A model generated the notes under the pieces. It was given only the letters and a program-made list of their open reading frames with translations. It did not search any database and was not told where the DNA came from. Made by a program: the position numbers and the translations under genes. 64,000 nucleotides of DNA, from NCBI RefSeq assembly GCF_900114835.1, contig NZ_FOUJ01000002.1, positions 390,374-454,373 on the forward strand, written 5' to 3'. Each line of letters begins with the position of its first letter. Positions within the stretch are counted from its first letter, which is position 1. Origin of the DNA: Methanolobus profundi. GTDB taxonomy: Archaea; Halobacteriota; Methanosarcinia; Methanosarcinales; Methanosarcinaceae. Shown one piece after another: positions 1 through 64,000 of the stretch.

Positions 1-974
1 GTTATGAGGTCCTTCCAAACAACAATGTCGTTTTTGGTATTAGGATCACAAACAATACAGAACTTGTGATATCTGATGTTCAGGTGATCCTTGATCATAA
101 TGAGTCACTTTTCAAGTTGCAGGGAGAAACAGTCCAGAAGCTTGACAGTATTCCCCCAAAGGTACCAAGGACTGCCAGATTTGTCCTCAAGCCTCTTGGA
201 TGTGTCCACAAGGAGAATATCGAGGCAACTATCACATATCGAAACCACAAATGGGAAAAGCGCATCGTTACTATGCAACCAAAGCATGTACATTGCGTCT
301 GCCCATTCCTGCGTCCGAAAGCAATGGAAAAGAACGAATTCCTCCATCTTTCCGAGAACGGGGATTCCATCGAATCAGGAATCAACTTTCAGGGAGTAAG
401 TTCAGAAGATGTGACCTCTTTCCTGATGCAGACATGTGCCACACGTCTTTACGTAGTAGAGAGCTATTCCATCGGACAGGATCAGATACTTTATTTTTCA
501 GGAGAATCCGTCGGTGAGAAGAACTACTACCTTCTGACAGCCCTGATCAAAGAGAACAATGGGACCATTCGGGTAATGCTCAGAGCAACTTCCAACAAGA
601 AGCATGGCATCAATGGATTTATCAATGAGATAATTGCAGAGCTCAGGCACCTTGTAGATACAGTGAATTCTTCCAGAGAGATAGGGATCATCAAACACGA
701 ACAGGTGATCAACATCATAGATTCGGTCGTGCAGAGGAGTCACATCTCAACAGGAAATGAAGGTGCTTCGATAAATGTGAAGGATAGTGTTGTTCAAAGA
801 AGGAGTCATAATGCCCCGATACATGAACCTTTGAATAACAATGCCATACCTGCCCGGAAAATAGATAATTCCAATGAGAATGAAAATAGCCAGGAAGCCG
901 AGATATCCAATATGTACAACGCATATCTGGAAGAAGTAGAAGCAAAACGTAGGTCTAATACAAACAAAAAATGA
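1..974 (+). CDS. Multidomain protein, 5' end outside window, frame interrupted at 3' end
   Basis: The frame is open from base 3, so the GTG at 66 is internal. Alignment with the paralog at 2348 shows that about 8 codons are missing at the left edge. An Ig-like beta domain (about the first 105 residues of the visible part) is followed by a conserved globular block with GESVGEKNYYLLTALIKE and LRATSNKKHGINGF, then a polar linker. The paralog lacks this middle block. The frame stops at TGA 972-974 directly after six A residues. One A fewer would continue into the open frame carrying the next entry, so the two ORFs are probably one gene. I do not recognise a function; a surface or envelope role is inferred from the membrane segment in the downstream half. 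Confidence 0.7.
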   Translation, partial: YEVLPNNNVVFGIRITNNTELVISDVQVILDHNESLFKLQGETVQKLDSIPPKVPRTARFVLKPLGCVHKENIEATITYRNHKWEKRIVTMQPKHVHCVCPFLRPKAMEKNEFLHLSENGDSIESGINFQGVSSEDVTSFLMQTCATRLYVVESYSIGQDQILYFSGESVGEKNYYLLTALIKENNGTIRVMLRATSNKKHGINGFINEIIAELRHLVDTVNSSREIGIIKHEQVINIIDSVVQRSHISTGNEGASINVKDSVVQRRSHNAPIHEPLNNNAIPARKIDNSNENENSQEAEISNMYNAYLEEVEAKRRSNTNKK

Positions 975-1050
975 AGACGATAATTCAATAATAACTCCTT
1001 CCAGAGCAAAACAGCAAGCATATTCCGAACGTGGATCTCTCTATTCTGCA

Positions 1051-2205
1051 TTGAGAATTGATGAGACAGAAGTTAAAAAGCGAAGAATTGACAGAAGAAT
1101 TATCATTGGAATTGCTCTAATTGCCATTGTCATTTCAATGTATCATTTTGCTGCACCACTTTTGGAAAATAACTCATTCGATATCAAAATGGCATTATCC
1201 ACCGATTCTTATATTGTAGGATCCAAGATAACTAATTTTTTAGATGCTGTCAATGAAGGAGACACTGCAACTGCATATAAGATATATGGAGGCAGTGATC
1301 TTCTGGCACCATCAGCTATCGCACTGACATTCAGTAATAATGGAATTGACCCAGGTTGCATCATAGATGTGAACACAACTTCTAAGGAGATCTACAAGGA
1401 ACAGGCTGTTGTAGCAACTGAATGTAATGTTTCTATCAGGGACCCTTATGGACAGGTAAGTGGAAGTACACCTATCCACGTATATTTCAAACTTTATGAT
1501 ACAGACAAGGGATGGATGATCACAACCATTTCATTTGATAGACCTCTAACTATCGATTACAACAGCACTGACACAGAGAGTCTGTCTGATGACGGAACAG
1601 CTGGCAGACTGGCTGTAAAGACGACTTCTTCAAGCTTGATGGTCAAGAACATCGAAGGAATAAGGGCAGAAAGTGTGAAAGGTGAGATGGCTGATACGAT
1701 CGACCTGCTAAAACTAACTGTTGGCCTTAATGTGGGTAGTGATGCCGTTGATATGAAAGATGTGGTCATTTCAGTAAATCATGACAAAAATGCAAATATC
1801 CTGATATATGCAGGGAATAATGAGAACGAGCATATGATGAAAGGATTCAGCACAAATTCCGCATCTCAGAACCTCAGACAACTGCTTATCGAGGAAGGAA
1901 ATTCACAAAAGTACTTTGTTGTTGAAAAAATAAGAGATGAAGATGCATCATTCTCATTGAAGGACCCTGTGATAAACAGTGGTGACCTAATTACAGTGTA
2001 TATTGCAACGGTATCATCCACAAGTACTGGATACTCATATCTGGGTTCTATATATATTCCAAGTCTCAGCGCATCAGGCCTTAACATTGTACCAAGAACA
2101 ACTGTCAATATCGTATTTACACCTGAATCAGGCTCCATAACAAGCACTGACCTCACAACACCTTCCTCCTATGGAACAAAAGAGACTGTCCAGTTGTTCC
2201 CTTGA
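1051..2205 (+). CDS. Membrane-anchored protein with archaellin-like C-terminal domain (probable 3' half of the preceding gene)
   Basis: The best annotated start is TTG at 1051, without a convincing ribosome binding site. The frame is open further upstream to the A-run at 966-971, so this is probably the 3' part of the preceding gene. One membrane segment lies at residues 15-37. A region with FLDAVNEGDTATAYKIY matches the C-terminal domain of the paralog at 2348 (FLNAVNDSKFDIAFNMY). The last ~190 residues look like the globular domain of archaellins: LKLTVGLNVGSDAVDMKDVV, FVVEKIRDED, PVINSGD, IVPRTTVNIVFTPESGS and TTPSSYGTKETVQLFP follow the order and ending of archaellin C-termini. There is no class III signal peptide. 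This suggests an exported domain tethered by a transmembrane helix; the archaellin assignment rests on motif recall and was not computed. Confidence 0.7.
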   Translation: MRIDETEVKKRRIDRRIIIGIALIAIVISMYHFAAPLLENNSFDIKMALSTDSYIVGSKITNFLDAVNEGDTATAYKIYGGSDLLAPSAIALTFSNNGIDPGCIIDVNTTSKEIYKEQAVVATECNVSIRDPYGQVSGSTPIHVYFKLYDTDKGWMITTISFDRPLTIDYNSTDTESLSDDGTAGRLAVKTTSSSLMVKNIEGIRAESVKGEMADTIDLLKLTVGLNVGSDAVDMKDVVISVNHDKNANILIYAGNNENEHMMKGFSTNSASQNLRQLLIEEGNSQKYFVVEKIRDEDASFSLKDPVINSGDLITVYIATVSSTSTGYSYLGSIYIPSLSASGLNIVPRTTVNIVFTPESGSITSTDLTTPSSYGTKETVQLFP

Positions 2206-2316
2206 GATAGCTTCATTGCAAGATCCAACTGATATGATGAAATAGAGTACAATCACCCTACATCCTAAACCTGCAAATCTCATCAGAGATAGATATTGCC
2301 TTTTTTACAAAACTAA

Positions 2317-2326
2317 TAAATATAAA
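2317..2326 (+). promoter_or_regulatory. TATA box for the gene at 2348, probably leaderless
   Basis: TAAATATAAA is centred about 26 nt upstream of the ATG at 2348, the spacing at which archaeal transcription would begin on or next to the start codon. No Shine-Dalgarno sequence precedes the ATG, which fits a leaderless message. Confidence 0.5.
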
Positions 2327-2347
2327 AACAAATTACATTTTAATTGA

Positions 2348-3562
2348 ATGGGAATTAGCATCAAACGTGGTTATGAGATCCTTCCAAACAACAATGTAAT
2401 GTTCGGGGTAAGGGTCACCAATGAAACTGAACTGGTGATATCTGATGTGCAGGTCATCATTGATCCTGAGGGATCGGTTTTCAGTTTACAGGGAGACAGG
2501 GTCCAGAAACTGGACAACATCCCTCCAGCCACAGCCATGACCGCAAAATTCACCCTGGTGCCCAAAGGACAAGCTCAGAATGGAAAAGTTGAAGCAAGTA
2601 TCATCTATCGTGACCCTAAATGGGAGAAACATGTAGCTGATATGCGCCCGATACTAGTTCAGATACCTGAAGGGGTGGTGCAGAGAAGCAACGTATCTGC
2701 CGGAACCACAGAACCAGCAGTTAATGTCAGGAATAGTGCTCTAAAGCAACCCGGTATCTATTCGACCCGGTCCAATGAAACTGAGCCCGTGATCAATAAA
2801 GGCAAAAGCATACGTAAAGAGAAAGCCACTGCTGCCACAGGTGATCAGACATCGCAAGAAAAGGATATTGCGAAAATGTATGATTCATATCTAAATGAGC
2901 TCAAAAGCAAACAAAAAGAGAATGACGCTAAAAATAGATCCATTCCCATCCCCTATTCCCGAAATAAAGCCCCTTCTGATAAGAAACTAAATATTCCCCG
3001 CAGCACTGCCCCACCACGTAAAAAAGAAGATAAGAATTTGAAGGTGCAGAAAAAGAGCAAGAAAAAGCTCATTGAGCAAATGTTGTTTATTCTGGCTCTT
3101 TTTTTCGTTGCAGCTTACGTAGTACAGACCCCAATGTTCAAGGAAAGTATAGGTAGCAAGTATGGGGGTATTACACCTTCCAATGAGACTGAAATGGAAG
3201 TTATGGACTTTCTCAATGCAGTGAATGATAGTAAATTCGATATCGCTTTCAATATGTATCAGGGCAAGGATTTCCTTGTTCCGGCAAGTGTCCAGATGCT
3301 GTTCAGCAATGGAGGAATTAAAGCAGGTACTATCAAGCAGGTAGATGTTGTGTCAAATGAGATAGAAGAAGATACCGCGGTCATAGCAGTCAACTGTACT
3401 GTATCCAGTGTTGATATTCTCGGAAATGAAGGCGATGTCTCAGTTGTGCCGATATATTTTCAGTTACATGATATCGAACAGGGATGGACAGTAACAGGCG
3501 TTTCGTTCATCCAGGCATTCGATATTGAAACCAGTAAAGCAGTGGTAATTATTCAGGAATAA
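2348..3562 (+). CDS. Paralogous membrane-anchored multidomain protein
   Basis: The 404-residue protein starts with the same Ig-like domain as the gene at the left edge (VTNETELVISDVQVIID, VQKLDNIPPATAMTAKF). A long polar, Lys-rich linker at about residues 110-240 holds a KMYDSYLNELKSKQKE segment shared with the paralog. One membrane helix (MLFILALFFVAAYVVQ, about residues 247-262) precedes a DUF4878-like domain (FLNAVNDSKFDIAFNMYQG...). It lacks the middle globular block and the archaellin-like tail of its neighbour. A cytoplasmic N-terminus and external C-terminus are inferred. The ATG is supported by a leaderless-type TATA box. Function unknown; the pair probably arose by tandem duplication followed by domain gain or loss. 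Confidence 0.75.
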   Translation: MGISIKRGYEILPNNNVMFGVRVTNETELVISDVQVIIDPEGSVFSLQGDRVQKLDNIPPATAMTAKFTLVPKGQAQNGKVEASIIYRDPKWEKHVADMRPILVQIPEGVVQRSNVSAGTTEPAVNVRNSALKQPGIYSTRSNETEPVINKGKSIRKEKATAATGDQTSQEKDIAKMYDSYLNELKSKQKENDAKNRSIPIPYSRNKAPSDKKLNIPRSTAPPRKKEDKNLKVQKKSKKKLIEQMLFILALFFVAAYVVQTPMFKESIGSKYGGITPSNETEMEVMDFLNAVNDSKFDIAFNMYQGKDFLVPASVQMLFSNGGIKAGTIKQVDVVSNEIEEDTAVIAVNCTVSSVDILGNEGDVSVVPIYFQLHDIEQGWTVTGVSFIQAFDIETSKAVVIIQE

Positions 3563-3578
3563 TACATATCATAATTAT

Positions 3579-4016
3579 TCAGGTTTTACTATCATAGAGT
3601 TCCCTGACCTTCTCAGCACATGCAACTACATCTTTTTTTATCTGGCACTCCCAGAATACAAGTACATCCCAGCCATCCCCTTCAAGAGCAGCTTTTTTCT
3701 TTACGTCCCTTTCCTTGTTCTTCAAAAACTTCTCTGCCCAGAACTCTGTGTGTGACTTAGGCAGAGGAAGGTCACAATACGGACAACGATGCCAGTAACA
3801 GCCATGAACGAAGATGGCGATCTTCTTTCCAGGATAGGTAATGTCAGGTCTGCCCGGTGCTTTCTTCCAGTGAAGACGATATCCGGGAATGCCTATATCC
3901 CTGAGTGCTTTTCTGAAGGTGATCTCCGGTTTAGTGTTCTTTCCGGTGTTCGCACTCATCACTCTGGAAGTAGTCTCGGATTCGGGAATAGGGGCACGAC
4001 CGTCTCTGATGTACAT
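3579..4016 (-). CDS. vsr: Very short patch repair endonuclease (Vsr)
   Basis: The 145-residue protein matches the Vsr family from end to end: TKPEITFRKALRDIG, PGRPDITYPGKKIAIFVHGC, CYWHRCPYC, KSHTEFWAEKF, NKERDVKKKAAL and VLVFWECQI. The aspartate of RPDI and the histidines around HGCYWHRC correspond to the metal-binding and active-site residues of Vsr. Family members nick beside T:G mismatches left by deamination of 5-methylcytosine. It is divergently transcribed from the cytosine methyltransferase at 4107 with about 90 bp between starts, the expected partnership. A TATA-like TTTTATAC on the minus strand near 4043-4050 suggests a near-leaderless transcript. Confidence 0.93.
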   Translation of the reverse strand: MYIRDGRAPIPESETTSRVMSANTGKNTKPEITFRKALRDIGIPGYRLHWKKAPGRPDITYPGKKIAIFVHGCYWHRCPYCDLPLPKSHTEFWAEKFLKNKERDVKKKAALEGDGWDVLVFWECQIKKDVVACAEKVRELYDSKT

Positions 4017-4040
4017 GTTATCACAGTATTTGTGGCGGAG

Positions 4041-4084
4041 GTATAAAAGAAGAACTGACAGGACTGGATCGAAGTTTTTATATT
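4041..4084. promoter_or_regulatory. Divergent promoter region between vsr and the DNA methyltransferase
   Basis: The plus strand has TTTTTATATT at 4075-4084, about 26 nt before the methyltransferase ATG at 4107 (leaderless spacing). On the other strand TTTTATAC around 4043-4050 lies about 30 nt upstream of the vsr ATG. The two TATA boxes are about 30 bp apart, so binding of one initiation complex could affect the other. Confidence 0.45.
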
Positions 4085-4106
4085 AGTAGAGGTCATTTCA
4101 TGGAAC

Positions 4107-5732
4107 ATGACAAAAAGGCGACTGACAGCAGCAGATTTCTTCTGTGGGGGCGGCGGTTTCTCAGAAGGGTTCAGACAGAATGACTTTGAACTGCTATTTG
4201 CACTCGATAGCTGGCAGCCTGCCATTGATACGCATCATCTCAACCATCCTGATTGTAATGCGGTCAGAATGGATATTCTGGAGATCGATACACCGGAAAA
4301 GATAGACGAATTTGTCCCTGATGTGGATGTGCTTATTGGAAGTCCTCCATGCGTCTCATTCTCCGGCTCCAACAAGGCAGGAAAGGCAGACAAGAGCCTT
4401 GGTATCAAACTTATTGAAGCATACCTCAGGATAGTCGCATGGAAGAAGAGCAAGGGTCAGCTAAAGTACTGGCTTTTAGAGAATGTTCCTAATGCCGGGA
4501 GTTATGTCAAGGACAAATATACGTGGAAGGAACTTGGACTTCCCGGAGATGGACCTGACCTTGTTGTTGAGAGAAAAGAGGTATTCAATGCTGCTTATTA
4601 TGGAGCACCTCAGGCAAGAAAGAGATTCGTTTGTGGAGATTTCCCTCTTCCTGAACCGACCTGCAAGGATGCATCTGAATTCACCACCACAAGACATGTT
4701 CTGGAAGCATTGAGGAATCCATTCGAGAAAGACCACAGTGGAACTATCACCGACCCAAGTTATGGGTTATCGGTAGCTGCAGATTCGCTGACCGACCATT
4801 TCTACGACACCCGTGTTGCAGATTTCGAGTGGAAAAAGGCCAGAAGGATGAAAGAGGACCATGGTTTCATGGGTAAGATGTCATTCCCAGAGGACCTTGA
4901 CCGACCTAGCAGGACCGTCATGGCGACAATGTCAGCATCCACAAGGGAATCCATGATACTGGAAGCTATGGATGAGAACGGAGAGCACATTGGCTACCGT
5001 CTGCCCACCATCAGGGAGATCGCATCCTTCATGTCATTCCCGATAACCTATCAGTTCCAGGCCAACAACGAGAGCTCAAAGTACAGGCTTGTTGGAAATG
5101 CAGTATGCTCACGCCTGTCGTCAGCTCTTGCAAAGGCAATCCTCATCAAGGAAGGTATCGAACCGCCTGAGGAGTTCATCCCTCTGCCGGATACCAGACC
5201 TAACGTTGACCTTAGAGGCACTAAGAGAAAGCTGAAGACCCAGGGTCGGAAGAAGCCTGATGCGAAGTTCGCAATACACATCCCTTACATCAAGATCAGA
5301 GGATTCAGGGTTGAACTGAGCAATAAGGATTCAGACTTTGAGAAAGGCAATATCAAATGGTCATGCATCCTGCATCAGGGAAGCGGTAAGAATGCCCTCA
5401 TGTGCAGACCGGATGAATGCGACCTGACAGAAATAGTTGATCAGATCCCCGGTTTTGATGAGTTCAAAGAGGATGTTCATGAAAGGTTCAGTGAGTTCGA
5501 TATGGACCACACTCACCTTCAGGAAGCCTATGTAGCCAGATGCGAGAGCGAATATATCAGCCCTGAACAGGCCCTTCATATAATGAAGGAACTCGTGGAC
5601 AAACATTTCCCCGACGAGGATGCTTTTGTGAATAATTCCAACGGGACGATCGCAATAGAAAGGGACAGAGTTCCTGTGAGAGTGATCGCGGGAATGTATG
5701 CCTGTGATTATTTTGTTGAGTGTCTGGACTAA
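4107..5732 (+). CDS. DNA (cytosine-5-)-methyltransferase with C-terminal extension
   Basis: The catalytic part (about residues 1-350) has the ordered C5-methyltransferase motifs: I ADFFCGGGGFSEGF (SAM binding), IV GSPPCVSFSGS with catalytic Cys82, VI LLENVPN, VIII APQARKRFV, and X YRLVGNAVCSRLSSALAKAI. Such enzymes methylate cytosine at C5 in a short target within a restriction-modification system or as orphans. About 190 residues follow motif X (KIRGFRVELSNKDSDF..., CILHQGSGKNALMCRPDEC) that are not part of the usual fold; I do not recognise them, and they could contact the partner nuclease or DNA. Neighbours are vsr (divergent) and a candidate nuclease downstream. The target sequence cannot be read from the gene. 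Confidence 0.92.
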   Translation: MTKRRLTAADFFCGGGGFSEGFRQNDFELLFALDSWQPAIDTHHLNHPDCNAVRMDILEIDTPEKIDEFVPDVDVLIGSPPCVSFSGSNKAGKADKSLGIKLIEAYLRIVAWKKSKGQLKYWLLENVPNAGSYVKDKYTWKELGLPGDGPDLVVERKEVFNAAYYGAPQARKRFVCGDFPLPEPTCKDASEFTTTRHVLEALRNPFEKDHSGTITDPSYGLSVAADSLTDHFYDTRVADFEWKKARRMKEDHGFMGKMSFPEDLDRPSRTVMATMSASTRESMILEAMDENGEHIGYRLPTIREIASFMSFPITYQFQANNESSKYRLVGNAVCSRLSSALAKAILIKEGIEPPEEFIPLPDTRPNVDLRGTKRKLKTQGRKKPDAKFAIHIPYIKIRGFRVELSNKDSDFEKGNIKWSCILHQGSGKNALMCRPDECDLTEIVDQIPGFDEFKEDVHERFSEFDMDHTHLQEAYVARCESEYISPEQALHIMKELVDKHFPDEDAFVNNSNGTIAIERDRVPVRVIAGMYACDYFVECLD

Positions 5733-5758
5733 AAGTAAATTTTTTCTGTAGTATTATA

Positions 5759-5775
5759 GTGGTTCACTGAACCAC
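5759..5775. repeat. 17-bp palindrome downstream of the methyltransferase gene
   Basis: GTGGTTCACTGAACCAC is a perfect inverted repeat with 8-bp arms in the methyltransferase-nuclease gap, 26 bp after the methyltransferase stop codon. A T-rich stretch follows, so it may act as a terminator; an operator for the downstream gene is the alternative. Confidence 0.5.
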
Positions 5776-5903
5776 GTTTCTTATTTGTTGTGATCTACGT
5801 TAAAGTTAGCTTAGCTTCTGTGCATATTTTTTTAATAGAATTTGTAGAAAAATCACTAGATTAAATTATTTTTTAATGTTGTTTGGCATATATACAGATA
5901 CAT

Positions 5904-6569
5904 ATGTCCAACAGGCTCTACGATATGAGAACAGAAAGGACCATTATCGACCTCCTTGAGTCTAAACTCTATCCAGATATCTGCTCGGAACCGGTCAGGT
6001 GGTACAATAATATGACCGACCAGTTGAAAGGTAAGGACTGTGACCTTTTTTTTGATGACCTCACGGCTGAATCCGTTGATGTGAAATGCGCCCATGATTA
6101 CGTTAAGACAGATCTGCTGGAATGTTCACTTCCTACATTTGCCTTTGAGCTGAGCTTCCTGAGCGGAGGATCAGAGAAACAGGGTTGGTTATATGATACA
6201 TCGAAGGAAACAAAATATTACCTGCTGTCATGGATGTGGGCGAAGAAAAAGAAAGATATCGAACTTGAGGATATACTCAAGCTGGAGTGCTGTCTTGTGG
6301 AGAGACAGAAGATACTTTATTTTTTAGCTATCCGGGGTTTGTACCCAAAAAATGCTGCTGAGATCAACAGGAAGATAAGAAGAAGCGGAAGAGACGGGCA
6401 GCATATGAGCAGGAATATCAAAAGGGACCTACAGGATATCGATATGGAAAGAGGGTTCCATTTCTATTACTCAAAGGATGCAAAAGAAGAGAAGCCGATA
6501 AACGTGATCATATACAAGAAGCATCTGCTGGAACTTGCATCAAAGACGTTCGATCTACACATGGAATGA
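5904..6569 (+). CDS. Hypothetical protein, candidate type II restriction endonuclease
   Basis: I chose ATG 5904; a TTG 21 nt upstream is also possible. The 221-residue protein matches no family I can name. It carries a stretch compatible with a PD-(D/E)xK nuclease core: KGKDCDLFFDDLTAESVDVKC, that is, an acidic strand (D, DD) followed after about ten residues by VDVK. A hydrophobic strand-like segment (TFAFELSFLSGG) follows, and the C-terminus is rich in Lys/Arg. It lies 170 bp downstream of a C5-methyltransferase in the same orientation, the usual place for the cognate restriction enzyme. No membrane segment or signal peptide. The nuclease role is inferred from context and a weak motif. Confidence 0.5.
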   Translation: MSNRLYDMRTERTIIDLLESKLYPDICSEPVRWYNNMTDQLKGKDCDLFFDDLTAESVDVKCAHDYVKTDLLECSLPTFAFELSFLSGGSEKQGWLYDTSKETKYYLLSWMWAKKKKDIELEDILKLECCLVERQKILYFLAIRGLYPKNAAEINRKIRRSGRDGQHMSRNIKRDLQDIDMERGFHFYYSKDAKEEKPINVIIYKKHLLELASKTFDLHME

Positions 6570-6604
6570 GCTCACTCAAGGGTAGCATTCTTACGTTTCC
6601 AATA

Positions 6605-6640
6605 GGTGACCACAAAAATGCTATATAGAATGTGGTCACC
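6605..6640. promoter_or_regulatory. Dyad operator flanking the TATA box of the Fic gene
   Basis: GGTGACCACA (6605-6614) and TGTGGTCACC (6631-6640) are perfect 10-bp inverted arms around a 16-nt spacer containing CTATATAG (6621-6628), an archaeal TATA box centred about 26 nt before GTG 6650. A protein bound to both arms would cover the TATA box, so repression is the simplest reading. Related dyads occur at 7551-7585 and 8398-8432. Confidence 0.65.
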
Positions 6641-6649
6641 CATTCTGTT

Positions 6650-7546
6650 GTGCATATCGAGAGAAGAAAACAGGGACAAAACACGAAATATTACCTTACT
6701 CACTCCTACCGTGTTGGAAAAAAGACGAAGAAGATACGACATTATCTGGGCCTTAACCTGACCGATGAGGAAATTGAGGAGCGCAGGGAAGATGCGGAAA
6801 GGGAAATAGAGGAGCAGATACAGGCAAAGACCGATCTTCTGAAGTTCTCTCTTACGAAGAAAGAGATAGAAAAGCTCAGCGAGTACGACAGGGAGATAGA
6901 GGTGGTCCACCTTGACGTGGACGGATGGAAGGCCTTCACCGAGAAGTTCGTTTTCAATACTAATGCTATCGAAGGTTCGACCGTTAGCCCTGAAGGAGTA
7001 CATAAGCTGCTCAGTCACAATGAGACAGCTACCAATTCTGATGAGATAGAGGCACTGAATGTAGCAGAAGCCGTAGAGTTCATACAGGATACGGATGAGG
7101 AGCTTTCGGTGGATCTCATAAAGGAGCTACACAGGATATGTTTTGATGGTTCCAAGTCCTTTGCAGGCAGACTGCGGAATGTGGAAGTTGTGATACGCAA
7201 CGCCTATGGCGAGATCGTACACCAGGGTATCCCGAAGGAAGAGATAGGGAATGAGCTTGAGGAACTGTCAAAGTGGTACAGGGAAAATGAAACAGACCTG
7301 AAGCCACTTGTCCTTGCAGCCCTTGTGCACAACCAGTTCGAATACATCCACCCCTTCGAGGATGGCAACGGCAGGGTCGGGAGACTGCTGCTGAACTATG
7401 TCCTCCTCCGTCACGACTATCCACCTATCAATATTCTGTTCGAGGACAGGGGCAGGTATTACTATTGTCTGCAGCAGTATTCCAGCGAGAACAGACTTGA
7501 GGACACGCTGAAGTTTCTGGTAGAGCAGTATCAGAAAGGGCTTTAG
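6650..7546 (+). CDS. Fic family protein (probable AMP-transferase) with self-inhibitory motif
   Basis: The Fic core motif HPFEDGNGRVGR lies around residues 233-244, with His as catalytic base and Asp/Gly/Asn/Arg for nucleotide and metal binding. Fic enzymes usually move AMP from ATP to a hydroxyl side chain of a target protein. TNAIEG near residue 110 fits the inhibitory (S/T)xxxE(G/N) helix, so activity is probably autoinhibited. The N-terminus (HIERRKQGQNTKYYLTHSYR) is an accessory beta domain seen in archaeal Fic proteins. I prefer GTG 6650 to GTG 6632 because 6632 lies inside the operator arm only 4 nt after the TATA box, while 6650 sits at leaderless distance. It neighbours a restriction-modification-like set. 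The target is unknown. Confidence 0.88.
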   Translation: MHIERRKQGQNTKYYLTHSYRVGKKTKKIRHYLGLNLTDEEIEERREDAEREIEEQIQAKTDLLKFSLTKKEIEKLSEYDREIEVVHLDVDGWKAFTEKFVFNTNAIEGSTVSPEGVHKLLSHNETATNSDEIEALNVAEAVEFIQDTDEELSVDLIKELHRICFDGSKSFAGRLRNVEVVIRNAYGEIVHQGIPKEEIGNELEELSKWYRENETDLKPLVLAALVHNQFEYIHPFEDGNGRVGRLLLNYVLLRHDYPPINILFEDRGRYYYCLQQYSSENRLEDTLKFLVEQYQKGL

Positions 7547-7588
7547 AATGGGTGACTACATTATCAGGTGGGATCTGTGGTCATCTGT
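7514..7588 (+). repeat. 75-bp direct repeat, left copy (3' end of the Fic gene plus dyad)
   Basis: This copy comprises the last 33 nt of the Fic gene and the downstream dyad GGTGACTACA (7551-7560) / TGTGGTCATC (7576-7585). It aligns without gaps to 8361-8435 with 62 of 75 bases identical by hand count. Confidence 0.7.
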
Positions 7589-7704
7589 GTAGTAGTTTAT
7601 AACTCTCCATATTTTGGACCTATAGTTACATGAAATTTAAAATTGAAGCTAACGATGACTCAGTCCTGATGATCAATGGTCCTGTTGGTAGCTGGCATTC
7701 CCGA

Positions 7705-8259
7705 TCACTTCCTCCGTTTCAGATGATAATTTTTCTGCATAGCAATTTCGTCTAATATAAAGTGGAGTGATCTGGACCTTTCTTTTATGTCTGATCCTTC
7801 AGAGTTCCTTTTTGCTTTATCCAATGCTTCTTTCAATTCTCCGGTCTCTAAAACGGTTGAAGCAATGCAATAATAACTTTTTGAACGGCCTTCATTGAAT
7901 TCCTGCAACATTTCCTTTAGCAATCCTTCTCTGACCTTTTGTAATGTTTCAAATTCATTCACCCCGTTCTTCTGAATAAAGGCAATGTCATCTTCAAGTT
8001 TCTGGTAACACTTGAATGAATCACGCTTTTTCCCAAGCTCCCTGTGTTTTTCCCATTTTTCACAGGTTTTACTTTCTTCGCAATCCCAACAGAACTCAAG
8101 TTCTTTTTTCTTTATTGCACAAGTGATAAAAGGACAACCTACAGCCATCCTGCCATCACTTTTGCAGCCCAGACACTGGCTTTTGGTGTTCATGTGATAG
8201 TTTGGACAAAGCCTGCAGGAAAGCCCGCATATTCCTATTTCGGGGCATTTTATTTCCAT
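7705..8259 (-). CDS. Cys-rich DUF3795 domain protein
   Basis: The N-terminal ~80 residues hold a cysteine pattern typical of DUF3795: GICGLSCRLCPNY, CLGCKSDG, GCPFITCAIKKK and EFCWDCEESKTC. These probably bind zinc or an iron-sulfur cluster; the family has no assigned reaction. The rest (about residues 85-184) is charged and helical with no recognised domain. No membrane segment is visible. The gene runs toward the Fic gene and lies between the two copies of a 75-bp direct repeat, so it may have entered or been retained through a duplication. The family call is firm, the function unknown. Confidence 0.8.
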   Translation of the reverse strand: MEIKCPEIGICGLSCRLCPNYHMNTKSQCLGCKSDGRMAVGCPFITCAIKKKELEFCWDCEESKTCEKWEKHRELGKKRDSFKCYQKLEDDIAFIQKNGVNEFETLQKVREGLLKEMLQEFNEGRSKSYYCIASTVLETGELKEALDKAKRNSEGSDIKERSRSLHFILDEIAMQKNYHLKRRK

Positions 8260-8360
8260 GTTTATTTAGTAAGTACTGTCTTCTTTTAATATTTTTCTTA
8301 GCTCGGCAGAATTAATATTAAACTTGATCAAACAAGAAAAAAACAGAGGATATGCCGGGT

Positions 8361-8435
8361 TTTCTGGTCGAGTAGTATTAGAAGGGGATTTAGGATAGGT
8401 GACTACATTTTAGGATGGGATTTGTGGTCACCTGT
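8361..8435 (+). pseudogene. 75-bp direct repeat, right copy: remnant of a second Fic gene 3' end with dyad
   Basis: The segment matches the Fic gene terminus and its downstream dyad (arms 8398-8407 and 8423-8432, 15-nt spacer). It includes a counterpart of the Fic stop codon but no usable reading frame upstream. The simplest reading is that a second Fic-like gene, or a tandem duplication, once stood here and was deleted. The repeats lie 847 bp apart. Confidence 0.55.
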
Positions 8436-8461
8436 CAATGAATGAAAATAATGAGAAAATG

Positions 8462-9019
8462 CTACTCCTTCCCCAATACAACCACCTTATCAGGAAAACG
8501 TTTTGGCCTGTCCTTGATCACAAATCCGGCATCTTCTGCCGCCCTTATGATCAGTTCAAATGTATTTTTTGAAACGTGGATGGGTGGTTCGGCTATATAG
8601 ATAAGTCCATCACTTTTGAGCAGGGTCGACAGTTCCCTGAACAATGAAGCTTTATCCGGGATCTCGTGTACCACATAGTAAAGGAAAACAAGATCGAAAC
8701 TTCCTGACAGGCCTAACCTGTCCACCTCGCATCTATGCAGGGTGATATTCTTTCCTGAGTCTGAACTTGCGATCTTATTCCTGACCTTCTGTAACATACC
8801 TTCCTGAAGGTCCACAGCAACGACCTTCCCGGTATCACCTATCATCCGGGAGATGTCGAGGGTGAAAAAACCCGGACCACAACCTACTTCCAGCACCTCC
8901 ATACCTCCACGAAGGTACGGACCTATTATCTTCACCGGGTCCTGGAGCCATCTGCGAAATCTGTTATCCAGACCGACTGACATTTCCACAGGACATAAAC
9001 GACCAACATCATTTCCCAT
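8462..9019 (-). CDS. Class I SAM-dependent methyltransferase
   Basis: The 185-residue protein has the Rossmann-type SAM-binding fold: motif I EVLEVGCGPGFFTLDIS, motif II acidic residue in VVAVDLQEGML, and motif IV-like GSFDLVFLYYVVHEI. The substrate cannot be told; small methyltransferases of this class act on lipids, quinones, small metabolites or metalloids. ATG 9019 is chosen over GTG 9028 because AGGTGAT (9030-9024) overlaps the GTG and would serve the ATG. It is divergent from the sugar dehydrogenase at 9155, and the two genes need not be related. Confidence 0.85.
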   Translation of the reverse strand: MGNDVGRLCPVEMSVGLDNRFRRWLQDPVKIIGPYLRGGMEVLEVGCGPGFFTLDISRMIGDTGKVVAVDLQEGMLQKVRNKIASSDSGKNITLHRCEVDRLGLSGSFDLVFLYYVVHEIPDKASLFRELSTLLKSDGLIYIAEPPIHVSKNTFELIIRAAEDAGFVIKDRPKRFPDKVVVLGKE

Positions 9020-9154
9020 AATGATCACCTGCTTTCAAAAATAACTGCAAAGGAATATCATTGTGATACCTATAAAAGAGTATATCATTTATTGCAACAG
9101 AACAACATCCTAATATACACTTCCAAACAATTTACAACTCAGGAGATCCTTATC

Positions 9155-10450
9155 ATGAAAGTATCAATTATCGGTTCAGGCTATGTTGGCTCTGTCTCAG
9201 CAGCCTGCTTTGCAGACCTCGGACATGAGGTCATCTGTATTGACATCGACGAAGAGAAAGTAAAACAGATCAATGCAGGTATCGCACCCATCTGGGAAGA
9301 GGGGCTTGACGAACTGATGGAGAAATACACCCAGAAGACACTCATCGCAACATCGGATTATGATTACGCTGTCCAGAACTCCGATGCATCCTTCATCTGC
9401 GTGGGAACACCTTCAGGAGATGATGGTAGTATCGACCTCTCCATAGTTAAGGCTGCAAGTGCAAGCCTTGGGAAAGCTATCGCAAAGAAGGATAGCTACC
9501 ATGTTGTCGTTGTCAAGAGTACTGTGGTACCAGAGACCACCGAGAAGGTCGTACTGCCCATAGTTGAGGAATATTCCGGCAAGAAGGCAGGAAAGGACTT
9601 TGGTATTGCCATGAACCCTGAGTTCCTGAGAGAAGGAAAAGCAGTATACGATTTCATGCACCCTGACAAGATAGTTGTCGGTGCTATTGACGAGAGGTCG
9701 GGATTCGTTGTATCTGAACTCTATCGCAAGCTGGACTGTGAGATCACACATACCAACCCAAGGACAGCTGAGATGATCAAATACGTTAATAACTCCTTCC
9801 TGGCTACCAAGATATCCTTCGCCAATGAGATAGGTAACATCTGCAAGCAGCTGGATATCGATACCTATGAGGTCATGGATGCCGTGGGAACCGACTTCAG
9901 GATAGAACGCCAGTTCCTCAACTGCGGTGCAGGTTTTGGTGGCTCATGCTTCCCAAAGGATGTCAAGGCTATTATAGGCAAGGCGAACATGATCGGCTAC
10001 GCACCACAGCTCCTTGAATCCGTTGTTGATGTCAATGACAGACAGCCCCTGAAGATGATAGAACTGCTTCAGGAAAAGATAGGGGATCTTAAGAATAAGA
10101 GAATAGCAGTCCTCGGCCTGGCCTTCAAGAATGATACAGATGATATCAGAGAATCCAGATCCATCCCTGTAATAGCTGAACTTCTGCGCCTTGATGCAGA
10201 TATCACTGCATACGACCCCATGGCAGAGGAAAGCATGAAGAAGCTATTCCCTGCAGTCGCATACTGCAAGACTGCAGCACAGGCACTACAAGAAGCCGAT
10301 GGTTGTCTTATCATGACAGAATGGGGCGAGTTCAGGGAACTGGACAAAGAGTTCAACTCCATGGCCAACAGGGTCGTTATTGACGGCAGACATCTTATAA
10401 AACCTGAAAGGCTCAGTGTAGAGATAGACTACGAAGGCATCTGCTGGTAA
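9155..10450 (+). CDS. ugd: UDP-glucose/UDP-sugar 6-dehydrogenase
   Basis: The 431-residue cytoplasmic enzyme oxidises a nucleotide sugar to its uronic acid in two NAD+-dependent steps, supplying glycans for cell-surface glycosylation. Visible signs: N-terminal NAD fold MKVSIIGSGYVGSVSAACFA, ICVGTPSG, NPEFLREG, active-site GAGFGGSCFPKDV with catalytic Cys near residue 264, and C-terminal VLGLAFKNDTDDIRESRS. Length is normal for the family. ATG 9155 is preferred over the upstream ATG at 9092 because AGGAGATC (9141-9148) sits correctly before it and the family begins here. The Cys-containing motif favours UDP-glucose dehydrogenase over the GDP-mannose or UDP-ManNAc enzymes, but substrate is not proven. 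Confidence 0.88.
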   Translation: MKVSIIGSGYVGSVSAACFADLGHEVICIDIDEEKVKQINAGIAPIWEEGLDELMEKYTQKTLIATSDYDYAVQNSDASFICVGTPSGDDGSIDLSIVKAASASLGKAIAKKDSYHVVVVKSTVVPETTEKVVLPIVEEYSGKKAGKDFGIAMNPEFLREGKAVYDFMHPDKIVVGAIDERSGFVVSELYRKLDCEITHTNPRTAEMIKYVNNSFLATKISFANEIGNICKQLDIDTYEVMDAVGTDFRIERQFLNCGAGFGGSCFPKDVKAIIGKANMIGYAPQLLESVVDVNDRQPLKMIELLQEKIGDLKNKRIAVLGLAFKNDTDDIRESRSIPVIAELLRLDADITAYDPMAEESMKKLFPAVAYCKTAAQALQEADGCLIMTEWGEFRELDKEFNSMANRVVIDGRHLIKPERLSVEIDYEGICW

Positions 10451-10498
10451 GCAGCAACAAAGCAATATCGTCAGTAACTGAAAAACGGATCGACCATC

Positions 10499-10765
10499 AT
10501 GACCGAAACATTCACTCTTAATGTAGGAGAAAGAAAGAACATCGGCAAAAGCTTCTGGGGAACCATTGAGGACATGATGTACTGCGGGATATCCTCAGAG
10601 AACACCTTTTCCATCGGACTTCTTTTTTCAAAGGGATATCAGGGTCATGCCCTGAACCTTTTCTTTCCGAAGAAGGCATCCTCCATCGTGCTCGATGGAA
10701 GAAAATACTACGTTGTTGATGTAAAACCTGAATATATAACACTTCAGAACTCTCCAACAATATAA
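10499..10765 (+). CDS. Small hypothetical protein
   Basis: An 88-residue soluble protein with no family I recognise. It seems to be a small beta-rich domain (ETFTLNVGERKNIGKSFWG, YYVVDVKPEYITLQ) without Cys clusters, signal peptide or membrane segment. It follows the sugar dehydrogenase by about 50 bp in the same direction and may be co-transcribed, though nothing ties their functions together. The coding call rests on length, an ATG start and composition like its neighbours. Confidence 0.55.
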   Translation: MTETFTLNVGERKNIGKSFWGTIEDMMYCGISSENTFSIGLLFSKGYQGHALNLFFPKKASSIVLDGRKYYVVDVKPEYITLQNSPTI

Positions 10766-10827
10766 CATCAAATAGAAGGATTTTAATATCTTTAGTAAAA
10801 AAGGTCAGGGTGGTTGGTGGTGACCTT

Positions 10828-11487
10828 ATGAAAAACGACAAAACGATAAAAGAAGATATTAACGGCAGATTACACTCCCTTGATCAGAATGTAAGGAGCG
10901 TAGAAAAACGATTACGTGCAGTAGAACGCAGACTCTCTGTGGACATTCCTCTGGAAGATACTATTCCTGAGTATGAGACGAACTTTGAAGAGGTAATAGA
11001 GAGCACACAGGAAGATATCGCGTCCTTGCTCTCCGATATCAATGAACTGAAACAAAGCCTTTCTGTCAATGAGACATCTGACGACAGTCTGCAGGAATTA
11101 GATAACCGGTTCGTAATGATAGATTCACAGATAGATGAGCTTCGTGAAGAGAATTCAAGACTCCGGGAAGAACTTGAACGTAAGGAACCAGTGCTCGACC
11201 ATAAGGACACCGAGGGATTAAAACTGGAGATCAGGAACGAGATCTCACAGCTCAATATGCGCCTTGAAAAAGCCGAGAACCACAACCGCATTAACATTGG
11301 TTCTGTAAAAGTGCCTGTGGAACTTTCGGGTATATTAGGAGCGATAATACTCGCCTTTACCGGTTATCTCATAATGGTGGGTAGATGGGACATCATCCGG
11401 TCAGCTTATTTCTCATTCTCTGTTGCCTTTATATTTGCCATTGCAGTTCTTTTGAAGTTCTATGTGGCAAACCGCAGCAGAGCCTGA
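10828..11487 (+). CDS. Coiled-coil protein with two C-terminal membrane helices
   Basis: ATG 10828 follows GGTGGTGA at proper spacing and is preferred over GTG 10810. About 155 residues of charged heptad-rich sequence (VRSVEKRLRAVERRL, LREENSRLREELERK style) form coiled coils. Two membrane helices follow: VELSGILGAIILAFTGYLIM and AYFSFSVAFIFAIAVLLKF, near the C-terminus. The coiled-coil part should face the cytoplasm. No enzymatic motif is seen. Such proteins often act as tethers or scaffolds, but nothing in the sequence says for what. Confidence 0.75.
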   Translation: MKNDKTIKEDINGRLHSLDQNVRSVEKRLRAVERRLSVDIPLEDTIPEYETNFEEVIESTQEDIASLLSDINELKQSLSVNETSDDSLQELDNRFVMIDSQIDELREENSRLREELERKEPVLDHKDTEGLKLEIRNEISQLNMRLEKAENHNRINIGSVKVPVELSGILGAIILAFTGYLIMVGRWDIIRSAYFSFSVAFIFAIAVLLKFYVANRSRA

Positions 11488-11552
11488 AGTACAGGACACT
11501 TAAAAAGGATAATTAGAACAAATGGGATCCCCGAAGTATAGACATTGGGATC

Positions 11553-11993
11553 TCAGACTTTTCTTACTTTTACAAAGTAGTCATTAGAATGGTCCAGGTA
11601 ACCTTCCTGCATTACCTTCAGCGAAAGATAGCCTTCTGTCTTACCCTGTGGTAGAGAGATATTCACCAGTTTATACTGGAATTCACCATTATGGTCAGTG
11701 ATCCCTCCAACAGCCTTTTCCATTGACGGACCCCAAATTACTACATTGGCACCGCCAATTTCCCGGCCGTCATTGTCAAAAACATTGACTATCAGCTCTG
11801 GAGAATCATTGATCGTATCACTTATATTGAAACTGCTGCAGTTCGAGGATGCGAACATGGTGTCAGGAACAAAAGGCGTGCTTGTTACAGCAGAGAGGAT
11901 GGCATACATACCTATCATCCCGATGATCGTGAGAACAACGATCCTTATTGGAAGCCCCACGGATGCAGATTCATCTGAGAACATGTGAACCAT
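11553..11993 (-). CDS. Pilin-like secreted protein with beta-sandwich domain
   Basis: The 146-residue protein opens with SDESASVGLPIRIVVLTIIG, a short polar leader followed by a hydrophobic helix as in archaeal type IV pilin-like proteins. The rest is an extracellular beta domain (ELIVNVFDNDGREIGGANVV, GITDHNGEFQYKL) resembling carboxypeptidase-regulatory or Ig-like folds. It shares this design with its upstream neighbour at 12015. The two minus-strand genes are 21 bp apart and probably form an operon. A cell-surface location is inferred; whether the protein polymerises is unknown. Confidence 0.7.
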   Translation of the reverse strand: MVHMFSDESASVGLPIRIVVLTIIGMIGMYAILSAVTSTPFVPDTMFASSNCSSFNISDTINDSPELIVNVFDNDGREIGGANVVIWGPSMEKAVGGITDHNGEFQYKLVNISLPQGKTEGYLSLKVMQEGYLDHSNDYFVKVRKV

Positions 11994-12014
11994 AAAAATA
12001 AAAAGATGCCAGGA

Positions 12015-12494
12015 TCATGATGTCCTGACTATCATTACAGCATCTGTCTTTTCAAAATCGTAGAAGCCATCAGTGGATATAGTGAGATCCATCGATCCTT
12101 CGTTCTGGTTAGCACCAAGACTGACAGGCGAACTGCTTGTCGATGTGCTCAGACTGCAGTTCCCATTGTTGTCCGTGGTACCAGTGGCTACACCACCAAG
12201 CCCGCGCAGGATCACATTAGCATTCCTTACAGGATAACCATCAGGATCTGATACGGAGATATCCACATCGATATCAAAAGGTGCATTTGCTACAGTAGAA
12301 TCCACAATAACAGTATTACCAGGACTTGGACCTGCATTATTCTCACCAGATGCCACGATGTTCACAGACATATTCTTAGTTGGAGGAGGGATAATAGCTA
12401 CAAGTGCCGCAAGGGCAACCATACCAACCACCAGCATTACAACAATATACTCTAAATTACTACTAACATTACATATATATAGAATAAATATCAT
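12015..12494 (-). CDS. Secreted protein with N-terminal hydrophobic helix and beta-sandwich domain
   Basis: A hydrophobic segment (EYIVVMLVVGMVALAALVAI) precedes a beta-rich domain with SVSDPDGYPVRNANVILRG and TGTTDNNGNCSLSTS. This resembles the C-terminal domain of the gene at 11553. The start is uncertain: an internal ATG at 12437 would give MLVVGMVALAALVAI and sits downstream of a TATA-like CTATATATAT near 12472-12482, which would otherwise lie inside the coding region. That TATA sequence is nearly palindromic and may instead serve the divergent integrase gene. Surface location is inferred from the hydrophobic N-terminus. Confidence 0.65.
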   Translation of the reverse strand: MIFILYICNVSSNLEYIVVMLVVGMVALAALVAIIPPPTKNMSVNIVASGENNAGPSPGNTVIVDSTVANAPFDIDVDISVSDPDGYPVRNANVILRGLGGVATGTTDNNGNCSLSTSTSSSPVSLGANQNEGSMDLTISTDGFYDFEKTDAVMIVRTS

Positions 12495-12511
12495 TCATAA
12501 ATAAGAGAGTC

Positions 12512-13699
12512 ATGCCCAGGAACCCAACAAACCCGAGAACATCATCTACACTCGATGAGAAGTTGAAACGAAAAAGGGATAATTTAGCTAATGATATTGA
12601 AACTTCACCCGAGAACCTACAGCTTGTTAACAAGTTCATCGATGGCATGATCAGAGATGGTAAAAGCCGGCAAACTTGCTTAACCTATTTGACCTCACTC
12701 CGATATATTCTTAAAAATACTGACATCGAGTTCCAACACCCTACAATTGAAGACATTGAGTCCATGTTAATAACATTAGAGACATGGAATGCAACAAGTG
12801 GACCGAACAAAGGAGAACCACTATCTCCGTACACTAAAAACACGATAAAGATGCAGACGAAGGCTTTTTTGCAGTTTTTGGGGTGCAACGACGAAGCGAA
12901 CGTCATTAAGTGTAAGAACTTGAAAGGAAAAAAAATTCCAGAGGACATAATAACAAAAGATGAGGTACTGGAGATAGTAGACCATGCCGGAAGTTTGAGA
13001 GATAAAGCCTTGCTCGGAGTGTTATATGAAACCGGTTGCAGATCGGGAGAAATTCTCTCCTTGAAGATAAAGAACGTCGACTTTCTGCACAATGGAGGTT
13101 GTGCAGTTACATTCCCACAAGGAAAAACAGGCCCTCGCAGAGTTATCATCTTCAATTTTACACCATACCTTCGTCAATGGATAGATGCACATCCTCTTAA
13201 AGATACACCAGATGCACCACTATGGCCTACAGGAGACTATAGAGCGGGACCCTTAAGCGATGTTGGCCTTCGTTATCTACTACGCGAGACCGTAAAAAGA
13301 ACAGGCATAAAGAAACGTGTTTACGTTCACGGTTTTAGACATGCAAGAGCTACCCATTTAGCAGAACATTTGACTGAACAACAAATGAAAGCATACCTTG
13401 GGTGGACTCCTGGATCTGATATGGCCTCTGTATATGTCCACCTTTCGGGGAAAGATATCGATAAAGCCATCATGGCTATGAACGGAATAGAGGATATTGA
13501 GAGCCCTGTTGACACCATGAGACCCGGAACTTGTGCACGGTGCCATGAACTGACCCCTCCTAATGCAAAGTATTGTTTCAAGTGTGGACTGCCCTTGACG
13601 TATGAGGCGAATCAGACAGATAAAGAAATATTTGAAACATTAATCGAGAAGGTTAAACAAAATCCAGAGTTGATAGTAAAGGCTTTGGAACAAGCATGA
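12512..13699 (+). CDS. Tyrosine recombinase / integrase with C-terminal zinc ribbon
   Basis: The 395-residue protein has an N-terminal SAM-like core-binding domain (SRQTCLTYLTSLRYIL) and a phage-integrase catalytic domain: Arg in ETGCRSGEIL (about residue 175), HxxR in HGFRHARAT (about 272), GWTPGSDM, and the nucleophilic Tyr in ASVYVHLSG (about 307). A CxxC...CxxC ribbon (CARCHELTPPNAKYCFKCG) follows, a common addition in methanogen integrases. It would cut and join DNA at attachment sites. It starts the mobile island that runs to about 27.3 kb. GAGAG precedes the ATG, and a TATA box lies near 12470. All catalytic residues are present, so it may be active. Confidence 0.9.
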   Translation: MPRNPTNPRTSSTLDEKLKRKRDNLANDIETSPENLQLVNKFIDGMIRDGKSRQTCLTYLTSLRYILKNTDIEFQHPTIEDIESMLITLETWNATSGPNKGEPLSPYTKNTIKMQTKAFLQFLGCNDEANVIKCKNLKGKKIPEDIITKDEVLEIVDHAGSLRDKALLGVLYETGCRSGEILSLKIKNVDFLHNGGCAVTFPQGKTGPRRVIIFNFTPYLRQWIDAHPLKDTPDAPLWPTGDYRAGPLSDVGLRYLLRETVKRTGIKKRVYVHGFRHARATHLAEHLTEQQMKAYLGWTPGSDMASVYVHLSGKDIDKAIMAMNGIEDIESPVDTMRPGTCARCHELTPPNAKYCFKCGLPLTYEANQTDKEIFETLIEKVKQNPELIVKALEQA

Positions 13700-13765
13700 G
13701 CGGAGAAGGGGGTCACCCTGAACCGTAAAAATGATTTAATTATACAAGATAGGAGTGTGAAGTTA

Positions 13766-14365
13766 ATGAAAATAATACTTGAAAACAACGATGAACTGGA
13801 AATTGTAAAACATATTGATGAAAATAAAGTTTCAATTGATCAGTTTTTGATGATTTTTAATATGTTGAATCTCGATAGAGATGTTGAGATTATGGTTTTG
13901 CTTGAGGAAGAGAACAAAATTTTGCATGAGAAAGAGGACAAAATTTTGCCTGATGCACATGGAGCCTATCCCATTGGATACGTTCCCGATGGTCCATTAC
14001 AGCGAGGTGTATTGTACCGTACAGAAAACAACAAATTCCGCATGTATCCCCCTGGCACATCAGCATATTATCAAAATAAAGCGCGGAAACGATGGGAAGC
14101 GGAACGCATGGAGATATATAATGAGCATAAGTATGAGTGGCTTGCTGCATTTATATCAGATAAAATCTTACCAGACATTAACGGTTTATTGAAGTTTAAC
14201 CATTGGCCTCAAAGTTGTTCAAGAAAGGCACAAGCTTGGTTATGGGTATATGAGAAATTGGAAAATGATCAAGAAATCATAAATTCAAGGAAACATGACC
14301 GTGTTGATTATCAGTCTATGCTTCATGAATACTACAGGAGTCATTTTAGGCCAGAATCACTATAG
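13766..14365 (+). CDS. Hypothetical protein of the mobile island
   Basis: I do not recognise this 199-residue soluble protein. ATG 13766 is preceded by AGGAG at 13751-13755; GTG 13757 is too close to that site. The N-terminal 60 residues look like a small helical domain (IILENNDELEIVKHIDENK). The rest is rich in Trp, Tyr, Arg and Lys (AYYQNKARKRWEAERMEIY, CSRKAQAWLWVYEKLEND), which may suit nucleic acid binding. It follows the integrase by 66 bp in the same direction and may be co-transcribed. Confidence 0.6.
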   Translation: MKIILENNDELEIVKHIDENKVSIDQFLMIFNMLNLDRDVEIMVLLEEENKILHEKEDKILPDAHGAYPIGYVPDGPLQRGVLYRTENNKFRMYPPGTSAYYQNKARKRWEAERMEIYNEHKYEWLAAFISDKILPDINGLLKFNHWPQSCSRKAQAWLWVYEKLENDQEIINSRKHDRVDYQSMLHEYYRSHFRPESL

Positions 14366-14398
14366 GCCATCCACTCAAACTAGCCCCGTGTTGATTAA

Positions 14399-14518
14399 TC
14401 AAATCCCTCTCGATATCCGCGTTATCCGGGCATAGAGCTTCGCAGTGGTCATCATACTGCTATGATTCAACCTAAACGATATAACCTCCATAGGAATCCA
14501 CTGTGAGGGCAGAATCAT
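14399..14518 (-). pseudogene. C-terminal remnant of a second tyrosine recombinase
   Basis: A 39-codon frame encodes IPMEVISFRLNHSSMMTTAK and LYARIT. This matches the end of tyrosine recombinases, where the nucleophilic Tyr follows a (L/N)HSSxxTT helix. Everything upstream of this terminal helix is missing. Its ATG overlaps the stop codon of the serine recombinase in an ATGA arrangement, so a recombination event appears to have joined the two. It cannot be catalytic alone. Confidence 0.6.
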
Positions 14519-15147
14519 TCCCCTACACTCCTAACCCTCTCAACTCTCTCTTGTTCTTCCCAGATATCACGATACTTATACAGTGTACTGGCTGGAACGT
14601 TCATTACCCTTGAAATCTCGGCCCATGTAAGCCCTTTATCTCGATACTTCATTGCCTCCTTCTTGTCCGGCTCTTTACTAGGCCTTCCCCATTTCTTATT
14701 CTCACTCTTATATCGCTCGATACCTACCTTGATACGTTCCTTCAATATCCTCTTCTCATTCTCTGCGACCCATCCAAACAGAGAGATTAGTAACTTCCTA
14801 TAGTGTGGGTCACCGATAGTGGACCATGACTCACTAGGGCTCAGAGAAACAATCCTAACGCCCTTTTCTTCGAATTCCATAGTCAGGTTAAGGGTGTCGA
14901 TAAAAGTCCTTCCGAGACGAGAAATTTCGAACAGATAGATCGTATCTACATCATGAGATTCGATGTGTTTGAGGAGCTTCTTGAACCCAGATCTCTTAGT
15001 AGCTGGAACACTTCCACTGATGCCCTCATCAAAGAATATCCTCTCAGGTGGGATCCCTTTGTTCTTGAGCTGTACTATTTGGGTGTCAATGTTCTGGTCT
15101 TTAGTGCTGGTCCTAGCATATCCTACAGATCTTTCAATATTTTCCAT
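14515..15147 (-). CDS. Serine recombinase (resolvase/invertase family)
   Basis: The 210-residue protein carries the resolvase catalytic domain: GYARTSTKDQNIDTQ with the nucleophilic Ser at residue 14, FFDEGISGS, and the conserved arginines in ISRLGRTFID. A C-terminal helix-turn-helix follows (GLTWAEISRVMNVPASTLYKY), the usual small-resolvase layout. Such enzymes invert, resolve or integrate DNA at short dyad sites. It is at the boundary of a 1.1-kb gene-free stretch that could contain its recombination sites. Its stop overlaps the ATG of an integrase remnant. The protein is full length. Confidence 0.9.
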   Translation of the reverse strand: MENIERSVGYARTSTKDQNIDTQIVQLKNKGIPPERIFFDEGISGSVPATKRSGFKKLLKHIESHDVDTIYLFEISRLGRTFIDTLNLTMEFEEKGVRIVSLSPSESWSTIGDPHYRKLLISLFGWVAENEKRILKERIKVGIERYKSENKKWGRPSKEPDKKEAMKYRDKGLTWAEISRVMNVPASTLYKYRDIWEEQERVERVRSVGE

Positions 15148-16280
15148 TAAACCTATTTCGTGTAACGAATAACTTAAAAAGATTAGGCATAGGTTTTGTA
15201 GGACGAAAAAGACATGTTTTTCGTAATCATGTAGTTTTTCTTTTCCGTAATTTATATCGAACTAACGATGTAGCTCTTTAATATTTGATTCTCATATTTT
15301 TTTTGTTGTAGTCCATAAAATACAAATGATTAGGTACCCTTTCCATAGCTCACCAATGGAGTGTTTCAATCCATAATCGAAAGTACCTAAGTGGATGGAT
15401 ATGCCACTTATAATTGTGGTTACTATAACATTAAACCAGAACAAGATCTTTAGGAACATTGTGGATGTCTAGAACCAGTTTTGAAAGATAAACCTTTGTA
15501 TTTTATTTTATATTATTTCAAAGTTTACAATAACACGAAATGTAAAGAAGCATATAAACATGGTAAGTATTAGCGGGATGGGTTAAAAAGGGGATTTTGA
15601 AAAAGGGTACCTTAATGTTTACATTTTATCTAATTTTGTAAAGGATTAATCTTTCCGATTAGTGAAACAAATAGGAAATATATTTCCCCACATTCAGCCG
15701 ATACGATAAAAGCCGAGATAGTTTAAAAAGAAAATAGCTGTTTTTCAGTATGTAGTTGGAAGTTTCAAAAGTGTTACTGATTCATTATATTGTCTTTTTC
15801 CTTTACTAAGGGTGTTTAGGCAAATTCTGAAAGCGTACTTTGATGTTTTAGTTCATCACATTGTTTAAGGTCCCTAATTTGTGTCAAAATCATACAAAAG
15901 GTCCCAAAAAACAGGGTCCTTTTGCGGCGGGTCCGGAGTCAAAAAAAGGTCCCTTTCAAAATTAGACATTTTCAAGGCAATTTTAGTGAAAAATAACAAT
16001 CAAAGTGGAAGTTAAGCATACCAAGTAAGAAGTTAGTATATTGATAATGATAGCGTTTCCATGCCAGATTATAGAAAAACAGTGTTAAGAAGTGATAATA
16101 ACAAATTGCTTGCACAGTTAATTAACACAATGTTAACAATCTATATATAAAACGCTAGCAACAGACATAGTATGATAGGTAGTATATAAACAAAGTATTT
16201 ATACTATCGAAGTACAATATCAATGTGTATATACAAAATATACAGTACAGACCATGAACAAAAATAATGAGGAAAAATAA
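15148..16280. other. AT-rich gene-free stretch with inverted repeats and a GGTCC cluster
   Basis: No convincing gene lies in these 1.1 kb. GGTACCCTTT at 15333-15342 and AAAGGGTACC at 15602-15611 form a perfect 10-bp inverted repeat about 280 bp apart. A cluster of GGTCC words occupies 15867-15957: AAGGTCCC, then AAAAGGTCCC (15896) facing GGGTCCTTTT (15914), GGGTCC (15929) and AAAGGTCCCTTT (15946). These could be recombination, replication or regulator sites of the island. A single GTTTCAATCC word near 15364 is not repeated, so there is no CRISPR array. Confidence 0.5.
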
Positions 16281-16379
16281 ATGATGAATATAAATAAATT
16301 TGTTGTAGAAATTGCAGCATTGGTTCTCACAATCTTCGCGGGATATGAGATCATTGCTGCACTTCAATCAGCAATATGA
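16281..16379 (+). CDS. Small single-pass membrane peptide (32 residues)
   Basis: GAGG at 16269-16272 stands 8 nt upstream of ATG 16281. The peptide is almost entirely one hydrophobic helix, FVVEIAALVLTIFAGYEII, with a short polar N-terminus. Small toxins, regulators of transporters and membrane stabilisers all look like this, and nothing narrows the choice. The frame on the opposite strand is Cys/Tyr/Phe-rich and unlikely. Good ribosome binding site and composition support the call, but its size makes it uncertain. Confidence 0.45.
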   Translation: MMNINKFVVEIAALVLTIFAGYEIIAALQSAI

Positions 16380-16504
16380 ACTAAATTCATACTGCGGTTA
16401 TAACCAAAACATAGTATGAATAAGACAATATTTAAATTTACTTGAATGGTATTTAAATACCATTTTGATTCTTTTTTTGTTTCCCATATCTAGGGTTTTC
16501 GGAA

Positions 16505-16711
16505 TTAAAAACTCTTAATAATAAATAGTATAGAAGCCACAGCATATGCAAAGAAAGTTAAAAAGAAAATAGCAGCAAAAAACTTGTCACTCTTTGTGAT
16601 TTCACACTTATCCCGTGCTCTAAAGTAAATTGTAACTGCAAGATTACCAAAAACACCAAAGAAAGCTCCAAGTGTCAGAGCCATTATTGTAGTACCGCCT
16701 TCTATATCCAA
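16505..16711 (-). CDS. Small membrane protein with two helices
   Basis: A 68-residue protein with two membrane segments (MALTLGAFFGVFGNLAVTIYF and FFAAIFFLTFFAYAVASILF) joined by a charged loop (RARDKCEITKSDK). No homologous family comes to mind. It stands alone between the small membrane peptide and an AbrB-type regulator, facing away from the latter. Holins and small toxins share this shape, but this is only a structural resemblance. Confidence 0.5.
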   Translation of the reverse strand: MDIEGGTTIMALTLGAFFGVFGNLAVTIYFRARDKCEITKSDKFFAAIFFLTFFAYAVASILFIIKSF

Positions 16712-16928
16712 ATATATTCACCGAATATCATATTGGTTATTAGTTTAAAAAGTGTTATCTTCCTTTATTTGGCGTTATCTTCCTTCTTTATGGGGTTTAG
16801 GAGTTGGGTCTATTTTCTGTAGTAATGATGATTAAGTATTTGTACCAACATACATCTTACATGTCTTATATAACTTATATGTAAGAGTGCGTGATTAAAA
16901 AACGTATCAATTAAGAGGAGGAAACATA

Positions 16929-17186
16929 GTGTCTGTGATAGATATTCGCACTGCAACAATAACGAGCAAGGGACAAATAGTAATCCCATCTACCATGCGA
17001 AAAGGGCTTTTTGAAGTCGGAAACAAAGTTGTAATCATAGCAAAAAAAGACCGTATCGAAATTCGTCCACTCGAGGATTTTGAAGAAAGCATGGAGATGG
17101 CGTTAGCATCAGAAAAAGCTCTAGCTGAAGTTTGGGATACCCCCGAAGAAGACGAAGCATGGAGCTATTTACAAACAAAAAAATAA
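16929..17186 (+). CDS. AbrB/SpoVT-type DNA-binding protein (MazE/VapB-like)
   Basis: The 85-residue protein has a swapped-hairpin AbrB domain: ATITSKGQIVIPSTMRKGLFEVGNKVVII, then an acidic tail (EEDEAWSYLQTKK). Start is GTG 16929 after a strong GAGGAGG at 16917-16923. Such proteins are antitoxins or transcription regulators. No PIN, MazF or other toxin gene adjoins it; the next bases are a fragment of a duplicated nuclease gene, so a toxin partner could have been lost by that rearrangement. Confidence 0.8.
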   Translation: MSVIDIRTATITSKGQIVIPSTMRKGLFEVGNKVVIIAKKDRIEIRPLEDFEESMEMALASEKALAEVWDTPEEDEAWSYLQTKK

Positions 17187-17225
17187 AAAGGGAAAATAGT
17201 GAGTAATTTGGATATGGAAAGATTC

Positions 17226-17400
17226 TCAATCCTCATCCCCACTAACACTTACATCCACAAACACCGGATAATGGTCTGATACAGCCGTTGTTTCTTCTTC
17301 AGTAAGGCCATACTCCACATCGTCCCTGAAAACCCCATAGAGACCGTTCAGGTCGGATATATCGGTCATAGGTGTAATCTGTGGACTTCGTAGTTGTGCC
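17226..17400 (-). pseudogene. Fragment duplicated from the 3' end of the nuclease-like lipoprotein gene at 18898
   Basis: This stretch matches the 3' end of the gene at 18898-19860 almost base for base for about 100 nt, including the stop codon and the TAVSDHYPVFVDV coding region. It then diverges and skips about 17 nt of the intact gene. No upstream coding part is present. It is a dead partial duplicate lying 1.7 kb from its source. Confidence 0.8.
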
Positions 17401-17484
17401 CACACCTTCTGACTCAGGATAGAATTGATAATATTAGTTATAACAAAAGAAAATTATTTCTAAGTGTATAATTAATAATAAAGT

Positions 17485-18453
17485 ATGGTGTCTCGTGAGC
17501 CCACGAAATGGATTTCATCTCAAAAGGATAAAGAGAAAAATAATGAACGAAGATTAAGCTTTGCTTTAAGTTTAATTGGTTTCTGCTTTGTTATAGTATA
17601 TACCATAATCCCTGAAATATACAGCAATTACTTGGATTATGCCACCGAACGCGCATTGAACATGACAAATATTTTTGTATATACAATTGGTTTATCTTTA
17701 GCAATGTACATTTTTTGCACAGGTTTATCTTTAAATTCTCAAATCAACTCGAAAGCAAACTCTTATTTAGTTCGATTTTCTTCACATTTATATGAAAGTT
17801 GTTTTCATTTAATAATAGTAGCCCCGATAATGATAATTTCATCATATATCGCATTTAAACCTGGCTTTCTTAACATCATAGGTCTTTTATTGCTAATTGC
17901 AGGTGCTACGCTATTCATTGTAGCAGGTCAAAAAGTTTTTGACAATAATATTGATGGCATGACAGTTTTTGTGATTTTTCTATCTATTGGCGGACTCACT
18001 TCTCAATATGTTGCTCACTCAAATGATATTGAAATCACTATGGAAAATGTGCACGAATTAGGTAATTCTCCCATACCGATTGATGTAAAGGTAACGGGTC
18101 GCGAAGGTAATTTAACTGTTATGCTTTATGAAAAAAATGGTTCAATACTTTCCTTAGCGGAAACTTTAAGCTTTGATGCAGATAAACCGCGGATAATGGA
18201 AAAAAGTGAACATATATCTGGAATTCATCTGCATGATGGGATTTATAACATCTACATTGACACTACCGACATGAATCCTGAGATTTATGGATTGACATTT
18301 AAAATTAACAACCATAGCGAATTTGAGTCATTTCAGCTTTTAGGCCAGTTACGATCCAATACTAGTAAAATGTCGAATTACAGCTTTGACATCAATTCAT
18401 CTCAGTCAAAAACTACTGGAGATAATGGAATTCAGTATGAGGTTGTTGAATGA
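17485..18453 (+). CDS. Membrane protein with external C-terminal domain
   Basis: The 322-residue protein starts with a short charged segment. Four to five membrane helices follow up to about residue 170 (LSFALSLIGFCFVIVYTIIP, LIIVAPIMIISSYIAF, IIGLLLLIAGATLFIVAG). The C-terminal ~140 residues appear external and beta-rich (NDIEITMENVHELGNSPIPI, HLHDGIYNIYIDTTDMNPEI). The gene at 20416 has the same plan and a similar junction, so the two are distant paralogs within the island. The stop overlaps the start of the next gene (ATGA), implying translational coupling. Function unknown. Confidence 0.7.
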   Translation: MVSREPTKWISSQKDKEKNNERRLSFALSLIGFCFVIVYTIIPEIYSNYLDYATERALNMTNIFVYTIGLSLAMYIFCTGLSLNSQINSKANSYLVRFSSHLYESCFHLIIVAPIMIISSYIAFKPGFLNIIGLLLLIAGATLFIVAGQKVFDNNIDGMTVFVIFLSIGGLTSQYVAHSNDIEITMENVHELGNSPIPIDVKVTGREGNLTVMLYEKNGSILSLAETLSFDADKPRIMEKSEHISGIHLHDGIYNIYIDTTDMNPEIYGLTFKINNHSEFESFQLLGQLRSNTSKMSNYSFDINSSQSKTTGDNGIQYEVVE

Positions 18454-18680
18454 GTCTTGATGATGTAACAGGATCGCCTTTAAGAGTGGTCGCTACCGTG
18501 ATTTTGTTCTCTTTGCTTATATTGCATTTTACGCAAATGAGAGTTGACTATGTTCTTGTTTGGGCAGGTATTTCTTTCTGGATTATTTACACTTGGAACG
18601 ATAAAAACAAAGCTGCATTTGTTTCGTTTATTTTGTTCGTAGTTGAAATATATGCCCCAAAATTAATCTTTTTAATATAA
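18450..18680 (+). CDS. Small membrane protein coupled to the preceding gene
   Basis: The 76-residue protein overlaps the previous gene by 4 bp (ATGA). It holds three predicted hydrophobic stretches: VVATVILFSLLILHF, YVLVWAGISFWIIYTW and AAFVSFILFVVEIYAP. Overlap and shared membrane location suggest the two products work together. I do not recognise a family. Confidence 0.6.
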   Translation: MSLDDVTGSPLRVVATVILFSLLILHFTQMRVDYVLVWAGISFWIIYTWNDKNKAAFVSFILFVVEIYAPKLIFLI

Positions 18681-18897
18681 TTCCTAAAATCCAAATAAAA
18701 ACCGCCACATCCTAGCCCACGAATAGCAATCATTGAAGGCACGCTTCCATTAGACAATATCAATAAGGACAGATGGAATCTCCTACCAGCAGATGCAGAC
18801 AACGTTATCCCTTACCTGTTCACCTTCCCCGAGGTACGATTCCAACTTCCTTCGCCCGTTCCCTCGGAATGTTCTTAGAATCGAATATGAGCTTAGC
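18681..18897. pseudogene. Mosaic of gene scraps between intact genes
   Basis: Two unrelated pieces meet here. On the plus strand 18705-18830 reads as good coding sequence (IAIIEGTLPLDNINKDRW, LLPADADNVIPYLFTFP) without a start, the remains of a gene not otherwise present in the window. Bases 18831-18895 match the 3' end of the winged-helix gene at 21959 (minus strand), with a 31-nt stretch identical. The stop codon of the nuclease-like gene follows immediately at 18898. Confidence 0.65.
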
Positions 18898-19860
18898 TCA
18901 ATCCACATCCCCACTAACACTTACATCCACAAACACCGGATAATGGTCTGATACAGCCGTTGTTTCTTCTTCAGTAAGGCCATACTCCACATCGTACATG
19001 AAAACTCCATACTGACCATTCAGCTCGGAAATATCGGTCATGATAATCCTATCATAAGTATAATCTGTGGACTTTGTGGTTGTATCCCAATCATCATCAA
19101 TTAACCAATTGTACTCATCGAGGTCTGAAGTTCCATCCTCATTGAAATAGCTACCATCGGCGTTCAGGTCTCCCATAATGATGAAGTCCTTCTCGTCGCT
19201 GTAGATACTTTCGGAGTATTCCAGAACATCATCGAGAGCATTGATCTCCTCCGTAGCTTCGTCTGGGTCTGTGTGGATGACCATGAGAACAGCATCATAA
19301 TCTCCGTTTATCGCCTTTATGGATGCGATATATGGTTGTCTATGGAATGGGTCTGTCCCTTCCGGCTCTGGATAGGTCTGAGGATCTCCTGTAAGCTCCA
19401 CTGCGGTACTGTCGTAGATGTAGGCATATTGTTCCTTACTGGTGGTCCTTCCCAACCTCTCACTGACCACGTAATCATAGCTCGAACCATCGGAGTTCAC
19501 AAGCTCTACGAGTTCAGGAAGAGCGGTCTCTGATTTGTCCCTGATCTCCTGTATCGCAACTATGTCGTAGGTCCTGACGATGTCTGCTAGAACGTCCATA
19601 ACTTCAGGTTTATCGGCTTTTGTAACTCCAAATACCTGAACATTGAAAGCTCCTATTCTCAAGGTATCGTCCGGTGAAAAAGACGTGGTAATTGAGGAGT
19701 CTTCCTCTGGTGTGGGAGTGTCCACAACCTCTTCCTGCATAGGTTCATCAACTTCCTCTACTTGCTGTTCCACGAAGTTCTGGACCTGCTCTGTACCTGT
19801 AGATACACATCCGTATGTAAGTGATATCAAAATGATAACGGTGAATAGTTTGAGCTTCAT
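18898..19860 (-). CDS. Secreted endonuclease/exonuclease/phosphatase family lipoprotein (DNase I-like)
   Basis: The precursor has a lipoprotein signal peptide (FTVIILISLTYGC, lipobox Cys near residue 18) and an acidic linker. A DNase I-like fold follows: LRIGAFNVQVFG, DIVAIQEIRD with the catalytic Glu, VIHTDP, FIIMGDLNADGSY with Asp/Asn, and a final SDHYPVFVDV carrying the Asp-His pair. Members cut DNA or phosphoesters; outside the cell it could degrade DNA. All catalytic motifs are present. It stands alone on the minus strand, and a dead copy of its 3' end is at 17226-17400. Confidence 0.88.
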   Translation of the reverse strand: MKLKLFTVIILISLTYGCVSTGTEQVQNFVEQQVEEVDEPMQEEVVDTPTPEEDSSITTSFSPDDTLRIGAFNVQVFGVTKADKPEVMDVLADIVRTYDIVAIQEIRDKSETALPELVELVNSDGSSYDYVVSERLGRTTSKEQYAYIYDSTAVELTGDPQTYPEPEGTDPFHRQPYIASIKAINGDYDAVLMVIHTDPDEATEEINALDDVLEYSESIYSDEKDFIIMGDLNADGSYFNEDGTSDLDEYNWLIDDDWDTTTKSTDYTYDRIIMTDISELNGQYGVFMYDVEYGLTEEETTAVSDHYPVFVDVSVSGDVD

Positions 19861-20027
19861 AATTCAATCCCTCTTTGAGCTATCATGAACAAGTTCATCA
19901 TATTTTATGGTATTGAAATCAAAATTATTATATAGTAATTGTGTTTACATCAAGGTAGATGACGTAGCATCGATTTTTAAACCAACCAACCTAAAGTCCT
20001 GCTACGTCATATTCTCTATTATTCCTT

Positions 20028-20279
20028 CTAGAGGCTGTCAAGCACTTCTTTGTACGTATCATAATGGATACAGGCCGTTTCATAGTTACTCCAGGAACAG
20101 GCGTTTCCCAATACGATATACCATGAGATTTGTGCAGACTCGATATTATGCTCGGAATTTTTGTCAAGGATCACCTGAATATCGTACATGGTCAACTCAG
20201 ATGTTCTTTGATGTATCCGGTATCTATTGATTAACTCGTAGAACTGCTGCTTATTATGTGGATTTTTGTTTAAGGCCAT
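20028..20279 (-). CDS. Small hypothetical protein
   Basis: An 83-residue soluble protein (MALNKNPHNKQQFYELINRY, SELTMYDIQVILDKNSEHN) with no family I recognise. A TATA-like TTTATAGG about 30 nt upstream on the minus strand could give a near-leaderless message. It lies alone in the mobile island between the nuclease-like lipoprotein and a membrane protein. Confidence 0.45.
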   Translation of the reverse strand: MALNKNPHNKQQFYELINRYRIHQRTSELTMYDIQVILDKNSEHNIESAQISWYIVLGNACSWSNYETACIHYDTYKEVLDSL

Positions 20280-20415
20280 CTAAATGACAGTTCGTTTTTA
20301 AGATAATTCCTATAAACTAGTTAGTAAAAGTAACGTTTAGAACAATCAACAAAATGAACTGCATATATAATTCTGAAATTATTGTCGCTTCCTATACGAA
20401 TACATAGGATGTGAG

Positions 20416-21690
20416 CTACTCTTTAATAAAAAACACTTTTTCCACCGAATCATCATAGTGTAATCTGTTACATTTTATTTCGTAGTAGCCAGCTGTCATA
20501 CCTGTTGAATTGATGAAAAAATCGTAGTTACCAAGACTTGCTATGTTGCCTAATAGAAGTCCGCATTCACTAGGACAAAGAGTAGTAATATTATTTTCGT
20601 CATCAATTTCAATATAATCAATTTGATTTATATTACTTGAATTTACTTTGCTTAAGTTTACACTTATTCCAGTAATTGGTCCAGTGGCATGCACAGAAAA
20701 TGGTATTGTGGTTATGCCCTCTGGATATGCAGTTTCCATTTCAATTTCAATGTTCCCATGCAAAAAAGATAGATTGTCAACTGCTGTACCGGCTACAAGA
20801 ATAGTGAATGCTCCAATAGTAATGAAAATAATAGACATCAAGAATCTCAAATTTAATCTCTCGTATTCTAGGTACTTCACTATTTCAAACATTTTCATTT
20901 CATTATTAAAAACAAACGACATAATATGTTTTTTTACATAGTGCTTTTCATCGGCTAACATTAGATAGAGCGCGAAAAGACTGACCACCACGAATCCCAA
21001 ACCTATTAATTGGATAAGCATCTCATTGCCTAAATTTCTAAATAACGGTATTTGATCAAATACAAGTATAAGTGCCCCAAACAATATCGATTGTATCATG
21101 GCTTTATTAATGGTTGCATGCCACAATAGAGGAGTACCAAACAATATCAAAAAAGCGAAATCAACACGCCGATATGATTGAATATAACCAAAACTAGTCA
21201 ATAGGAAATATCCTACTAATATTATTAAAGTAAATGAAAATACAGAAGTGATATTTAATATAAGTGTGGCTTTTTCATAAAAATCATCCCTACTGTTTGT
21301 TAAAGGTTCCATTGCAAGAACTTTCAAAAATATATAGCATGCCAATAAAATAATAATGGCAAGAGTGATAAGCAATATATAAATAGAGGTTATATATAAG
21401 CTGAAATCGATTGCATTCGACACTATATAATTATATGTTGAATTAAGAACATAGACAGATGAAGCAAGCAATGTTAACGAAAACGCAAACGTTTTTTCAT
21501 CAGAATGTCTACCTGCTTTTTTAATAGGCGGTATCATAACTCTCTTAATCTCATATTCAGAGAGATTACATCTAGGTGAAGTGTCTGTGAAGTACCTTAT
21601 CTTTTCCCTTAATAGGCATAATATGTGACAAATAGATTCAACTAACTTTATTCTCCACTTCTTAAGCCTGTACTTATATGAAATAGGCAT
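20416..21690 (-). CDS. Multi-pass membrane protein with external C-terminal domain
   Basis: The 424-residue protein has an Arg/Lys-rich N-terminus and about seven hydrophobic segments up to residue ~305 (IDFSLYITSIYILLITLAII, LNITSVFSFTLIILVGYFL, FLMSIIFITIGAFTILVAG). A ~110-residue outer domain follows (GNIEIEMETAYPEGITTIPF, FSVHATGPITGISVNLSK, INSTGMTAGYYEI). The outer domain and the last helix resemble those of the gene at 17485, so both belong to one uncharacterised family. No transport or catalytic motif is recognised. Confidence 0.7.
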   Translation of the reverse strand: MPISYKYRLKKWRIKLVESICHILCLLREKIRYFTDTSPRCNLSEYEIKRVMIPPIKKAGRHSDEKTFAFSLTLLASSVYVLNSTYNYIVSNAIDFSLYITSIYILLITLAIIILLACYIFLKVLAMEPLTNSRDDFYEKATLILNITSVFSFTLIILVGYFLLTSFGYIQSYRRVDFAFLILFGTPLLWHATINKAMIQSILFGALILVFDQIPLFRNLGNEMLIQLIGLGFVVVSLFALYLMLADEKHYVKKHIMSFVFNNEMKMFEIVKYLEYERLNLRFLMSIIFITIGAFTILVAGTAVDNLSFLHGNIEIEMETAYPEGITTIPFSVHATGPITGISVNLSKVNSSNINQIDYIEIDDENNITTLCPSECGLLLGNIASLGNYDFFINSTGMTAGYYEIKCNRLHYDDSVEKVFFIKE

Positions 21691-21958
21691 GGCATACCAA
21701 CTTCCCCATATATACCATCACATATATACATATAAATTATTCGAATCGATTTGAAATATTTACTACATCTATCCAATGAAACGTAGATTTGTATTTTGCA
21801 AGAGTAATCATATGCCTCTAATGGTCGAATTTGAAGGTGTCCTTTGAATATCTAGTATTTGGAATCTGCGTTATTTTTGTAAGTCAATTAATCGGATTAA
21901 TCCATTTAATCAGATTAATCGTAATAATATCGAGATTTTCATAAATCGCCTTTACCAG

Positions 21959-23092
21959 TCATCTCTCACGAGGTACGATAACTACATCCTTCTTCGTCTG
22001 TTCCCTCGGAATGTTCTTAGAATCGAATATGAGTTTCTTAATGTAAAACGTTCTAGACATCACACAGAAGCCCTCTGGACGGTGTTGCAGGACAAATTGA
22101 AGCTCTCCTATCTCCTTAGCCGATAAACGCTCTATATGACCCATTTCGACCATTTTAGAGGCAGTTCGATCGTCCAGAATGATGACCTCTCCTTTCTGGA
22201 ACTTATATTTCGCAAGCTCTTTCATACTACTGGAAGCGACGACCCGATAAGGATAGTAAGGGACCTCCGGGAAATCGAAGAACTTGGCGAAGAGTTGCTT
22301 ATCTTTGTACTTCTTCATGATCTTATAGCGAGCCAAAGCATTTTTGGTCGGGGTGGGTTTTTCGAAAATTGAAGGGGCGATATTTTTCTCCGAGGTTTTC
22401 GTTCGGTCATTTTCCTTCGAAGCGAGCAATTTTCGTAACTTGCGATTCTCTTCCTCCAATTCACTCACCCGGACACTTTCTTTCACTGAAGGGGGGTGGG
22501 ACCTTGCTCCTTCGTCCAAGAGGATCTTATCTCGAACAGGTGTCGGAATACGTTGAGTGAGGGTACGATAGATAGTTTCGGATTTCCTAGGGTGCATAGC
22601 GGCGATTCGCTCTATGGTGGCGGGGTCTAGGAATGTCTCTGCTATCTCATCCTCCAATCTATCGTTGAAGTAACCGTCCATTTTCTTTTTGAAATTCTGG
22701 CGGTGTAGGAAGGGATTAGCTGCATGTTCTTGGCCTTTCGGAGTGAGGTGATAATGATAGGGCTTTGTTCCATCTTTGTGTAGATATCCATACTTGCAGT
22801 ATCGATTCAGGCTGGTTCTTAAAGAACCGTACGGAACGTGGGGAAGAGTATCTCGGATCTCGGTGGTTGTGTGAGCTCCATTATCGATGGCTCGAAGTAT
22901 TGCTGCTTTGACCATGCAGTCGGAATTAGGAGGGGAGAATTTTGTAGCCGGGCTGGAGTATATGTATCCGGGTGAGGACTGAGAGATTGATACCTGGGAT
23001 CGAGGAGGAGTTTGGGAGGATGTAGTGGGGTTTTTCCCGGTATTTTCCGAAAAATGTATCCGGGTGAGGTCTGATTGTTGTAATTGGTCCAT
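21959..23092 (-). CDS. Winged-helix protein with coiled coil, possible island regulator or replication protein
   Basis: The 377-residue protein has a disordered N-terminus rich in Ser/Pro/Gln. A winged-helix domain follows (AAILRAIDNGAHTTTEIRDT, YGSLRTSLNRYCKYGYLHKD, HLTPKGQEHA; residues ~62-125), then a coiled-coil segment (VSELEEENRKLRKLLASKEN) and a C-terminal region I do not recognise. DNA binding is likely. Its promoter has a TATA box flanked by GTTAAC repeats and is tandemly duplicated upstream, which suggests autoregulation. Being next to the helicase gene and AGCACATA repeats, it could control replication of the element. A copy of its 3' end sits at 18831-18895. Confidence 0.65.
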   Translation of the reverse strand: MDQLQQSDLTRIHFSENTGKNPTTSSQTPPRSQVSISQSSPGYIYSSPATKFSPPNSDCMVKAAILRAIDNGAHTTTEIRDTLPHVPYGSLRTSLNRYCKYGYLHKDGTKPYHYHLTPKGQEHAANPFLHRQNFKKKMDGYFNDRLEDEIAETFLDPATIERIAAMHPRKSETIYRTLTQRIPTPVRDKILLDEGARSHPPSVKESVRVSELEEENRKLRKLLASKENDRTKTSEKNIAPSIFEKPTPTKNALARYKIMKKYKDKQLFAKFFDFPEVPYYPYRVVASSSMKELAKYKFQKGEVIILDDRTASKMVEMGHIERLSAKEIGELQFVLQHRPEGFCVMSRTFYIKKLIFDSKNIPREQTKKDVVIVPRER

Positions 23093-23399
23093 TGATATCG
23101 ATTCCTTTGTAGTGCTATGTCCAGAGTGGGCATGTTAACGTTATAAGGTTAACTTGCAATGTTCTATGGTGAAAAAAGTGTAGTTTACGAATCTTTCCGT
23201 ACATTTCCCTCATCGGAGTTTTTCAGAGCATTTATGTGGGTGTTGTAAGATTATTTTTGGGATGGTCTGTTCGTCGGGGGGAAAATGTGTCTGGGTGAGC
23301 GAAGATTTTTGGCAAATGGCCCATGGGTAGCGATTCATGTGCGGAGATGGTCCAGAGAGGGTATGTTTATGTTATAATATTAACATGAGATAGTCTAGG
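23047..23399. repeat. 231-bp-offset tandem duplication of the winged-helix gene 5' end and promoter
   Basis: Segments near 23047-23168 and 23278-23399 align at a constant 231-bp offset. Both contain TGTATCCGGGTGAG / TGTGTCTGGGTGAG, GTCCAGAGTGGGCATGTTAA / GTCCAGAGAGGGTATGTTTA and a TTATAA core. The upstream copy has no start codon in a usable frame and is probably a decayed duplicate of the gene start plus promoter. Confidence 0.6.
23134..23153 (-). promoter_or_regulatory. Promoter with TATA box inside GTTAAC repeats
   Basis: TTATAA (23141-23146) is enclosed by GTTAAC at 23134-23139 and 23148-23153; each word is self-complementary, so the site is a dyad. It lies about 50 nt upstream of the start of the winged-helix gene. 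A weaker version occupies 23365-23384. A regulator binding both arms would block TATA recognition. Confidence 0.5.
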
Positions 23400-23533
23400 T
23401 TAAAATAGGTGGGTTTTTAGTTATGATGGTCTGAAACTATCATTCTCCACAAGAAATTAAAATGTATTTTTATGCGTCATTCCACCGGAAATATACGTGT
23501 CCACTATTGTCGCAATTTATCTCTCAAATAGTA

Positions 23534-23816
23534 AGCACATATTTTAATATCGATATCTACCTACGTAATAGCACATAATGGGAACATACTGAGCACATAT
23601 GGTAATCACTATCAATAGACATTAAACATATAGAACATATTACTATTATCATACATCATGAAAAGAAAAAGAGGAATACATAGATTCAGTACTAGATATA
23701 TATCTTGTATTAATGCGAGGGGGTGCTCAGAAATGAATGTGCTTATGTGCTCCATGCAGATTGATGTTGATTTTTACTAGTAGATGCATGTGTTCGAATA
23801 TGTGTGCATATGTGCC
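23534..23816. repeat. Iteron-like AGCACATA repeats, candidate replication origin or operator
   Basis: AGCACATA occurs at 23534, 23570 and 23592 on the plus strand, and TATGTGCT at 23744 with a near match TATGTGCC at 23809. Related GGAACATA and AGAACATA words lie between. A further copy (26180-26187) is upstream of the helicase gene start. Clustering of a short word in an AT-rich gap beside a plasmid-type helicase suggests iterons, but regulator sites are equally possible. Confidence 0.5.
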
Positions 23817-23866
23817 CAATGGAAATTAAAAAATGTAGCACCTTCTGAGTGCTACATATCAAGTCC

Positions 23867-26143
23867 TCAAATTTCAGAAGGGTCTATTTCAATATCGTAT
23901 TCAGCTGAGGAGACTTCTGAAGACAGATGTTGAGAATCACTCTCTGTTATCTCACCCTTAAAATCAATTCCAGTATACTTCAATACTTTTTCGATATCGA
24001 ACGCATAGACTCCCTTTCGTCTGCCATTGATTGTTCTCGACACAGTGTACCCTGGCCTACTGGGCTGCTGGGCTATGATGCCAAGTTCCTGCCACATTTC
24101 TTTATAGTTGTGATTATGACCTCTCTTGTCCATAAAATCCATCAAAGAGGTAGACAGTAATTTGAGTTCAGTATCTCCTTCCTCAAAGTATCCGATGATC
24201 TTTCTGTCATGCTCTTCAGGCTCATTTAGATAGCACATGTTAGCGATGACATCACTCATGAGGTCCTCTAATGCCTTAATATGGCTTTCTTGTATTGAGT
24301 TGATGTACTCGTCCACGATTTCCTTTACAATGTTTATGTGGTTCACTCTCGGCAACCCAAGATTCACAAGGATATCACTAAAAATCTCTCCTGCTAGTGC
24401 TATAGCTGCAGCATTTTTGTATATTCTGTTCTTTTTACCTTCTTCGTGATGGAACACCTTAAGGTACTCTTCATATTTTGACTCTAATAGCCCAGAATCA
24501 ATGAGATTCATTACTTTCTCCAAGTAAGGTCCTATGATGTGACCGTAATTTCCCTCATGTAGTTGTGTTGGCAATACCGTAGCCTCAAATTTCTTCACAG
24601 CAGACCCATTGAACGTGGGCTTCCTTTTGATATCAATGACCCTCGGATACTCTCCGTCGTTGGCATTGCGTGAAAAGAAGCTGTCCTCTTGAGATGTCAG
24701 CAATATTGTCATCCATGTAAGACCCGAAGGATATCCAGAGATGACCATCCTCATTTTACCACGATTCATAGAGATTACGTATTTTATAAGCTGCTTGAAG
24801 TTATCAAGGTCAACTTTTTTGAATGTCAACTCATCCATGAATGTAGGCAAGTCGGTCATTTCATGGAGGAAAGGTTCAACTGCGTTCATGGTGCAGTTTC
24901 CTGTAAACATTATACCCTTCGGATTACCTATCATCGAGGATGCTACCTTAAAGGAAGTAGACTTTCCACTACTGCTTTTATATGAGATGTTAACAGTGAA
25001 TGAATCCCTTCCTAATGGGGCAAGTAATGGAGCGGCCAATGAAGAACAGCAAATAAAGAAGACCGAAGGGTCAGTAATCAAGTCCCTAACACCCTCTACC
25101 CATTCCTCTACACTGCCTGCTTTCTTTATATGTTGGAAACGACTTTCTTCTGTCTCTGAAAGGACGTATCTTTGATTAGTACGACCTACGGTTTGGTTAC
25201 CAAGGACAAAAACATTATCATGCCAGCCACATGTATCTACCGGCTTATATTGACGTATATTTTGCTCTTCAGCAGGTAGCTTGGAGTCTTCGGACATTTG
25301 TTTGAAGAAATAATCCTGAAGTATTTTGAAATTTGCCTCAGTAACCACGAGGCCCTCCATCTGTAATTGTTCTATACCTTTCCTATTAAGTACAAAGTGT
25401 TTAGGATGGTGTTTTTCGATGGTTCTTCCATCACTCGCTCTCCATGAGACAGTCACCTGCTCTTGTCCGTTTTTGAATACACCGTGCTCTACAATACCGC
25501 AAAAAGAAGAGATTTCAACTGGTTTTGTGATCAGGTCGCCTGTATCTTTGTCTTTGACGGTTTTGTACATACATAATTTATCACCCAAACCAACGTATGG
25601 GTAAGGTATTGGTACACTCCGATATTCCTTTGTCTTCTCACCAATAGCACTTTCCTTATATTCAAGTGCGTTTTGTGCATTGAGGGTCTTGTATTGTTTC
25701 AACAAGGGCTCTTTCTTTGTGATTGAGTCTTTGTGCTCTTCCACAAATTTGCTAACAGCTCTATATACTGTTTTGGTACATTTTTGACCTGTTATCTCCT
25801 CAAGGTCCTCTATCAAAGGCAATAGCACTCCCTTGCGCTTAAATTTGGCCTCGGTGTAAGATAGCTCTTCAAAATCAAGACGATAGCCTAGCTCGAATGT
25901 ACCCACTTTGCATCCTCTATATTCAGCCTGTACCGCAATAACAGGTACAATATCTGAATTTTCGATGAAAGATATGATGATTTCATCGATCTCTACAACA
26001 CCTTTCAAAGGTACTTCAGATAGCTCTCTCAATACTTGTTCCATCTTCTCATTGAAGGTTGGATCATTTGTGATTGTGCAGTCTACATCGTGGATAACTT
26101 TGTCTTCGTTATCCTTATTTAGTAATATGTTATTGTCATTCAT
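23867..26143 (-). CDS. Plasmid/virus-type ATPase-helicase (DUF927-like)
   Basis: The 758-residue protein has an N-terminal region of about 350 residues without recognised motifs, then a P-loop ATPase core: ISYKSSSGKSTSFKVASS (Walker A, near residue 390), PTFMDELTF (Walker B-like) and a sensor-like MRMVISGYPSG. The C-terminus may hold a small winged helix (SLMDFMDKRGHNHNYKEMWQ). The layout matches DUF927-type proteins of mobile elements, which are helicase-like and often linked to primases. ATG 26143 follows AAAGGAAAGG with good spacing and is preferred over ATG 26179. It probably drives replication of the integrated element. Confidence 0.75.
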   Translation of the reverse strand: MNDNNILLNKDNEDKVIHDVDCTITNDPTFNEKMEQVLRELSEVPLKGVVEIDEIIISFIENSDIVPVIAVQAEYRGCKVGTFELGYRLDFEELSYTEAKFKRKGVLLPLIEDLEEITGQKCTKTVYRAVSKFVEEHKDSITKKEPLLKQYKTLNAQNALEYKESAIGEKTKEYRSVPIPYPYVGLGDKLCMYKTVKDKDTGDLITKPVEISSFCGIVEHGVFKNGQEQVTVSWRASDGRTIEKHHPKHFVLNRKGIEQLQMEGLVVTEANFKILQDYFFKQMSEDSKLPAEEQNIRQYKPVDTCGWHDNVFVLGNQTVGRTNQRYVLSETEESRFQHIKKAGSVEEWVEGVRDLITDPSVFFICCSSLAAPLLAPLGRDSFTVNISYKSSSGKSTSFKVASSMIGNPKGIMFTGNCTMNAVEPFLHEMTDLPTFMDELTFKKVDLDNFKQLIKYVISMNRGKMRMVISGYPSGLTWMTILLTSQEDSFFSRNANDGEYPRVIDIKRKPTFNGSAVKKFEATVLPTQLHEGNYGHIIGPYLEKVMNLIDSGLLESKYEEYLKVFHHEEGKKNRIYKNAAAIALAGEIFSDILVNLGLPRVNHINIVKEIVDEYINSIQESHIKALEDLMSDVIANMCYLNEPEEHDRKIIGYFEEGDTELKLLSTSLMDFMDKRGHNHNYKEMWQELGIIAQQPSRPGYTVSRTINGRRKGVYAFDIEKVLKYTGIDFKGEITESDSQHLSSEVSSAEYDIEIDPSEI

Positions 26144-26279
26144 GTTAATGCCTTTCCTTTGTGCCTTTGCTGAATACATAGCACATAAGGTTCCTTAGAT
26201 TACAAGAGCAGTAGCTGGAATTTGTCCAAGTCTACGACTCTTGTTTATTGTGTTCATAAATCAATTCAATAGGGATCAG

Positions 26280-26450
26280 TTATGCTTGTACTGAACGTGC
26301 GGTTTCACGAATCAGTTTAGCCAGCCCTGAACGCAGAGTATCTCCATGAGACTCCCATTGCTCCAATAAATCCGGGTGGTTGTTAGCGATGTATTTCGAG
26401 TAGGATTCGAAGTCCATGCTGCTGAAATCATCCACGTAGGACCACTCCAT
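26280..26450 (-). CDS. Small hypothetical protein (56 residues)
   Basis: The frame encodes a protein-like composition (MEWSYVDDFSSMDFESYSKY, LLEQWESHGDTLRSGLAKLI) with a likely C-terminal amphipathic helix. There is no clear ribosome binding site. It lies downstream of the AbrB-like gene on the same strand and might be its partner, or the end of a lost gene. Confidence 0.4.
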   Translation of the reverse strand: MEWSYVDDFSSMDFESYSKYIANNHPDLLEQWESHGDTLRSGLAKLIRETARSVQA

Positions 26451-26492
26451 TGAGGGAAAGGAATGAGCTTAAATAGCAAAACAATATTGTCT

Positions 26493-26748
26493 TCATTGAA
26501 GGCATTTTATTTTCTCCGTGGTAGGATAGAGTACTTTGTCTTCGGCTACATAGTCACCAATTTCCGAATCCTCGCCAAAAGCTTCGGGAACTGGTGAGAC
26601 TATGACCTTTCCTTTTTCTGTTGTAATCATTACTTTCTCACCTGCATGCATGCCAATATTTGCTGCCAGAGCCGGTGGGATGCAAACTCTTAAAGCACCT
26701 TTTTCTGTTCCACTTATGGTTCTAATGTTTCTGATTTTATCACCTCAT
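26493..26748 (-). CDS. AbrB/SpoVT-like DNA-binding protein with abnormal start
   Basis: The frame encodes an AbrB-type hairpin: RNIRTISGTEKGALRVCIPP, then ALAANIGMHAGEKVMITTEK and GKVIVSPVPEAFGEDSE. No ATG, GTG or TTG precedes the domain in this frame. GAGGTGAT sits just upstream, followed by in-frame AAA ATC, so initiation at ATC 26735 is possible. Alternatively ATG 26748 would be in frame if one T at 26742 were absent. Either the gene uses a rare start codon or it has a one-base insertion. It is probably a regulator or antitoxin; no toxin gene is adjacent. Confidence 0.6.
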
Positions 26749-27327
26749 ATGGTATCTATTAGGCATCTTTTGCCTCTAGAATCACCTAAGTGGGGGAATA
26801 TAAAAAGGTGTCTATCCTTGGAAAGAATCAACATCAATAGAGCTAAGCAAAGAGAGAGATTAGATTTATACAAAATATACTCAGGCCAGCCACTTCTTAG
26901 GAATATGTGCACTAAAAACACGGGCTAATAAGAAATTACATACCCACCTCCACATTAGTATAAATATGTGGCAGTCGATGATGATTCCGTTTTTACTTGA
27001 AGCTATACTTTGTCAAAATTTGAAGAGAGAATTGTGTTTTAAAGTCACGGCATGTACCTTAAATAAACACAATTGAATGTGGGCAAACATAGAATTCTGT
27101 GTAGCTGTAATACTTGTAGTTTAGACTTTTACATTACAACAATATTGATAGGAAGCTCGATGGCCCTATCATCATTGAACAGTTTTTCTAAAAAATTCAA
27201 AAAATCACCGATGAGTAGGAAAAGAACATTAGATATAAATTTATTGATTTGCTCTTGATTTTTATATAGTCTACTGAATAATTAATTATCGTTACATTCA
27301 TGTACCAAAACCATTCTTTAATTCCAC
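26749..27327. other. Gene-poor gap between the mobile island and hisH
   Basis: I see no convincing coding sequence or tRNA in this 580-bp AT-rich stretch. It should contain the right boundary of the island, but no direct repeat with the integrase end at about 12.5 kb could be recognised by eye. TTTTTATATAG near 27258-27268 could be the TATA box of hisH. Confidence 0.4.
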
Positions 27328-27936
27328 ATGAAGAAGATAGTTATCATCGATTACGGACTTGGCAACCTAAGGAGTGTTCAAAAAGGACTGGAACACGCAG
27401 GTGCCAGCGTACTCATCTCAAGCGACCCTGAAGAGATCAAAAGTGCTGACGGGGTCATCCTTCCGGGAGTTGGGGCATTCAGGGATGCAATGAAGAATGT
27501 CGAGAAACTGAGAAGCACCATCGATGACTATGTAGCTTCAGGCAAACCAATGCTCGGTATATGTCTGGGACAGCAGATGATGCTCAGCACATCGGAAGAA
27601 GGCGGGCTTACAGAAGGCCTCGATCTTGTGAAAGGAAAGGTGCTCAGGTTCCCACACTCAGAACTAAAGGTTCCACACATGGGATGGAACTCGATCAAGA
27701 TAACACAGGACCATCCTCTTTTTGAAGGCATACCGGAAGGTTCCTTCGTCTACTTCGTCCACTCATACTACGTGGACACCAGTCAAAAGAACACACTGAT
27801 ATCATGCGAATATGGCACGGAATTTGCAGCTGCCGTTGTCAATGATGCAGGCAATGTGATAGGAACCCAGTTCCACCCTGAGAAGAGCGGTGACGTGGGC
27901 CTTAAGATACTGAAGAACTTTGTTGCTATGTGCTAA
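27328..27936 (+). CDS. hisH: Imidazole glycerol phosphate synthase, glutaminase subunit
   Basis: The 202-residue protein is a class I glutamine amidotransferase that supplies ammonia to HisF in histidine biosynthesis. Seen motifs are IIDYGLGNLRSVQKGLEHAG, ILPGVGAFRDAM, the nucleophile loop LGICLGQQMML with Cys near residue 81, FVHSYYVD, and GTQFHPEKSGDVGLKIL with the His-Glu of the triad. Length is normal. The AIR-synthase-like gene follows 12 bp later and should share the transcript. The gene marks the return to core genome after the mobile island. hisF is not in the window. Confidence 0.96.
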   Translation: MKKIVIIDYGLGNLRSVQKGLEHAGASVLISSDPEEIKSADGVILPGVGAFRDAMKNVEKLRSTIDDYVASGKPMLGICLGQQMMLSTSEEGGLTEGLDLVKGKVLRFPHSELKVPHMGWNSIKITQDHPLFEGIPEGSFVYFVHSYYVDTSQKNTLISCEYGTEFAAAVVNDAGNVIGTQFHPEKSGDVGLKILKNFVAMC

Positions 27937-27948
27937 AGGAATGAGAAT

Positions 27949-29268
27949 ATGGATATCGAAGGCTACGCAAAACGAGGGCTTAAGAACAACGACCCTGAAC
28001 TGGAAGACAAGCTCACTGCCAGAATACTGGAAGTGAAGAACACAAGCCCTGAACACGCACGCAAACTTGCACAGGCAACTATCACAGAAGCAAAAGCAAC
28101 CCTTGTCCTCAAGGGAGATGTACTCGAACCCACAGTATCCGGAGTGACAATGGGAGAGTTCGGTGTTGGTTCAAGAGGTCTTGGTGATTTCTACACACAT
28201 GAGAAGATAGCTGAGGTCATAGGCAAGACAAAGGCAGTAGTAGACACCACCCATCTTGATGATTCAGGAGTTGTCACATCAGAAGGCGGAGAATACGTCA
28301 TCCTTACCGTGGATGGTATGCATTCCAGACTTAGCGATTATTCATTCCTCGCAGGATTCCACGTTGCAAGGGCAGCCCTGCGTGACATCTATGTAATGGG
28401 TGCAAGACCGGTGGCAATGCTCTCTGACATCCACGTAGCTGATGATGGTGATGTAGGAAAGGTCTTCGACCACATAGCAGGTATAACAGCAGTTGCAGAG
28501 CTCTCGAACATCCCACTCATAACAGGCAGTACCCTCAGGATCGGCGGTGACATGGTGATCGGCGAGCGTATGACCGGAGGTGTTGGTGCCGTAGGGGTCT
28601 CAACAGACCTCACATCCAGAGAACAGACACAGGTAGGCGATGTGATCCTCATGACAGAAGGAGCAGGTGGCGGTACAATATCCACAACTGCACTCTATTA
28701 TGACATGCATGATGTGGTGGATGAGACCATTAACATAAAATTCCTGGAAGCATGTGACAAACTTATCGATTCAGGTCTTGTAAAGCACATCCACGCAATG
28801 ACAGATGTCACAAATGGTGGTATCCGCGGAGATGCGAAAGAGATCTCAAGGACAGCAGGTGTCAAGCTCATCTTTGAAGAGAAAGATATGAGGAAACTGG
28901 TAAACCCGACTGTACTTGAAATGCTTGAATCCCTTGAGATAGATTACCTTGGAGTTTCACTTGATGCTTTGCTTATCATTGCACCCGGCGAGTATGCCGA
29001 GGATATCATGAAGACCATCAGAACTGCTGATGTAGACATCGCGGTCATCGGAAAAGTGGTTGAAGGTACCGGTGCTGAAGTGATAATTGACGGTGAGGTG
29101 AAGGATTTCACACCACGCTTCAGAGAGTCTGCATACACACCTATCAAGAAGATGATAGGCGATGAGAATCCACGCGACTTCGAAGAAATGAAAAAAGCAA
29201 TTGACACTGCTGCACTCGATGCTATCGAGAAGAAACGCCGTGTCATAGAGATGGTAAAAAGGAAATAG
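27949..29268 (+). CDS. AIR synthase-related protein (PurM/SelD/HypE superfamily)
   Basis: The 439-residue protein has an N-terminal helical region of ~70 residues, then a PurM-like fold: DDSGVV, GEYVILTVDGMHSRLSDYS, RDIYVMGARPVAMLSDIHVA, GSTLRIGGDMVIGERMTGGV, DVILMTEGAGGGTIS and MTDVTNGGIRGDAKEI. The superfamily binds ATP and phosphorylates or activates substrates (PurM, SelD, HypE, ThiL). This archaeal subgroup has no assigned reaction that I can name. GGAATGAG precedes the ATG, and the 12-bp spacing suggests an operon with hisH. A terminator follows directly. Confidence 0.85.
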   Translation: MDIEGYAKRGLKNNDPELEDKLTARILEVKNTSPEHARKLAQATITEAKATLVLKGDVLEPTVSGVTMGEFGVGSRGLGDFYTHEKIAEVIGKTKAVVDTTHLDDSGVVTSEGGEYVILTVDGMHSRLSDYSFLAGFHVARAALRDIYVMGARPVAMLSDIHVADDGDVGKVFDHIAGITAVAELSNIPLITGSTLRIGGDMVIGERMTGGVGAVGVSTDLTSREQTQVGDVILMTEGAGGGTISTTALYYDMHDVVDETINIKFLEACDKLIDSGLVKHIHAMTDVTNGGIRGDAKEISRTAGVKLIFEEKDMRKLVNPTVLEMLESLEIDYLGVSLDALLIIAPGEYAEDIMKTIRTADVDIAVIGKVVEGTGAEVIIDGEVKDFTPRFRESAYTPIKKMIGDENPRDFEEMKKAIDTAALDAIEKKRRVIEMVKRK

Positions 29269-29290
29269 AAAGGACCTGCCTTTCTTTTTC
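29268..29290 (+). terminator. Hairpin plus T-run after the AIR synthase-like gene
   Basis: GAAAGG (29268-29273) pairs with CCTTTC (29279-29284) across a 5-nt loop and is followed by TTTTTC. The stem begins at the last base of the stop codon. Confidence 0.55.
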
Positions 29291-29303
29291 TTACATTTTA
29301 ACC

Positions 29304-30632
29304 TTACTTTTCGGACTCCGGTTCATCCTTCATTTTCTCAACAACAAGGACAACACCATCTTTTTCCAGTATCCTGACCTTGTCACCTTTCTCTATAACT
29401 TCAGATGAACGTGCTTTCCAGTGTTGGCCACGATGGAGTATGTAACCTTCCTGACCATTGCCAATTGGATCGAGGGCCTGTCCGGAATCACCTATAAGTT
29501 CACCAAAGAGAGGTTTTCTCCTTCTGACCTCGAATACCTTGTATATTATGAACACAAGGAACATCCCCAGAACAATGGTCGGTGTTGCAACTGAAAGTAT
29601 CAGTGTCCTCTGGAATTCCGCAGGTGTATAGTTCTGTGGGAAATCCGTAGGAGCCAGCAAAACACTGCCAGCGACCACACATACAAGACCCGCTATCCCG
29701 AAAATACCGAATCCTGGCGCCTGGAACTCCAGCACCAGCAGGATCACACCTACTATAATAAGGAACAGAGCACCGATATTCACATCAAATCCGGTACCGA
29801 TCAGCCCAAGGGCAATGGCAACCACACCGAAAAGTTCAGCTCCAAAACCAGGATGCGAGATACCCAGTATCACCGCATAGACTCCAAGGAGCAGAAGTAG
29901 CGAGGAGACTATCGGATCAGAGATTATGTTCAGGAAAGCGAGTTTCAGTGAAGCATCATAATGAACGATCGTCGCACCCTCAGTGTCAAGCACCTTGTCT
30001 TTCACCTCATCCCCATCTACCTGTGAAAGCAGGTCAGCTATAGAAGGGGAAACATACTCTACCACACCATACTCCAGTGCAGTATCGGCATCAAGGTTCA
30101 GGTTCTTAGTTATGAACTCTTCCGCTGCGGTCTGATTACGATTATGCTGTTTAGCATTCTCAGTTGCCCTTTTAACAAGAGCATTGACCACTTTTTCATC
30201 ATCTATAGGCTCACTGCCACTCGATGTTACAGCTACTGGCTGTGCCGAACCTATGATAGTGTAAGGTGCCATGGCAGCTATATCAGTACTTATCAGGATC
30301 AGGGTACCAGCAGACCATGCTTTTGTGCTTTCCGGATAGACATATCCAATTACCGGAACATCAGTTGCAGCTATCTGTTCGATGATGTCAATGGTCTCAT
30401 CCAGATTTCCACCTGGAGTATTGAGCGTGATGACAAGAGCTTCATAGTCGTCATTCTCGGCGAATGATATGGCATCAGCCACCATGTCATCCGTAACCGG
30501 AGTGATGGAATCCGATATCTCGAGCACCAGTACCTTCTGCTCTCCGGCAGCACATGCCAGACCTGTGAATTGGGACAGTAGCAGAATAAAAAAAAGAAAA
30601 GTGCTCAGGTAAGACCGGCACTTATTATCCAT
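29304..30632 (-). CDS. NfeD-like membrane serine protease (ClpP class)
   Basis: ATG 30632 follows a strong AAGGAGG, so the GTG at 30647 is not used. A signal peptide (STFLFFILLLSQFTGLACA) leads to a ClpP-type protease domain (~30-235): VLVLEISDSITPVTDDMV, ALVITLNTPGGNLDETIDII and nucleophile region KAWSAGTLILISTDIAAM. Four or five membrane helices follow, then a C-terminal OB-fold NfeD domain (GEEGYILHRGQHWKA type). Members cleave stomatin-like partners at the membrane. The slipin gene lies 11 bp upstream on the same strand, the classical slipin-NfeD operon. Confidence 0.92.
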   Translation of the reverse strand: MDNKCRSYLSTFLFFILLLSQFTGLACAAGEQKVLVLEISDSITPVTDDMVADAISFAENDDYEALVITLNTPGGNLDETIDIIEQIAATDVPVIGYVYPESTKAWSAGTLILISTDIAAMAPYTIIGSAQPVAVTSSGSEPIDDEKVVNALVKRATENAKQHNRNQTAAEEFITKNLNLDADTALEYGVVEYVSPSIADLLSQVDGDEVKDKVLDTEGATIVHYDASLKLAFLNIISDPIVSSLLLLLGVYAVILGISHPGFGAELFGVVAIALGLIGTGFDVNIGALFLIIVGVILLVLEFQAPGFGIFGIAGLVCVVAGSVLLAPTDFPQNYTPAEFQRTLILSVATPTIVLGMFLVFIIYKVFEVRRRKPLFGELIGDSGQALDPIGNGQEGYILHRGQHWKARSSEVIEKGDKVRILEKDGVVLVVEKMKDEPESEK

Positions 30633-30643
30633 AATTCCTCCTT

Positions 30644-31375
30644 TCACTCTTTCCTGGAGAAAGCCTTCGACATTGCAGCGATCTCTGCTATATCAGTTGA
30701 ATTCGATACAACTATGAGATTCCTTTCCCTTGCGATCTCTGCATATGTCTGCAATTCCCTGAGCTTCAGACTTACAGGCATCTCCTGATACAACTGTGCT
30801 GCCTGCTTCATCTTCTCAGCAGCCAGATATTCACCCTCTGAGAGAATGATACGGGAACGCTTTTCACGCTCTGCCTCTGCCTGCTTTGCAATTGCACGCA
30901 GCATTGTCTCATCAATACTGACATCCCTTAGAGTGACACCTGTGACCTTGATACCCCACGGATCTGTGGAAATATCCAGCTGTTCCTGAATGTTCCTGTT
31001 GACATTCTCCCTGTCAGAAAGCACATCATCCAGCTCAAGCTGTCCGATGACATCACGAAGGGTCGTCTGAGAGAGCATAGCAGTTGCATACTTGAAGTTC
31101 TCAACCTCGTTGACGGCCTTTGAAGGCTCGATCACCTGATAATATATAACAGCATCAACAGCCACTGTCACATTGTCCTTTGTAATGACAGCCTGCTTCG
31201 GTACGTCAATAGTGACGACACGCAGGTCGATCTTCACAACAGTATCGATAACCGGGATAATAAGGAACAGACCCGGGCCTTTTATTCCACTCAGTCTTCC
31301 AAGACGGAAGATAACTACACGTTCATATTCATTGACTATCTTGATAGCTTTTGACAGTATAAAGACTGCCACCAC
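30644..31375 (-). CDS. Slipin / stomatin-like SPFH domain protein
   Basis: The 243-residue protein has an N-terminal membrane helix and an SPFH (Band 7) domain: IVNEYERVVIFRLGRLSG, PGLFLIIPVIDTVVKIDLR, TKDNVTVAVDAVIYYQV, TLRDVIGQLELDDVLSDR. A helical region (AIAKQAEAEREKRSRIILSE) and C-terminal tail follow. It would oligomerise at the membrane and is the expected substrate of NfeD. The start is unclear: GTG 31375 lacks a ribosome binding site and cuts the membrane helix. The open frame upstream (DIILPLAVVAVFIL) runs back to an AGGAG at 31422-31418, with no ATG, GTG or TTG but an ATC at 31408. Confidence 0.93.
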   Translation of the reverse strand: MVAVFILSKAIKIVNEYERVVIFRLGRLSGIKGPGLFLIIPVIDTVVKIDLRVVTIDVPKQAVITKDNVTVAVDAVIYYQVIEPSKAVNEVENFKYATAMLSQTTLRDVIGQLELDDVLSDRENVNRNIQEQLDISTDPWGIKVTGVTLRDVSIDETMLRAIAKQAEAEREKRSRIILSEGEYLAAEKMKQAAQLYQEMPVSLKLRELQTYAEIARERNLIVVSNSTDIAEIAAMSKAFSRKE

Positions 31376-31521
31376 AGCTAAGGGTAAAATAATATCGACT
31401 AAGGCGATATGATCACTCTCCTGAAAAACTTAACTATAATTATATAGAGATGATACTTCTTAAAAATATGCCGGTGAATATGTGGAAATGGTCCATTAAA
31501 GCAGAAGAACAGTGTCTAAAA

Positions 31522-31632
31522 GAGTTTATAGAGGGTTGGGTCTGAATTCTTGTTTGAGGGGATGTACACGAAAGCATGAAAGCAGTTGTTATTATTGAAA
31601 TAACATTTCAGACCCAACAGATTATAGAACTC
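31522..31632. ncRNA. Long-stem inverted repeat, candidate structured RNA
   Basis: GTTGGGTCTGAA (31535-31546) and TTCAGACCCAAC (31607-31618) are perfect 12-bp inverted arms. Pairing continues outward imperfectly (GAGTTTATAGAG against the complement of AGATTATAGAACTC). A small inner hairpin GTTATT...AATAAC lies near the apex. It occupies the 430-bp gap between the divergent slipin and DHH genes. It might be a small RNA, a non-autonomous mobile element, or a transcription barrier. Confidence 0.45.
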
Positions 31633-31805
31633 ATTTATCGTTTATTAATGTGATTGATTTTGATGTTAATAATTTCAAACAATTTTTCAAAATCAGCACC
31701 AGTAACTGATTATATAAATAGATAGTATAAATCTGGCTAGTCTTTATTACTCCCAGTTACAAGCAAACACATAAATCCAACGTATACTATTTAAGAGTAG
31801 ATACA

Positions 31806-33929
31806 ATGAGCGAGAAATGTATAGAATGCAACGGGAAAGGATATAGTGTCACTGGCACTTCCAAATGCCCCGAATGCAAAGGGACTGGGAAATCAAAGTC
31901 CGTAGATTTTATGAAACTTTCAGAGAAGGACATGGCTAACTTTTTGAAAAATGGTTCTTCATGCACCAACTGCGGAGGAAGCGGGGAAATAGAGAACAAA
32001 GAGACCTGTACCAATTGCAACGGGAAAGGAGCTTTTTACAAATGCAAGATCTGTGGAACAGACATGGAAAAACTCTATAACGGCAACGAAGTCTGTCAGG
32101 AATGTGCAAAGAAGCAGATAGTTTACAAGCTTGACAATTCATGCACAATTGATGAACTTGAGGTCGGAAAGATGTATCATTCCGTAGTCAGGAACATTGC
32201 AGATTTCGGTGTTTTCGTTGACCTTAATTCAAACCTAAGAGGGCTTGTACATTCAAGCAATATGAATGGCCCTCTCGAAGTAGGTGAAGATGTTATAGTA
32301 ATGCTCAAGGAGATCAAACCAAGAGGGAAGATGGATCTGGCACCACGTAAACTAAAGGAATACCAGACCATAGAACTTGAGAAGCAATTGCCTGTCAAAC
32401 TAGCGAACGAACTCCCTCAGATGGTAGGAAAGAAAGTAAAGGTCGAAGGAGAGATCATACAGGTCAAACAGACAGCCGGTCCTACTATATTTACCATAGC
32501 AGACGAAACAGGACAGATATCCGGTGCGGCCTTTGCAAGCGCTGGTGAAAGATCGTATCCTGAAATAGACTCTGACATGATGGTCTCAGCCACAGGAGAG
32601 ATAACAGCCCGTGGAGACAGTGTCCAGCTTGAGATCCAGAGCATGAAGAGGCTCACCGGACCAAAGGAAGCCGAGATACTGGAACGTATAGAGGCTGCCA
32701 TTGACAGAAGGGCAGAACCCTATGAGATCGAGTACATGGTGGAGAGCGAGGTCCTTGAAAAGCTCAGACCTATCATGAAGAAGGCTGCAAAGGAAATAAG
32801 GAAGGCGATCATTAGATCCACACCTATACTTCTGCGCCACCATGCCGATGCTGATGGAATGACAGCAGCACTGGCAATTGAGAAAGCCATCCTGCCACTG
32901 ATACAGGAAGTGAACGGTCAGGACGGAGAATATCACTTTTACAGACGTGCTCCTTCCAAGGCACCTTTCTATGAGGTGACCGATGTTGTGCGTGACATCG
33001 GCTTTGCCCTAGAGGATGCAGCAAGACATGGACAGAAGATGCCACTTATCATAAGTGTGGATAACGGATCATCCAACGAGAACGTGGCTGCAATGAAGCA
33101 GGCGCAGGTATACGGCATGCAGATGATAGTCATGGACCACCACCAACCTGATGATGTGGTCGATGAATACCTATTGACCCATGTTAACCCGGCACATGTA
33201 GGAGGAGATTTCGGTATGACAGCAGGTATGCTCTGTACCGAGGTAGCACGCATGATAAATGTCAAGGTTGAGAACGAGATCAACCACCTCCCCGCAGTAG
33301 CTGCCCTTGGTGACCGCTCAGAAGCTGAAGAGGCAAGGAGATACATAGAACTTGTATCTGACAAGTATACCGAGCAACACCTGAGAGATATGGCACTTGC
33401 TCTTGACTTTGCAGCATACTGGCTTAAGTTCAGTCCTGGAAAAGGTATTATTGATGATATACTGGACTTTGGTGACCATACTATACACAAGAATCTGGTC
33501 AACGTGCTTTGCGAACAGGCAAATGAAATGATCGCTGAGCAAATAGATGTATGTATGTCTCATGTGAAAGCGCAGGACCTTCCAAATGGAGCTATCCTGA
33601 ATGTGCTGGATGTTGAGAACCATGCTCACAAGTTCACATTCCCACCACCCGGAAAGACATCAGGTGAGGTCCACGACAAGTTGTGTAAGAGATACGAAGA
33701 CAAACCTGTCGTAACTATAGGATATGGACCTGACTTTGCGGTCATACGCTCAAGGGGTGTTCTGATGAACATACCACAGATGGTCAGGGAACTCCACGAA
33801 GAAGTAAAAGGCGGCGGGGTCAACGGTGGAGGACACCTTGTAGTAGGCAGTATCAAGTTCGTAGAAGGCATGCGCTCAGAAGTGCTTTCGAAATTAGTAG
33901 AGAAAATAGGATCAGTAGGAGTAGAATAA
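31806..33929 (+). CDS. RecJ-like DHH phosphoesterase with zinc finger, S1 and OB domains
   Basis: The 707-residue protein begins with DnaJ-like CxxCxGxG zinc repeats (CIECNGKGY, CPECKGTGK, CTNCGGSGE, CTNCNGKGA). An S1 RNA-binding domain follows (VGKMYHSVVRNIADFGVFVD, GLVHSSNM), then an OB-fold (KVKVEGEIIQVKQTAGPTIF). The DHH nuclease core has RHHADADGMTAALAIEKA, ISVDNGSS and MDHHQPDD, and a DHHA1 domain ends with KGGGVNGGGHLVVGSIKF. DHH/RecJ-like archaeal proteins are manganese-dependent exonucleases acting in DNA replication or RNA turnover. The four-domain fusion is typical of methanogens. TGATTATATAAATAG near 31708 is the likely TATA box. Confidence 0.9.
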   Translation: MSEKCIECNGKGYSVTGTSKCPECKGTGKSKSVDFMKLSEKDMANFLKNGSSCTNCGGSGEIENKETCTNCNGKGAFYKCKICGTDMEKLYNGNEVCQECAKKQIVYKLDNSCTIDELEVGKMYHSVVRNIADFGVFVDLNSNLRGLVHSSNMNGPLEVGEDVIVMLKEIKPRGKMDLAPRKLKEYQTIELEKQLPVKLANELPQMVGKKVKVEGEIIQVKQTAGPTIFTIADETGQISGAAFASAGERSYPEIDSDMMVSATGEITARGDSVQLEIQSMKRLTGPKEAEILERIEAAIDRRAEPYEIEYMVESEVLEKLRPIMKKAAKEIRKAIIRSTPILLRHHADADGMTAALAIEKAILPLIQEVNGQDGEYHFYRRAPSKAPFYEVTDVVRDIGFALEDAARHGQKMPLIISVDNGSSNENVAAMKQAQVYGMQMIVMDHHQPDDVVDEYLLTHVNPAHVGGDFGMTAGMLCTEVARMINVKVENEINHLPAVAALGDRSEAEEARRYIELVSDKYTEQHLRDMALALDFAAYWLKFSPGKGIIDDILDFGDHTIHKNLVNVLCEQANEMIAEQIDVCMSHVKAQDLPNGAILNVLDVENHAHKFTFPPPGKTSGEVHDKLCKRYEDKPVVTIGYGPDFAVIRSRGVLMNIPQMVRELHEEVKGGGVNGGGHLVVGSIKFVEGMRSEVLSKLVEKIGSVGVE

Positions 33930-33938
33930 CTCCTACAG

Positions 33939-33960
33939 GTTCATTTCTGAACTCTTTTTT
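33939..33960 (+). terminator. Terminator region of the DHH gene
   Basis: GTTCA (33939-33943) and TGAAC (33948-33952) form a short hairpin followed by TCTTTTTT. A second, stronger hairpin GTAGGAGT / ACTCCTAC (33915-33936) spans the stop codon just upstream. Confidence 0.45.
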
Positions 33961-33986
33961 ATTTTAGTATTACTTTTTGAACTGGT

Positions 33987-34595
33987 TCAATCAACACGCA
34001 CTATACTTACAAGTGCCTGGACCGGAACCTCTGAAAGTGTTTCTGAACCGCTCTTATCTACAAGAACAGCGATAGCTACAGGCTTTGCACCTGAACTTCT
34101 GAGTTGAGTGACAACATCGTTCATTGTGGTACCAGTTGTAATGACATCATCAACTATGACACATCTCTTTCCCTTGATGCCTGCAAAGTTCCTGCTAAAA
34201 GCGCCCTTCAATGTACCACCCTCCTGTTCATTGTAAGCATGATACACAGATAGTTCAGTTCCAAGCTCCTCTGCTATGAGAGTTGCAAGTGGAACACCAC
34301 TAAGACCGATACCAACGACAAGGTCAATATCGCTTTCTGTAGCTACTACAGTATCAAGCACCATATCACACATAGCGATCCCAATATGTCGGGTCCTGTA
34401 TGCGCTCTTTCCGATGCTGCTCCAGTTAACCGATATATCTTTCGGTGCTGAGGATACATCTTCCTTCTTCGCCCTGGTCAAAAGCCATGTGACAGTTTCA
34501 CTGGAAACATTAAGTTCATCTGCGATCTGCCTTGTTACAAGACCATTGGCCTGTAATTCAAGAGCTTTCTGGATCAATTTATCAATATTCTTCAT
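33987..34595 (-). CDS. gfcR: Transcriptional regulator GfcR (orotate phosphoribosyltransferase-like)
   Basis: The 202-residue protein joins an N-terminal helix-turn-helix ([20 protein letters not shown]) to a phosphoribosyltransferase fold. The latter has [38 protein letters not shown] and [12 protein letters not shown] (PRPP-binding loop). GfcR proteins are archaeal regulators related to PyrE; in haloarchaea the protein activates sugar metabolism genes, and its role in methanogens is less clear. The HTH separates it from true PyrE. It stands as a single gene convergent with the DHH gene and followed, upstream on the same strand, by nob1. Confidence 0.9.
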
Positions 34596-34650
34596 ATGAA
34601 TCCCGCATATCCATGTTTAACCTATAATTTGTTATATACCAACAGAGATG

Positions 34651-35130
34651 TTATATTTTTCTTTTACGCCTTTTCCTGAGTGCTGAACCACAAACAGGAC
34701 AAACATCACCGCTATCAAAATACCTTCTACAACCTGCGCATTGTTTTTGCCATACCAGAACATCTTTTATCTTCTTCTGAGCTACAGGCTTTACTTCTAT
34801 GCCCATCACCCTGGCAACGTTCTGAACAGCATAATCATCTGTAAGAAGCACAGAATTATCTTTATACTCCAATGCCTTGGCAAGTATATCAACATCTGTC
34901 GCAGAAAGTTCCTCACAGTCCCTTGTCTCTTTTGCGATCTTCAGCACAGCTTCACGGAAGTCCTCACCCGGCATTTCCACACGTGCCCCACTCTCGCGAG
35001 CGAGCTCAAAACGCATGGATGCCTCATTGCTTTTGAGTTCATTGACCACCGAAGGAATGGTTATCATCCTGTGAGGTTCTAGCCCTGCCCCCATAATAAA
35101 AACAGCAGAGTCTGCAATGTAGTATTCCAT
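34651..35130 (-). CDS. nob1: Ribonuclease Nob1 (PIN domain plus zinc ribbon)
   Basis: The 159-residue protein has a PIN domain with the acidic metal-binding residues in YYIADSAVFI, VVNELKSNEA, LSATDVDILAKALE and LLTDDYAVQNVA. A four-Cys zinc ribbon follows (CAGCRRYFDSGDVCPVCG) and then a basic tail. Nob1 cleaves the 3' end of pre-16S rRNA in ribosome maturation; archaeal Nob1 has this compact form. Its length agrees. It lies 55 bp upstream of gfcR on the same strand. Confidence 0.9.
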   Translation of the reverse strand: MEYYIADSAVFIMGAGLEPHRMITIPSVVNELKSNEASMRFELARESGARVEMPGEDFREAVLKIAKETRDCEELSATDVDILAKALEYKDNSVLLTDDYAVQNVARVMGIEVKPVAQKKIKDVLVWQKQCAGCRRYFDSGDVCPVCGSALRKRRKRKI

Positions 35131-35293
35131 AATAATAGCAGATACTTCCTGAATATAGATTAGATCTTTGACATATCCAGGAACAAAATGGAGAAAAATA
35201 ATATTAACAAATTGACAGGACGTTCAGCCCCGGAACAGTAGATATATACTTTAAGAACAGATATAATATCACGGATCGAATGGGTGATAAATA

Positions 35294-36001
35294 TTGACAA
35301 GGATATCTACCGGAATAACAGACCTTGACAAAAAACTACAAGGAGGGTTCCCTGAAGGAGAATGTATTCTCATCACAGGAGAACCAGGAACAGGCAAGAC
35401 AATAATTGGCATACAGTTCCTTTACAATGCATGTAAAGAAGGAAAAAGATGTGCCCTGATAGCTACTGAAGAAACACCCGAGAAAATTATCATTCACGGG
35501 AAAGCACTTGGGTTCGACCTTGAACCTTTCGTGAATACTAATCAACTCTCTATGGTACGTTTTCTGGAGATAAGGGCTTTTGACATCGGAGAGGGAACAA
35601 ATCAAAAATATATAGAGATCGATGATATCAACAACCTTCTTCATATGATGCAAGAAGATATCGATGTTATAGTTCTCGATAACATGGGCACTTTTTCCAT
35701 AGGTGTTGACCTGAAGGAGTTCAGGGACAAAGTAGATGCACTGGCATATCTGCTGTCAAAACAGAACAGGACATCACTTATTATGATGGATGCAACAGCA
35801 CATGAGCTGACCCACAGGATCACAGAATACTCGACCTATGGTACCATCAAACTGACCACAAAAGAGAACCCATATACAGGTAAAATGGAAAGATACATGT
35901 ATATGCCCAAGATGAGAGGGACAAAGGTCACTCTTGAACTTATTAATTATGACATTACTGAAGAAGGGATCAAGCTCCTATCATCAAAAAGCAATAAGTG
36001 A
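35294..36001 (+). CDS. KaiC/RAD55-like ATPase, copy 1
   Basis: The 235-residue protein is one RecA-fold KaiC domain: ISTGITDLDKKLQGGFPEGE, Walker A LITGEPGTGKTIIG, CALIATEETPEKI, and Walker B region DVIVLDNMGTF. It ends with a beta-strand block (ITEYSTYGTIKLTTKENPYT). Single-domain KaiC-like ATPases are common in archaea, often as regulators linked to signalling; no specific role is known here. Start is TTG 35294 with GGTGAT 5 nt upstream. A close paralog follows at 36202. TATA-like AGATATATACTTT lies near 35240. Confidence 0.88.
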   Translation: MTRISTGITDLDKKLQGGFPEGECILITGEPGTGKTIIGIQFLYNACKEGKRCALIATEETPEKIIIHGKALGFDLEPFVNTNQLSMVRFLEIRAFDIGEGTNQKYIEIDDINNLLHMMQEDIDVIVLDNMGTFSIGVDLKEFRDKVDALAYLLSKQNRTSLIMMDATAHELTHRITEYSTYGTIKLTTKENPYTGKMERYMYMPKMRGTKVTLELINYDITEEGIKLLSSKSNK

Positions 36002-36201
36002 TAGCAACTATCAATATTTGCATGTCTAAAAAGGATGAATGCTATTGATGGTCCCGATATAATTGAATGCACAGCCCACATACTGAAGAATTTATGTCCG
36101 ACAGGCATCTTTTTCTTCATATTTTTTACAACAGTGGACCAATAACACACTCCAAATAATTATATCACATTATAGATATACGTTTAAATGGGAGGGATAT
36201 C

Positions 36202-36909
36202 TTGATCAGACTATCCAGTGGAATACCTGATGTCGATAAAAAGATACAGGGAGGTTTTCCAGAAGGTGAAGCGATTCTTATCACAGGAGAACCAGGTACA
36301 GGAAAAACGATATTTGCTATCCATTTTCTTTACAACGCATGTAAAGAGGGACATAAATGTGCAATGATAGCAACAGAGGAAACACCTGAAAAGATAATCG
36401 ATCATGGGAGATCGATCGGTCTTGATATGGAACCATTTGTAGAGAGCAAACAGCTTACAATGCTGAGATTGCTTGAAAAAAGGGTCAGCAATGTAGAGGA
36501 CAAATACGGGAATGTCTCGATGAACGTATCGGACCTGAACAACTTCAAATACATCATTCCGGAAGATGTCGAGGTCATTGTCCTTGATAACCTCGGAGCC
36601 TTTGCAATTGGCATGGAACTTAAATTGTTCAAGGATAAACTTGAGACCCTTGTTTACACCTTCTCTGAGGAAAAAAAGACATCACTTATTATAATGGATG
36701 CAACGGCACATGAGCTAACTCATAGAATAGCTGAGTATTCCACTTACGGGACCATCCGTTTGATGACAAAGGAGAATCCATATACAGGTAAGATGGAAAG
36801 ATTCATGTCCATCCCAAAAATGAGAGAAACGGAGATATCCCTTGAACTTATCAATTACACCATAACAGGAGAAGGGATCAAACTTCTCCAGCCAAAGACA
36901 AACAGATAA
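36202..36909 (+). CDS. KaiC/RAD55-like ATPase, copy 2
   Basis: Same length (235 residues) and domain plan as its neighbour: LSSGIPDVDKKIQGGFPEGE, GEPGTGKTIFA, CAMIATEETPEKI and EVIVLDNLGAF. The two proteins agree at well over half of positions by eye, strongest at the C-terminus (ENPYTGKMER). Start is again TTG (36202), after GGGAGGGAT. A 200-bp gap with its own TATA-like TATAGATATA separates the copies, so they may be expressed apart. A recent tandem duplication with divergence around residues 80-125 is likely. Confidence 0.88.
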   Translation: MIRLSSGIPDVDKKIQGGFPEGEAILITGEPGTGKTIFAIHFLYNACKEGHKCAMIATEETPEKIIDHGRSIGLDMEPFVESKQLTMLRLLEKRVSNVEDKYGNVSMNVSDLNNFKYIIPEDVEVIVLDNLGAFAIGMELKLFKDKLETLVYTFSEEKKTSLIIMDATAHELTHRIAEYSTYGTIRLMTKENPYTGKMERFMSIPKMRETEISLELINYTITGEGIKLLQPKTNR

Positions 36910-36956
36910 GTATAATTGAGAACAGTCCCAATTATAGCTCTGGCAGGCCTGATAAT

Positions 36957-37736
36957 ATGGACATTGAAAAAGCTAAAGATATCATAGTTGAGTTCATCAA
37001 GGAAAAGACTAGAGAAGCTGGAGTAAAAGGTGCCGTTGTAGGCATCAGTGGAGGAATTGACTCTGCTCTTACAGCCTACCTTACAGTTGAAGCACTCGGC
37101 AAGGAGAATGTCCTTGGGATACATATGCCGGAACTTAACCTAACACCTGCGGAAGACGTCCTGGATGCAACCGAAGTAGCAGAAAGACTTGGGATAGAGT
37201 TCAAGACCATTGATATCTCAGAGATACTTTCCGGATTTATGAACACCATACCTGAGAGCTCTGAAACAAATTCACATGCCAATGGCAACCTCAAGGCCAG
37301 GATACGCATGTGCACTCTTTACTATTATGCTAACATGATGTCAAGAATGGTCATGGGAACAGGCAACAAGACCGAGATACTTCTGGGATATTTCACAAAA
37401 TACGGTGATGGTGGAGTTGACATAGAACCAATAGGCGACCTTTACAAAACAGAAGTAAGGGAAATGTCAAAACTCGTAGGGATCCCTGAGGAGATCATCA
37501 CAAAAGCACCATCTGCAAGATTGTGGGCAGACCAGACCGATGAGGATGAGCTTGGCATTACATACGAACTGGTGGACAGGTTCCTCGCACTCTTACTGGA
37601 AGGAGAAACACCACAGGTCGCACAGAACACACTGGGACTCTCAAGTGAGCAGAGGGATTCTGTTGTCAAAAGGATCAATGTGAACCTTCACAAGCAGAGA
37701 TCTGCAGCTATAGCTGAGCTAAGATCGCTCAGATAA
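36957..37736 (+). CDS. nadE: NAD+ synthetase
   Basis: The 259-residue enzyme makes NAD+ from deamido-NAD+ with ATP and ammonia, the last step of NAD synthesis. PP-loop VVGISGGIDSALTAYL, GIHMPELNLTPAED, RMCTLYYYANMMS, GTGNKTEILLGYFTKYGDGG and PSARLWADQTDEDELG are all present. There is no glutaminase domain, so it uses free ammonia as usual for archaeal NadE. Length is normal. It lies 47 bp after the second KaiC-like gene and may be co-transcribed. Confidence 0.96.
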   Translation: MDIEKAKDIIVEFIKEKTREAGVKGAVVGISGGIDSALTAYLTVEALGKENVLGIHMPELNLTPAEDVLDATEVAERLGIEFKTIDISEILSGFMNTIPESSETNSHANGNLKARIRMCTLYYYANMMSRMVMGTGNKTEILLGYFTKYGDGGVDIEPIGDLYKTEVREMSKLVGIPEEIITKAPSARLWADQTDEDELGITYELVDRFLALLLEGETPQVAQNTLGLSSEQRDSVVKRINVNLHKQRSAAIAELRSLR

Positions 37737-37769
37737 AAGCTGTCGATGGTAAATTAAAACAAATAACAA

Positions 37770-39074
37770 CTACCTGCCCGGGAAAACGGGCAGATCATCT
37801 TTTTCAAACCTTATAAGTTGCTTTGCAAGATGTCTTCTGGCACAGGGAGGCACTTCATAGAAGCCAGCCTGAATATCCCTTTTTACTTCAGACCTTTCTG
37901 TATCCATGGAACTGGTACCACATTTCCTGCATCGATAACCCTGCCCGGAACCTGCTGATTTCATTCTCTTGCCACAGGATGGACATGCCGGGTTAGAGAC
38001 CTCATATTTCAGGGCAAGCTTGAGTATCTTCATCTTCTCGATATTCATTGTCCTTTCTGTAACACTACCATAGACAACGATCCTGTCACCGGGTATCAGC
38101 TTTCTGACAAGTTCCCTGAAGTTCTTCGTAGGCTCGAAAGCTGCACAATCAATTGTTTCACCCTGATTATCCACCAATGAGAATATCGTATGTCCGCCCC
38201 TGATGGTCTCCGGATCTGATACAACCTCACCTTCCAGTATATATGAATGCATCTCATCGATACCTTCTACACCTGAAACAGGGATCAGATGCATATCAGT
38301 ACCCTGATTAGTACGATACGTGCAGATACGTTCTACAGGTTCGGATATCACAAAGGAAGCAGCCTTTTCCACAGAAGAGGAATCTTTGCCCCTTATACCG
38401 AAAAGTACGGGATCACCCGAATGAGGTACACATACTGCCATTTTGTTGACAAGGTCCACAGTATCCCATGTATCAGGATATGTCTGCCTGTCCGCTTCAA
38501 AGAGAGATGTCTCATCCACAGTTCGAAGATTTCCCCATACATCTTTTTCTCTGTAGGCCAGATATTCATAAGTGTGATCCCACTCAAGATCGAGCATCGC
38601 ACCACATGCTGAAAGAGCGCCGATCAGCCCACGGCCGTTCTTAAAGAACTTAAAACGAAGTTCAAGTTCAGAAGCCAGTTCCTTTGCTTCATCTATTGTG
38701 ATAACTTCCTTTACTGCCCGCCTGAAGAAAGTACTGAGCTCATGTTTTACAGCTTCGAACTTATCATCTGTAATGAAAACAATACCAGGATTGGTGTTCT
38801 CATTGTTCATGCAGGCCATGGAAGCAACCTTAGCGGTTACATGTTCAACTATCCTTTCCGGATCATTACATTCTACAAGCAATGCCACAGATGCATTCCC
38901 ACGGGTCTTGTAGGGAATAGTGGGATTGAGCCGGACAAGTATGGGTTCTGCTACGATATCAGCAAAAGATGAGAGCTCATCCCTTAAAAGAGCACAAAGG
39001 TAAGTTGTACACATACCCTCTCTGGAATCAGTATCATCCATGCCTATGATCATTCTTATGTTCTTATCGCTCAT
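37770..39074 (-). CDS. tiaS: tRNA(Ile2) 2-agmatinylcytidine synthetase TiaS
   Basis: The 434-residue archaeal enzyme joins agmatine to C34 of tRNA(Ile2), letting the CAU anticodon read AUA. Motifs: N-terminal IIGMDDTDSREGMCTTYL, RLNPTIPYKTRGNASVALL, GRGLIGALSACGAML, DTVDLVNKMAVCVPHSGDPV, an OB-fold (EGEVVSDPETIRGGHTIFSL) and a C-terminal zinc ribbon (CPSCGKRMKSAGSGQGYRC). Length and domain order agree with the family. It is convergent with nadE and stands alone. Confidence 0.95.
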   Translation of the reverse strand: MSDKNIRMIIGMDDTDSREGMCTTYLCALLRDELSSFADIVAEPILVRLNPTIPYKTRGNASVALLVECNDPERIVEHVTAKVASMACMNNENTNPGIVFITDDKFEAVKHELSTFFRRAVKEVITIDEAKELASELELRFKFFKNGRGLIGALSACGAMLDLEWDHTYEYLAYREKDVWGNLRTVDETSLFEADRQTYPDTWDTVDLVNKMAVCVPHSGDPVLFGIRGKDSSSVEKAASFVISEPVERICTYRTNQGTDMHLIPVSGVEGIDEMHSYILEGEVVSDPETIRGGHTIFSLVDNQGETIDCAAFEPTKNFRELVRKLIPGDRIVVYGSVTERTMNIEKMKILKLALKYEVSNPACPSCGKRMKSAGSGQGYRCRKCGTSSMDTERSEVKRDIQAGFYEVPPCARRHLAKQLIRFEKDDLPVFPGR

Positions 39075-39134
39075 GGGACAATTAGCAGATATGACCGATC
39101 ATTGTTAAATGATTCTCTGGAACATAAAGGACCT

Positions 39135-41000
39135 CTAATCCTTTTCGATCAGAGGGAGAAATACATGTATCTCTGTTCCCTTGCCTTCTTCACTTTCAGC
39201 CCGGATAGAACCACCATGTGCTTCAACGATGCTTTTGCAGAGATATAATCCAAGTCCATTACCACCATAACGCCTTGTGAGAGAACCATCTGCCTGATAG
39301 AACCTTTTGAATATATGAGGCATTTCCTCTTTAGGGATCCCAATTCCCGTATCCTTCACAATAACATGAAGATCATTACCTTCAGTGGATACCTTTACAG
39401 TTATAGAACCATCATGAAAAGTGAATTTGAAAGCATTCTCAAGTATGTGTGAGAATACCTGTTCGAGATAGGTGGAATTGCCACTTATAAATGGAACGGA
39501 AGAAGGATATTCCTTGTACAGGGCCGGAGAGTTATCATTTTTCAATGATGAAATGTCAGTGGTAACTTTGTCAAGAAGAACGATGATATCTATGGAATCA
39601 AGATGATACTGGATATTACCGGAGTGGATATTCTGCATGTATAGCAGGGAATCGATGAGTTTCTGTAACCTGTTGGTATTCTGCAAGATCATCCCCACAC
39701 CTTTCATCTGTTCCCCATCAAGAGCACCCAGATGACCCTCTAAAAGTAATTCACTGTATCCTTTTATCGGGATAAGGGGAGTTTTTAGTTCATGTGTTAT
39801 GTTCGCCATGAACTCGTCCTTCATCCTGTCAAGTGATTCAAGCTCTTTGTTGTTCCTTGCAAGTTGATCCAAATATGCTTTGATCTTATCCTCACTCTGC
39901 TTCCTCTGTATGAGTTTCCATGTACCCTCCATTAGAAGCGTCATCTGCCTTATGTCGGAACTATTATAATCCCCGTCCTTGTTGCCCACGCCTGCTATCA
40001 TGACCACTTTGCCATCATCGAATACCGGAATTCCCAGATGATCTCGGATATTCACACTGATGCCAGGAATGGAACCCGCATCTGCGTTATTTTCCTTATT
40101 GCTGTTTGTTAATACGGGCATACGTTGCAGGATAGGAGCGCACCAAAGACCAGTTTCCTTAAAGTGGTAGACATTACTCTCATTCTCAATGTCACAGAGG
40201 TCCATGGAGCTCTTTGACCAGGCATACATGTTAACAGTGGAATCGTCCTCATTCACAAATCCAATATATCCGATCTGGCTTTCTGTTAGTTCTACTGCTT
40301 TTTCAAGGGAAAAGCTCAGGATATCGCGGGTCTTTGAACCTGTAAGCTGGTTAAGTTCCACCAGGGCTTCCAGTCTGAGCTCATCAAGGAAAAGAGCTTT
40401 TTCTGCAGCTTTTATCTGAGTAAGGTCCTTGAAAAGAAGGATCATTCGGTCATCGGTGAGTTTTGTGGTGTTCACCTCAACATCCTTTATAGAACCATTC
40501 TTGCATGGCATTTTCAATTCATTTGTATAGACAACATCCGGTCCATTGTCTAAACTGGAAAAGGCATGTTCCCACAGTTCTTTCATTGAAGAGAGGTCAT
40601 CCATGGTATAGCCAAATGTTTCCGTGAACTTACGGTTCAAATATACCGGACTGTTGTCCACATCAAGCAGAACAAGGGATATAGGAGAGTGTTCTACCAC
40701 CTTTCCGAAGAAGATCTCACTTTCCTCAAGTTCCTCCATGAAACTATTCAAAGGACTGATATTCCCATCAGTTATCGAAATCCCCTTGAATGCATCATAG
40801 GTCTGATGTTCGGTATTCACCTGCTGAGCTGAGATACTGGCATAACTGGACATAGGGAGTAGCTTTGAAGAAAACAGAGAATGTTTTCTCTCAGGGTCCA
40901 TCCTGCCATTAATGGAGATAGACTCCAACAGGGAAGCTAAAAATCCCTTTTTCCGTACATCCTTATCCTGAACCTTTTTACCCATGCTACCAACAAACAT
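39135..41000 (-). CDS. Cytoplasmic sensor histidine kinase (PAS, GAF, HisKA, HATPase)
   Basis: The 621-residue protein has no membrane helix. A PAS domain (~95-195: GKVVEHSPISLVLLDVDNSP, YLNRKFTETFGYTMDDL) precedes a GAF-type domain (~205-360: GYIGFVNEDDSTVNMYAWSK, GIPVFDDGKVVMIAGVGNKD). HisKA follows with phosphoacceptor His in ITHELKTPLIPIKGYSEL (~402), then an ATPase domain with ILENAFKFT, VKDTGIGIPKEEMPHIFKRF and GGNGLGLYLCKSIVEAHGG. It should autophosphorylate in response to a cytosolic signal. No receiver gene is adjacent. ATG 41000 is used; ATG 40985 is also possible. Confidence 0.92.
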   Translation of the reverse strand: MFVGSMGKKVQDKDVRKKGFLASLLESISINGRMDPERKHSLFSSKLLPMSSYASISAQQVNTEHQTYDAFKGISITDGNISPLNSFMEELEESEIFFGKVVEHSPISLVLLDVDNSPVYLNRKFTETFGYTMDDLSSMKELWEHAFSSLDNGPDVVYTNELKMPCKNGSIKDVEVNTTKLTDDRMILLFKDLTQIKAAEKALFLDELRLEALVELNQLTGSKTRDILSFSLEKAVELTESQIGYIGFVNEDDSTVNMYAWSKSSMDLCDIENESNVYHFKETGLWCAPILQRMPVLTNSNKENNADAGSIPGISVNIRDHLGIPVFDDGKVVMIAGVGNKDGDYNSSDIRQMTLLMEGTWKLIQRKQSEDKIKAYLDQLARNNKELESLDRMKDEFMANITHELKTPLIPIKGYSELLLEGHLGALDGEQMKGVGMILQNTNRLQKLIDSLLYMQNIHSGNIQYHLDSIDIIVLLDKVTTDISSLKNDNSPALYKEYPSSVPFISGNSTYLEQVFSHILENAFKFTFHDGSITVKVSTEGNDLHVIVKDTGIGIPKEEMPHIFKRFYQADGSLTRRYGGNGLGLYLCKSIVEAHGGSIRAESEEGKGTEIHVFLPLIEKD

Positions 41001-41183
41001 TCATTCCGAACTATGTTTAGAAAAACAAGCGGTTTTGTATATACACTAAGATTTCAACACATCAAATAAATAATTTTCTAGACTAATGGTTGACAGAACA
41101 CTGGAAATAAAGCACACCTAACAAAAAAGCTACATATATAAAAGATATATTTATATAGATGTGCAAACAATGCCTATTTACTC

Positions 41184-42152
41184 ATGACGAAAGAGATCCT
41201 TATACATCAGATAATTGATGTATTACAGCAAGCAGGCTTCATTGTATCAAAGAGATGTAATATTCGACCAAGGAGCTTTGATCTTGCAGCAAGGAAAGGT
41301 GAAACCCTCCTTTTTTGCAAAGTCCTGTTCAATATAGACGGGCTTAACGAGGAAACCGCAAGAGAAATGAAAAGCCTTGCAAGGTATCTTGGTGGCACTG
41401 CGATCCTTATAGGTGCAAAGACACGTGACCAGATGCTTGAGGATAGCGTCGTCTATATGCGATATGATATCCCGGCAGTTAATGTCGAGACCCTCTATGA
41501 CTATTTCGTAGAGGAGGTTCCACCTCTTGTTTCAGCGGCCCCTGGTGGGCTTTATGTCTCCATTGACGGAGATGTGCTCAAGGAAGCACGCAAGAGAACC
41601 GCCATGTCATTAGGAGCACTGGCAACAGAACTTGGAGTATCAAGAAGGACCATCAGTAAATATGAGGAAGGTGGGATGGATGCATCCATAGACGTGGTCC
41701 TCCAGCTAGAGGAACTGCTGGACGTGGCTCTGGCAAAGTCCATAGACATACTTCGCTGTTTTGAGAAAAAGGCCAAGGTAGAGATACAAAAGGAGACGCC
41801 AATAGAGGCACAACCTGATGACGGTATACTTGGCATGCTCTATGCACTTGGATATCAGGTGATGTCCACAAGTCAGGCACCTTTCAAAGCTATATCCAAG
41901 GATACATCCGATACACTCCTCACAGGGGTCAGTACATATAGTAGTGCAATGATCAAGCGTGCAGATCTCATGAGCAGTATATCATGTGTCACAAGGACAA
42001 AATCTGTCTTTATCATAAACGGTCAGATCAAATCAGAGACCGTGGAGAACACGGTCCTTATCGAAAAGTCCGAACTTGACAAGCTGGCTGGTACCGAAGA
42101 GCTGGCAGAGCTTATCGATGAGAGGACAAAGAAACACAATATAGAGATATGA
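41184..42152 (+). CDS. Archaeal HTH-type transcriptional regulator
   Basis: The 322-residue protein belongs to a conserved archaeal family of putative regulators. An N-terminal nuclease-like domain (IIDVLQQAGFIVSKRCNIRP, FDLAARKGETLLFCKVLFN) precedes a Cro/C1-type helix-turn-helix (residues ~130-190: RTAMSLGALATELGVSRRTI). A conserved C-terminal domain follows (LGMLYALGYQVMSTSQAPFK, VIEKSELDKLAGTEEL type). Targets are unknown. TATA-like ATATATAAAAG near 41131 lies about 50 nt upstream. The purN gene follows after 118 bp. Confidence 0.87.
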   Translation: MTKEILIHQIIDVLQQAGFIVSKRCNIRPRSFDLAARKGETLLFCKVLFNIDGLNEETAREMKSLARYLGGTAILIGAKTRDQMLEDSVVYMRYDIPAVNVETLYDYFVEEVPPLVSAAPGGLYVSIDGDVLKEARKRTAMSLGALATELGVSRRTISKYEEGGMDASIDVVLQLEELLDVALAKSIDILRCFEKKAKVEIQKETPIEAQPDDGILGMLYALGYQVMSTSQAPFKAISKDTSDTLLTGVSTYSSAMIKRADLMSSISCVTRTKSVFIINGQIKSETVENTVLIEKSELDKLAGTEELAELIDERTKKHNIEI

Positions 42153-42270
42153 TCACAACAGTGCCCAATATCAATTCTCCCTTTTTTCAGAGTCAGGCGT
42201 CCTTTTATGCTGTTGAAAGACATGGCAGATCCAAAACGCTAATATATAGAGATCCCTTTTAGAACTAGCA

Positions 42271-42879
42271 ATGACCACCAACATCGCAGTACTTGTTTCA
42301 GGAAGAGGATCAAATCTTCAGTCTATAATTGACAATATAGAGAACGGATACATAGAGAATGCAAATATATCCGTTGTAATAAGCGATGTTGAGGATGCCT
42401 ATGCGCTTGAACGTGCAAGGGATCACGGCATTACCGATGTATTCATCGACCCTTCCGACTATTCCAATAAACAGGAATTCGAGAAAGAGATCCTTGAGGT
42501 ACTTAAAGACAACAGTACAGACCTTGTACTCCTTGCAGGCTACATGCGTCTTGTAGGAAAGGACCTTATCTCAGCATACCGCAACAGGATAATAAATATC
42601 CATCCTGCACTGCTCCCTTCTTTTAAAGGCCTTCATGCACAACAGCAGGCTTTTGATTATGGTGTTAAGGTCAGCGGATGTACCGTTCACTTCGTTGATG
42701 AAGGAATGGATACAGGACCTATAATTATCCAGAAATGCGTACCTGTACTTGACAATGATACCGCTGATGACCTTTCAGCACGTATACTGGAACAGGAGCA
42801 TAAGATATACCCTGAAGCGGTCAAGCTGTTCGTTGAGGGTAAACTTAAAGTGGATGGTCGAATTGTAGTACACACATAA
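42271..42879 (+). CDS. purN: Phosphoribosylglycinamide formyltransferase
   Basis: The 202-residue enzyme formylates GAR using 10-formyl-tetrahydrofolate in purine synthesis. Seen are NIAVLVSGRGSNLQSIIDNI, LVLLAGYMRLVGKDLI, the active-site NIHPALLPSFKGLHAQQQAF with Asn and His, and CTVHFVDEGMDTGPIII with the catalytic Asp. Length is normal. It opens the one-carbon set with glyA and folD, consistent with use of tetrahydrofolate in Methanosarcina relatives beside tetrahydrosarcinapterin. Confidence 0.95.
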   Translation: MTTNIAVLVSGRGSNLQSIIDNIENGYIENANISVVISDVEDAYALERARDHGITDVFIDPSDYSNKQEFEKEILEVLKDNSTDLVLLAGYMRLVGKDLISAYRNRIINIHPALLPSFKGLHAQQQAFDYGVKVSGCTVHFVDEGMDTGPIIIQKCVPVLDNDTADDLSARILEQEHKIYPEAVKLFVEGKLKVDGRIVVHT

Positions 42880-42962
42880 ATTAACTTACATTAACCAGTA
42901 TAACCTCCTGGATATCCAGGAATCCAAAAACATATCGATATCGAATCTAACGGTTGATAACA

Positions 42963-44198
42963 ATGTCTTACATCTCAGAAATTGACCCGGATATTGCAGA
43001 GGCCCTCAGGCTGGAAGCAAACCGCCAGGATTACAAGTTGAACCTGATCGCATCAGAGAACTATGCAAGCCGTGCCGTAATGGAAGCACAGGGCTCTGTC
43101 ATGACAAACAAATACGCTGAAGGATATTCAGGAAAGCGCTACTATGGTGGCTGCGAATTCGTGGATATCGCAGAGGACCTTGCCATTGAGAGAGCAAAGG
43201 AGATCTTCGGTGCAGAACATGTGAACGTCCAGCCACACTCAGGTTCCGGATCAAACATGGCATGTTATTTCTCAGTTCTCAAGCCAGGGGACACCATTAT
43301 GTCAATGGACCTCTCACACGGAGGACACCTTTCACACGGAAGCCCTGTTAACTTTGCAGGACAGCTCTATAATATAGTACCATATGGTGTCGACAAAGAG
43401 ACAGAAGCTCTTGACTACGATACACTTATGAAAATGGCAAAGGAGAACAAGCCACAGATGATCGTCTGCGGTGCTTCAGCATACTCAAAGACACTCGATT
43501 TCAAGGCATTCAAGGACATCGCTGATGAAGTAGGAGCATACCTTCTTGCAGATATCGCACACATTGCAGGTCTTGTAGCTGCAGGTGCACATCCAAGTCC
43601 TGTGCCATACGCTGATTTTGTCACAACCACAACCCACAAGACCCTCAGAGGTCCAAGGGGTGGAATGGTAATGTGCAAGGAAGAGTACGCAAAGGAACTG
43701 AACAAGGCAGTGTTCCCTGGAATACAGGGCGGACCTCTCATGCACATAATAGCAGCAAAGGCTGTTGCATTCAAGGAAGCATTGAGCGAGGAGTTCAAGG
43801 CAGACCAGTTCCAGACCGTAAAGAACGCAGCTGCTCTTGCAAGCGAACTTGAGAACAATGGCTTTGATATCGTATCCGGTGGAACCGACAACCACGTAAT
43901 GCTCCTGAACCTTAACAAGTTCGACATCACAGGAAAGGAAGCTGAAGCTGGAATGAGCAAGTCAGGTATTGTCCTTAACAAGAACACCATCCCATTCGAA
44001 ACAAGAAGTCCGTTCATCACAAGCGGAATAAGGATCGGTACTCCTGCTGCAACTACCAGAGGAATGAAGGAAGCCCAGATGAAAGAGATCGCTGGATACA
44101 TTGCAGAGGTAGTCAACAACCTCAACGATGATACAGTGCTCCATGGCATCAACTCCGATGTAGAACAGCTTTGCAGCGGATTCCCGATATACAAATAA
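42963..44198 (+). CDS. glyA: Serine hydroxymethyltransferase
   Basis: The 411-residue PLP enzyme interconverts serine and glycine with a folate or pterin one-carbon carrier. [57 protein letters not shown], the PLP-lysine site [16 protein letters not shown] and [15 protein letters not shown] are diagnostic. ATG 42963 is chosen over TTG 42954, which would add three residues. The protein is full length. It is followed by folD after 48 bp, as expected for a tetrahydrofolate pathway in Methanosarcinales. Confidence 0.97.
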
Positions 44199-44246
44199 AT
44201 AACCGGAACTATCCTGTATAGTGAAGTAGCACAGGGTGTTTGAACA

Positions 44247-45107
44247 ATGGCAGAAGAGAACTACGATTCCAGGAAGATAGACGGCAGGAGCCTGTCAAAG
44301 AAAGTGGAAGAGCAGGTTAAGCAGGAGATCGATGAGCTTAAGGCAGAGAAAGGAATAACTCCCGGACTTGCAACCATACTTGTCGGTGAGGACCCTGCAT
44401 CAAAGATGTATGTACGCCTCAAGCATAAGGCATGCGAAAGGGTCGGCATACATGCAGAGGACCACAATATGCCTGAGACCACCACACAGGAAGAGCTCAT
44501 GCAGCGTATCCGGGAATTGAATGCGAGAGAGGACATACATGGTATCCTCCTCCAGTTACCTCTTCCGGGACACCTTGATGATAAGTCCGCAATGCTTGCC
44601 ATCGACCCTGCAAAAGATGCTGATGGATTCCACCCGTACAACATGGGTAAGCTCCTGATCGGTGAGGAAGGTCTTGTACCATGTACCCCAAAAGGTGTTA
44701 TCAGAGCACTTGAAGAGTACGAGGTAAGTGTTCAGGGCAAGCACGCAGTTATTGTTGGACACAGCAATGTTGTTGGAAAACCCATGGCTGCAATGCTCAT
44801 AAACAGGAATGCGACTGTTTCCGTATGTCACGTTTTCACCGATGACCTGACAAAATTCACCCTTGAAGCTGACATCATTGTTGTCGGAACAGGTGTCAAA
44901 CACCTTATCAAAGCAGATATGGTGAAGGAAGGTGCGGTTATCTTTGACGTTGGTATCTCCGAAGAAGACGGCAAGATATACGGTGATGTTGATTACGATA
45001 ATGTTGTGAAGAAGGCTTCACTCATAACCCCCGTTCCCGGAGGCGTAGGTCCGATGACCATTGCCATCCTTATGGAACACGTGCTTATGGCAGCTAAGAA
45101 TAGCTGA
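44247..45107 (+). CDS. folD: Methylene-tetrahydrofolate dehydrogenase / cyclohydrolase
   Basis: The 286-residue bifunctional enzyme converts methylene- to formyl-tetrahydrofolate. It has [66 protein letters not shown] and the signature [18 protein letters not shown]. Lys of [10 protein letters not shown] corresponds to the cyclohydrolase lysine. With glyA and purN it forms a route from serine to formyl groups for purines. Its presence distinguishes Methanosarcinales from methanogens that only use methanopterin for this. Confidence 0.97.
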
Positions 45108-45205
45108 TAAGCACATTTATATTTTATTAACCAAATACTATTTTGTTTGACGTTCCTGTTCATTTGAACGTATCTAACCCTGAATTAATACTACCAGGTT
45201 GAATA

Positions 45206-46441
45206 ATGGTTGTTGATGTTGATATATGCGGTTTGAAGGTTGGCGACGAGCACCCCGTAAGATTAATGGGTGTTATCAACCTGAGCAAAGAATCCTTTTA
45301 CAAAGGTTCTGTTGTTAGTAACGATTCTCTTCTCAATGTAGCACAAAAGATGGTGGATGATGGTGCGACCATACTTGACATAGGAGCACGTTCCACATGG
45401 CCCCTTGCAAGTCCGGTCATTGGTGAGGAAGAAGAACGAAACCGCATGATCCCTGCACTTGACATACTGAAGGACAATGTGGATGCACTCATCTCTGTGG
45501 ATACTGTTTATTCCAGTGTTGCAAAAGAATCCCTGAAGCATGGTGCAGATATCATAAACGACGTATCGGGTTTTACAACCAACCCTGAGATGATCGATAT
45601 CGTGGCTGACTATGATTGTCCTGCAGTTGTAATGGCATCGGAAGAAGTTCCAGGTGACCCCTTAGGCATGGACGCCATCATGCGATCACTTGCAGACATA
45701 ATCAGCAAGGCCGATGCTAAGGGAATAGACACTGACAAACTCATCCTCGATCCGGCGATCGGTAAATGGATAGCTGAAAAGGACCCTATCTTTGATTTTG
45801 AGACCATCGACCAGTTCGAGAGCCTCAGAGTTTTCGAGAAACCTATACTTGCTGCCGTATCAAGAAAATCATGTATCGATGCAGTCCTGCATAAACCTGC
45901 AAGTGAAAGGCTTTATGGAAGCCTTGCTGCAACCGCTATTGTGGTTCACAAGGGTGCACACATGATAAGGACCCATGATATCCCTGAGACAAAGGATGTC
46001 GTTGAAGTGGCAGCTGCCATGAGAAGAAGACAACCATTTGTAAAGGATGGAGATTTTGAAGTTACTGTAACTGACATAGTTCACCCTGATGATGCAGAGT
46101 ATCTTATGAAGAGCATGGGCGTGACCGGCACAGGTGCAAAGGTCATGAAGAACAAGACCGTTAGCAAAGTAGTGCGTGTGAACAATATCACAACTACTGA
46201 GGCTCTGATAATCAAGCAGGAGATACTGGCTAGGGGTGGAGATGCAGCCCTTGAACGTGATGCAGTATCCCACGAAACAGAGAAGACCGATGTGCTCATT
46301 ATAGGTACTGTACTACAATTTGAGAAACTGGTATACAAGCTCTCATTCCAGGCCCGCAACCTTCCTCTTATCGCAGAGATGATAGCAGAAGCCCTTGAGA
46401 ATGACATGGATGTGGAGCATGGCTACCTGAGGGAACTATGA
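45206..46441 (+). CDS. Pterin-binding protein, dihydropteroate synthase-like, with C-terminal extension
   Basis: Residues ~15-275 form a TIM barrel of the pterin-binding family: RLMGVINLSKESFYKGS, DGATILDIGARSTWP, ISVDTVYSSVAKESLKHGAD, ADIINDVSGFTTNPEM, LILDPAIGKW and AAVSRKSCIDAVL. These match dihydropteroate synthase (FolP). The last ~130 residues (VTVTDIVHPDDAEYLMKSMG, VRVNNITTTEALIIKQEI, TDVLIIGTVLQFEKLVYKLS) are an extra domain seen in archaeal relatives. It overlaps the MetV-like gene by 4 bp, so a methyl-pterin transferase role is an alternative to folate or methanopterin synthesis. Confidence 0.85.
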   Translation: MVVDVDICGLKVGDEHPVRLMGVINLSKESFYKGSVVSNDSLLNVAQKMVDDGATILDIGARSTWPLASPVIGEEEERNRMIPALDILKDNVDALISVDTVYSSVAKESLKHGADIINDVSGFTTNPEMIDIVADYDCPAVVMASEEVPGDPLGMDAIMRSLADIISKADAKGIDTDKLILDPAIGKWIAEKDPIFDFETIDQFESLRVFEKPILAAVSRKSCIDAVLHKPASERLYGSLAATAIVVHKGAHMIRTHDIPETKDVVEVAAAMRRRQPFVKDGDFEVTVTDIVHPDDAEYLMKSMGVTGTGAKVMKNKTVSKVVRVNNITTTEALIIKQEILARGGDAALERDAVSHETEKTDVLIIGTVLQFEKLVYKLSFQARNLPLIAEMIAEALENDMDVEHGYLREL

Positions 46442-47049
46442 TAATCTCATCTGCAAAGCCCTTTGAAGAGATACTTGAACTATTGAAAGATGAAGATGAT
46501 ATCTTCGTTGTAGGATGTAATGCATGTGCTGCAAAACAGCACCTTGGTGGCGAGCCCGAAGTAATAGAGATGTGCGAACGTCTTGAAGAGGCAGGGAAAC
46601 ATGTCGTTGGCTGGGTTATCCCAAGTGCTGCATGTAGTGTGGTATCCTTTGATTCACTTATTGAAAAGAACCCTGCTATCAAGGATGCAAAGACCGTTCT
46701 TGTAATGGCATGTGGCAGTGGTGTATCTATTGTGTCCAGTGTGGCCGACCTGCCTGTATACCCATCTAACAACACCGAGTCCCTGGGAGGAAGATCACAG
46801 GGAGAGGTTGTCCCTGAGCTCTGTGCCATGTGCGGGGATTGTACGGTCTACTATTTTGGCGGGATCTGCCCGAAAGGACAATGTCCGAAACAACTTCTGA
46901 ACGGTCCATGTGGAGGAGCTATTGATGGGAAGTGTGAGGTTGACCCTGAAAAGGACTGCGTCTGGGAGCTTATCTACTGTAAACTTGAAAGGACCGGCAG
47001 ACTTGACCTGCTGGAAAAGGTGTGGACAGTGGAAGAACTAACTGAATGA
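46438..47049 (+). CDS. MetV-like methylenetetrahydrofolate reductase C-terminal domain protein
   Basis: The 203-residue protein matches the MTHFR C-terminal (MetV) family: FVVGCNACAAKQHLGGEPEV, VIPSAACSVVSFDSL, VMACGSGVS, and the Cys-rich CAMCGDCTVYYFGGICPKGQCPKQ region with LLNGPCGGAIDGKCEVD near the end. MetV partners with MetF in acetogens and binds metal clusters through these cysteines. No metF gene is adjacent here. The ATGA overlap with the pterin-binding gene implies translational coupling and a shared complex or pathway. Confidence 0.9.
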   Translation: MIISSAKPFEEILELLKDEDDIFVVGCNACAAKQHLGGEPEVIEMCERLEEAGKHVVGWVIPSAACSVVSFDSLIEKNPAIKDAKTVLVMACGSGVSIVSSVADLPVYPSNNTESLGGRSQGEVVPELCAMCGDCTVYYFGGICPKGQCPKQLLNGPCGGAIDGKCEVDPEKDCVWELIYCKLERTGRLDLLEKVWTVEELTE

Positions 47050-47796
47050 TCATTCAGAGAATACTGCAATATTGCTATCATATCCTGTTCTTGAATTTGT
47101 TTCCGGATAGTATCTCTTGAACTTTCCGTGTCGTTCTGTGCGAATGACGTTCTCTTCGTCCAGCCTGTTAACATGCCAGTGAATGGTACTTTTGTCAACA
47201 CCAAGCTTTGAAGACAGGTCCTTACCTGTAACTCCCGGTTCCTCAAAGATGGTCTCAAGAACGTTCTTACGTGTGTCGTTCTTCATATTGATATCAAGGA
47301 ATATGTTCCTGTGATCCTTTGACAGGTCATATCTGAAATATCTGGTGTATCTTCCATTCCTCAAAGGAGATACCATGTTAGCTAATTCCAGTTTTCCCAC
47401 ATGGTACCTGAATGTACCTCTTTTCATATTCAGAGCCTCAAGAACATCGCCCTCCGAACATCCCGGGTTTTCAGAAACATAAGAGAGGATCTTCTGCCTG
47501 TTATCATCCCCTCCTTTGCTGAGATGTATCTTTCCCAGCAGAAGAGGGAGGAACTTTACAAGGCTCAAGGACCAGAAAGAAAAGAGAGCTCCTAATGTTA
47601 GCATTTTGAAGTACAAAGGCAGTTCCCAGAATGTAAGATTGGAATCACACCCATCACTATTGATAAGCTCTTCAGGAATATCCAGGTCTTCTGAATAGGG
47701 AACTATCACATACTCAGCACTAGCCGTAAAGCATAAGCATAAAAGTATAAGCAAGGTGCATACTGCTTTCAGTATATTGTTTGTACTTCGTGCCAA
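47050..47796 (-). CDS. Membrane-anchored protein with two winged-helix domains
   Basis: The 248-residue protein has a signal or membrane helix (KAVCTLLILLCLCFTASA), a short outer loop and a second membrane helix (YFKMLTLGALFSFWSLSLVK). Two winged helices follow: SYVSENPGCSEGDVLEALNM / GTFRYHVGKLELANM and ETIFEEPGVTGKDLSSKLGV / STIHWHVNRLDEENV. The DNA-binding part faces the cytoplasm, so it looks like a one-component sensor-regulator, a type expanded in Methanosarcina relatives. It is convergent with the MetV-like gene and faces away from the secretion region, which it could regulate. Confidence 0.85.
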   Translation of the reverse strand: MARSTNNILKAVCTLLILLCLCFTASAEYVIVPYSEDLDIPEELINSDGCDSNLTFWELPLYFKMLTLGALFSFWSLSLVKFLPLLLGKIHLSKGGDDNRQKILSYVSENPGCSEGDVLEALNMKRGTFRYHVGKLELANMVSPLRNGRYTRYFRYDLSKDHRNIFLDINMKNDTRKNVLETIFEEPGVTGKDLSSKLGVDKSTIHWHVNRLDEENVIRTERHGKFKRYYPETNSRTGYDSNIAVFSE

Positions 47797-48096
47797 GTAT
47801 TCGTGACCCCCCTGAACACCGGATAGATATCAATTGATATTTCATCCAGACATGTATAAACGTACTACATTTAGACTAGTCTATAGATTGATGATTCTAA
47901 ATATTGTATTTATGAGTTATGGCCAATGTTCCAACTGAAAGATCGTGGCTACGCCCTAAAATATTAATATAAAACACTAAAATATCACAAATGTCTACAA
48001 CCGGCATCATACGACACTATTAATTAATAAGATGAAAGTACCAGTATTATTTTTATAACAATTATTATGATAATATAAGTACACAGTTAAATCAAA
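47797..48096. other. AT-rich gap between the winged-helix gene and the first secretion operon
   Basis: No coding sequence is supported. TATA-rich runs occur, but I cannot assign them beyond the divergent promoters of the flanking genes. Confidence 0.4.
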
Positions 48097-48114
48097 GGCC
48101 ATAATACTTAAATA
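48097..48114 (+). promoter_or_regulatory. Promoter with GGCCATAAT element and TATA box, copy 1
   Basis: GGCCATAAT (48097-48105) precedes TTAAATA (48108-48114) with an 11-nt start-to-start offset. The same pair at the same offset occurs at 55114, 59647 and (ATAAATA) 63203, with looser forms at 62411 and 63333. The leader RNA begins 42 nt after the TATA start, as in copy 2. Confidence 0.7.
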
Positions 48115-48149
48115 GTTATCAAAATAATTTTATGATGACGCATTGAAAT

Positions 48150-48292
48150 AATGTGGAGTGGGGTCCAAACTAAACTTGCAGAGTCGGCTTGAACCCCGAA
48201 ACGCCCTAAGGCAAGGTTATAGTTGGCTTTGATAGTGTTTAAGGTTTGCGTGATCTTGCCTCAGGAGTAATTCGAAATGAGGTAAGAACAAA
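48150..48292 (+). ncRNA. Structured leader RNA, copy 1 (riboswitch-like)
   Basis: Bases 48150-48261 match 55167-55278 without gaps at 102 of 112 positions by hand count; the first 42 are identical. Helices: GGGGT/ACCCC (48160/48193), GGCAAGGTT/GATCTTGCC (48210/48252) and CTTTG/TAAGG (48227/48240). CTTGCCTCA (48255-48263) can alternatively pair with TGAGGTAAG (48278-48286), which includes the ribosome binding site of the gene at 48293. CTTGC at 48175 is also complementary to GGCAAG. These exclusive pairings suggest control of translation. I do not recognise a known class. Confidence 0.7.
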
Positions 48293-48706
48293 ATGAAAAC
48301 TAGCATAATTGCAAAGATAGGAATTTCGATGTTAGTAATGTTGATAGCCGTTGGAACAGCATCTGCATCAGGAGGGGGATCGTATGCGACCGCAGAAGAA
48401 ATAGAGGTTGCAGACGGAGATTTTGAAATGATTCGAGGTACTTACAGTGCAGATGACTGGTATGTTTTTGAGGAAGTTGGCAATGGTGATACAATTTATG
48501 TTGACATACAAGAATCATTTACAGATGCAGGTGGTTTCTTGGACTTGCATGACGACGGTCAGGGAGATATAGAGATACATCTGCCTAATTCTAATGATGA
48601 CCAAGAAACAAGTGTTACATCAGACCCACTGCCTCGTATTTATGTTGAAGCAGGAACACAGTTTTCTTATAAATACTTGGTTGCAAGGAATAGTCCGCTA
48701 TTCTAA
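48293..48706 (+). CDS. Secreted protein with pre-peptidase C-terminal-like domain
   Basis: The 137-residue precursor has a clear signal peptide (ISMLVMLIAVGTASAS, cleavage near residue 26). The mature beta-rich domain (DFEMIRGTYSADDWYVFEEV, GDTIYVDIQESFTDAGGFLD) resembles pre-peptidase C-terminal or related surface domains. It follows the structured leader, whose alternative helix covers its ribosome binding site, so its translation is probably regulated. It is 86 bp upstream of the beta-propeller gene and may head the first exporter operon. Role unknown. Confidence 0.7.
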   Translation: MKTSIIAKIGISMLVMLIAVGTASASGGGSYATAEEIEVADGDFEMIRGTYSADDWYVFEEVGNGDTIYVDIQESFTDAGGFLDLHDDGQGDIEIHLPNSNDDQETSVTSDPLPRIYVEAGTQFSYKYLVARNSPLF

Positions 48707-48792
48707 GAATAAAATTTGGATGGAAGGATTAAAATGCAGAATCTTTCCTACTTTTTTTATAATGGTGAATTGACTTTTAGATAGAGGATCGA

Positions 48793-50400
48793 ATGAATAA
48801 GCTCGTAATTTCAACATTGATATTAATTACATTATGTAGCATGTCCCAATCTACTGCTGCAAATGAGGAATTGGAAATAAACATCACTGCCATTGCTGAT
48901 TTAAATCAAACAATCGGAAAAGATGTTATGAGTTTAGTAGATTCTAATGGTCTTATTATTGACAATGCCCCATTGTTTACCACATTATGGAGTCTTGATG
49001 AAAAGCATATGTTGATTTACGTATATATGAGTGCACATCAAAAAAGCAAGGGAGCCTTTAGGGGTAGCGGTATTTATGCGCTCTACATAACAAACGTCAA
49101 TTGTTCTGAAATTACACGAGTTAATTGGAAAGAATACACGTCTGCTGATGGGAGCACAATATCATCTCCTGAATGGAGTTTCTCTGGTGATTATTTTTCA
49201 TATTTGGAAATAACAAATACAGCAAAAGTGAGTTCAACACAAAGTTCTTCTACACTTTATGTTATGTCAGAAAATCTAGACATTATTCGAAAAATAAACT
49301 GTGATCCAGAGAAAATTAAAAAATGGAAAAACAAATGGTCTCCTAAAGAAGATAAAATAAGTTTTATTGAACAGAGTACTAATCTAAGTATTTATGATGT
49401 TAATGATAATTGTAGCCTTCGTTTTGATTTACATGATGATTACACATACTTAGACGACGGAGCATGGTCCCCTGATGGAAGCAAGATTAGCTTTACAAAA
49501 GATCAAAACGAAATTATTATATTAGACATTGAAAAAAAAGGACTTAATACAATTTATTCGACCAGTACTGCTGGCATGGTAAATGGTAAACAATGGAGTC
49601 CTGATAGTAAAAAATTATTTTTTTATGCCATAACAGGGTCCGAAAAAGAAGGTACGCTCCTGTATGACATATACGTGATGGAAGAATATACTAAGAGTCC
49701 ATTAAAAGTTATATCTTATAAATCCCCTTCATCAGCAATATTTCAATGGTATCCAGATAGTGAAAATTTGTTATTAATGCATCATAATCCGGACTCGAAT
49801 TCATATAAATTAGATTCGTTATCAGATAGTGGAAGCACAAAAGAACTATTTACATGCAATCAGCATCTTTATGCAAGTATTGGACCCAATGATTATATTC
49901 TGGCCACCAATTCGAATCCAACTCTTAATCGAATTGAAAACCACTTCCATGCATACGACTTATTTTTGTTTAATGATTTAAAAGAATTTTGTTTTGAAAA
50001 TATCACATATTACACATGGAAAGATGACAATTTACTATTTGTTTCAGAAGGTAAAATGAAGATTTTTGAACCGGATAGTGAACAGATATTGGAAACACCT
50101 ATAGTGACAAAAGAATTTGAGACCATTCGCTTATCTCCAAGCGGGGATTTCATTTTTTTGGGCAGTACAATTATGGGATTTCAAAAACAAGAAGATCATA
50201 CAGATTACAATATGAATATTAGCTCGACCCCAGAAGTTATAATAAAAAATCCAGAAAATGAACCAGACCCAACAAAAACAACTGCTGAAAAAAAAAGCAC
50301 AGGCTTCAGTCGCAATACTTGTTTTTTAATTATAGGCATTGCAATCATATTTTCATGGATTATAATCAAGCTTACTTTTAATAAATATATAAAAAGATAG
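48793..50400 (+). CDS. Exported beta-propeller protein with C-terminal membrane anchor
   Basis: The 535-residue protein has a signal peptide (VISTLILITLCSMSQSTAA). Repeats of TolB/WD40-like type follow (SSPEWSFSGDYFSYLEI, DDGAWSPDGSKISFTKDQNE, GKQWSPDSKKLFFYA, IFQWYPDSENLLLM, IRLSPSGDFIFLGS). A polar stalk (NPENEPDPTKTTAEKKS) leads to a C-terminal membrane helix (NTCFLIIGIAIIFSWIIIKL). The propeller should sit outside the membrane. The permease gene starts 10 bp later, so it probably belongs to the ABC exporter as substrate receptor or chaperone; this is inferred. Confidence 0.8.
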   Translation: MNKLVISTLILITLCSMSQSTAANEELEINITAIADLNQTIGKDVMSLVDSNGLIIDNAPLFTTLWSLDEKHMLIYVYMSAHQKSKGAFRGSGIYALYITNVNCSEITRVNWKEYTSADGSTISSPEWSFSGDYFSYLEITNTAKVSSTQSSSTLYVMSENLDIIRKINCDPEKIKKWKNKWSPKEDKISFIEQSTNLSIYDVNDNCSLRFDLHDDYTYLDDGAWSPDGSKISFTKDQNEIIILDIEKKGLNTIYSTSTAGMVNGKQWSPDSKKLFFYAITGSEKEGTLLYDIYVMEEYTKSPLKVISYKSPSSAIFQWYPDSENLLLMHHNPDSNSYKLDSLSDSGSTKELFTCNQHLYASIGPNDYILATNSNPTLNRIENHFHAYDLFLFNDLKEFCFENITYYTWKDDNLLFVSEGKMKIFEPDSEQILETPIVTKEFETIRLSPSGDFIFLGSTIMGFQKQEDHTDYNMNISSTPEVIIKNPENEPDPTKTTAEKKSTGFSRNTCFLIIGIAIIFSWIIIKLTFNKYIKR

Positions 50401-50410
50401 GGAGATCAGA

Positions 50411-51310
50411 ATGAATACAATGCAAAGTGTGTTTGTGATTTCAGAAAAAGAATTTGCAGATAATATATGGAGTCCTAAATTATTGGCATTGATAGTTATA
50501 ATTACATCCTCAATATTCTCCAGAACTTACCTTTCAGGAATAACACAAAATTCTGATTTATTGGGAGGGTTTCTTGATGTTGCAAAAATAATATCTCTTT
50601 TTCTTCCACTCGTAGGAGTTGTTCTTGGGTTTGATGCAATAAGCAAGGAGAAGGATAGTGGAGCTCTTAATGTACTTTTAACACATCCTGTGTACAGGGA
50701 TACAATTGTAGCAGGAAAAACACTAGGTGCAATGGGTACATTGGCGCTTATTGTTTTTATATCAACTATCACTGTAATTGGAGCAAGATTGATTTCTTCA
50801 GGATTAGAATTAAATTCATTAGCCATTAGTAGACTGCTTATTTTTTCAATTCTTACATACTTTTATTTATCCATATTCATTTCCTTTGCGATGTTCAGTT
50901 CAATAATAACAAATAATTCTACAAATGCACTAATTTACAATATAGCAACATGGCTAATACTGTGTATTGCTTTTGGAATGATTGCGGCAACAGCTGCTTC
51001 TTTTGTAACAGATGAAAAACCTCTGGACTTGAGTGACAATAATAATTTTTTGATTATGAATGCAAATTTGCAACAATTATCTCCTTCTCACCATTATTTA
51101 ATGGCTGTATCCGGTAACCCCAGTCCTGGGTGGTCAGGAGTTTCAAGTGGTAGACCAGAGGTAGATGGTATATTTGATACAAAACACACCCTTCATCAGT
51201 GGTGGAACGAACTTGGAGTGAATGTTATAATATTGATAATTAGCCCTGTTTTTTTGACAATAATAACATATATAGTATTTTTGCGTAAGGATTTGAGTAA
51301 TGTGGGGTAA
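50411..51310 (+). CDS. ABC-2 type transporter permease, first of a pair
   Basis: The 299-residue protein has six hydrophobic segments. It carries a family-typical loop GVVLGFDAISKEKDSGALNV and LLTHPVYRDTIVAGKTLGAM near the second helix, as in NosY/ABC-2 permeases, and an outer loop before the last helix. GGGAGATC precedes the ATG. It shares that loop with the next gene (GIALGFNTVVKERISGSLNV), and the two probably form a heterodimeric channel with the ATPase at 53390. The transported substrate is unknown. Confidence 0.88.
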   Translation: MNTMQSVFVISEKEFADNIWSPKLLALIVIITSSIFSRTYLSGITQNSDLLGGFLDVAKIISLFLPLVGVVLGFDAISKEKDSGALNVLLTHPVYRDTIVAGKTLGAMGTLALIVFISTITVIGARLISSGLELNSLAISRLLIFSILTYFYLSIFISFAMFSSIITNNSTNALIYNIATWLILCIAFGMIAATAASFVTDEKPLDLSDNNNFLIMNANLQQLSPSHHYLMAVSGNPSPGWSGVSSGRPEVDGIFDTKHTLHQWWNELGVNVIILIISPVFLTIITYIVFLRKDLSNVG

Positions 51311-51314
51311 TTAA

Positions 51315-52178
51315 ATGAACAACAAAAACATATTCGTGATTGCTAAAAAGGAAGCTAATGACTACCTTCATGACAGTGGTTTCTTAATAATACTTTCAAT
51401 ATGTACAGTGATAATATTCGCTTCTACATACATCCCAGCCTCCATGACAACCGCAACAACAGTTTTGAGCAGTATAAATGTTAAAATGATATCACAGTTT
51501 ATTCCATTAATTGGTATAGCTCTTGGTTTTAATACAGTAGTAAAGGAAAGAATATCAGGATCATTGAACGTCTTGCTGACCCATCCAGTGTATAGGGACA
51601 ACATCATTACAGGAAAAATAGTTGGAACAATCCTGGTGTTAGCTTTCATAATCGTATTTTCAGTTTTAGTATCTACTGGTGCAGTAATCATTTTTTATGG
51701 GAGGGCAGTTGAATATATGGAATTGGAACGCATATTTATATTAACTATATTTACATTTCTTTATGCTTGTATATATTTATTTATATCTGTTTTTATTTCA
51801 ATCAATGTTAAAACATCTTCAGAAGCTTTAATATACAACATAATAATCTGGCTTGCAACTTGCGTATTATTTGGTTCACTGCTTAAAACTACTGTTTTTA
51901 TACTGACTGAGCAGACATCGGTTGATAGTGTACTGATAATGCAACTTTTGAATCTGTCACCAATACACCATTATGCCCAAGCAATTGGTGGCTCTGCAGA
52001 CTATGGTTTTGGAGGAGTTAATGCAAAAGCTGCCATTTATGGATTTTTTGATACCCGGTATACACTCACTCAAATATTCAACGAATTCTGGGTAAATATT
52101 GTAATACTAATAATAACTCCAATAATCCTTCTTGTTGCAACTTTCATTACATTTCTGCGGAAAGATATTACACTTTAA
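51315..52178 (+). CDS. ABC-2 type transporter permease, second of a pair
   Basis: The 287-residue paralog of the preceding permease begins 4 bp after it. It keeps the conserved loop LLTHPVYRDNIITGKIVGTI and the motif QLLNLSPIHHYAQAIGG (QQLSPSHHYLMAVSG in the neighbour) before the last helix. Six membrane segments are visible. The pair probably arose by duplication and forms the membrane part of one exporter together with the NEW3 protein and ATPase downstream. Confidence 0.88.
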   Translation: MNNKNIFVIAKKEANDYLHDSGFLIILSICTVIIFASTYIPASMTTATTVLSSINVKMISQFIPLIGIALGFNTVVKERISGSLNVLLTHPVYRDNIITGKIVGTILVLAFIIVFSVLVSTGAVIIFYGRAVEYMELERIFILTIFTFLYACIYLFISVFISINVKTSSEALIYNIIIWLATCVLFGSLLKTTVFILTEQTSVDSVLIMQLLNLSPIHHYAQAIGGSADYGFGGVNAKAAIYGFFDTRYTLTQIFNEFWVNIVILIITPIILLVATFITFLRKDITL

Positions 52179-52187
52179 AATGATAAC

Positions 52188-53387
52188 ATGATTTCTATAA
52201 AACATATGATTATTGGGGTTACTTTTTGTCTTATATTAGCATCTTCATATGCAAGTGCAGACTGGTCATCAGTATGCGTAAAAAACCAAATCACTGGGAA
52301 AGTGGTCTACCCCGGAGATATTGTTGAGTTTCCTATAACCATAGAGAAAGGGTACAATGGCACTGATGATTCGTGGTGCACCATGCTAGTAAAAAGTAAG
52401 CCTGAGGGGTGGACTGCTGGATTTTATGAAGATAATGACCAGATAACTAACATCTTCTTTCCTGAGGATGAAAGTGACCCTGTAGATGTTGTTTTGAAGG
52501 TGAAAACACCTCAAAACGTATCAGATGGAATTTATTCCATATGGGTAGATATCAAACCAGATGATGGCGATATCATTTCTAGAGAATTTGCGATTACTGT
52601 AGATACCAAAGCTGAACCTAACATTGAGATATACTCAAGTACTCCTGGAATAGAAACACGATCAAATGATCCGGTAAAATATCTCCTTACCTTGGAAAAC
52701 AAGTATGATCATAGGATAACAGTTAATCTGGATACTATTGGTAAATCGGAAAATTTGAGCGTTGAATTCCTGCAGGAGATCGATGATGAAGAATTCAGAC
52801 TTAAAACGCTGTCATTAGCTGCAAACTCTCAGTATGATATTCTTATGGGAGTGAAGCCATCTATAAATCTAACAGATGGAACATATTCATTCAAGGTCCA
52901 AGCGGTACCGGAAAATGGAGGAAATGGCGTTTCACTGAATTTGAATCTGATAATCAATAACAATTTAGAAACTGAGGAAATGCTGACCATATCACAAAGT
53001 ACATCCAGTCTAGTTCTCAATCCTGGTTCTTCGAAGGAGATCTATGTTACTTTAAGGAATAATGGTGATGAGACACTTACAAATATTGATCTAAAAGTAC
53101 AGGATGTTACAGGAATTACCGCTGAAGTAAGAAGCTTTGGTACAATTGATGAACTTGAACCAGGAGAGTCGTGGGATACTTCAATAGAGATTACCGCGCG
53201 TGCGGACGCAAGTCCTGGTACTAAAGACCTTCTAATGAGGGCTGTTAGCGATGACGCTCAAAGCCAAGACGGAAGAGTAGAGATAATAGTGGAAAAGTCA
53301 GACAGTGGAGGATTTATTGGGATAGGGATGGTCGTGGTTTCTATACTTTTGTTAATAGTAATTGTACGTAAGTTTGGAAGGCGATAA
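52188..53387 (+). CDS. Exported NEW3/CARDB-like protein with C-terminal membrane anchor
   Basis: The 399-residue protein has a signal peptide (MIIGVTFCLILASSYASA). Three beta-sandwich repeats follow, resembling NEW3 or alpha-galactosidase-associated domains (GKVVYPGDIVEFPITIEKGY, NDPVKYLLTLENKYDHRITV, LVLNPGSSKEIYVTLRNNGD). A C-terminal helix (GFIGIGMVVVSILLLIVIVR) anchors it. Such proteins accompany ABC-2 exporters in archaea. It lies between permeases and ATPase with gaps of 9 and 2 bp, so it is surely part of the same operon and probably the exporter complex. Confidence 0.85.
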   Translation: MISIKHMIIGVTFCLILASSYASADWSSVCVKNQITGKVVYPGDIVEFPITIEKGYNGTDDSWCTMLVKSKPEGWTAGFYEDNDQITNIFFPEDESDPVDVVLKVKTPQNVSDGIYSIWVDIKPDDGDIISREFAITVDTKAEPNIEIYSSTPGIETRSNDPVKYLLTLENKYDHRITVNLDTIGKSENLSVEFLQEIDDEEFRLKTLSLAANSQYDILMGVKPSINLTDGTYSFKVQAVPENGGNGVSLNLNLIINNNLETEEMLTISQSTSSLVLNPGSSKEIYVTLRNNGDETLTNIDLKVQDVTGITAEVRSFGTIDELEPGESWDTSIEITARADASPGTKDLLMRAVSDDAQSQDGRVEIIVEKSDSGGFIGIGMVVVSILLLIVIVRKFGRR

Positions 53388-53389
53388 AC

Positions 53390-54385
53390 ATGGAAATAAT
53401 TAGTAGAGAACAGGAACAAAGCCAAATTATGGAAAGAACCAAGGAATTAGCTATAGAAACCATCAATCTAAGTAAATCATTCGGAAAAGAGAAGAAAATA
53501 CACGCCGTAGATAATCTGAATCTGAAAGTAAAAAAAGGTGAAGTTTTTGGTTTTGTCGGACCAAACGGGGCAGGTAAGACAACAACTATGAAAATGCTTA
53601 TAGGCTTACTGGAACCTACATCTGGAAGTGGAAAAGTGGCAAAATACGACATATTGCATGAAATAATCAACATCAGAGAAGAAACAGGAGTCTTACCTGA
53701 ACCTGCTGGATTTTATGATTACCTAACTGCAAGACAAAATTTACGCTTTTATGCAAAGCTATATGATATAGATTCTAATGAAAGAGAGAAAAGAATCGAG
53801 AACTTACTTGAAACAGTTGGCCTGTCGCGTGCAATCGACCAAAAGATAGGAGGTTTTTCCACGGGAATGCGAAAGCGTTTTGGGCTTGCTCAAGCCCTAA
53901 TCAATGAGCCAACAGTACTTTTCCTTGATGAACCTACAAGTGGGATCGATCCTCTTGGTGCTCAAATGATGAGGAATCTAATAAAAAATCTAAATAAAAG
54001 TAAAAGTGTGACAGTATTTTTGAGTTCACACTCAATGGAAGAAGTTGAAGAAATCTGTGACAGAATTGCAATTATTGCTAAAGGTAAATTGCTGGCAGTT
54101 GGCTCAGTTGAAGATTTGAGAAGTGTGGTAAGGGAAAAGGAAGGAGTACATTATCTACTTGAAGTTCAGGATATCATACCTTCAGAAGCTGTAGAAATTG
54201 TAAAGGATGTAGACGGTGTAGAAGAGGTTGAGATACAATATCCTACACTGAAAGTGCATTCTAATTTTAAAAATGGAGCTGAAATTGCAAAAGCATTAGC
54301 GAAGACAGGAGGCACTATATCTTTATTAGAAGAACAGGAATTAACTCTGCAAAAATTGTTCCTCAAGATTATTGAAGAAGCATGA
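53390..54385 (+). CDS. ABC-2 type exporter ATPase
   Basis: The 331-residue protein has Walker A FVGPNGAGKTTTMKML, Q-loop region TGVLPEPAGFYDYLT, signature GFSTGMRKRFGLAQAL, Walker B TVLFLDEPTSGIDPLG and the H-loop SSHSMEEVEEI. A C-terminal ~90-residue domain (HYLLEVQDIIPSEAVEIVKD) is typical of drug- or peptide-type exporters. It would power the permeases at 50411 and 51315. The gene begins 2 bp after the NEW3 gene. Confidence 0.95.
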   Translation: MEIISREQEQSQIMERTKELAIETINLSKSFGKEKKIHAVDNLNLKVKKGEVFGFVGPNGAGKTTTMKMLIGLLEPTSGSGKVAKYDILHEIINIREETGVLPEPAGFYDYLTARQNLRFYAKLYDIDSNEREKRIENLLETVGLSRAIDQKIGGFSTGMRKRFGLAQALINEPTVLFLDEPTSGIDPLGAQMMRNLIKNLNKSKSVTVFLSSHSMEEVEEICDRIAIIAKGKLLAVGSVEDLRSVVREKEGVHYLLEVQDIIPSEAVEIVKDVDGVEEVEIQYPTLKVHSNFKNGAEIAKALAKTGGTISLLEEQELTLQKLFLKIIEEA

Positions 54386-54389
54386 TCTA

Positions 54390-54551
54390 ATGAGGGAAGA
54401 TATATTGATAGTTGTTCCTAAAGAGTTTGTGTTAAAAGATTTGCTAAAATTTCGGCTTTGTAGAATTTCTGTTAATCTGAGTGACACAAACATTGCTCTT
54501 TTTCTTTCCACAAAAACAGTCTGTGAACTAAATCAGATAAATGATAAATAA
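54390..54551 (+). pseudogene. Possible N-terminal remnant of a third permease
   Basis: A 53-codon frame starts MREDILIVVPKEFVLKDLLK. Its beginning resembles the permease N-termini (VFVISEKEFADNIWSPKLL, IFVIAKKEANDYLHD) with the conserved KE pair, and its position 5 bp after the ATPase gene suits a further operon member. The rest is not hydrophobic as a permease should be, so the gene seems to be truncated and frame-decayed. Confidence 0.4.
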
Positions 54552-55113
54552 TCCGATTCTGTTCTTTTCATCTTTATTGCGTGATGCTTTTCCCATTAAC
54601 AGCGTATGAATTTATCGATTGAAATCATGATAAAACAGATAGTACAACTCACCCATATGAATTCGAGTTTAAGAGGAGATCTCAAACAGTAAGTATTCCA
54701 TCTGAACTTTTATTATGCACTTTTCTGGAAGGAATATCTCTTTCCAGCTTAAAGAGTCGCATGAGTTTCAGAACTTACAATAAAGCAAAGGTATATAATC
54801 AAAAAATAATACATACTATTTTCAAAGAGTTTCTTAACCTGAATAACAATCTATGGAATTCTTTCCATCACATAATTTACAAATACATTATAATAAACTT
54901 CTTTTTGAAAGAGGTAAATATGCGATATATAGATTATGGTCAATCATTCCAACTAATTTTTAAATACTACGTCACGAAACACACTCTGTTATTTTACACA
55001 GAGATTCAAAGTGAGAAACGTAATCTATGGGCCTAATTATGAAATAAACAAATTAGGTATGTATTAAATATCTACTCATAAATTATATTTTCTACATACT
55101 CCGTTTTAACGAT
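54552..55113. other. Gap with a weak open frame between exporter and metalloprotease units
   Basis: A plus-strand frame is open from about 54650 to 55036. Its first part (FKRRSQTVSIPSELLLCTFL) looks protein-like and its latter part (IIHTIFKEFLNLNNNLWNSF) does not. There is no start codon or ribosome binding site for the better part. It may be a degraded transposase or other gene; nothing firm is seen. Confidence 0.3.
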
Positions 55114-55131
55114 GGCCACAATTGTTAAATA
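55114..55131 (+). promoter_or_regulatory. Promoter with GGCCACAAT element and TATA box, copy 2
   Basis: GGCCACAAT (55114-55122) and TTAAATA (55125-55131) keep the 11-nt offset of copy 1, and the leader RNA again begins 42 nt after the TATA start. Confidence 0.7.
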
Positions 55132-55166
55132 AAATAGCAAGTAATTTTGCAATGTCACATAGTAAT

Positions 55167-55305
55167 AATGTGGAGTGGGGTCCAAACTAAACTTGCAGAG
55201 TCGGCTTGTACCCCGGAACGCCCTAAGGCAAGGTTCTGGTTGACTTTGGTAATGCTCAAAGTTTGCGTGATCTTGCCTTTTGGGACTAAACAAAAGGTGA
55301 AATCA
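55167..55305 (+). ncRNA. Structured leader RNA, copy 2 (riboswitch-like)
   Basis: Counterpart of 48150-48292. The same helices form: GGGGT/ACCCC (55177/55210), GGCAAGGTT/GATCTTGCC (55227/55269) and CTTTG/CAAAG (55244/55257), the last with base changes that keep pairing. After TTGCC the sequence differs from copy 1, yet GCCTTTTG (55275-55282) can pair with CAAAAGGT (55291-55298), again covering the ribosome binding site AAAGGTGA of the gene at 55306. Retained pairing with changed sequence supports a real switch. Confidence 0.7.
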
Positions 55306-56679
55306 ATGAGAAATAAACAAACTATAGCTATTTGCTTTGTAATAGCAATCATTTGTTCGATGGCTGCAAGTGCTGAAGCAGTAGAAGCGTCAAATGATAA
55401 TTTACAGGCATCTGTAGAATCTGATACACTGAATGAACACTTCGAAAAAATTAGTGTTGATAAAAGTGATAGACTTAATTTACGCAGCTTTGATTCAATA
55501 AAGAAATATGATTTTATAACCGTTGACCCTATAGCTTTTCAAAAGGATGCGAATTCAGGTGAAATTACGATAGAGATAGCAGGGAAAGATTTCAAATTAG
55601 AGTTAGAACCTGCTATATATATTAATGAAGGAGATACACTCGCCATTCATAATGAAACCGGCCTATATGAAATTGAAATGCCAGAAATATATACCTACAA
55701 TGGAAAAGTTGTCGGCTATCCTGAAAGCAAGACTCGTTTTACCGTGTCGGACACAGGACTTGTTGGTAGGGTGGAAATCGGTGACATAAAATACATAATT
55801 GAACGAGCAGGGTATATCGAAAGAGATGGAAAAAAAACAGCAGTTAATGTTGTGTACAGTAATGTAGATGTATCCCCTAGTGGAACTCTTCCTAGTTCAG
55901 ATGACCTAGTTTATGATAGTACTGAAACAAGTGATACTTTTACAAGTGGTGAATTATCCACGCAAGCTATTGCAAGTAGCATGATATCTACACAAAGTAC
56001 TAAATCAGCTACTACTGTAGATTTATTAGCAATATATGATGGAGAGTTTAGAGATATCTTTGGAAACTATGATGACTGTTGCAATGAAATATATGACATG
56101 ATGGAGACTGTGAATGAAGTATATTCTTCATCTGATATTGGTGTTAACTTGGATATTACACACGTGGTTCGCGATACAGGGTTGGATGAGACAAATGGGA
56201 CTGCCCTATTAAACGAATTCAGGGACAGGGATGATTTTGTAAAAGAATATTACAACTGTGACATAGCTTTCTTATACACTGGAAAAGAAATTGACGATAA
56301 TGTAATAGGAAAAGCGTATAAATATGATACTACACCTAATAAAGCATATGCATTAGCACAGATGACACCTGGTAACTCAACATATACTGCAGATTTAGAT
56401 GATAGATCTATGGTAGTAGCACATGAAATCGGTCATGTATTCAACGCACATCATGAAGACTATAATGAAACTCCTATTTATGCGAAGGCCACCCAATGGA
56501 CCTACTTGCAGGTATGGGATAGATATTCTATTATGTACAGTCAATTCCAAGGAATTGGTTATTTAGGAGGGATGCAATTCGAATTTTCCACCAATACATC
56601 TACTGGCAATGGTGATGCAGACCACGATAATGCAAGATCAATACGTGAGGTAAAAAACATAGTAGCAGCATTTGAGTAG
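55306..56679 (+). CDS. Secreted HExxH zinc metalloprotease (M12-like)
   Basis: The 457-residue precursor has a signal peptide (TIAICFVIAIICSMAASAEA), a propeptide-like region to about 230 and a metalloprotease domain. The latter has VDLLAIYDGEFRDIFGNYDD, the zinc site VAHEIGHVFNAHHED (His373, Glu374, His377, His383) and a Met-turn-like YSIMYSQFQG. This follows the HExxHxxGxxH type of reprolysin-like enzymes, with Ala in place of Gly in the motif. ATG 55306 follows AAAGGTGA; the open frame upstream runs through the leader RNA and is not coding. It would digest proteins outside the cell or process exported substrates. Confidence 0.85.
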   Translation: MRNKQTIAICFVIAIICSMAASAEAVEASNDNLQASVESDTLNEHFEKISVDKSDRLNLRSFDSIKKYDFITVDPIAFQKDANSGEITIEIAGKDFKLELEPAIYINEGDTLAIHNETGLYEIEMPEIYTYNGKVVGYPESKTRFTVSDTGLVGRVEIGDIKYIIERAGYIERDGKKTAVNVVYSNVDVSPSGTLPSSDDLVYDSTETSDTFTSGELSTQAIASSMISTQSTKSATTVDLLAIYDGEFRDIFGNYDDCCNEIYDMMETVNEVYSSSDIGVNLDITHVVRDTGLDETNGTALLNEFRDRDDFVKEYYNCDIAFLYTGKEIDDNVIGKAYKYDTTPNKAYALAQMTPGNSTYTADLDDRSMVVAHEIGHVFNAHHEDYNETPIYAKATQWTYLQVWDRYSIMYSQFQGIGYLGGMQFEFSTNTSTGNGDADHDNARSIREVKNIVAAFE

Positions 56680-56730
56680 GAGCATTAGCGAATTGAGATA
56701 AGAATAGATGATAGATGTGGCTCGATAACA

Positions 56731-56760
56731 GAGGAAGTAACTTTACTTCCTCTTTAATTT
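56731..56760 (+). terminator. Terminator after the metalloprotease gene
   Basis: GAGGAAGTA (56731-56739) and TACTTCCTC (56744-56752) form a perfect 9-bp hairpin with a 4-nt loop, followed by TTTAATTT. Confidence 0.6.
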
Positions 56761-56778
56761 CAGCTATGGGGATCAAAC

Positions 56779-57171
56779 ATGATATCAAGTAATAAAAAAC
56801 TTATAATCGGATTAATTTTGCTGATTATGGCGGGAACAATCGTTTATGCTATTTACTCCGACCATGAATACGTAATAGAAAATCATGTCAGTTTTTCTTT
56901 GCATAACGACGACGAAATCAAACATGAGGTCTTAGTCGAAATCTTTGATTCAACCAACACGTCCGTATTCAAAGAAACATATATAGTGGCTCCTGGTGAT
57001 GAAATATATCCTGCTCGACTCAAAAAGGAAGAGGGTGCATATAGAATAGAAGTAACTTTGGATAATAATACTAATAATACATATATTGGAGACCTTTATT
57101 CAGAGTATCATGATTACATACACATTACAGGCGTTTCTGATCAGCCTTTTATGGTTGAAACTGCAGAATAA
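56779..57171 (+). CDS. Small membrane-anchored beta-domain protein
   Basis: The 130-residue protein has one N-terminal membrane helix (LIIGLILLIMAGTIVYAIY). A beta-sandwich-like outer domain follows (VSFSLHNDDEIKHEVLVEIF, FKETYIVAPGDEIYPARLKK). No enzyme motif. It lies between the metalloprotease and the PepSY-type pair, all in the same direction, but the hairpin upstream suggests a separate transcript. Function unknown. Confidence 0.6.
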   Translation: MISSNKKLIIGLILLIMAGTIVYAIYSDHEYVIENHVSFSLHNDDEIKHEVLVEIFDSTNTSVFKETYIVAPGDEIYPARLKKEEGAYRIEVTLDNNTNNTYIGDLYSEYHDYIHITGVSDQPFMVETAE

Positions 57172-57240
57172 GAATAATAATAGATCAGAGACGATATTTT
57201 ATTATTTGCTTATTCAAGAGACTGAAAAGTGATATTCAAT

Positions 57241-58383
57241 ATGAATCATGTTAATCATAAACACATTCTCATAGCAGTTTTAATACTAGTTGCACTGACA
57301 ATTATAGGATCAATAGCTTCAGAACATGAATGGATAGTTTCAACAAAAGAAGAACAATCAAGCTATTCAAATTATCTTAATCCTGACACAACAAAAGTAA
57401 ATGTAACTTTTGAAAAAGCAAAAGAGATACTAATATCTTCAAATTCAGAAATAAATAGTGACTCCATAAATGGAGAGCTTATTAATGACAGTCAGTATGG
57501 GATAATATGGCAACTTACATCAAAAACCAGTGATAATGGAAGTGTTCTAGGAGTTATTGACTCTGGTGATGGAACTCTGCTATGGATAGAGATTACAAAA
57601 GGAGAAATAAGTGAGAAAAATAACTTTGATCCTAATACAGCAGAGGTAAATGTAACTTTGGAAGAAGCAAAAAAAATATTAAAAAATGAAAATGAGAACA
57701 TCGTTGACGACTCAATAACCGGTAGTTTGAATGGATTAGAATGGGAACTTAATGGAATAACAACCAATGGAAAAGCTGTTGTCATTTCAATTGATGCTAT
57801 AAGTGGGGACATCATAAAATTATACGATAGTTCTAAAGATGGTAAAGGCAGTCTTGACTTAAATGATGATGATGCTTTAGAAATAGCAAATGAGTATGTA
57901 GCAACAAGAAATTCAGTAGATAGTATAAATGAATTGGAACTTGAAGAGATTAAAAAATCAGACTCGAATACTTTTTACGTAAGCTATGTGCGAATAATAA
58001 AAGGAATCCCCTCTCTTTCAGACGGAATCCTTCTGAGAGTGAATTCAGGAACAGGTGAAGTTAGAACTTACCGTAAAACCTGGTCAATGGATGAAAATGA
58101 AGTGGTAGTTGTTTCCACGGAGCCTGATATCTCATCAGATGAAGCTTCTGAAATACTCAAAGAATACATGGCAAATGAACCTTTCATCGGGAAAGATAAA
58201 GCAGATACCGTTAAAATTAATTCTTCTTCTCTTGTCTGGAAATTTGACGATAACCAAACAATACACCTTGCATGGTGGATACGGTTTAAAGATTCAACAT
58301 TTGCAAACGAAGATTCTCCTGCAGCAACATGGATAGATGCACATTCTGGAGAGATTATATTATTTGTTTATGAAAGGGATTGA
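57241..58383 (+). CDS. Membrane-anchored PepSY-like repeat protein, copy 1
   Basis: ATG 57241 follows AGTGAT; the GTG at 57229 is not preferred. One N-terminal membrane helix (ILIAVLILVALTIIGSIA) precedes repeated alpha/beta units of PepSY type. Units begin with VNVTFEKAKEILIS or VNVTLEEAKKILKN and end with strand pairs such as GIIWQLTSK...GVIDSGDGTLLW and LEWELNGI...VISIDAISGDII. A C-terminal unit ends in TWIDAHSGEIILFVYE. PepSY domains accompany and inhibit peptidases; with a metalloprotease 0.6 kb upstream, control of proteolysis is plausible. A close copy follows in tandem. Confidence 0.75.
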   Translation: MNHVNHKHILIAVLILVALTIIGSIASEHEWIVSTKEEQSSYSNYLNPDTTKVNVTFEKAKEILISSNSEINSDSINGELINDSQYGIIWQLTSKTSDNGSVLGVIDSGDGTLLWIEITKGEISEKNNFDPNTAEVNVTLEEAKKILKNENENIVDDSITGSLNGLEWELNGITTNGKAVVISIDAISGDIIKLYDSSKDGKGSLDLNDDDALEIANEYVATRNSVDSINELELEEIKKSDSNTFYVSYVRIIKGIPSLSDGILLRVNSGTGEVRTYRKTWSMDENEVVVVSTEPDISSDEASEILKEYMANEPFIGKDKADTVKINSSSLVWKFDDNQTIHLAWWIRFKDSTFANEDSPAATWIDAHSGEIILFVYERD

Positions 58384-58398
58384 AGAAGGATATTCAAT

Positions 58399-59565
58399 AT
58401 GAAGCATACATATCGTAAACACATTCTTATAGCAGCCTTACTACTAATTGCACTGATAATTATAGGATTAATAGCTTCCGAACATGAATGGATAGTTACA
58501 ACAAAAGAAGAACGATCAAGCCATTCAAATTATCCTGATACAACAAAAGTAAATATAACTTTTGAAGAAGCAAAAGAGATACTGATATCTGCAGATCCAG
58601 AAGTAGATAATGACTCCATAAATGGAGAACTAATTAACGATAGCGAATTTGGAATAATATGGCAATTGACATCTAGAACTATCTATAATGGAAGTATTGT
58701 AGCATCGATTGACCCTTATGATGGAATTCTGCTATGTACAGTTACTACAAGAGGGGACAGAGTAAATCCCAAATATCTTGATCCTAACACTACGGAAGTA
58801 AATGTAAGTTTGGAAGAGGCTAAAAATATATTGATAGCTGAAAACCCAGCCCTGAAAGCTGATTCTATCAATGCACAGCTTATTAATGATGACGATTTTG
58901 AAATAATATGGCAACTGACATCAAAAGCCATCAATGATAGGAGCGTACTTGCTGGGATAGATGCTTATGATGGAAATTTGGTCTTCGTCTATGATGGTTC
59001 AAAAGAGACATTTTCTGATGGTGAAGTGAGTGAAGATGAAGCTGTTGAAATTGCTGAAAAATATATGGAAACTAAGCTCACAGATGAACAGTTAGATAAA
59101 ATTATGCTGGAATATGTTAATTATCGGGAAAATGCAGATGACCTTCCGGGATTCTACCACATAAAATATATCAGGATAATTAACGGTGTTCCTCTCATAT
59201 CAGATGGTGCGACAATAAGCGTAAATTCAGAAACTGGCGAGGTTTCAAGTTATAGGGAACACTGGGAAGTATTAAACGAAAATAAGTACACAGTAGACAA
59301 TGAATCAATTCTAACTGAGGAAGAAGCCATTGATTACTTAAAAGAGTTCATAGGAGAACAAGTATATGATGGGAAGGTTTCAAGCACTACAGAAGTAATT
59401 GAATCTAAACTTAGCTGGAAATCTAATGAAAATGATGAAATCCTTCTGGTATGGTGGATGCAGTTTACAGATCCAAACCTTGGGCTTGATGAAAGTCTTC
59501 CGGGACTTGTTGGTATTGATGCAAATACAGGAGAAGTGCTCGTAGCATCTTATGAAATCGGCTGA
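58399..59565 (+). CDS. Membrane-anchored PepSY-like repeat protein, copy 2
   Basis: The 388-residue paralog begins 15 bp after copy 1. Its start region (ILIAALLLIALIIIGLIASE) and first unit (FEEAKEILISADPEVDNDSI, GIIWQLTSRTIYNGSIVASI) are nearly the same as in copy 1. Later parts differ more (VSLEEAKNILIAENPALKAD, AWWIRF replaced by VWWMQF). It is exported and tethered by one helix. Both copies share the leader sequence GGATATTCAAT / TGATATTCAAT before ATG, so the duplication included the translation signal. A strong terminator follows. Confidence 0.75.
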   Translation: MKHTYRKHILIAALLLIALIIIGLIASEHEWIVTTKEERSSHSNYPDTTKVNITFEEAKEILISADPEVDNDSINGELINDSEFGIIWQLTSRTIYNGSIVASIDPYDGILLCTVTTRGDRVNPKYLDPNTTEVNVSLEEAKNILIAENPALKADSINAQLINDDDFEIIWQLTSKAINDRSVLAGIDAYDGNLVFVYDGSKETFSDGEVSEDEAVEIAEKYMETKLTDEQLDKIMLEYVNYRENADDLPGFYHIKYIRIINGVPLISDGATISVNSETGEVSSYREHWEVLNENKYTVDNESILTEEEAIDYLKEFIGEQVYDGKVSSTTEVIESKLSWKSNENDEILLVWWMQFTDPNLGLDESLPGLVGIDANTGEVLVASYEIG

Positions 59566-59590
59566 TATTGACTATCAGCCTTCTATTTTC
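59560..59590 (+). terminator. Terminator after the PepSY-like pair
   Basis: GGCTGATA (59560-59567) and TATCAGCC (59573-59580) form a perfect 8-bp hairpin over the stop codon, followed by TTCTATTTTC. Confidence 0.6.
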
Positions 59591-59646
59591 TTTTTCGCTT
59601 ATTTTTGCATCAAAAATTGAACTATAGTTTTTTTAGTTTGAACTCT

Positions 59647-59664
59647 GGCCATAATAGTTAAATA
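59647..59664 (+). promoter_or_regulatory. Promoter with GGCCATAAT element and TATA box, copy 3
   Basis: GGCCATAAT (59647-59655) and TTAAATA (59658-59664), again at an 11-nt offset. It probably drives the second exporter module. Confidence 0.65.
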
Positions 59665-59699
59665 AAAAACTAAACGACTACTTCATCATAATATGTATA

Positions 59700-59822
59700 T
59701 TTAATTCATATAAAAGTCGGAAGTTATGCTAACTCAAGAGTACATAAGACAAAGTTATAGTTAGCAGTGCTTACAAAGCAAAAGGTGAGATCAATGAAAA
59801 GCACTACATAAACTTTGAAATT
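59700..59822 (+). pseudogene. Decayed third copy of the leader RNA and gene start
   Basis: AAGTCGGAAG (59714), TAAGACAAAGTTATAGTTAG (59745 on) and GCAAAAGGTGAGATCAATGA (59778 on) match parts of the leaders at 48150 and 55167, in order but with gaps. The CTTGCC segment that would pair with GGCAAG is lost. The former start ATG 59794 now reads only four codons before TAA. The promoter upstream remains intact. Confidence 0.55.
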
Positions 59823-59861
59823 AAGATTGCGTAACAGCAAAATCAATGACAACAAAAAAGC

Positions 59862-60230
59862 ATGAAAAATAACCATATATTTCTAATAGTGATATTCGCA
59901 GGACTTGCATTTTTTGAAATTGCCAGCATCTTGAATAAAAGTGTAATGATGGCAGGTATATTACTTGCTATCATAACAGGAATGGTGCTGGGAATAAAAA
60001 TAGATAAAGACCCGCAAAAATACACTTTTTTAGCAGTGTTTACATATAGCATAATTGCATGGGTCTTGATGTTATTATTCACTAAAGACGGAAAATTTTT
60101 ATTAGAAGCAGGTATTGCAGCCACATCACTTTTAACTGGGTTTGCAATTATGAATTTTTTATTCAATGCCATAGTTGGATCATTTGCAGCATTTGTCACA
60201 TGCAACATCAGTGACAATAGAACGGACTGA
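59862..60230 (+). CDS. Four-helix membrane protein of the second exporter module
   Basis: The 122-residue protein is almost wholly hydrophobic, with segments HIFLIVIFAGLAFFEIAS, VMMAGILLAIITGMVLGI, FLAVFTYSIIAWVLMLLF and GIAATSLLTGFAIMNFLFNA. It ends 4 bp before the permease gene, so the two are co-translated. No family is recognised. It may be an accessory subunit of the transporter. Confidence 0.65.
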   Translation: MKNNHIFLIVIFAGLAFFEIASILNKSVMMAGILLAIITGMVLGIKIDKDPQKYTFLAVFTYSIIAWVLMLLFTKDGKFLLEAGIAATSLLTGFAIMNFLFNAIVGSFAAFVTCNISDNRTD

Positions 60231-60234
60231 TAAC

Positions 60235-60984
60235 ATGAATATATCAAAAATAAGAATTGTTGCCCTGGACGAGATATTAAGAGGGGTAAAAAGTAAGCAT
60301 GTATGGTTTTTCAGCAGTGCATTGGCATTCATTTGTATTCTGGCAATGCACTACAGCACATCTTTAGCATTCTTGTTTTCAGATTCGGGTAAAATTCCTT
60401 TCACCTATATTTCTTTCATGATAATACTGATCATCGGCCCTTTTTTCATACTTGTAACAGCATTTGACAGCATCAGTAACGAGGTTGAGAAAGGAACTGT
60501 CAGATATATTATCTCAAAAATTGACAGAGCATCTTTTATGCTTGGAAAATTCTGTTCTTTGTTCCTGATATTCGCAGTCCTTACTTTTATTGTTGCTATC
60601 ATGGGACAGGTATATACTTACAGCTCAGGAAATGCCTTTGATCTGGAAAGAATGATCCTTTTCTGGTTATTCTCAAGTCTGTATCTTGGATGTTTTATCA
60701 GTATCTTCATCTTTGTCTCGACCCTGTCGAAAAATAACAAGATAGCATTCACAATGTCTGCAATACTGCTGGGAATTACCATATACTTCTTTATGCAGGG
60801 TGGCAACGAGTATTTGAGGTATTTAACTCCTCCATATTATGCTTTTGCAGTCTCAGGAACTATGAAAAATACCACCGGAGAAATTGACTATTTTAACATG
60901 ATCAGGAACCTGGTCTCAATGTTGCTCTTTATAGTTGCAACCTTATCCATCGATATACTAACATTCAAAAGGAGGGACCTATAA
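60235..60984 (+). CDS. ABC-2 type transporter permease of the second module
   Basis: ATG 60235 is preferred over the upstream GTG/ATG region that overlaps the previous gene. Six hydrophobic segments are seen (ISFMIILIIGPFFILVTAFD, SLFLIFAVLTFIVAIMG, MILFWLFSSLYLGCFISIFI). The typical loop TAFDSISNEVEKGTVRYIIS matches ABC-2 permeases. The stop overlaps the ATPase start (TAATG), showing coupling. Substrate is unknown. Confidence 0.87.
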   Translation: MNISKIRIVALDEILRGVKSKHVWFFSSALAFICILAMHYSTSLAFLFSDSGKIPFTYISFMIILIIGPFFILVTAFDSISNEVEKGTVRYIISKIDRASFMLGKFCSLFLIFAVLTFIVAIMGQVYTYSSGNAFDLERMILFWLFSSLYLGCFISIFIFVSTLSKNNKIAFTMSAILLGITIYFFMQGGNEYLRYLTPPYYAFAVSGTMKNTTGEIDYFNMIRNLVSMLLFIVATLSIDILTFKRRDL

Positions 60985-61916
60985 TGGCGGCTGCTATCTC
61001 CATAAAGGGTCTGTACAAGAAATACGGCCCCAGATACGTACTGGATAATCTGTCCTTTGATGTGGAAAAAGGAAGTATCTACGGATTTCTGGGACAGAAT
61101 GGTGCAGGGAAAACAACTACCATAAAGATACTGTCAGGACTTTCGATCCCAGACGAAGGCCAGATAATTATTGACAATATGGATCTGTCCGCAGAAGCTG
61201 ATAATATCAAAAATATCCTTGGTCTGGTCCCACAGGACTCTGAATTCTATGATGAACGGACTGCCCTCAGCCAGATGAATTATTTTGCCAGTCTCAAAGG
61301 TCTTAGCAAAAGCGAAGCACAGGAAGTATCAAATCTTTTACTGGAACGAGTAGGTCTTCAAAGTGAGATGACAAAGAAGGTCGGTTCATTTTCCCATGGT
61401 ATGAAAAAGAGATTAAGCATTGCACAGGCACTATTGAACGACCCGAAAATACTCATTCTCGATGAACCCACGAACGGTCTTGACCCTGTTGGAGTGCGTC
61501 AGGTCAAACAGATCATCCAGGAGTGCAACGAGAATGGGATCACAATACTGGTCTCATCCCATAACCTTCTTGAAGTGCAGGAGATCTGCACCCATATAGG
61601 GATCCTGAAGAATGGAAAGCTTATCACCGAGGGTACGATCGAGGAGATCCGACGGCTTGAATCAAATGGAGTAATCACAGTTGGGATCTACAATATATCC
61701 CCTGAAATAGTAGATCTGGTAGAGAACATGGATTATGTCGTGAAGACAAAAATAAAAGAGAATAATATTCTGGAGATCTATGTTAATTCTGAGGTCGATG
61801 TTAAACCGGAACTTAACAAATTGATAGTAGAAAATGGCGGACAGGTTTTCAAACTCATTGAGAATTCACTTTCACTGGAAGATGCATACCTCAATGCAAC
61901 CGGAATGAAAGAATAG
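60984..61916 (+). CDS. ABC transporter ATPase of the second module
   Basis: The 310-residue protein has Walker A FLGQNGAGKTTTIKIL, Q-loop LGLVPQDSEFYDERTA, signature FSHGMKKRLSIAQALL, Walker B KILILDEPTNGLDPVG and the H-loop LVSSHNLLEVQEI, plus a C-terminal domain of ~90 residues. It pairs with the permease at 60235. It is clearly distinct from the ATPase at 53390 (for example SHGMKK against STGMRK), so the two exporters are separate systems rather than a recent copy. Confidence 0.95.
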   Translation: MAAAISIKGLYKKYGPRYVLDNLSFDVEKGSIYGFLGQNGAGKTTTIKILSGLSIPDEGQIIIDNMDLSAEADNIKNILGLVPQDSEFYDERTALSQMNYFASLKGLSKSEAQEVSNLLLERVGLQSEMTKKVGSFSHGMKKRLSIAQALLNDPKILILDEPTNGLDPVGVRQVKQIIQECNENGITILVSSHNLLEVQEICTHIGILKNGKLITEGTIEEIRRLESNGVITVGIYNISPEIVDLVENMDYVVKTKIKENNILEIYVNSEVDVKPELNKLIVENGGQVFKLIENSLSLEDAYLNATGMKE

Positions 61917-61951
61917 ATCTGCTCTTCAAAATCTGAAAGATGGAGAAAATC

Positions 61952-62113
61952 ATGAAGAATGAACAGTTATTATTTTTAATAACAGCTCTAATCGTATGTA
62001 CATTTCTGGGATACCTGCATCATGATCTGATGAATGGCATACGCACTGGAATTCTCGTAGGGATCGGGATTGTCATCGGAATGAAAGTAATAGGAAAAAG
62101 GCAGGCAAAATAA
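61952..62113 (+). CDS. Small membrane protein (53 residues)
   Basis: GGAG stands 7 nt before ATG 61952. Two short helices (LLFLITALIVCTFLGYLHHD and GILVGIGIVIGMKVIGK) make up most of the protein. The stop overlaps the start of the next gene (TAATG), and the ATPase gene ends 35 bp upstream, so all are in one operon. Probably an accessory membrane subunit; no family recognised. Confidence 0.6.
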   Translation: MKNEQLLFLITALIVCTFLGYLHHDLMNGIRTGILVGIGIVIGMKVIGKRQAK

Positions 62114-62319
62114 TGGATATAGGACCAGTATTGTTTAGCACCTTCACGTTAACATTTCTGGCACTCTATCCATTTTATCTCAGGAAATACAAACCACATA
62201 GATACAGAGGTTTGTGGATAATGTTAGGTGACTTGAACAAAACACCTGAAAATGCTCTTGTTTTTCCATCCTTGTGGTTGACCGGTAATTTACTTTATCT
62301 GTATCTATTCGGTAACTGA
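62113..62319 (+). CDS. Small membrane protein, last gene of the second exporter operon
   Basis: The 68-residue protein starts within the stop codon of the preceding gene. Two hydrophobic stretches (VLFSTFTLTFLALYPFYL and ALVFPSLWLTGNLLYLYLF) flank a basic loop. Its coupling to the operon supports the coding call. Function unknown. Confidence 0.6.
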   Translation: MDIGPVLFSTFTLTFLALYPFYLRKYKPHRYRGLWIMLGDLNKTPENALVFPSLWLTGNLLYLYLFGN

Positions 62320-62410
62320 TATTTGGGATCGTATAGTACCAATTATCTTTTTTGATCTCATTGTTCGATCGGTTCTTACAAAGTATACTGACAATACAGT
62401 TGGAATTTCT

Positions 62411-62429
62411 GACCATAACTCCTTAATAA
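62411..62429 (+). promoter_or_regulatory. Promoter element GACCATAAC with TATA-like TTAATAA
   Basis: A looser form of the GGCCATAAT/TATA pair (12-nt offset), about 60 nt before the TTG start of the lipoprotein gene at 62490. It resembles the element at 63333 more closely than copies 1-3. Confidence 0.45.
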
Positions 62430-62489
62430 ATTGCTAAGTAATTGCTGTATAAGCTATACAAAAGCAGAGTTTCAAGAGAAGGGATCAGG

Positions 62490-63116
62490 TTGAGAAACAA
62501 TAATATTCCAGTCATTATTCTACTAATTCTGATTATCATAGCACCATCAGGATGTGTCCGGACAGATGCACCAGCATCAGCCATAGATGAAAAACAGGTC
62601 ACTGCAGTCCTTGACGACGGTATCCTGATGGTACCCATAGAAGGGAAGACAGTGAGCATATATAAGCCATTTGATCCGGAGAATGTCACAGAGATCCCGG
62701 CAACTGCTTATTTCTCAGGTACGGTCGACAAGAACAATTCAGTCATTCTTGAAGGAATTATCACCATAGGTGGAGAGAATGAAACTGTCAGGTTGTCAGG
62801 GAATGCAGGAAAAGTGTTCAGTGGATGGAATGTACCTGATGGTGCAAAACCTATCGAGAAGAAAGTGGGCACTACAACTTTAACACGATACGAAGGTGCA
62901 ACTAGGAAATATACAACTTATGTAAATGTGCAGGATGAAAATGGTGAATATGTACTACAAGGACAATTCTTAGAAGATAATCATGGAGGATTTATCGGAA
63001 CCATTGTGAGAGATGGAAAAGAGTGTATAATTGCTCTTCGTGGGAATTCCAGCAGTTTTTGTGAAAATGTCACTCTCATCAACACTACGGAGGCAGAGGA
63101 GGAACTGGAAGCTTGA
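62490..63116 (+). CDS. Predicted lipoprotein
   Basis: TTG 62490 is chosen because AAGGG lies six bases upstream and it yields a clean signal peptide MRNNNIPVIILLILIIIAPS with lipobox Cys at residue 22 (APSGC). The upstream frame to 62442 would place 16 residues before it. The mature part is beta-rich (GKTVSIYKPFDPENVTEIPA, GTTTLTRYEGATRKYTTYVN). No enzyme motif. It follows the second exporter module under its own promoter. Confidence 0.7.
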   Translation: MRNNNIPVIILLILIIIAPSGCVRTDAPASAIDEKQVTAVLDDGILMVPIEGKTVSIYKPFDPENVTEIPATAYFSGTVDKNNSVILEGIITIGGENETVRLSGNAGKVFSGWNVPDGAKPIEKKVGTTTLTRYEGATRKYTTYVNVQDENGEYVLQGQFLEDNHGGFIGTIVRDGKECIIALRGNSSSFCENVTLINTTEAEEELEA

Positions 63117-63202
63117 ACCGATGCAATGTCTATTCGGTGACGTACAAAGAGTAGGGATGATATTTGCAGACCTTTTTGAAGGAAGAACATAGTTAGATCG
63201 GT

Positions 63203-63220
63203 GGCCATAATGAATAAATA
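63203..63220 (+). promoter_or_regulatory. Promoter with GGCCATAAT element and ATAAATA box, copy 4
   Basis: GGCCATAAT (63203-63211) and ATAAATA (63214-63220) keep the 11-nt offset of copies 1-3. No coding gene follows directly; the hairpin RNA at 63240 is the likely transcript. Confidence 0.6.
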
Positions 63221-63239
63221 AGGTCTTTCATATTTTTAC

Positions 63240-63323
63240 GATGTCGAGTGGGGACAACGGAGAGTGGGATCCTATGAGGGACCATAGTATTATGATACCC
63301 ACTCTCCAGCCAACCTAACAGTT
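63240..63323 (+). ncRNA. Candidate small structured RNA with strong hairpin
   Basis: GATGTCGAGTGGGG (63240 on) resembles the 5' end of the leaders (AATGTGGAGTGGGG). After this, GGAGAGTGGG (63259-63268) and CCCACTCTCC (63298-63307) form a perfect 10-bp stem enclosing 29 nt. A smaller hairpin CCAAC/GTTGG (63310-63324) follows, so the unit could be a small RNA with its own terminator, or part of the leader of the gene at 63429. Confidence 0.5.
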
Positions 63324-63332
63324 GGAACTTTT

Positions 63333-63351
63333 GGCCATAAATCCTTAATAA
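63333..63351 (+). promoter_or_regulatory. Promoter element GGCCATAAAT with TTAATAA
   Basis: It has the same order of elements as the others but a 12-nt offset, and lies about 80 nt before the start at 63429. The sequence CCTTAATAA...TTG is shared with the element at 62411. Confidence 0.45.
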
Positions 63352-63428
63352 GTTGATAAATATTTAGTAATTAACCCCGCATAAATATAGAGAGTCTTGT
63401 GGGAACCCAATGTACCAACAGCAAGGTC

Positions 63429-64000
63429 ATGAGCATCCCCCTTTGTGATCAGAGTGAACATGGCCTTGCACCCCTATCCAATTTCCAGACCAAATACATG
63501 CAGATGAATATGGAAAGAGCAGATGATACAGAGAGCGGACCCGATATCAAACAAAAGATACATGTTGATGTTTCCTTTGATACTGCCATGCTGAAAGTAA
63601 TGGTAGCCATGATAGTGGCAACCCTGATACTGTATGCCCTGTGCTTCCGCTCACCTGAATGCAAGATACTTATCTATCTGACCTGGTATGCAGGTTTTAT
63701 TATCCTCCTGCTGAAAGAGCGTACCATAGTAGAGGTCACACCTTACATGATAATCATTCACAGACCCCTTTTCCATCCTCTCATAATAGATAAGCAGAGC
63801 ATAAATGATATGCAGATCAGAAAGAACACGAACTATCCTTTCAGATGGCTACTGTACTCACTTTCATTGATATTGACCGGGTACCTAGCTTACAATTCCT
63901 TCCATGATATTCTGCAAGGAATACAGGGAAGAACTCTCACAGGAGAGATACTTGTTATCCTGTCAGGATCCATATTCGTTTTTCTGATAATAGTCGTCTT
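63429..64000 (+). CDS. Membrane protein, 3' end outside window
   Basis: ATG 63429 follows AAGGT (63423-63427). The frame is open to the window end, about 190 codons. A polar N-terminus (NMERADDTESGPDIKQKIHV) precedes two close membrane helices (LKVMVAMIVATLILYALCF, ILIYLTWYAGFIILLL). A short domain follows (TIVEVTPYMIIIHRPLFHPL, SINDMQIRKNTNYPFR), then two more helices (WLLYSLSLILTGYLAY, EILVILSGSIFVFLIIVV). This resembles PH-like membrane proteins seen repeatedly in Methanosarcina relatives; function unknown. Confidence 0.65.
   Translation, partial: MSIPLCDQSEHGLAPLSNFQTKYMQMNMERADDTESGPDIKQKIHVDVSFDTAMLKVMVAMIVATLILYALCFRSPECKILIYLTWYAGFIILLLKERTIVEVTPYMIIIHRPLFHPLIIDKQSINDMQIRKNTNYPFRWLLYSLSLILTGYLAYNSFHDILQGIQGRTLTGEILVILSGSIFVFLIIVV

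Follow-up and report, generated by a model that had tools for sequence, protein, structure and literature searches.

The window, that is, the whole stretch of 64,000 nucleotides from Methanolobus profundi that was analyzed, contains two copies of a structured 5' leader, each with a promoter in front and a protein-coding gene behind, and a regulator gene is divergent from the first of them (Table 1). The two copies are 91% identical outside the part downstream of the sequence CTTGCCT, and the stretch 3' of this sequence differs between them. The putative terminal hairpin P1 can be recognized by eye in most relatives of the leader and is missing from some. The product of the copy 1 gene (137 aa) has no Pfam match.

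Table 1. Positions of the two leader copies, their genes and the neighboring regulator gene in the window.
Feature	Position	Strand	Remarks
Membrane-anchored winged-HTH (wHTH) regulator, divergent from copy 1	47050..47796	-	PF13412, PF24266; same promoter box upstream, at 47907-47925 (-)
Promoter, copy 1	48096..48114	+	Conserved box GGCCATAAT and TATA-like TTAAATA
P1, 5' terminal hairpin CGCATT/AATGTG	48139..48155	+	Putative, from sequence
P2 hairpin	48159..48198	+	Arms 48159-48168 and 48189-48198; loop with CTTGC at 48175-48179
Long stem 5' strand CCTAAGGCAAG, copy 1	48205..48215	+	Inner part picked by RNAalifold; N-N' pair 0/3000 stratified shuffles
P4 hairpin GCTTT/AAGGT	48226..48245	+	Arms 48226-48230 and 48241-48245
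Strand CTTGCCTCAGG, copy 1, common to both helices	48255..48265	+	3' strand of long stem and 5' arm of RBS hairpin (48255-48263)
TGAGGTAAG, copy 1: ribosome binding site (RBS) and 3' arm of RBS hairpin	48278..48286	+	10-bp helix; co-variation z=-7.7
Copy 1 gene	48293..48706	+	137 aa, signal-peptide-like start
Promoter, copy 2	55113..55131	+	TGGCCACAATTGTTAAATA
Leader core (P2, long stem, P4), copy 2	55176..55279	+	R1 match, 110.8 bits
Long stem 5' strand CCTAAGGCAAG, copy 2	55222..55232	+	From sequence
Strand CTTGCCTTTTGGG, copy 2, common to both helices	55272..55284	+	From sequence
CAAAAGGT, copy 2: RBS and 3' arm of RBS hairpin	55291..55298	+	From pairing
Copy 2 gene: exported M12B (reprolysin-like) metalloprotease	55306..56679	+	PF13688, E=4e-18

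The conserved fold of the leader

The conserved fold, referred to below as the open fold, consists of P2 and a long stem of the form CCCNRAGGCA../..TGCCTYN'GG that encloses P4. Run unguided on 46 members of the family, RNAalifold proposed P2, P4 and the section that closes the long stem, and in this prediction 15 pairs show changes on both sides. A translational riboswitch is expected to have a conserved, structured domain in the 5' leader, and such a domain is present here; with the extended long stem included, 17 of the 26 pairs of the fold are changed on both sides, which was equaled in 0 of 500 shuffles. When the fold is slid along the sequences, the paired share drops from 90% to 25-59%.

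All 10 pairs of P2 are changed on both sides, and its co-variation (z=-10.6) was as strong in none of 300 within-genus swaps. In P4, 96% of the cells are paired and three of the five pairs are changed on both sides; the letters of P4 and of the internal loop are conserved. The long stem reaches outward, so that the N of GCCCNRAGGCA pairs with the N' of TGCCTYN'GG, and across members this pair is G-C, A-T or T-A (0/3000 genus-stratified shuffles). In copy 1 the two strands of the stem, CCTAAGGCAAG and CTTGCCTCAGG, pair with one A.C mismatch. The energy of the long stem is -16.94 kcal/mol against -15.50 kcal/mol for genus-stratified swaps (z=-6.7, 0/300), a comparison of 102 de-duplicated homologues in which strands were swapped only inside genera and which controls for genus and not for all relatedness.

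The initial annotation had the conserved domain closed by TTGCC and GGCAAG. In each copy GGCAAG (48210-48215 and 55227-55232) does pair with CTTGCC, but it is only part of the strand, which in full is CCTAAGGCAAG. The same annotation proposed a three-way competition with the CTTGC at 48175, which we abandon, as this sequence lies in the variable P2 loop and is not conserved.

Two other elements were considered and set aside. A P3 hairpin GCC/GGC, which overlaps the long stem, does not qualify as part of the main fold, its strands being invariant, never changed on both sides and no better at pairing with each other than when swapped; we keep it as no more than a candidate element of the closed fold described below. 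A pseudoknot ACGC/GCGT, noticed by eye in copy 1, does not hold up on visual inspection of leaders L018, L019, L020 and L021.

The RBS hairpin and the proposed choice between two folds

The CTTGCCT arm is one and the same strand in both the long stem and the RBS hairpin. In copy 1, CTTGCCTCA pairs with TGAGGTAAG with one G-U, and with the flanking T/A the helix reaches 10 bp; the full ten-pair helix, G-U counted, is TCTTGCCTCA/TGAGGTAAGA. In copy 2, GCCTTTTG (55275-55282) pairs with CAAAAGGT, and the helix with its flanks is again 10 bp (TTGCCTTTTG/CAAAAGGTGA, G-U counted). These are the pairings that the initial annotation had placed at 48255-48286 and 55275/55291, and they are found there. 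Its observation that the two downstream parts differ and yet both form an RBS helix is borne out, as is its claim that one strand pairs either with GGCAAG or with the RBS, which holds in both copies by sequence and by the co-variation of both helices.

In the same 102 homologues, and with the same control for genus, the arm/RBS duplex has an energy of -8.85 kcal/mol against -7.62 kcal/mol for the genus-stratified swaps (z=-7.7, 0/300). Furthermore, the run of arm/Shine-Dalgarno (SD) pairing past CCT/AGG is 1.60 against 1.17 (1/2000). Examples of co-varying arm/RBS pairs are CTCCTAAG/CTTAGGAG, GCCTTTG/CAAAGGT and CCTCG/CGAGG. The far set taken by itself gives no significant co-variation for the RBS hairpin (p=0.09), because the arms hardly vary there. 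A three-way identity of N with the base upstream of the SD was also considered and is not significant.

The counter-case named by the initial annotation, leaders in which the RBS cannot pair with the TTGCC strand, is realized in part, in one clade of a sister family (f5). The arm in this clade is GCGCCTGA, the long stem is kept, and since only 3 bp are possible with the RBS, these members do not have the RBS hairpin. With the exception of this clade, the leaders have the second feature expected of a translational riboswitch, a helix that covers the RBS and excludes the conserved fold.

In the two window copies the two folds are 0.4 and 0.5 kcal/mol apart (1.8 and -0.8 kcal/mol in a shorter context). 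Family-wide, the open fold is favored by a median of 4.2 kcal/mol, and by thermodynamic folding the closing helix has a probability of 0.80 and most members are predicted to be open. The predicted openness of the SD is 0.61 in the leaders versus 0.37 in control genes. Because the open fold is favored and the SD more open, the ground state of the leader is probably open according to these energy models, and the closed fold would need a trigger. The idea that evolution keeps the two folds level in energy is not supported, as the difference is no closer to zero than with the downstream parts swapped (p=0.41). The initial annotation had described the site as a translational expression platform; of this description, the mutually exclusive, co-varying helices are present family-wide, but most members are predicted to be open, and the nearly equal energies of the window copies are atypical.

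These energies also bear on two other explanations. The long stem might be constitutive, keeping the RBS open or stabilizing the mRNA, with the RBS hairpin as a minor by-product of CCTC lying near GAGG. The lead of the open fold (median 4 kcal/mol), the more open SD and the clade without the RBS hairpin would all agree with such a stem. However, the arm/RBS duplex is stronger than expected within genera and the variable loop-side bases co-vary, so the hairpin is probably not a mere by-product of the conserved CCTC and GAGG, and we regard this explanation as unlikely. Alternatively, one of the two folds might melt with temperature, as in an RNA thermometer, which would fit with the leader-dependent cold regulation that is discussed for Methanolobus psychrophilus in the passages concerned of PMC5378194. 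However, the conserved P2, long stem and P4 exceed what a thermometer needs, and in the energy model at 37 C the open fold is usually the stabler one, which is the opposite of a thermometer opened by heat; we consider a thermometer very improbable.

The reading that fits best is that the leader is a new cis-regulatory RNA class, normally open and closed by strand exchange. In the open fold, P2 would stand beside the long irregular stem that encloses P4, the stem would hold CTTGCCT, and the SD would be free. In the closed fold the CTTGCCT strand would leave the long stem and pair with the SD, and the GGC released in this way could pair with the GCC upstream of it to make a small hairpin. Translation would then be set by a signal that stabilizes or destabilizes the long-stem domain. 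We infer that cells do form the closed fold, that it is repressive and that either a ligand or a protein brings it about; a metabolite, an ion and a protein are all candidates for the trigger. We think it likely that the site is the expression-platform end of a structured 5' leader, not catalogued before, through which methanogenic archaea and their relatives control the translation of an exported-protein regulon.

Distribution and relation to known leaders

A covariance model of the leader core alone, with the RBS hairpin left out (R1), finds the leader in 71 of 112 Methanosarcinaceae genomes, with about 29 copies at most in one genome and five in the genome of M. profundi itself. Matches are also present in other families of the same order. 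In other orders of the phylum they are weaker (E mostly 1e-8 to 1e-2); many of these keep the order of the elements and have a start codon preceded by a GGAGG-type site, with a few loci where the stretch is not read in register. Model matches on the opposite strand were taken as artefacts of the palindromic P2.

No Rfam 15 family reaches its gathering threshold in the window or at 12 other leader loci, the c-di-GMP-I and c-di-GMP-II aptamer models included, and at E up to 10 the leader has chance matches only (sroB, snoR18, snoR27 and bantam). No account of such a leader was found in the open-licence literature. Judged by sequence comparison, the structured leader family is new, and it is established as two co-varying, mutually exclusive helices before exported-protein genes. 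On the same evidence the leader is probably a translation switch of an undescribed class that can expose or hide the ribosome start site.

The c-di-GMP riboswitches (GEMM-I and c-di-GMP-II) occur in many copies per genome and control extracellular proteins, among them a secreted protease of Clostridioides difficile. The leaders resemble them in both respects; however, the architecture differs and the leader is without an Rfam match. Likewise, the leaders share with translational riboswitches that sequester the Shine-Dalgarno sequence (such as preQ1, SAM-II and TPP) the mutually exclusive helices, one of them over the RBS, but differ from these in having no match in sequence or structure to any Rfam class. 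Closer to the present organism, an RBS-burying hairpin has been predicted in the Hsp20 mRNA of M. psychrophilus, along with alternative 5' UTRs with a masked RBS (PMC5378194). The masked RBS is a common trait, whereas the cases treated in those passages rest on alternative transcription starts of single genes, and no conserved leader family is described there.

The exported proteins, their promoter box and a candidate regulator

The genes behind the leaders have one property in common: a strong signal-peptide-like hydrophobic N-terminus is present in 97 of 105 leader ORFs, whereas among the remaining ORFs at these loci the count is 218 of 487 (p=3e-21). By Pfam, 12 of 92 leader-gene proteins contain Peptidase_C39_2, others are M12B, M10 or S8 peptidases, and most are without a family. 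One exported protein of the set has a halocin C8-like domain in an NCBIfam scan, which hints at antagonistic peptides.

The box GATGATNTGGNCATAAA, with a TATA-like stretch behind it, is present within 4 mismatches at 63 of 143 leaders versus 8 of 140 at a far control position. It lies mostly 68-72 nt upstream of P2 and 47 nt upstream in other leaders, and this spacing would place the transcription start at P1 or, in leaders that lack P1, at P2. The signal peptides are strikingly alike across unrelated leader proteins (..FGIGALLAAMLLVSMAFVPAVSA). Promoter, leader and signal peptide look as if they had spread together as one module.

Relatives of the wHTH protein are encoded less than about 1 kb from leaders in five genomes (G000, G001, G105, G119 and G139; positions compared by eye), which makes this protein a candidate transcription factor. 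The promoter box at a fixed spacing and the divergent wHTH gene point to one regulon, and the arrangement suggests two layers of control, the box and the RNA.

More tentatively, the leaders of methanogens and their relatives could make up a new class of riboswitch, a reading that we hold to be quite possible: one fold, common to as many as about 29 leaders in a genome, would respond to one intracellular signal and set the translation of exported proteins and proteases, in tandem with the wHTH protein acting on the common promoter box. The leader could instead be the site of an RNA-binding protein that stabilizes one fold across the regulon. The conserved letters of P4 and the internal loop would be as much in keeping with a protein site as with an aptamer, and one exported-protein regulon with a common box would suit a dedicated regulator; however, no candidate protein was found and the linked wHTH protein looks DNA-binding, so that we consider a protein site rather unlikely. 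To our knowledge, archaea have so far yielded few natural leaders that resemble riboswitches. A family with this many copies and with links to secretion and proteolysis would bring a regulon of methanogens to light, perhaps together with a nutrient signal or second messenger, and the question of what it senses can be put to a direct test in tractable Methanosarcina species.

In the window, at 59646-59800, the box TGGCCATAATAGTTAAATA is followed by an apparent decayed leader (CAAAGTTATAGTTAGC..CAAAAGGTGAGATCAATG), and the frame behind it terminates immediately. Two further box matches (63202 and 63332) lie within 63202-63480, and a possible stem GCAAGGTCATG/CATGGCCTTGC at about 63421-63470, unmatched by R1, is perhaps a diverged relative of the leader. 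Leaders L005 (C16:133470 of the M. profundi genome) and L025 are truncated: the promoter and P1 remain, with at least the beginning of P2, and then run into other sequence; L025 precedes a relative of the window protein at 56779. Finally, L130 (C7:599937 of the M. profundi genome) is an intact leader before a signal-peptide start whose frame soon closes, and since a longer ORF lies behind it in a different frame, the gene looks frameshifted.

Follow-up and report, generated by a model that had tools for sequence, protein, structure and literature searches.

The region 59647-59822 of the window (the whole stretch of 64,000 nucleotides of Methanolobus profundi DNA analyzed here) is flanked on one side by the second PepSY-type gene (58399-59565) and on the other by a three-gene unit at 59862-61916, and its features are collected in Table 1. 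It begins with a promoter, GGCCATAATAGTTAAATA, that the earlier note had called preserved and that direct reading places exactly at 59647-59664; the true span is longer, AGTTTGAACTC at 59635-59645 being continued by TGGCCATAATAGTTAAATA at 59646-59664. Together these form a conserved operator with a TATA box at 59635-59664 (AGTTNRA-N4/5-TGGCCAYAA...TTAAATA). Behind it follow a degenerate leader, a Shine-Dalgarno (SD) sequence and an ATG at 59794 which, as had been noted and as direct reading confirms, runs for four further codons into a TAA stop (59794-59811). Two intact leaders in the window served as references, and the gene behind the second of them, starting at 55309, encodes a protease with a PF13688 domain (Reprolysin_5, 66.8 bits) at residues 234-388.

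Table 1. Features of the third promoter locus and reference features elsewhere in the window.
Feature	Position	Strand	Basis
Intact leader 1 (reference)	48137..48298	+	172.2 bits, model R1
Intact leader 2 (reference)	55154..55314	+	161.2 bits, model R1; precedes protease gene at 55309
Operator AGTTTGAACTC-TGGCCATAA	59635..59654	+	Pattern matches; 33/35 identity to G023 and G024 (with TATA box)
TATA box TTAAATA	59658..59664	+	Direct reading; spacing as in intact-leader promoters
Degenerate leader RNA (129 nt)	59665..59793	+	P0, P1 and P3 3' arm/anti-SD lost
Orphan Shine-Dalgarno AAAAGGTGA, now unmasked	59780..59788	+	Shuffles; alignment to leader 2
Orphan five-codon ORF ATG AAA AGC ACT ACA TAA (MKSTT)	59794..59811	+	Direct reading
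Remnant corresponding to sequence 3' of the G024 truncated protease gene	59797..59861	+	Scar at about 59797-59800
Small membrane-protein gene, now first behind promoter	59862..60230	+	ORF; 80% identical in G023
ABC-2 permease gene	60235..60984	+	PF12679, 57.1 bits vs cut-off 27.2 (from codon 2)
ABC ATPase gene	60984..61916	+	PF00005, 116.1 bits
Winged-helix regulator, hydrophobic N-terminus, candidate operator reader	47050..47796	-	PF13412 and PF24266
Operator of the regulator's own gene	47917..47936	-	G000:C16:438290-438309 minus

Comparison of the promoter stretch 59630-59664 with those of leaders 1 and 2 gave scores that none of 1000 dinucleotide shuffles reached in either case. Moreover, operator and TATA box are identical without gaps at 33 of 35 positions both in G023 and in G024, two relatives carrying the same locus, and the promoter is also present in a third, G007, and is thus common to all four. 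The pattern AGTTNRAN{4,5}TGGCCAYAA occurs with 12 exact matches in the M. profundi genome as compared to none for a reversed-pattern control, and across 27 genomes of the genus there were 82 matches as compared to 4 reversed, a count obtained with a pattern drawn in part from its own sites. The third-locus promoter has the sequence features of the putative regulon of the winged-helix regulator, namely operator sequence and TATA box at fixed spacing. From the spacing of 19-22 nt between TATA box and start given for M. psychrophilus in the accessible part of PMC5378194, transcription would begin near 59684. Operator sites without a leader behind them are common, and among the 50 leaders listed (down to 28.6 bits) just 8 are preceded by an exact operator at a distance of up to 120 bp.

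The operator could be read by the winged-helix protein encoded at 47050-47796. Among the 31 of 41 regulator homologues that score at least 90 bits, 23 have an operator upstream on their own strand within 1.3 kb, the 47050-47796 gene included; of the 27 genus genomes, 14 hold both operator and regulator, 2 the operator only, 3 the regulator only and 8 neither (Fisher p 0.0034). Leader presence was not significantly associated with that of either operator or regulator (p 0.061 and 0.22, respectively). Adjacency and co-occurrence make this protein a candidate for binding the operator upstream of the TATA box. It matches both families of the HVO_0163-like/winged-helix regulators (PF24266, PF13412), and its homologues adjoin the operator, to which binding is predicted. 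The 'cold box' motif reported in PMC5378194 likewise comes from this genus and is shared upstream of several promoters. Upstream of leader 2, the stretch 54559-55278 is a decayed copy of the 5' part of the regulator gene, the divergent promoter and the leader region (73-74% across some 735 columns with G022 and G023), which implies that the regulator belonged to the copied cassette.

The intact leaders were described by covariance model R1, built from alignment A2 of 18 of the 21 extracted leaders (two degenerate ones and one near-identical copy were left out). Its fold pairs 93.5% of 1361 cells, with changes on both sides in 18 of 28 pairs (123 such cells), and none of 500 shuffles reached either figure under a control that ignores relatedness. 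R1 matches were found in 16 of 27 genomes of the genus (E<=0.1), in 72 of 111 genomes and 11 of 14 genera of the family (E<=0.01), with up to 26 per genome, and in 96 of 237 genomes of the class (E<=1e-6), all those listed belonging to one archaeal order. The 3' arm CTTGCC pairs upstream in helix P3 and overlaps the segment that pairs with the SD sequence, so that the two pairings are mutually exclusive; the additional helix, formed by the SD with the segment that follows CTTGCC, lies outside the R1 model. Anti-SD and SD of the same leader bind each other better than exchanged partners do (0 of 2000 permutations; 1 of 2000 when each type was represented by a single leader), in permutations that ignore relatedness and that used 46 of 50 R1 matches, the four left out being two truncated matches and two that were second copies within a locus; SD and start were obtained for 44 of the 46. 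An open reading frame of at least 60 aa lies close behind 44 of the 46 leaders and starts with a hydrophobic, signal-peptide-like segment in 43 of these 44, as compared to 13 of 39 long open reading frames of the window. Rfam 15 returned no match in the window at the curated threshold and no family for the intact leaders, leader 1 giving three weak, unrelated hits at a relaxed threshold. Furthermore, no description of the leaders was found in the literature covered, which lies mostly outside the subscription journals and includes passages of PMC5378194 and PMC3600222.

The sequence behind the third promoter had been read as related to the leaders at 48150 and 55160 but degenerate, its gene having been lost, and this holds on the combined evidence of promoter, SD and start, profile comparisons and the gene present in G024 and G007. 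R1 itself gave nothing for 59647-59822 at E<=10, while leader 1 scored 172 and leader 2 161 bits. The comparison with shuffled sequence that the earlier note had proposed as a refutation gave a divided answer: the promoter stands above shuffles, as does the SD/start segment 59776-59800 against leader 2 (0 of 1000 shuffles; 70 of 1000 against leader 1), whereas the leader body alone (59665-59780) does not in local alignment, shuffles scoring as high in 174 of 1000 cases for leader 1 and 359 of 1000 for leader 2. The reading that the body resembles leader 1 or 2 by local similarity alone was rejected on this ground, and anchored global alignment was weak against single leaders as well (80 of 1000 and 413 of 1000, respectively). 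Ancestry therefore rests on the flanks, collinearity, profile tests and orthologues. Against the 14 of 18 leaders used in shuffle tests (four with divergent 5' ends were left out), the mean score was reached by 18 of 500 shuffles for the window body, 5 of 500 for G024 and 3 of 500 for G023. An nhmmer profile gave 1 of 500 for the window and 0 of 500 for G024, G023 being without a profile hit, and a joint column shuffle of the window leader with its orthologues gave 1 of 500. The G007 copy, which is identical to the window at 74 of 104 aligned positions (0 of 1000 shuffles), reached 2 of 500 by profile, and locally 4 of 1000 against leader 1 and 862 of 1000 against leader 2. Common descent of the third leader with the intact leaders is indicated by these comparisons.

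The structure that makes the intact leaders a switch is gone. As the earlier note had stated, no CTTGCC is found between promoter and ATG; its further claim, a loss of about 17 nt before AGTCGG, is probably wrong, since AGTCGG is unconserved in the three orthologues and is probably a coincidental anchor, which was dropped once these had been aligned. With the orthologues aligned, the losses amount to 10 nt closer to the promoter, another 2-3 nt beyond that and, counted relative to leader 2, 33 nt at the P3 3' arm. Helices P1 and P3 are absent from the third leader, the P3 3' arm being deleted (fold z -0.58 and -0.43). Anti-SD pairing is absent too, the leader-2 anti-SD CCTTTTG falling within the deleted 33 nt, and the best upstream duplex with the SD has -5.9 kcal/mol as compared to -8.3 kcal/mol in leader 2.

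What is left between promoter and ATG might be a reduced leader that functions in its own right, for instance as a simpler hairpin. Window and G007 do align with few gaps over their 104 positions, both retain SD and ATG, and the predicted fold of the window leader contains an 8-bp pairing, TGCTAACT/AGTTAGCA. However, this long pairing is lost in G007 (by eye), fold z ranges from -0.73 to +1.58 across four species, and the further deletions in G023 and G024 differ, so that we regard a retained function as improbable. A conserved alternative hairpin likewise found no support in the fold z values of the four species. Similarly small is the probability we assign to a leader never having been present, the locus then being an exported-protein gene with operator and ordinary 5' untranslated region that resembles the leaders by chance. 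The local alignments within the range of shuffles and the many leaderless operators would fit such an origin, but the third leader has a collinear 18/21 match to leader 1, TAAGACAAAGTTATAGTTAGC, the profile and joint tests each left 1 of 500 shuffles, and SD, start and gene of the third locus are those of the leader-2 protease cassette.

The gene that once lay behind the third promoter can be recognized in the relatives. In G024 and in G007, an open reading frame of 185 aa behind the orthologous promoter is a truncated homologue of the leader-2 protease, corresponding to about its first 200 residues and stopping before the reprolysin domain. The search for an intact gene proposed earlier thus recovered a gene, though a truncated one. 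The truncated copy ends at the same point in both genomes (L016, L044); between them the reading frame shows dN 0.057 and dS 0.089, a ratio of 0.64 based on few sites, as compared to 0.08-0.13 for ATPase and permease between the window and relatives. A single covariance-model hit in G024, a weak one (12 bits, L044 8270-8344), falls within the protease reading frame and was set aside. The window segment 59797-59861 matches the sequence 3' of the G024 reading frame with a score of 77, reached by 0 of 1000 shuffles (best shuffle 42). As this segment is what follows the stop of the G024 gene, a deletion of about 550 bp has left its scar in the window; in G024, 554 nt separate the two ends that flank it. 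Comparison of the loci thus shows loss of the gene behind the third promoter. The leader and gene start had been proposed to have been copied as one cassette; a cassette it was, but the protease gene behind the orthologous promoter in G024 and G007 implies that the copied unit comprised promoter, leader and whole gene. The copy may stem from duplication or equally from the import of a homologous cassette, recent exchange being indicated for the block 48080-57681 (see below).

The order of events does not support the earlier proposal that loss of the downstream gene is followed by decay of the structure. G007 and G024 retain the 185-aa reading frame behind a leader that is already broken, so that decay of the leader did not wait for the gene to disappear completely; it may have accompanied the loss of the catalytic domain. 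Up to the ATG, the leader stretch is identical at 74 of 88 positions with 54 gap columns in G024, and at 64 of 87 with 46 gap columns in G023. The 10-nt loss near the promoter is common to all four genomes, the P3 3' arm loss is common to window and G007, and the leaders of G023 and G024 have further losses. The arm forming the switch helix and masking the ribosome-binding site is deleted in every relative where the homologous stretch survives, and the alignments show its loss to be older than the split of M. profundi and G007. Degenerate leaders also occur before intact genes (G025 C2:75454, 33.3 bits; M. profundi C16:133373, 20.2 bits), with all or most of the operator kept. In G023 the start of the small membrane-protein gene coincides with the old start site. 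The third module is entirely absent from G022, and G012 has permease and ATPase homologues with neither leader nor operator in the stretch examined.

Conservation of the promoter suggests its present use: most likely it now serves the exporter operon 59862-61916. Constraint in this operon is weak for the small membrane-protein gene (dN/dS 0.57 against G023), which may itself be decaying, and strong enough in the permease (0.13) and ATPase (0.08-0.10 against relatives) to mark both as constrained. That the whole unit 59635-61916 is dead and conserved passively is hardly credible despite the relaxed first gene, of which G024 has just a broken remnant with stops, as permease and ATPase are constrained and the promoter has kept 33 of 35 positions while the adjoining leader diverged. 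We consider with good confidence that the locus is a regulated promoter that has lost its RNA switch and now most likely runs an exporter operon. Going by adjacency, we propose that the regulator would bind just upstream of the TATA box and set transcription, to which the leader of intact cassettes would add a translational gate by masking the SD. The third locus has kept operator-promoter, SD and start codon but has lost the switch arm and P1, and a deletion has removed about 550 bp of the truncated reprolysin-like gene copy. Transcription controlled by the regulator would then continue into 59862-61916 with no leader left to gate translation.

Known elements that mask the SD sequence include translational riboswitches and RNA thermometers. 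The intact leaders are similar to them in having two exclusive pairings, one of which covers the SD, and differ in having no known ligand or trigger and no Rfam 15 match, in being confined to one archaeal order in our searches and in having a third copy that is switchless. We are somewhat inclined to see in them an undescribed, order-wide class of SD-masking regulatory RNA for exported proteins, often behind the operator of a membrane-tethered winged-helix regulator, of which the third locus would have lost the RNA layer and kept the transcriptional layer, which was handed to a new operon. The locus offers a natural before-and-after comparison of a candidate new archaeal RNA switch, with the same genus and the same operator, with and without the switch. 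The DNA operator can persist after the RNA element is lost, which makes the two control layers separable.

Further observations concern neighboring parts of the window and genome. The block 48080-57681 (9.6 kb), containing leaders 1 and 2, shares 98.4% identity with G023, whereas the stretches next to it reach about 74-85%, a difference that points to recent exchange or import of the block. At 63202-63480, tandem operator-promoters (TGGCCA at 63202 and 63332) are found with a hairpin-forming stretch between them. The gene at 63399 is preceded by a second, different conserved leader (CCCCC-ACAAATA...GTGGGAACCCAATGTACCAAC-GCAAGGT...ACCTTGC) that is shared by six genomes. Finally, the tandem operators at L067 (G000:C11:43821-43840 and 44100-44119), with an RNA-like stretch nearby, precede a gene for an exported protein of 153 aa, and a regulator homologue lies further on.
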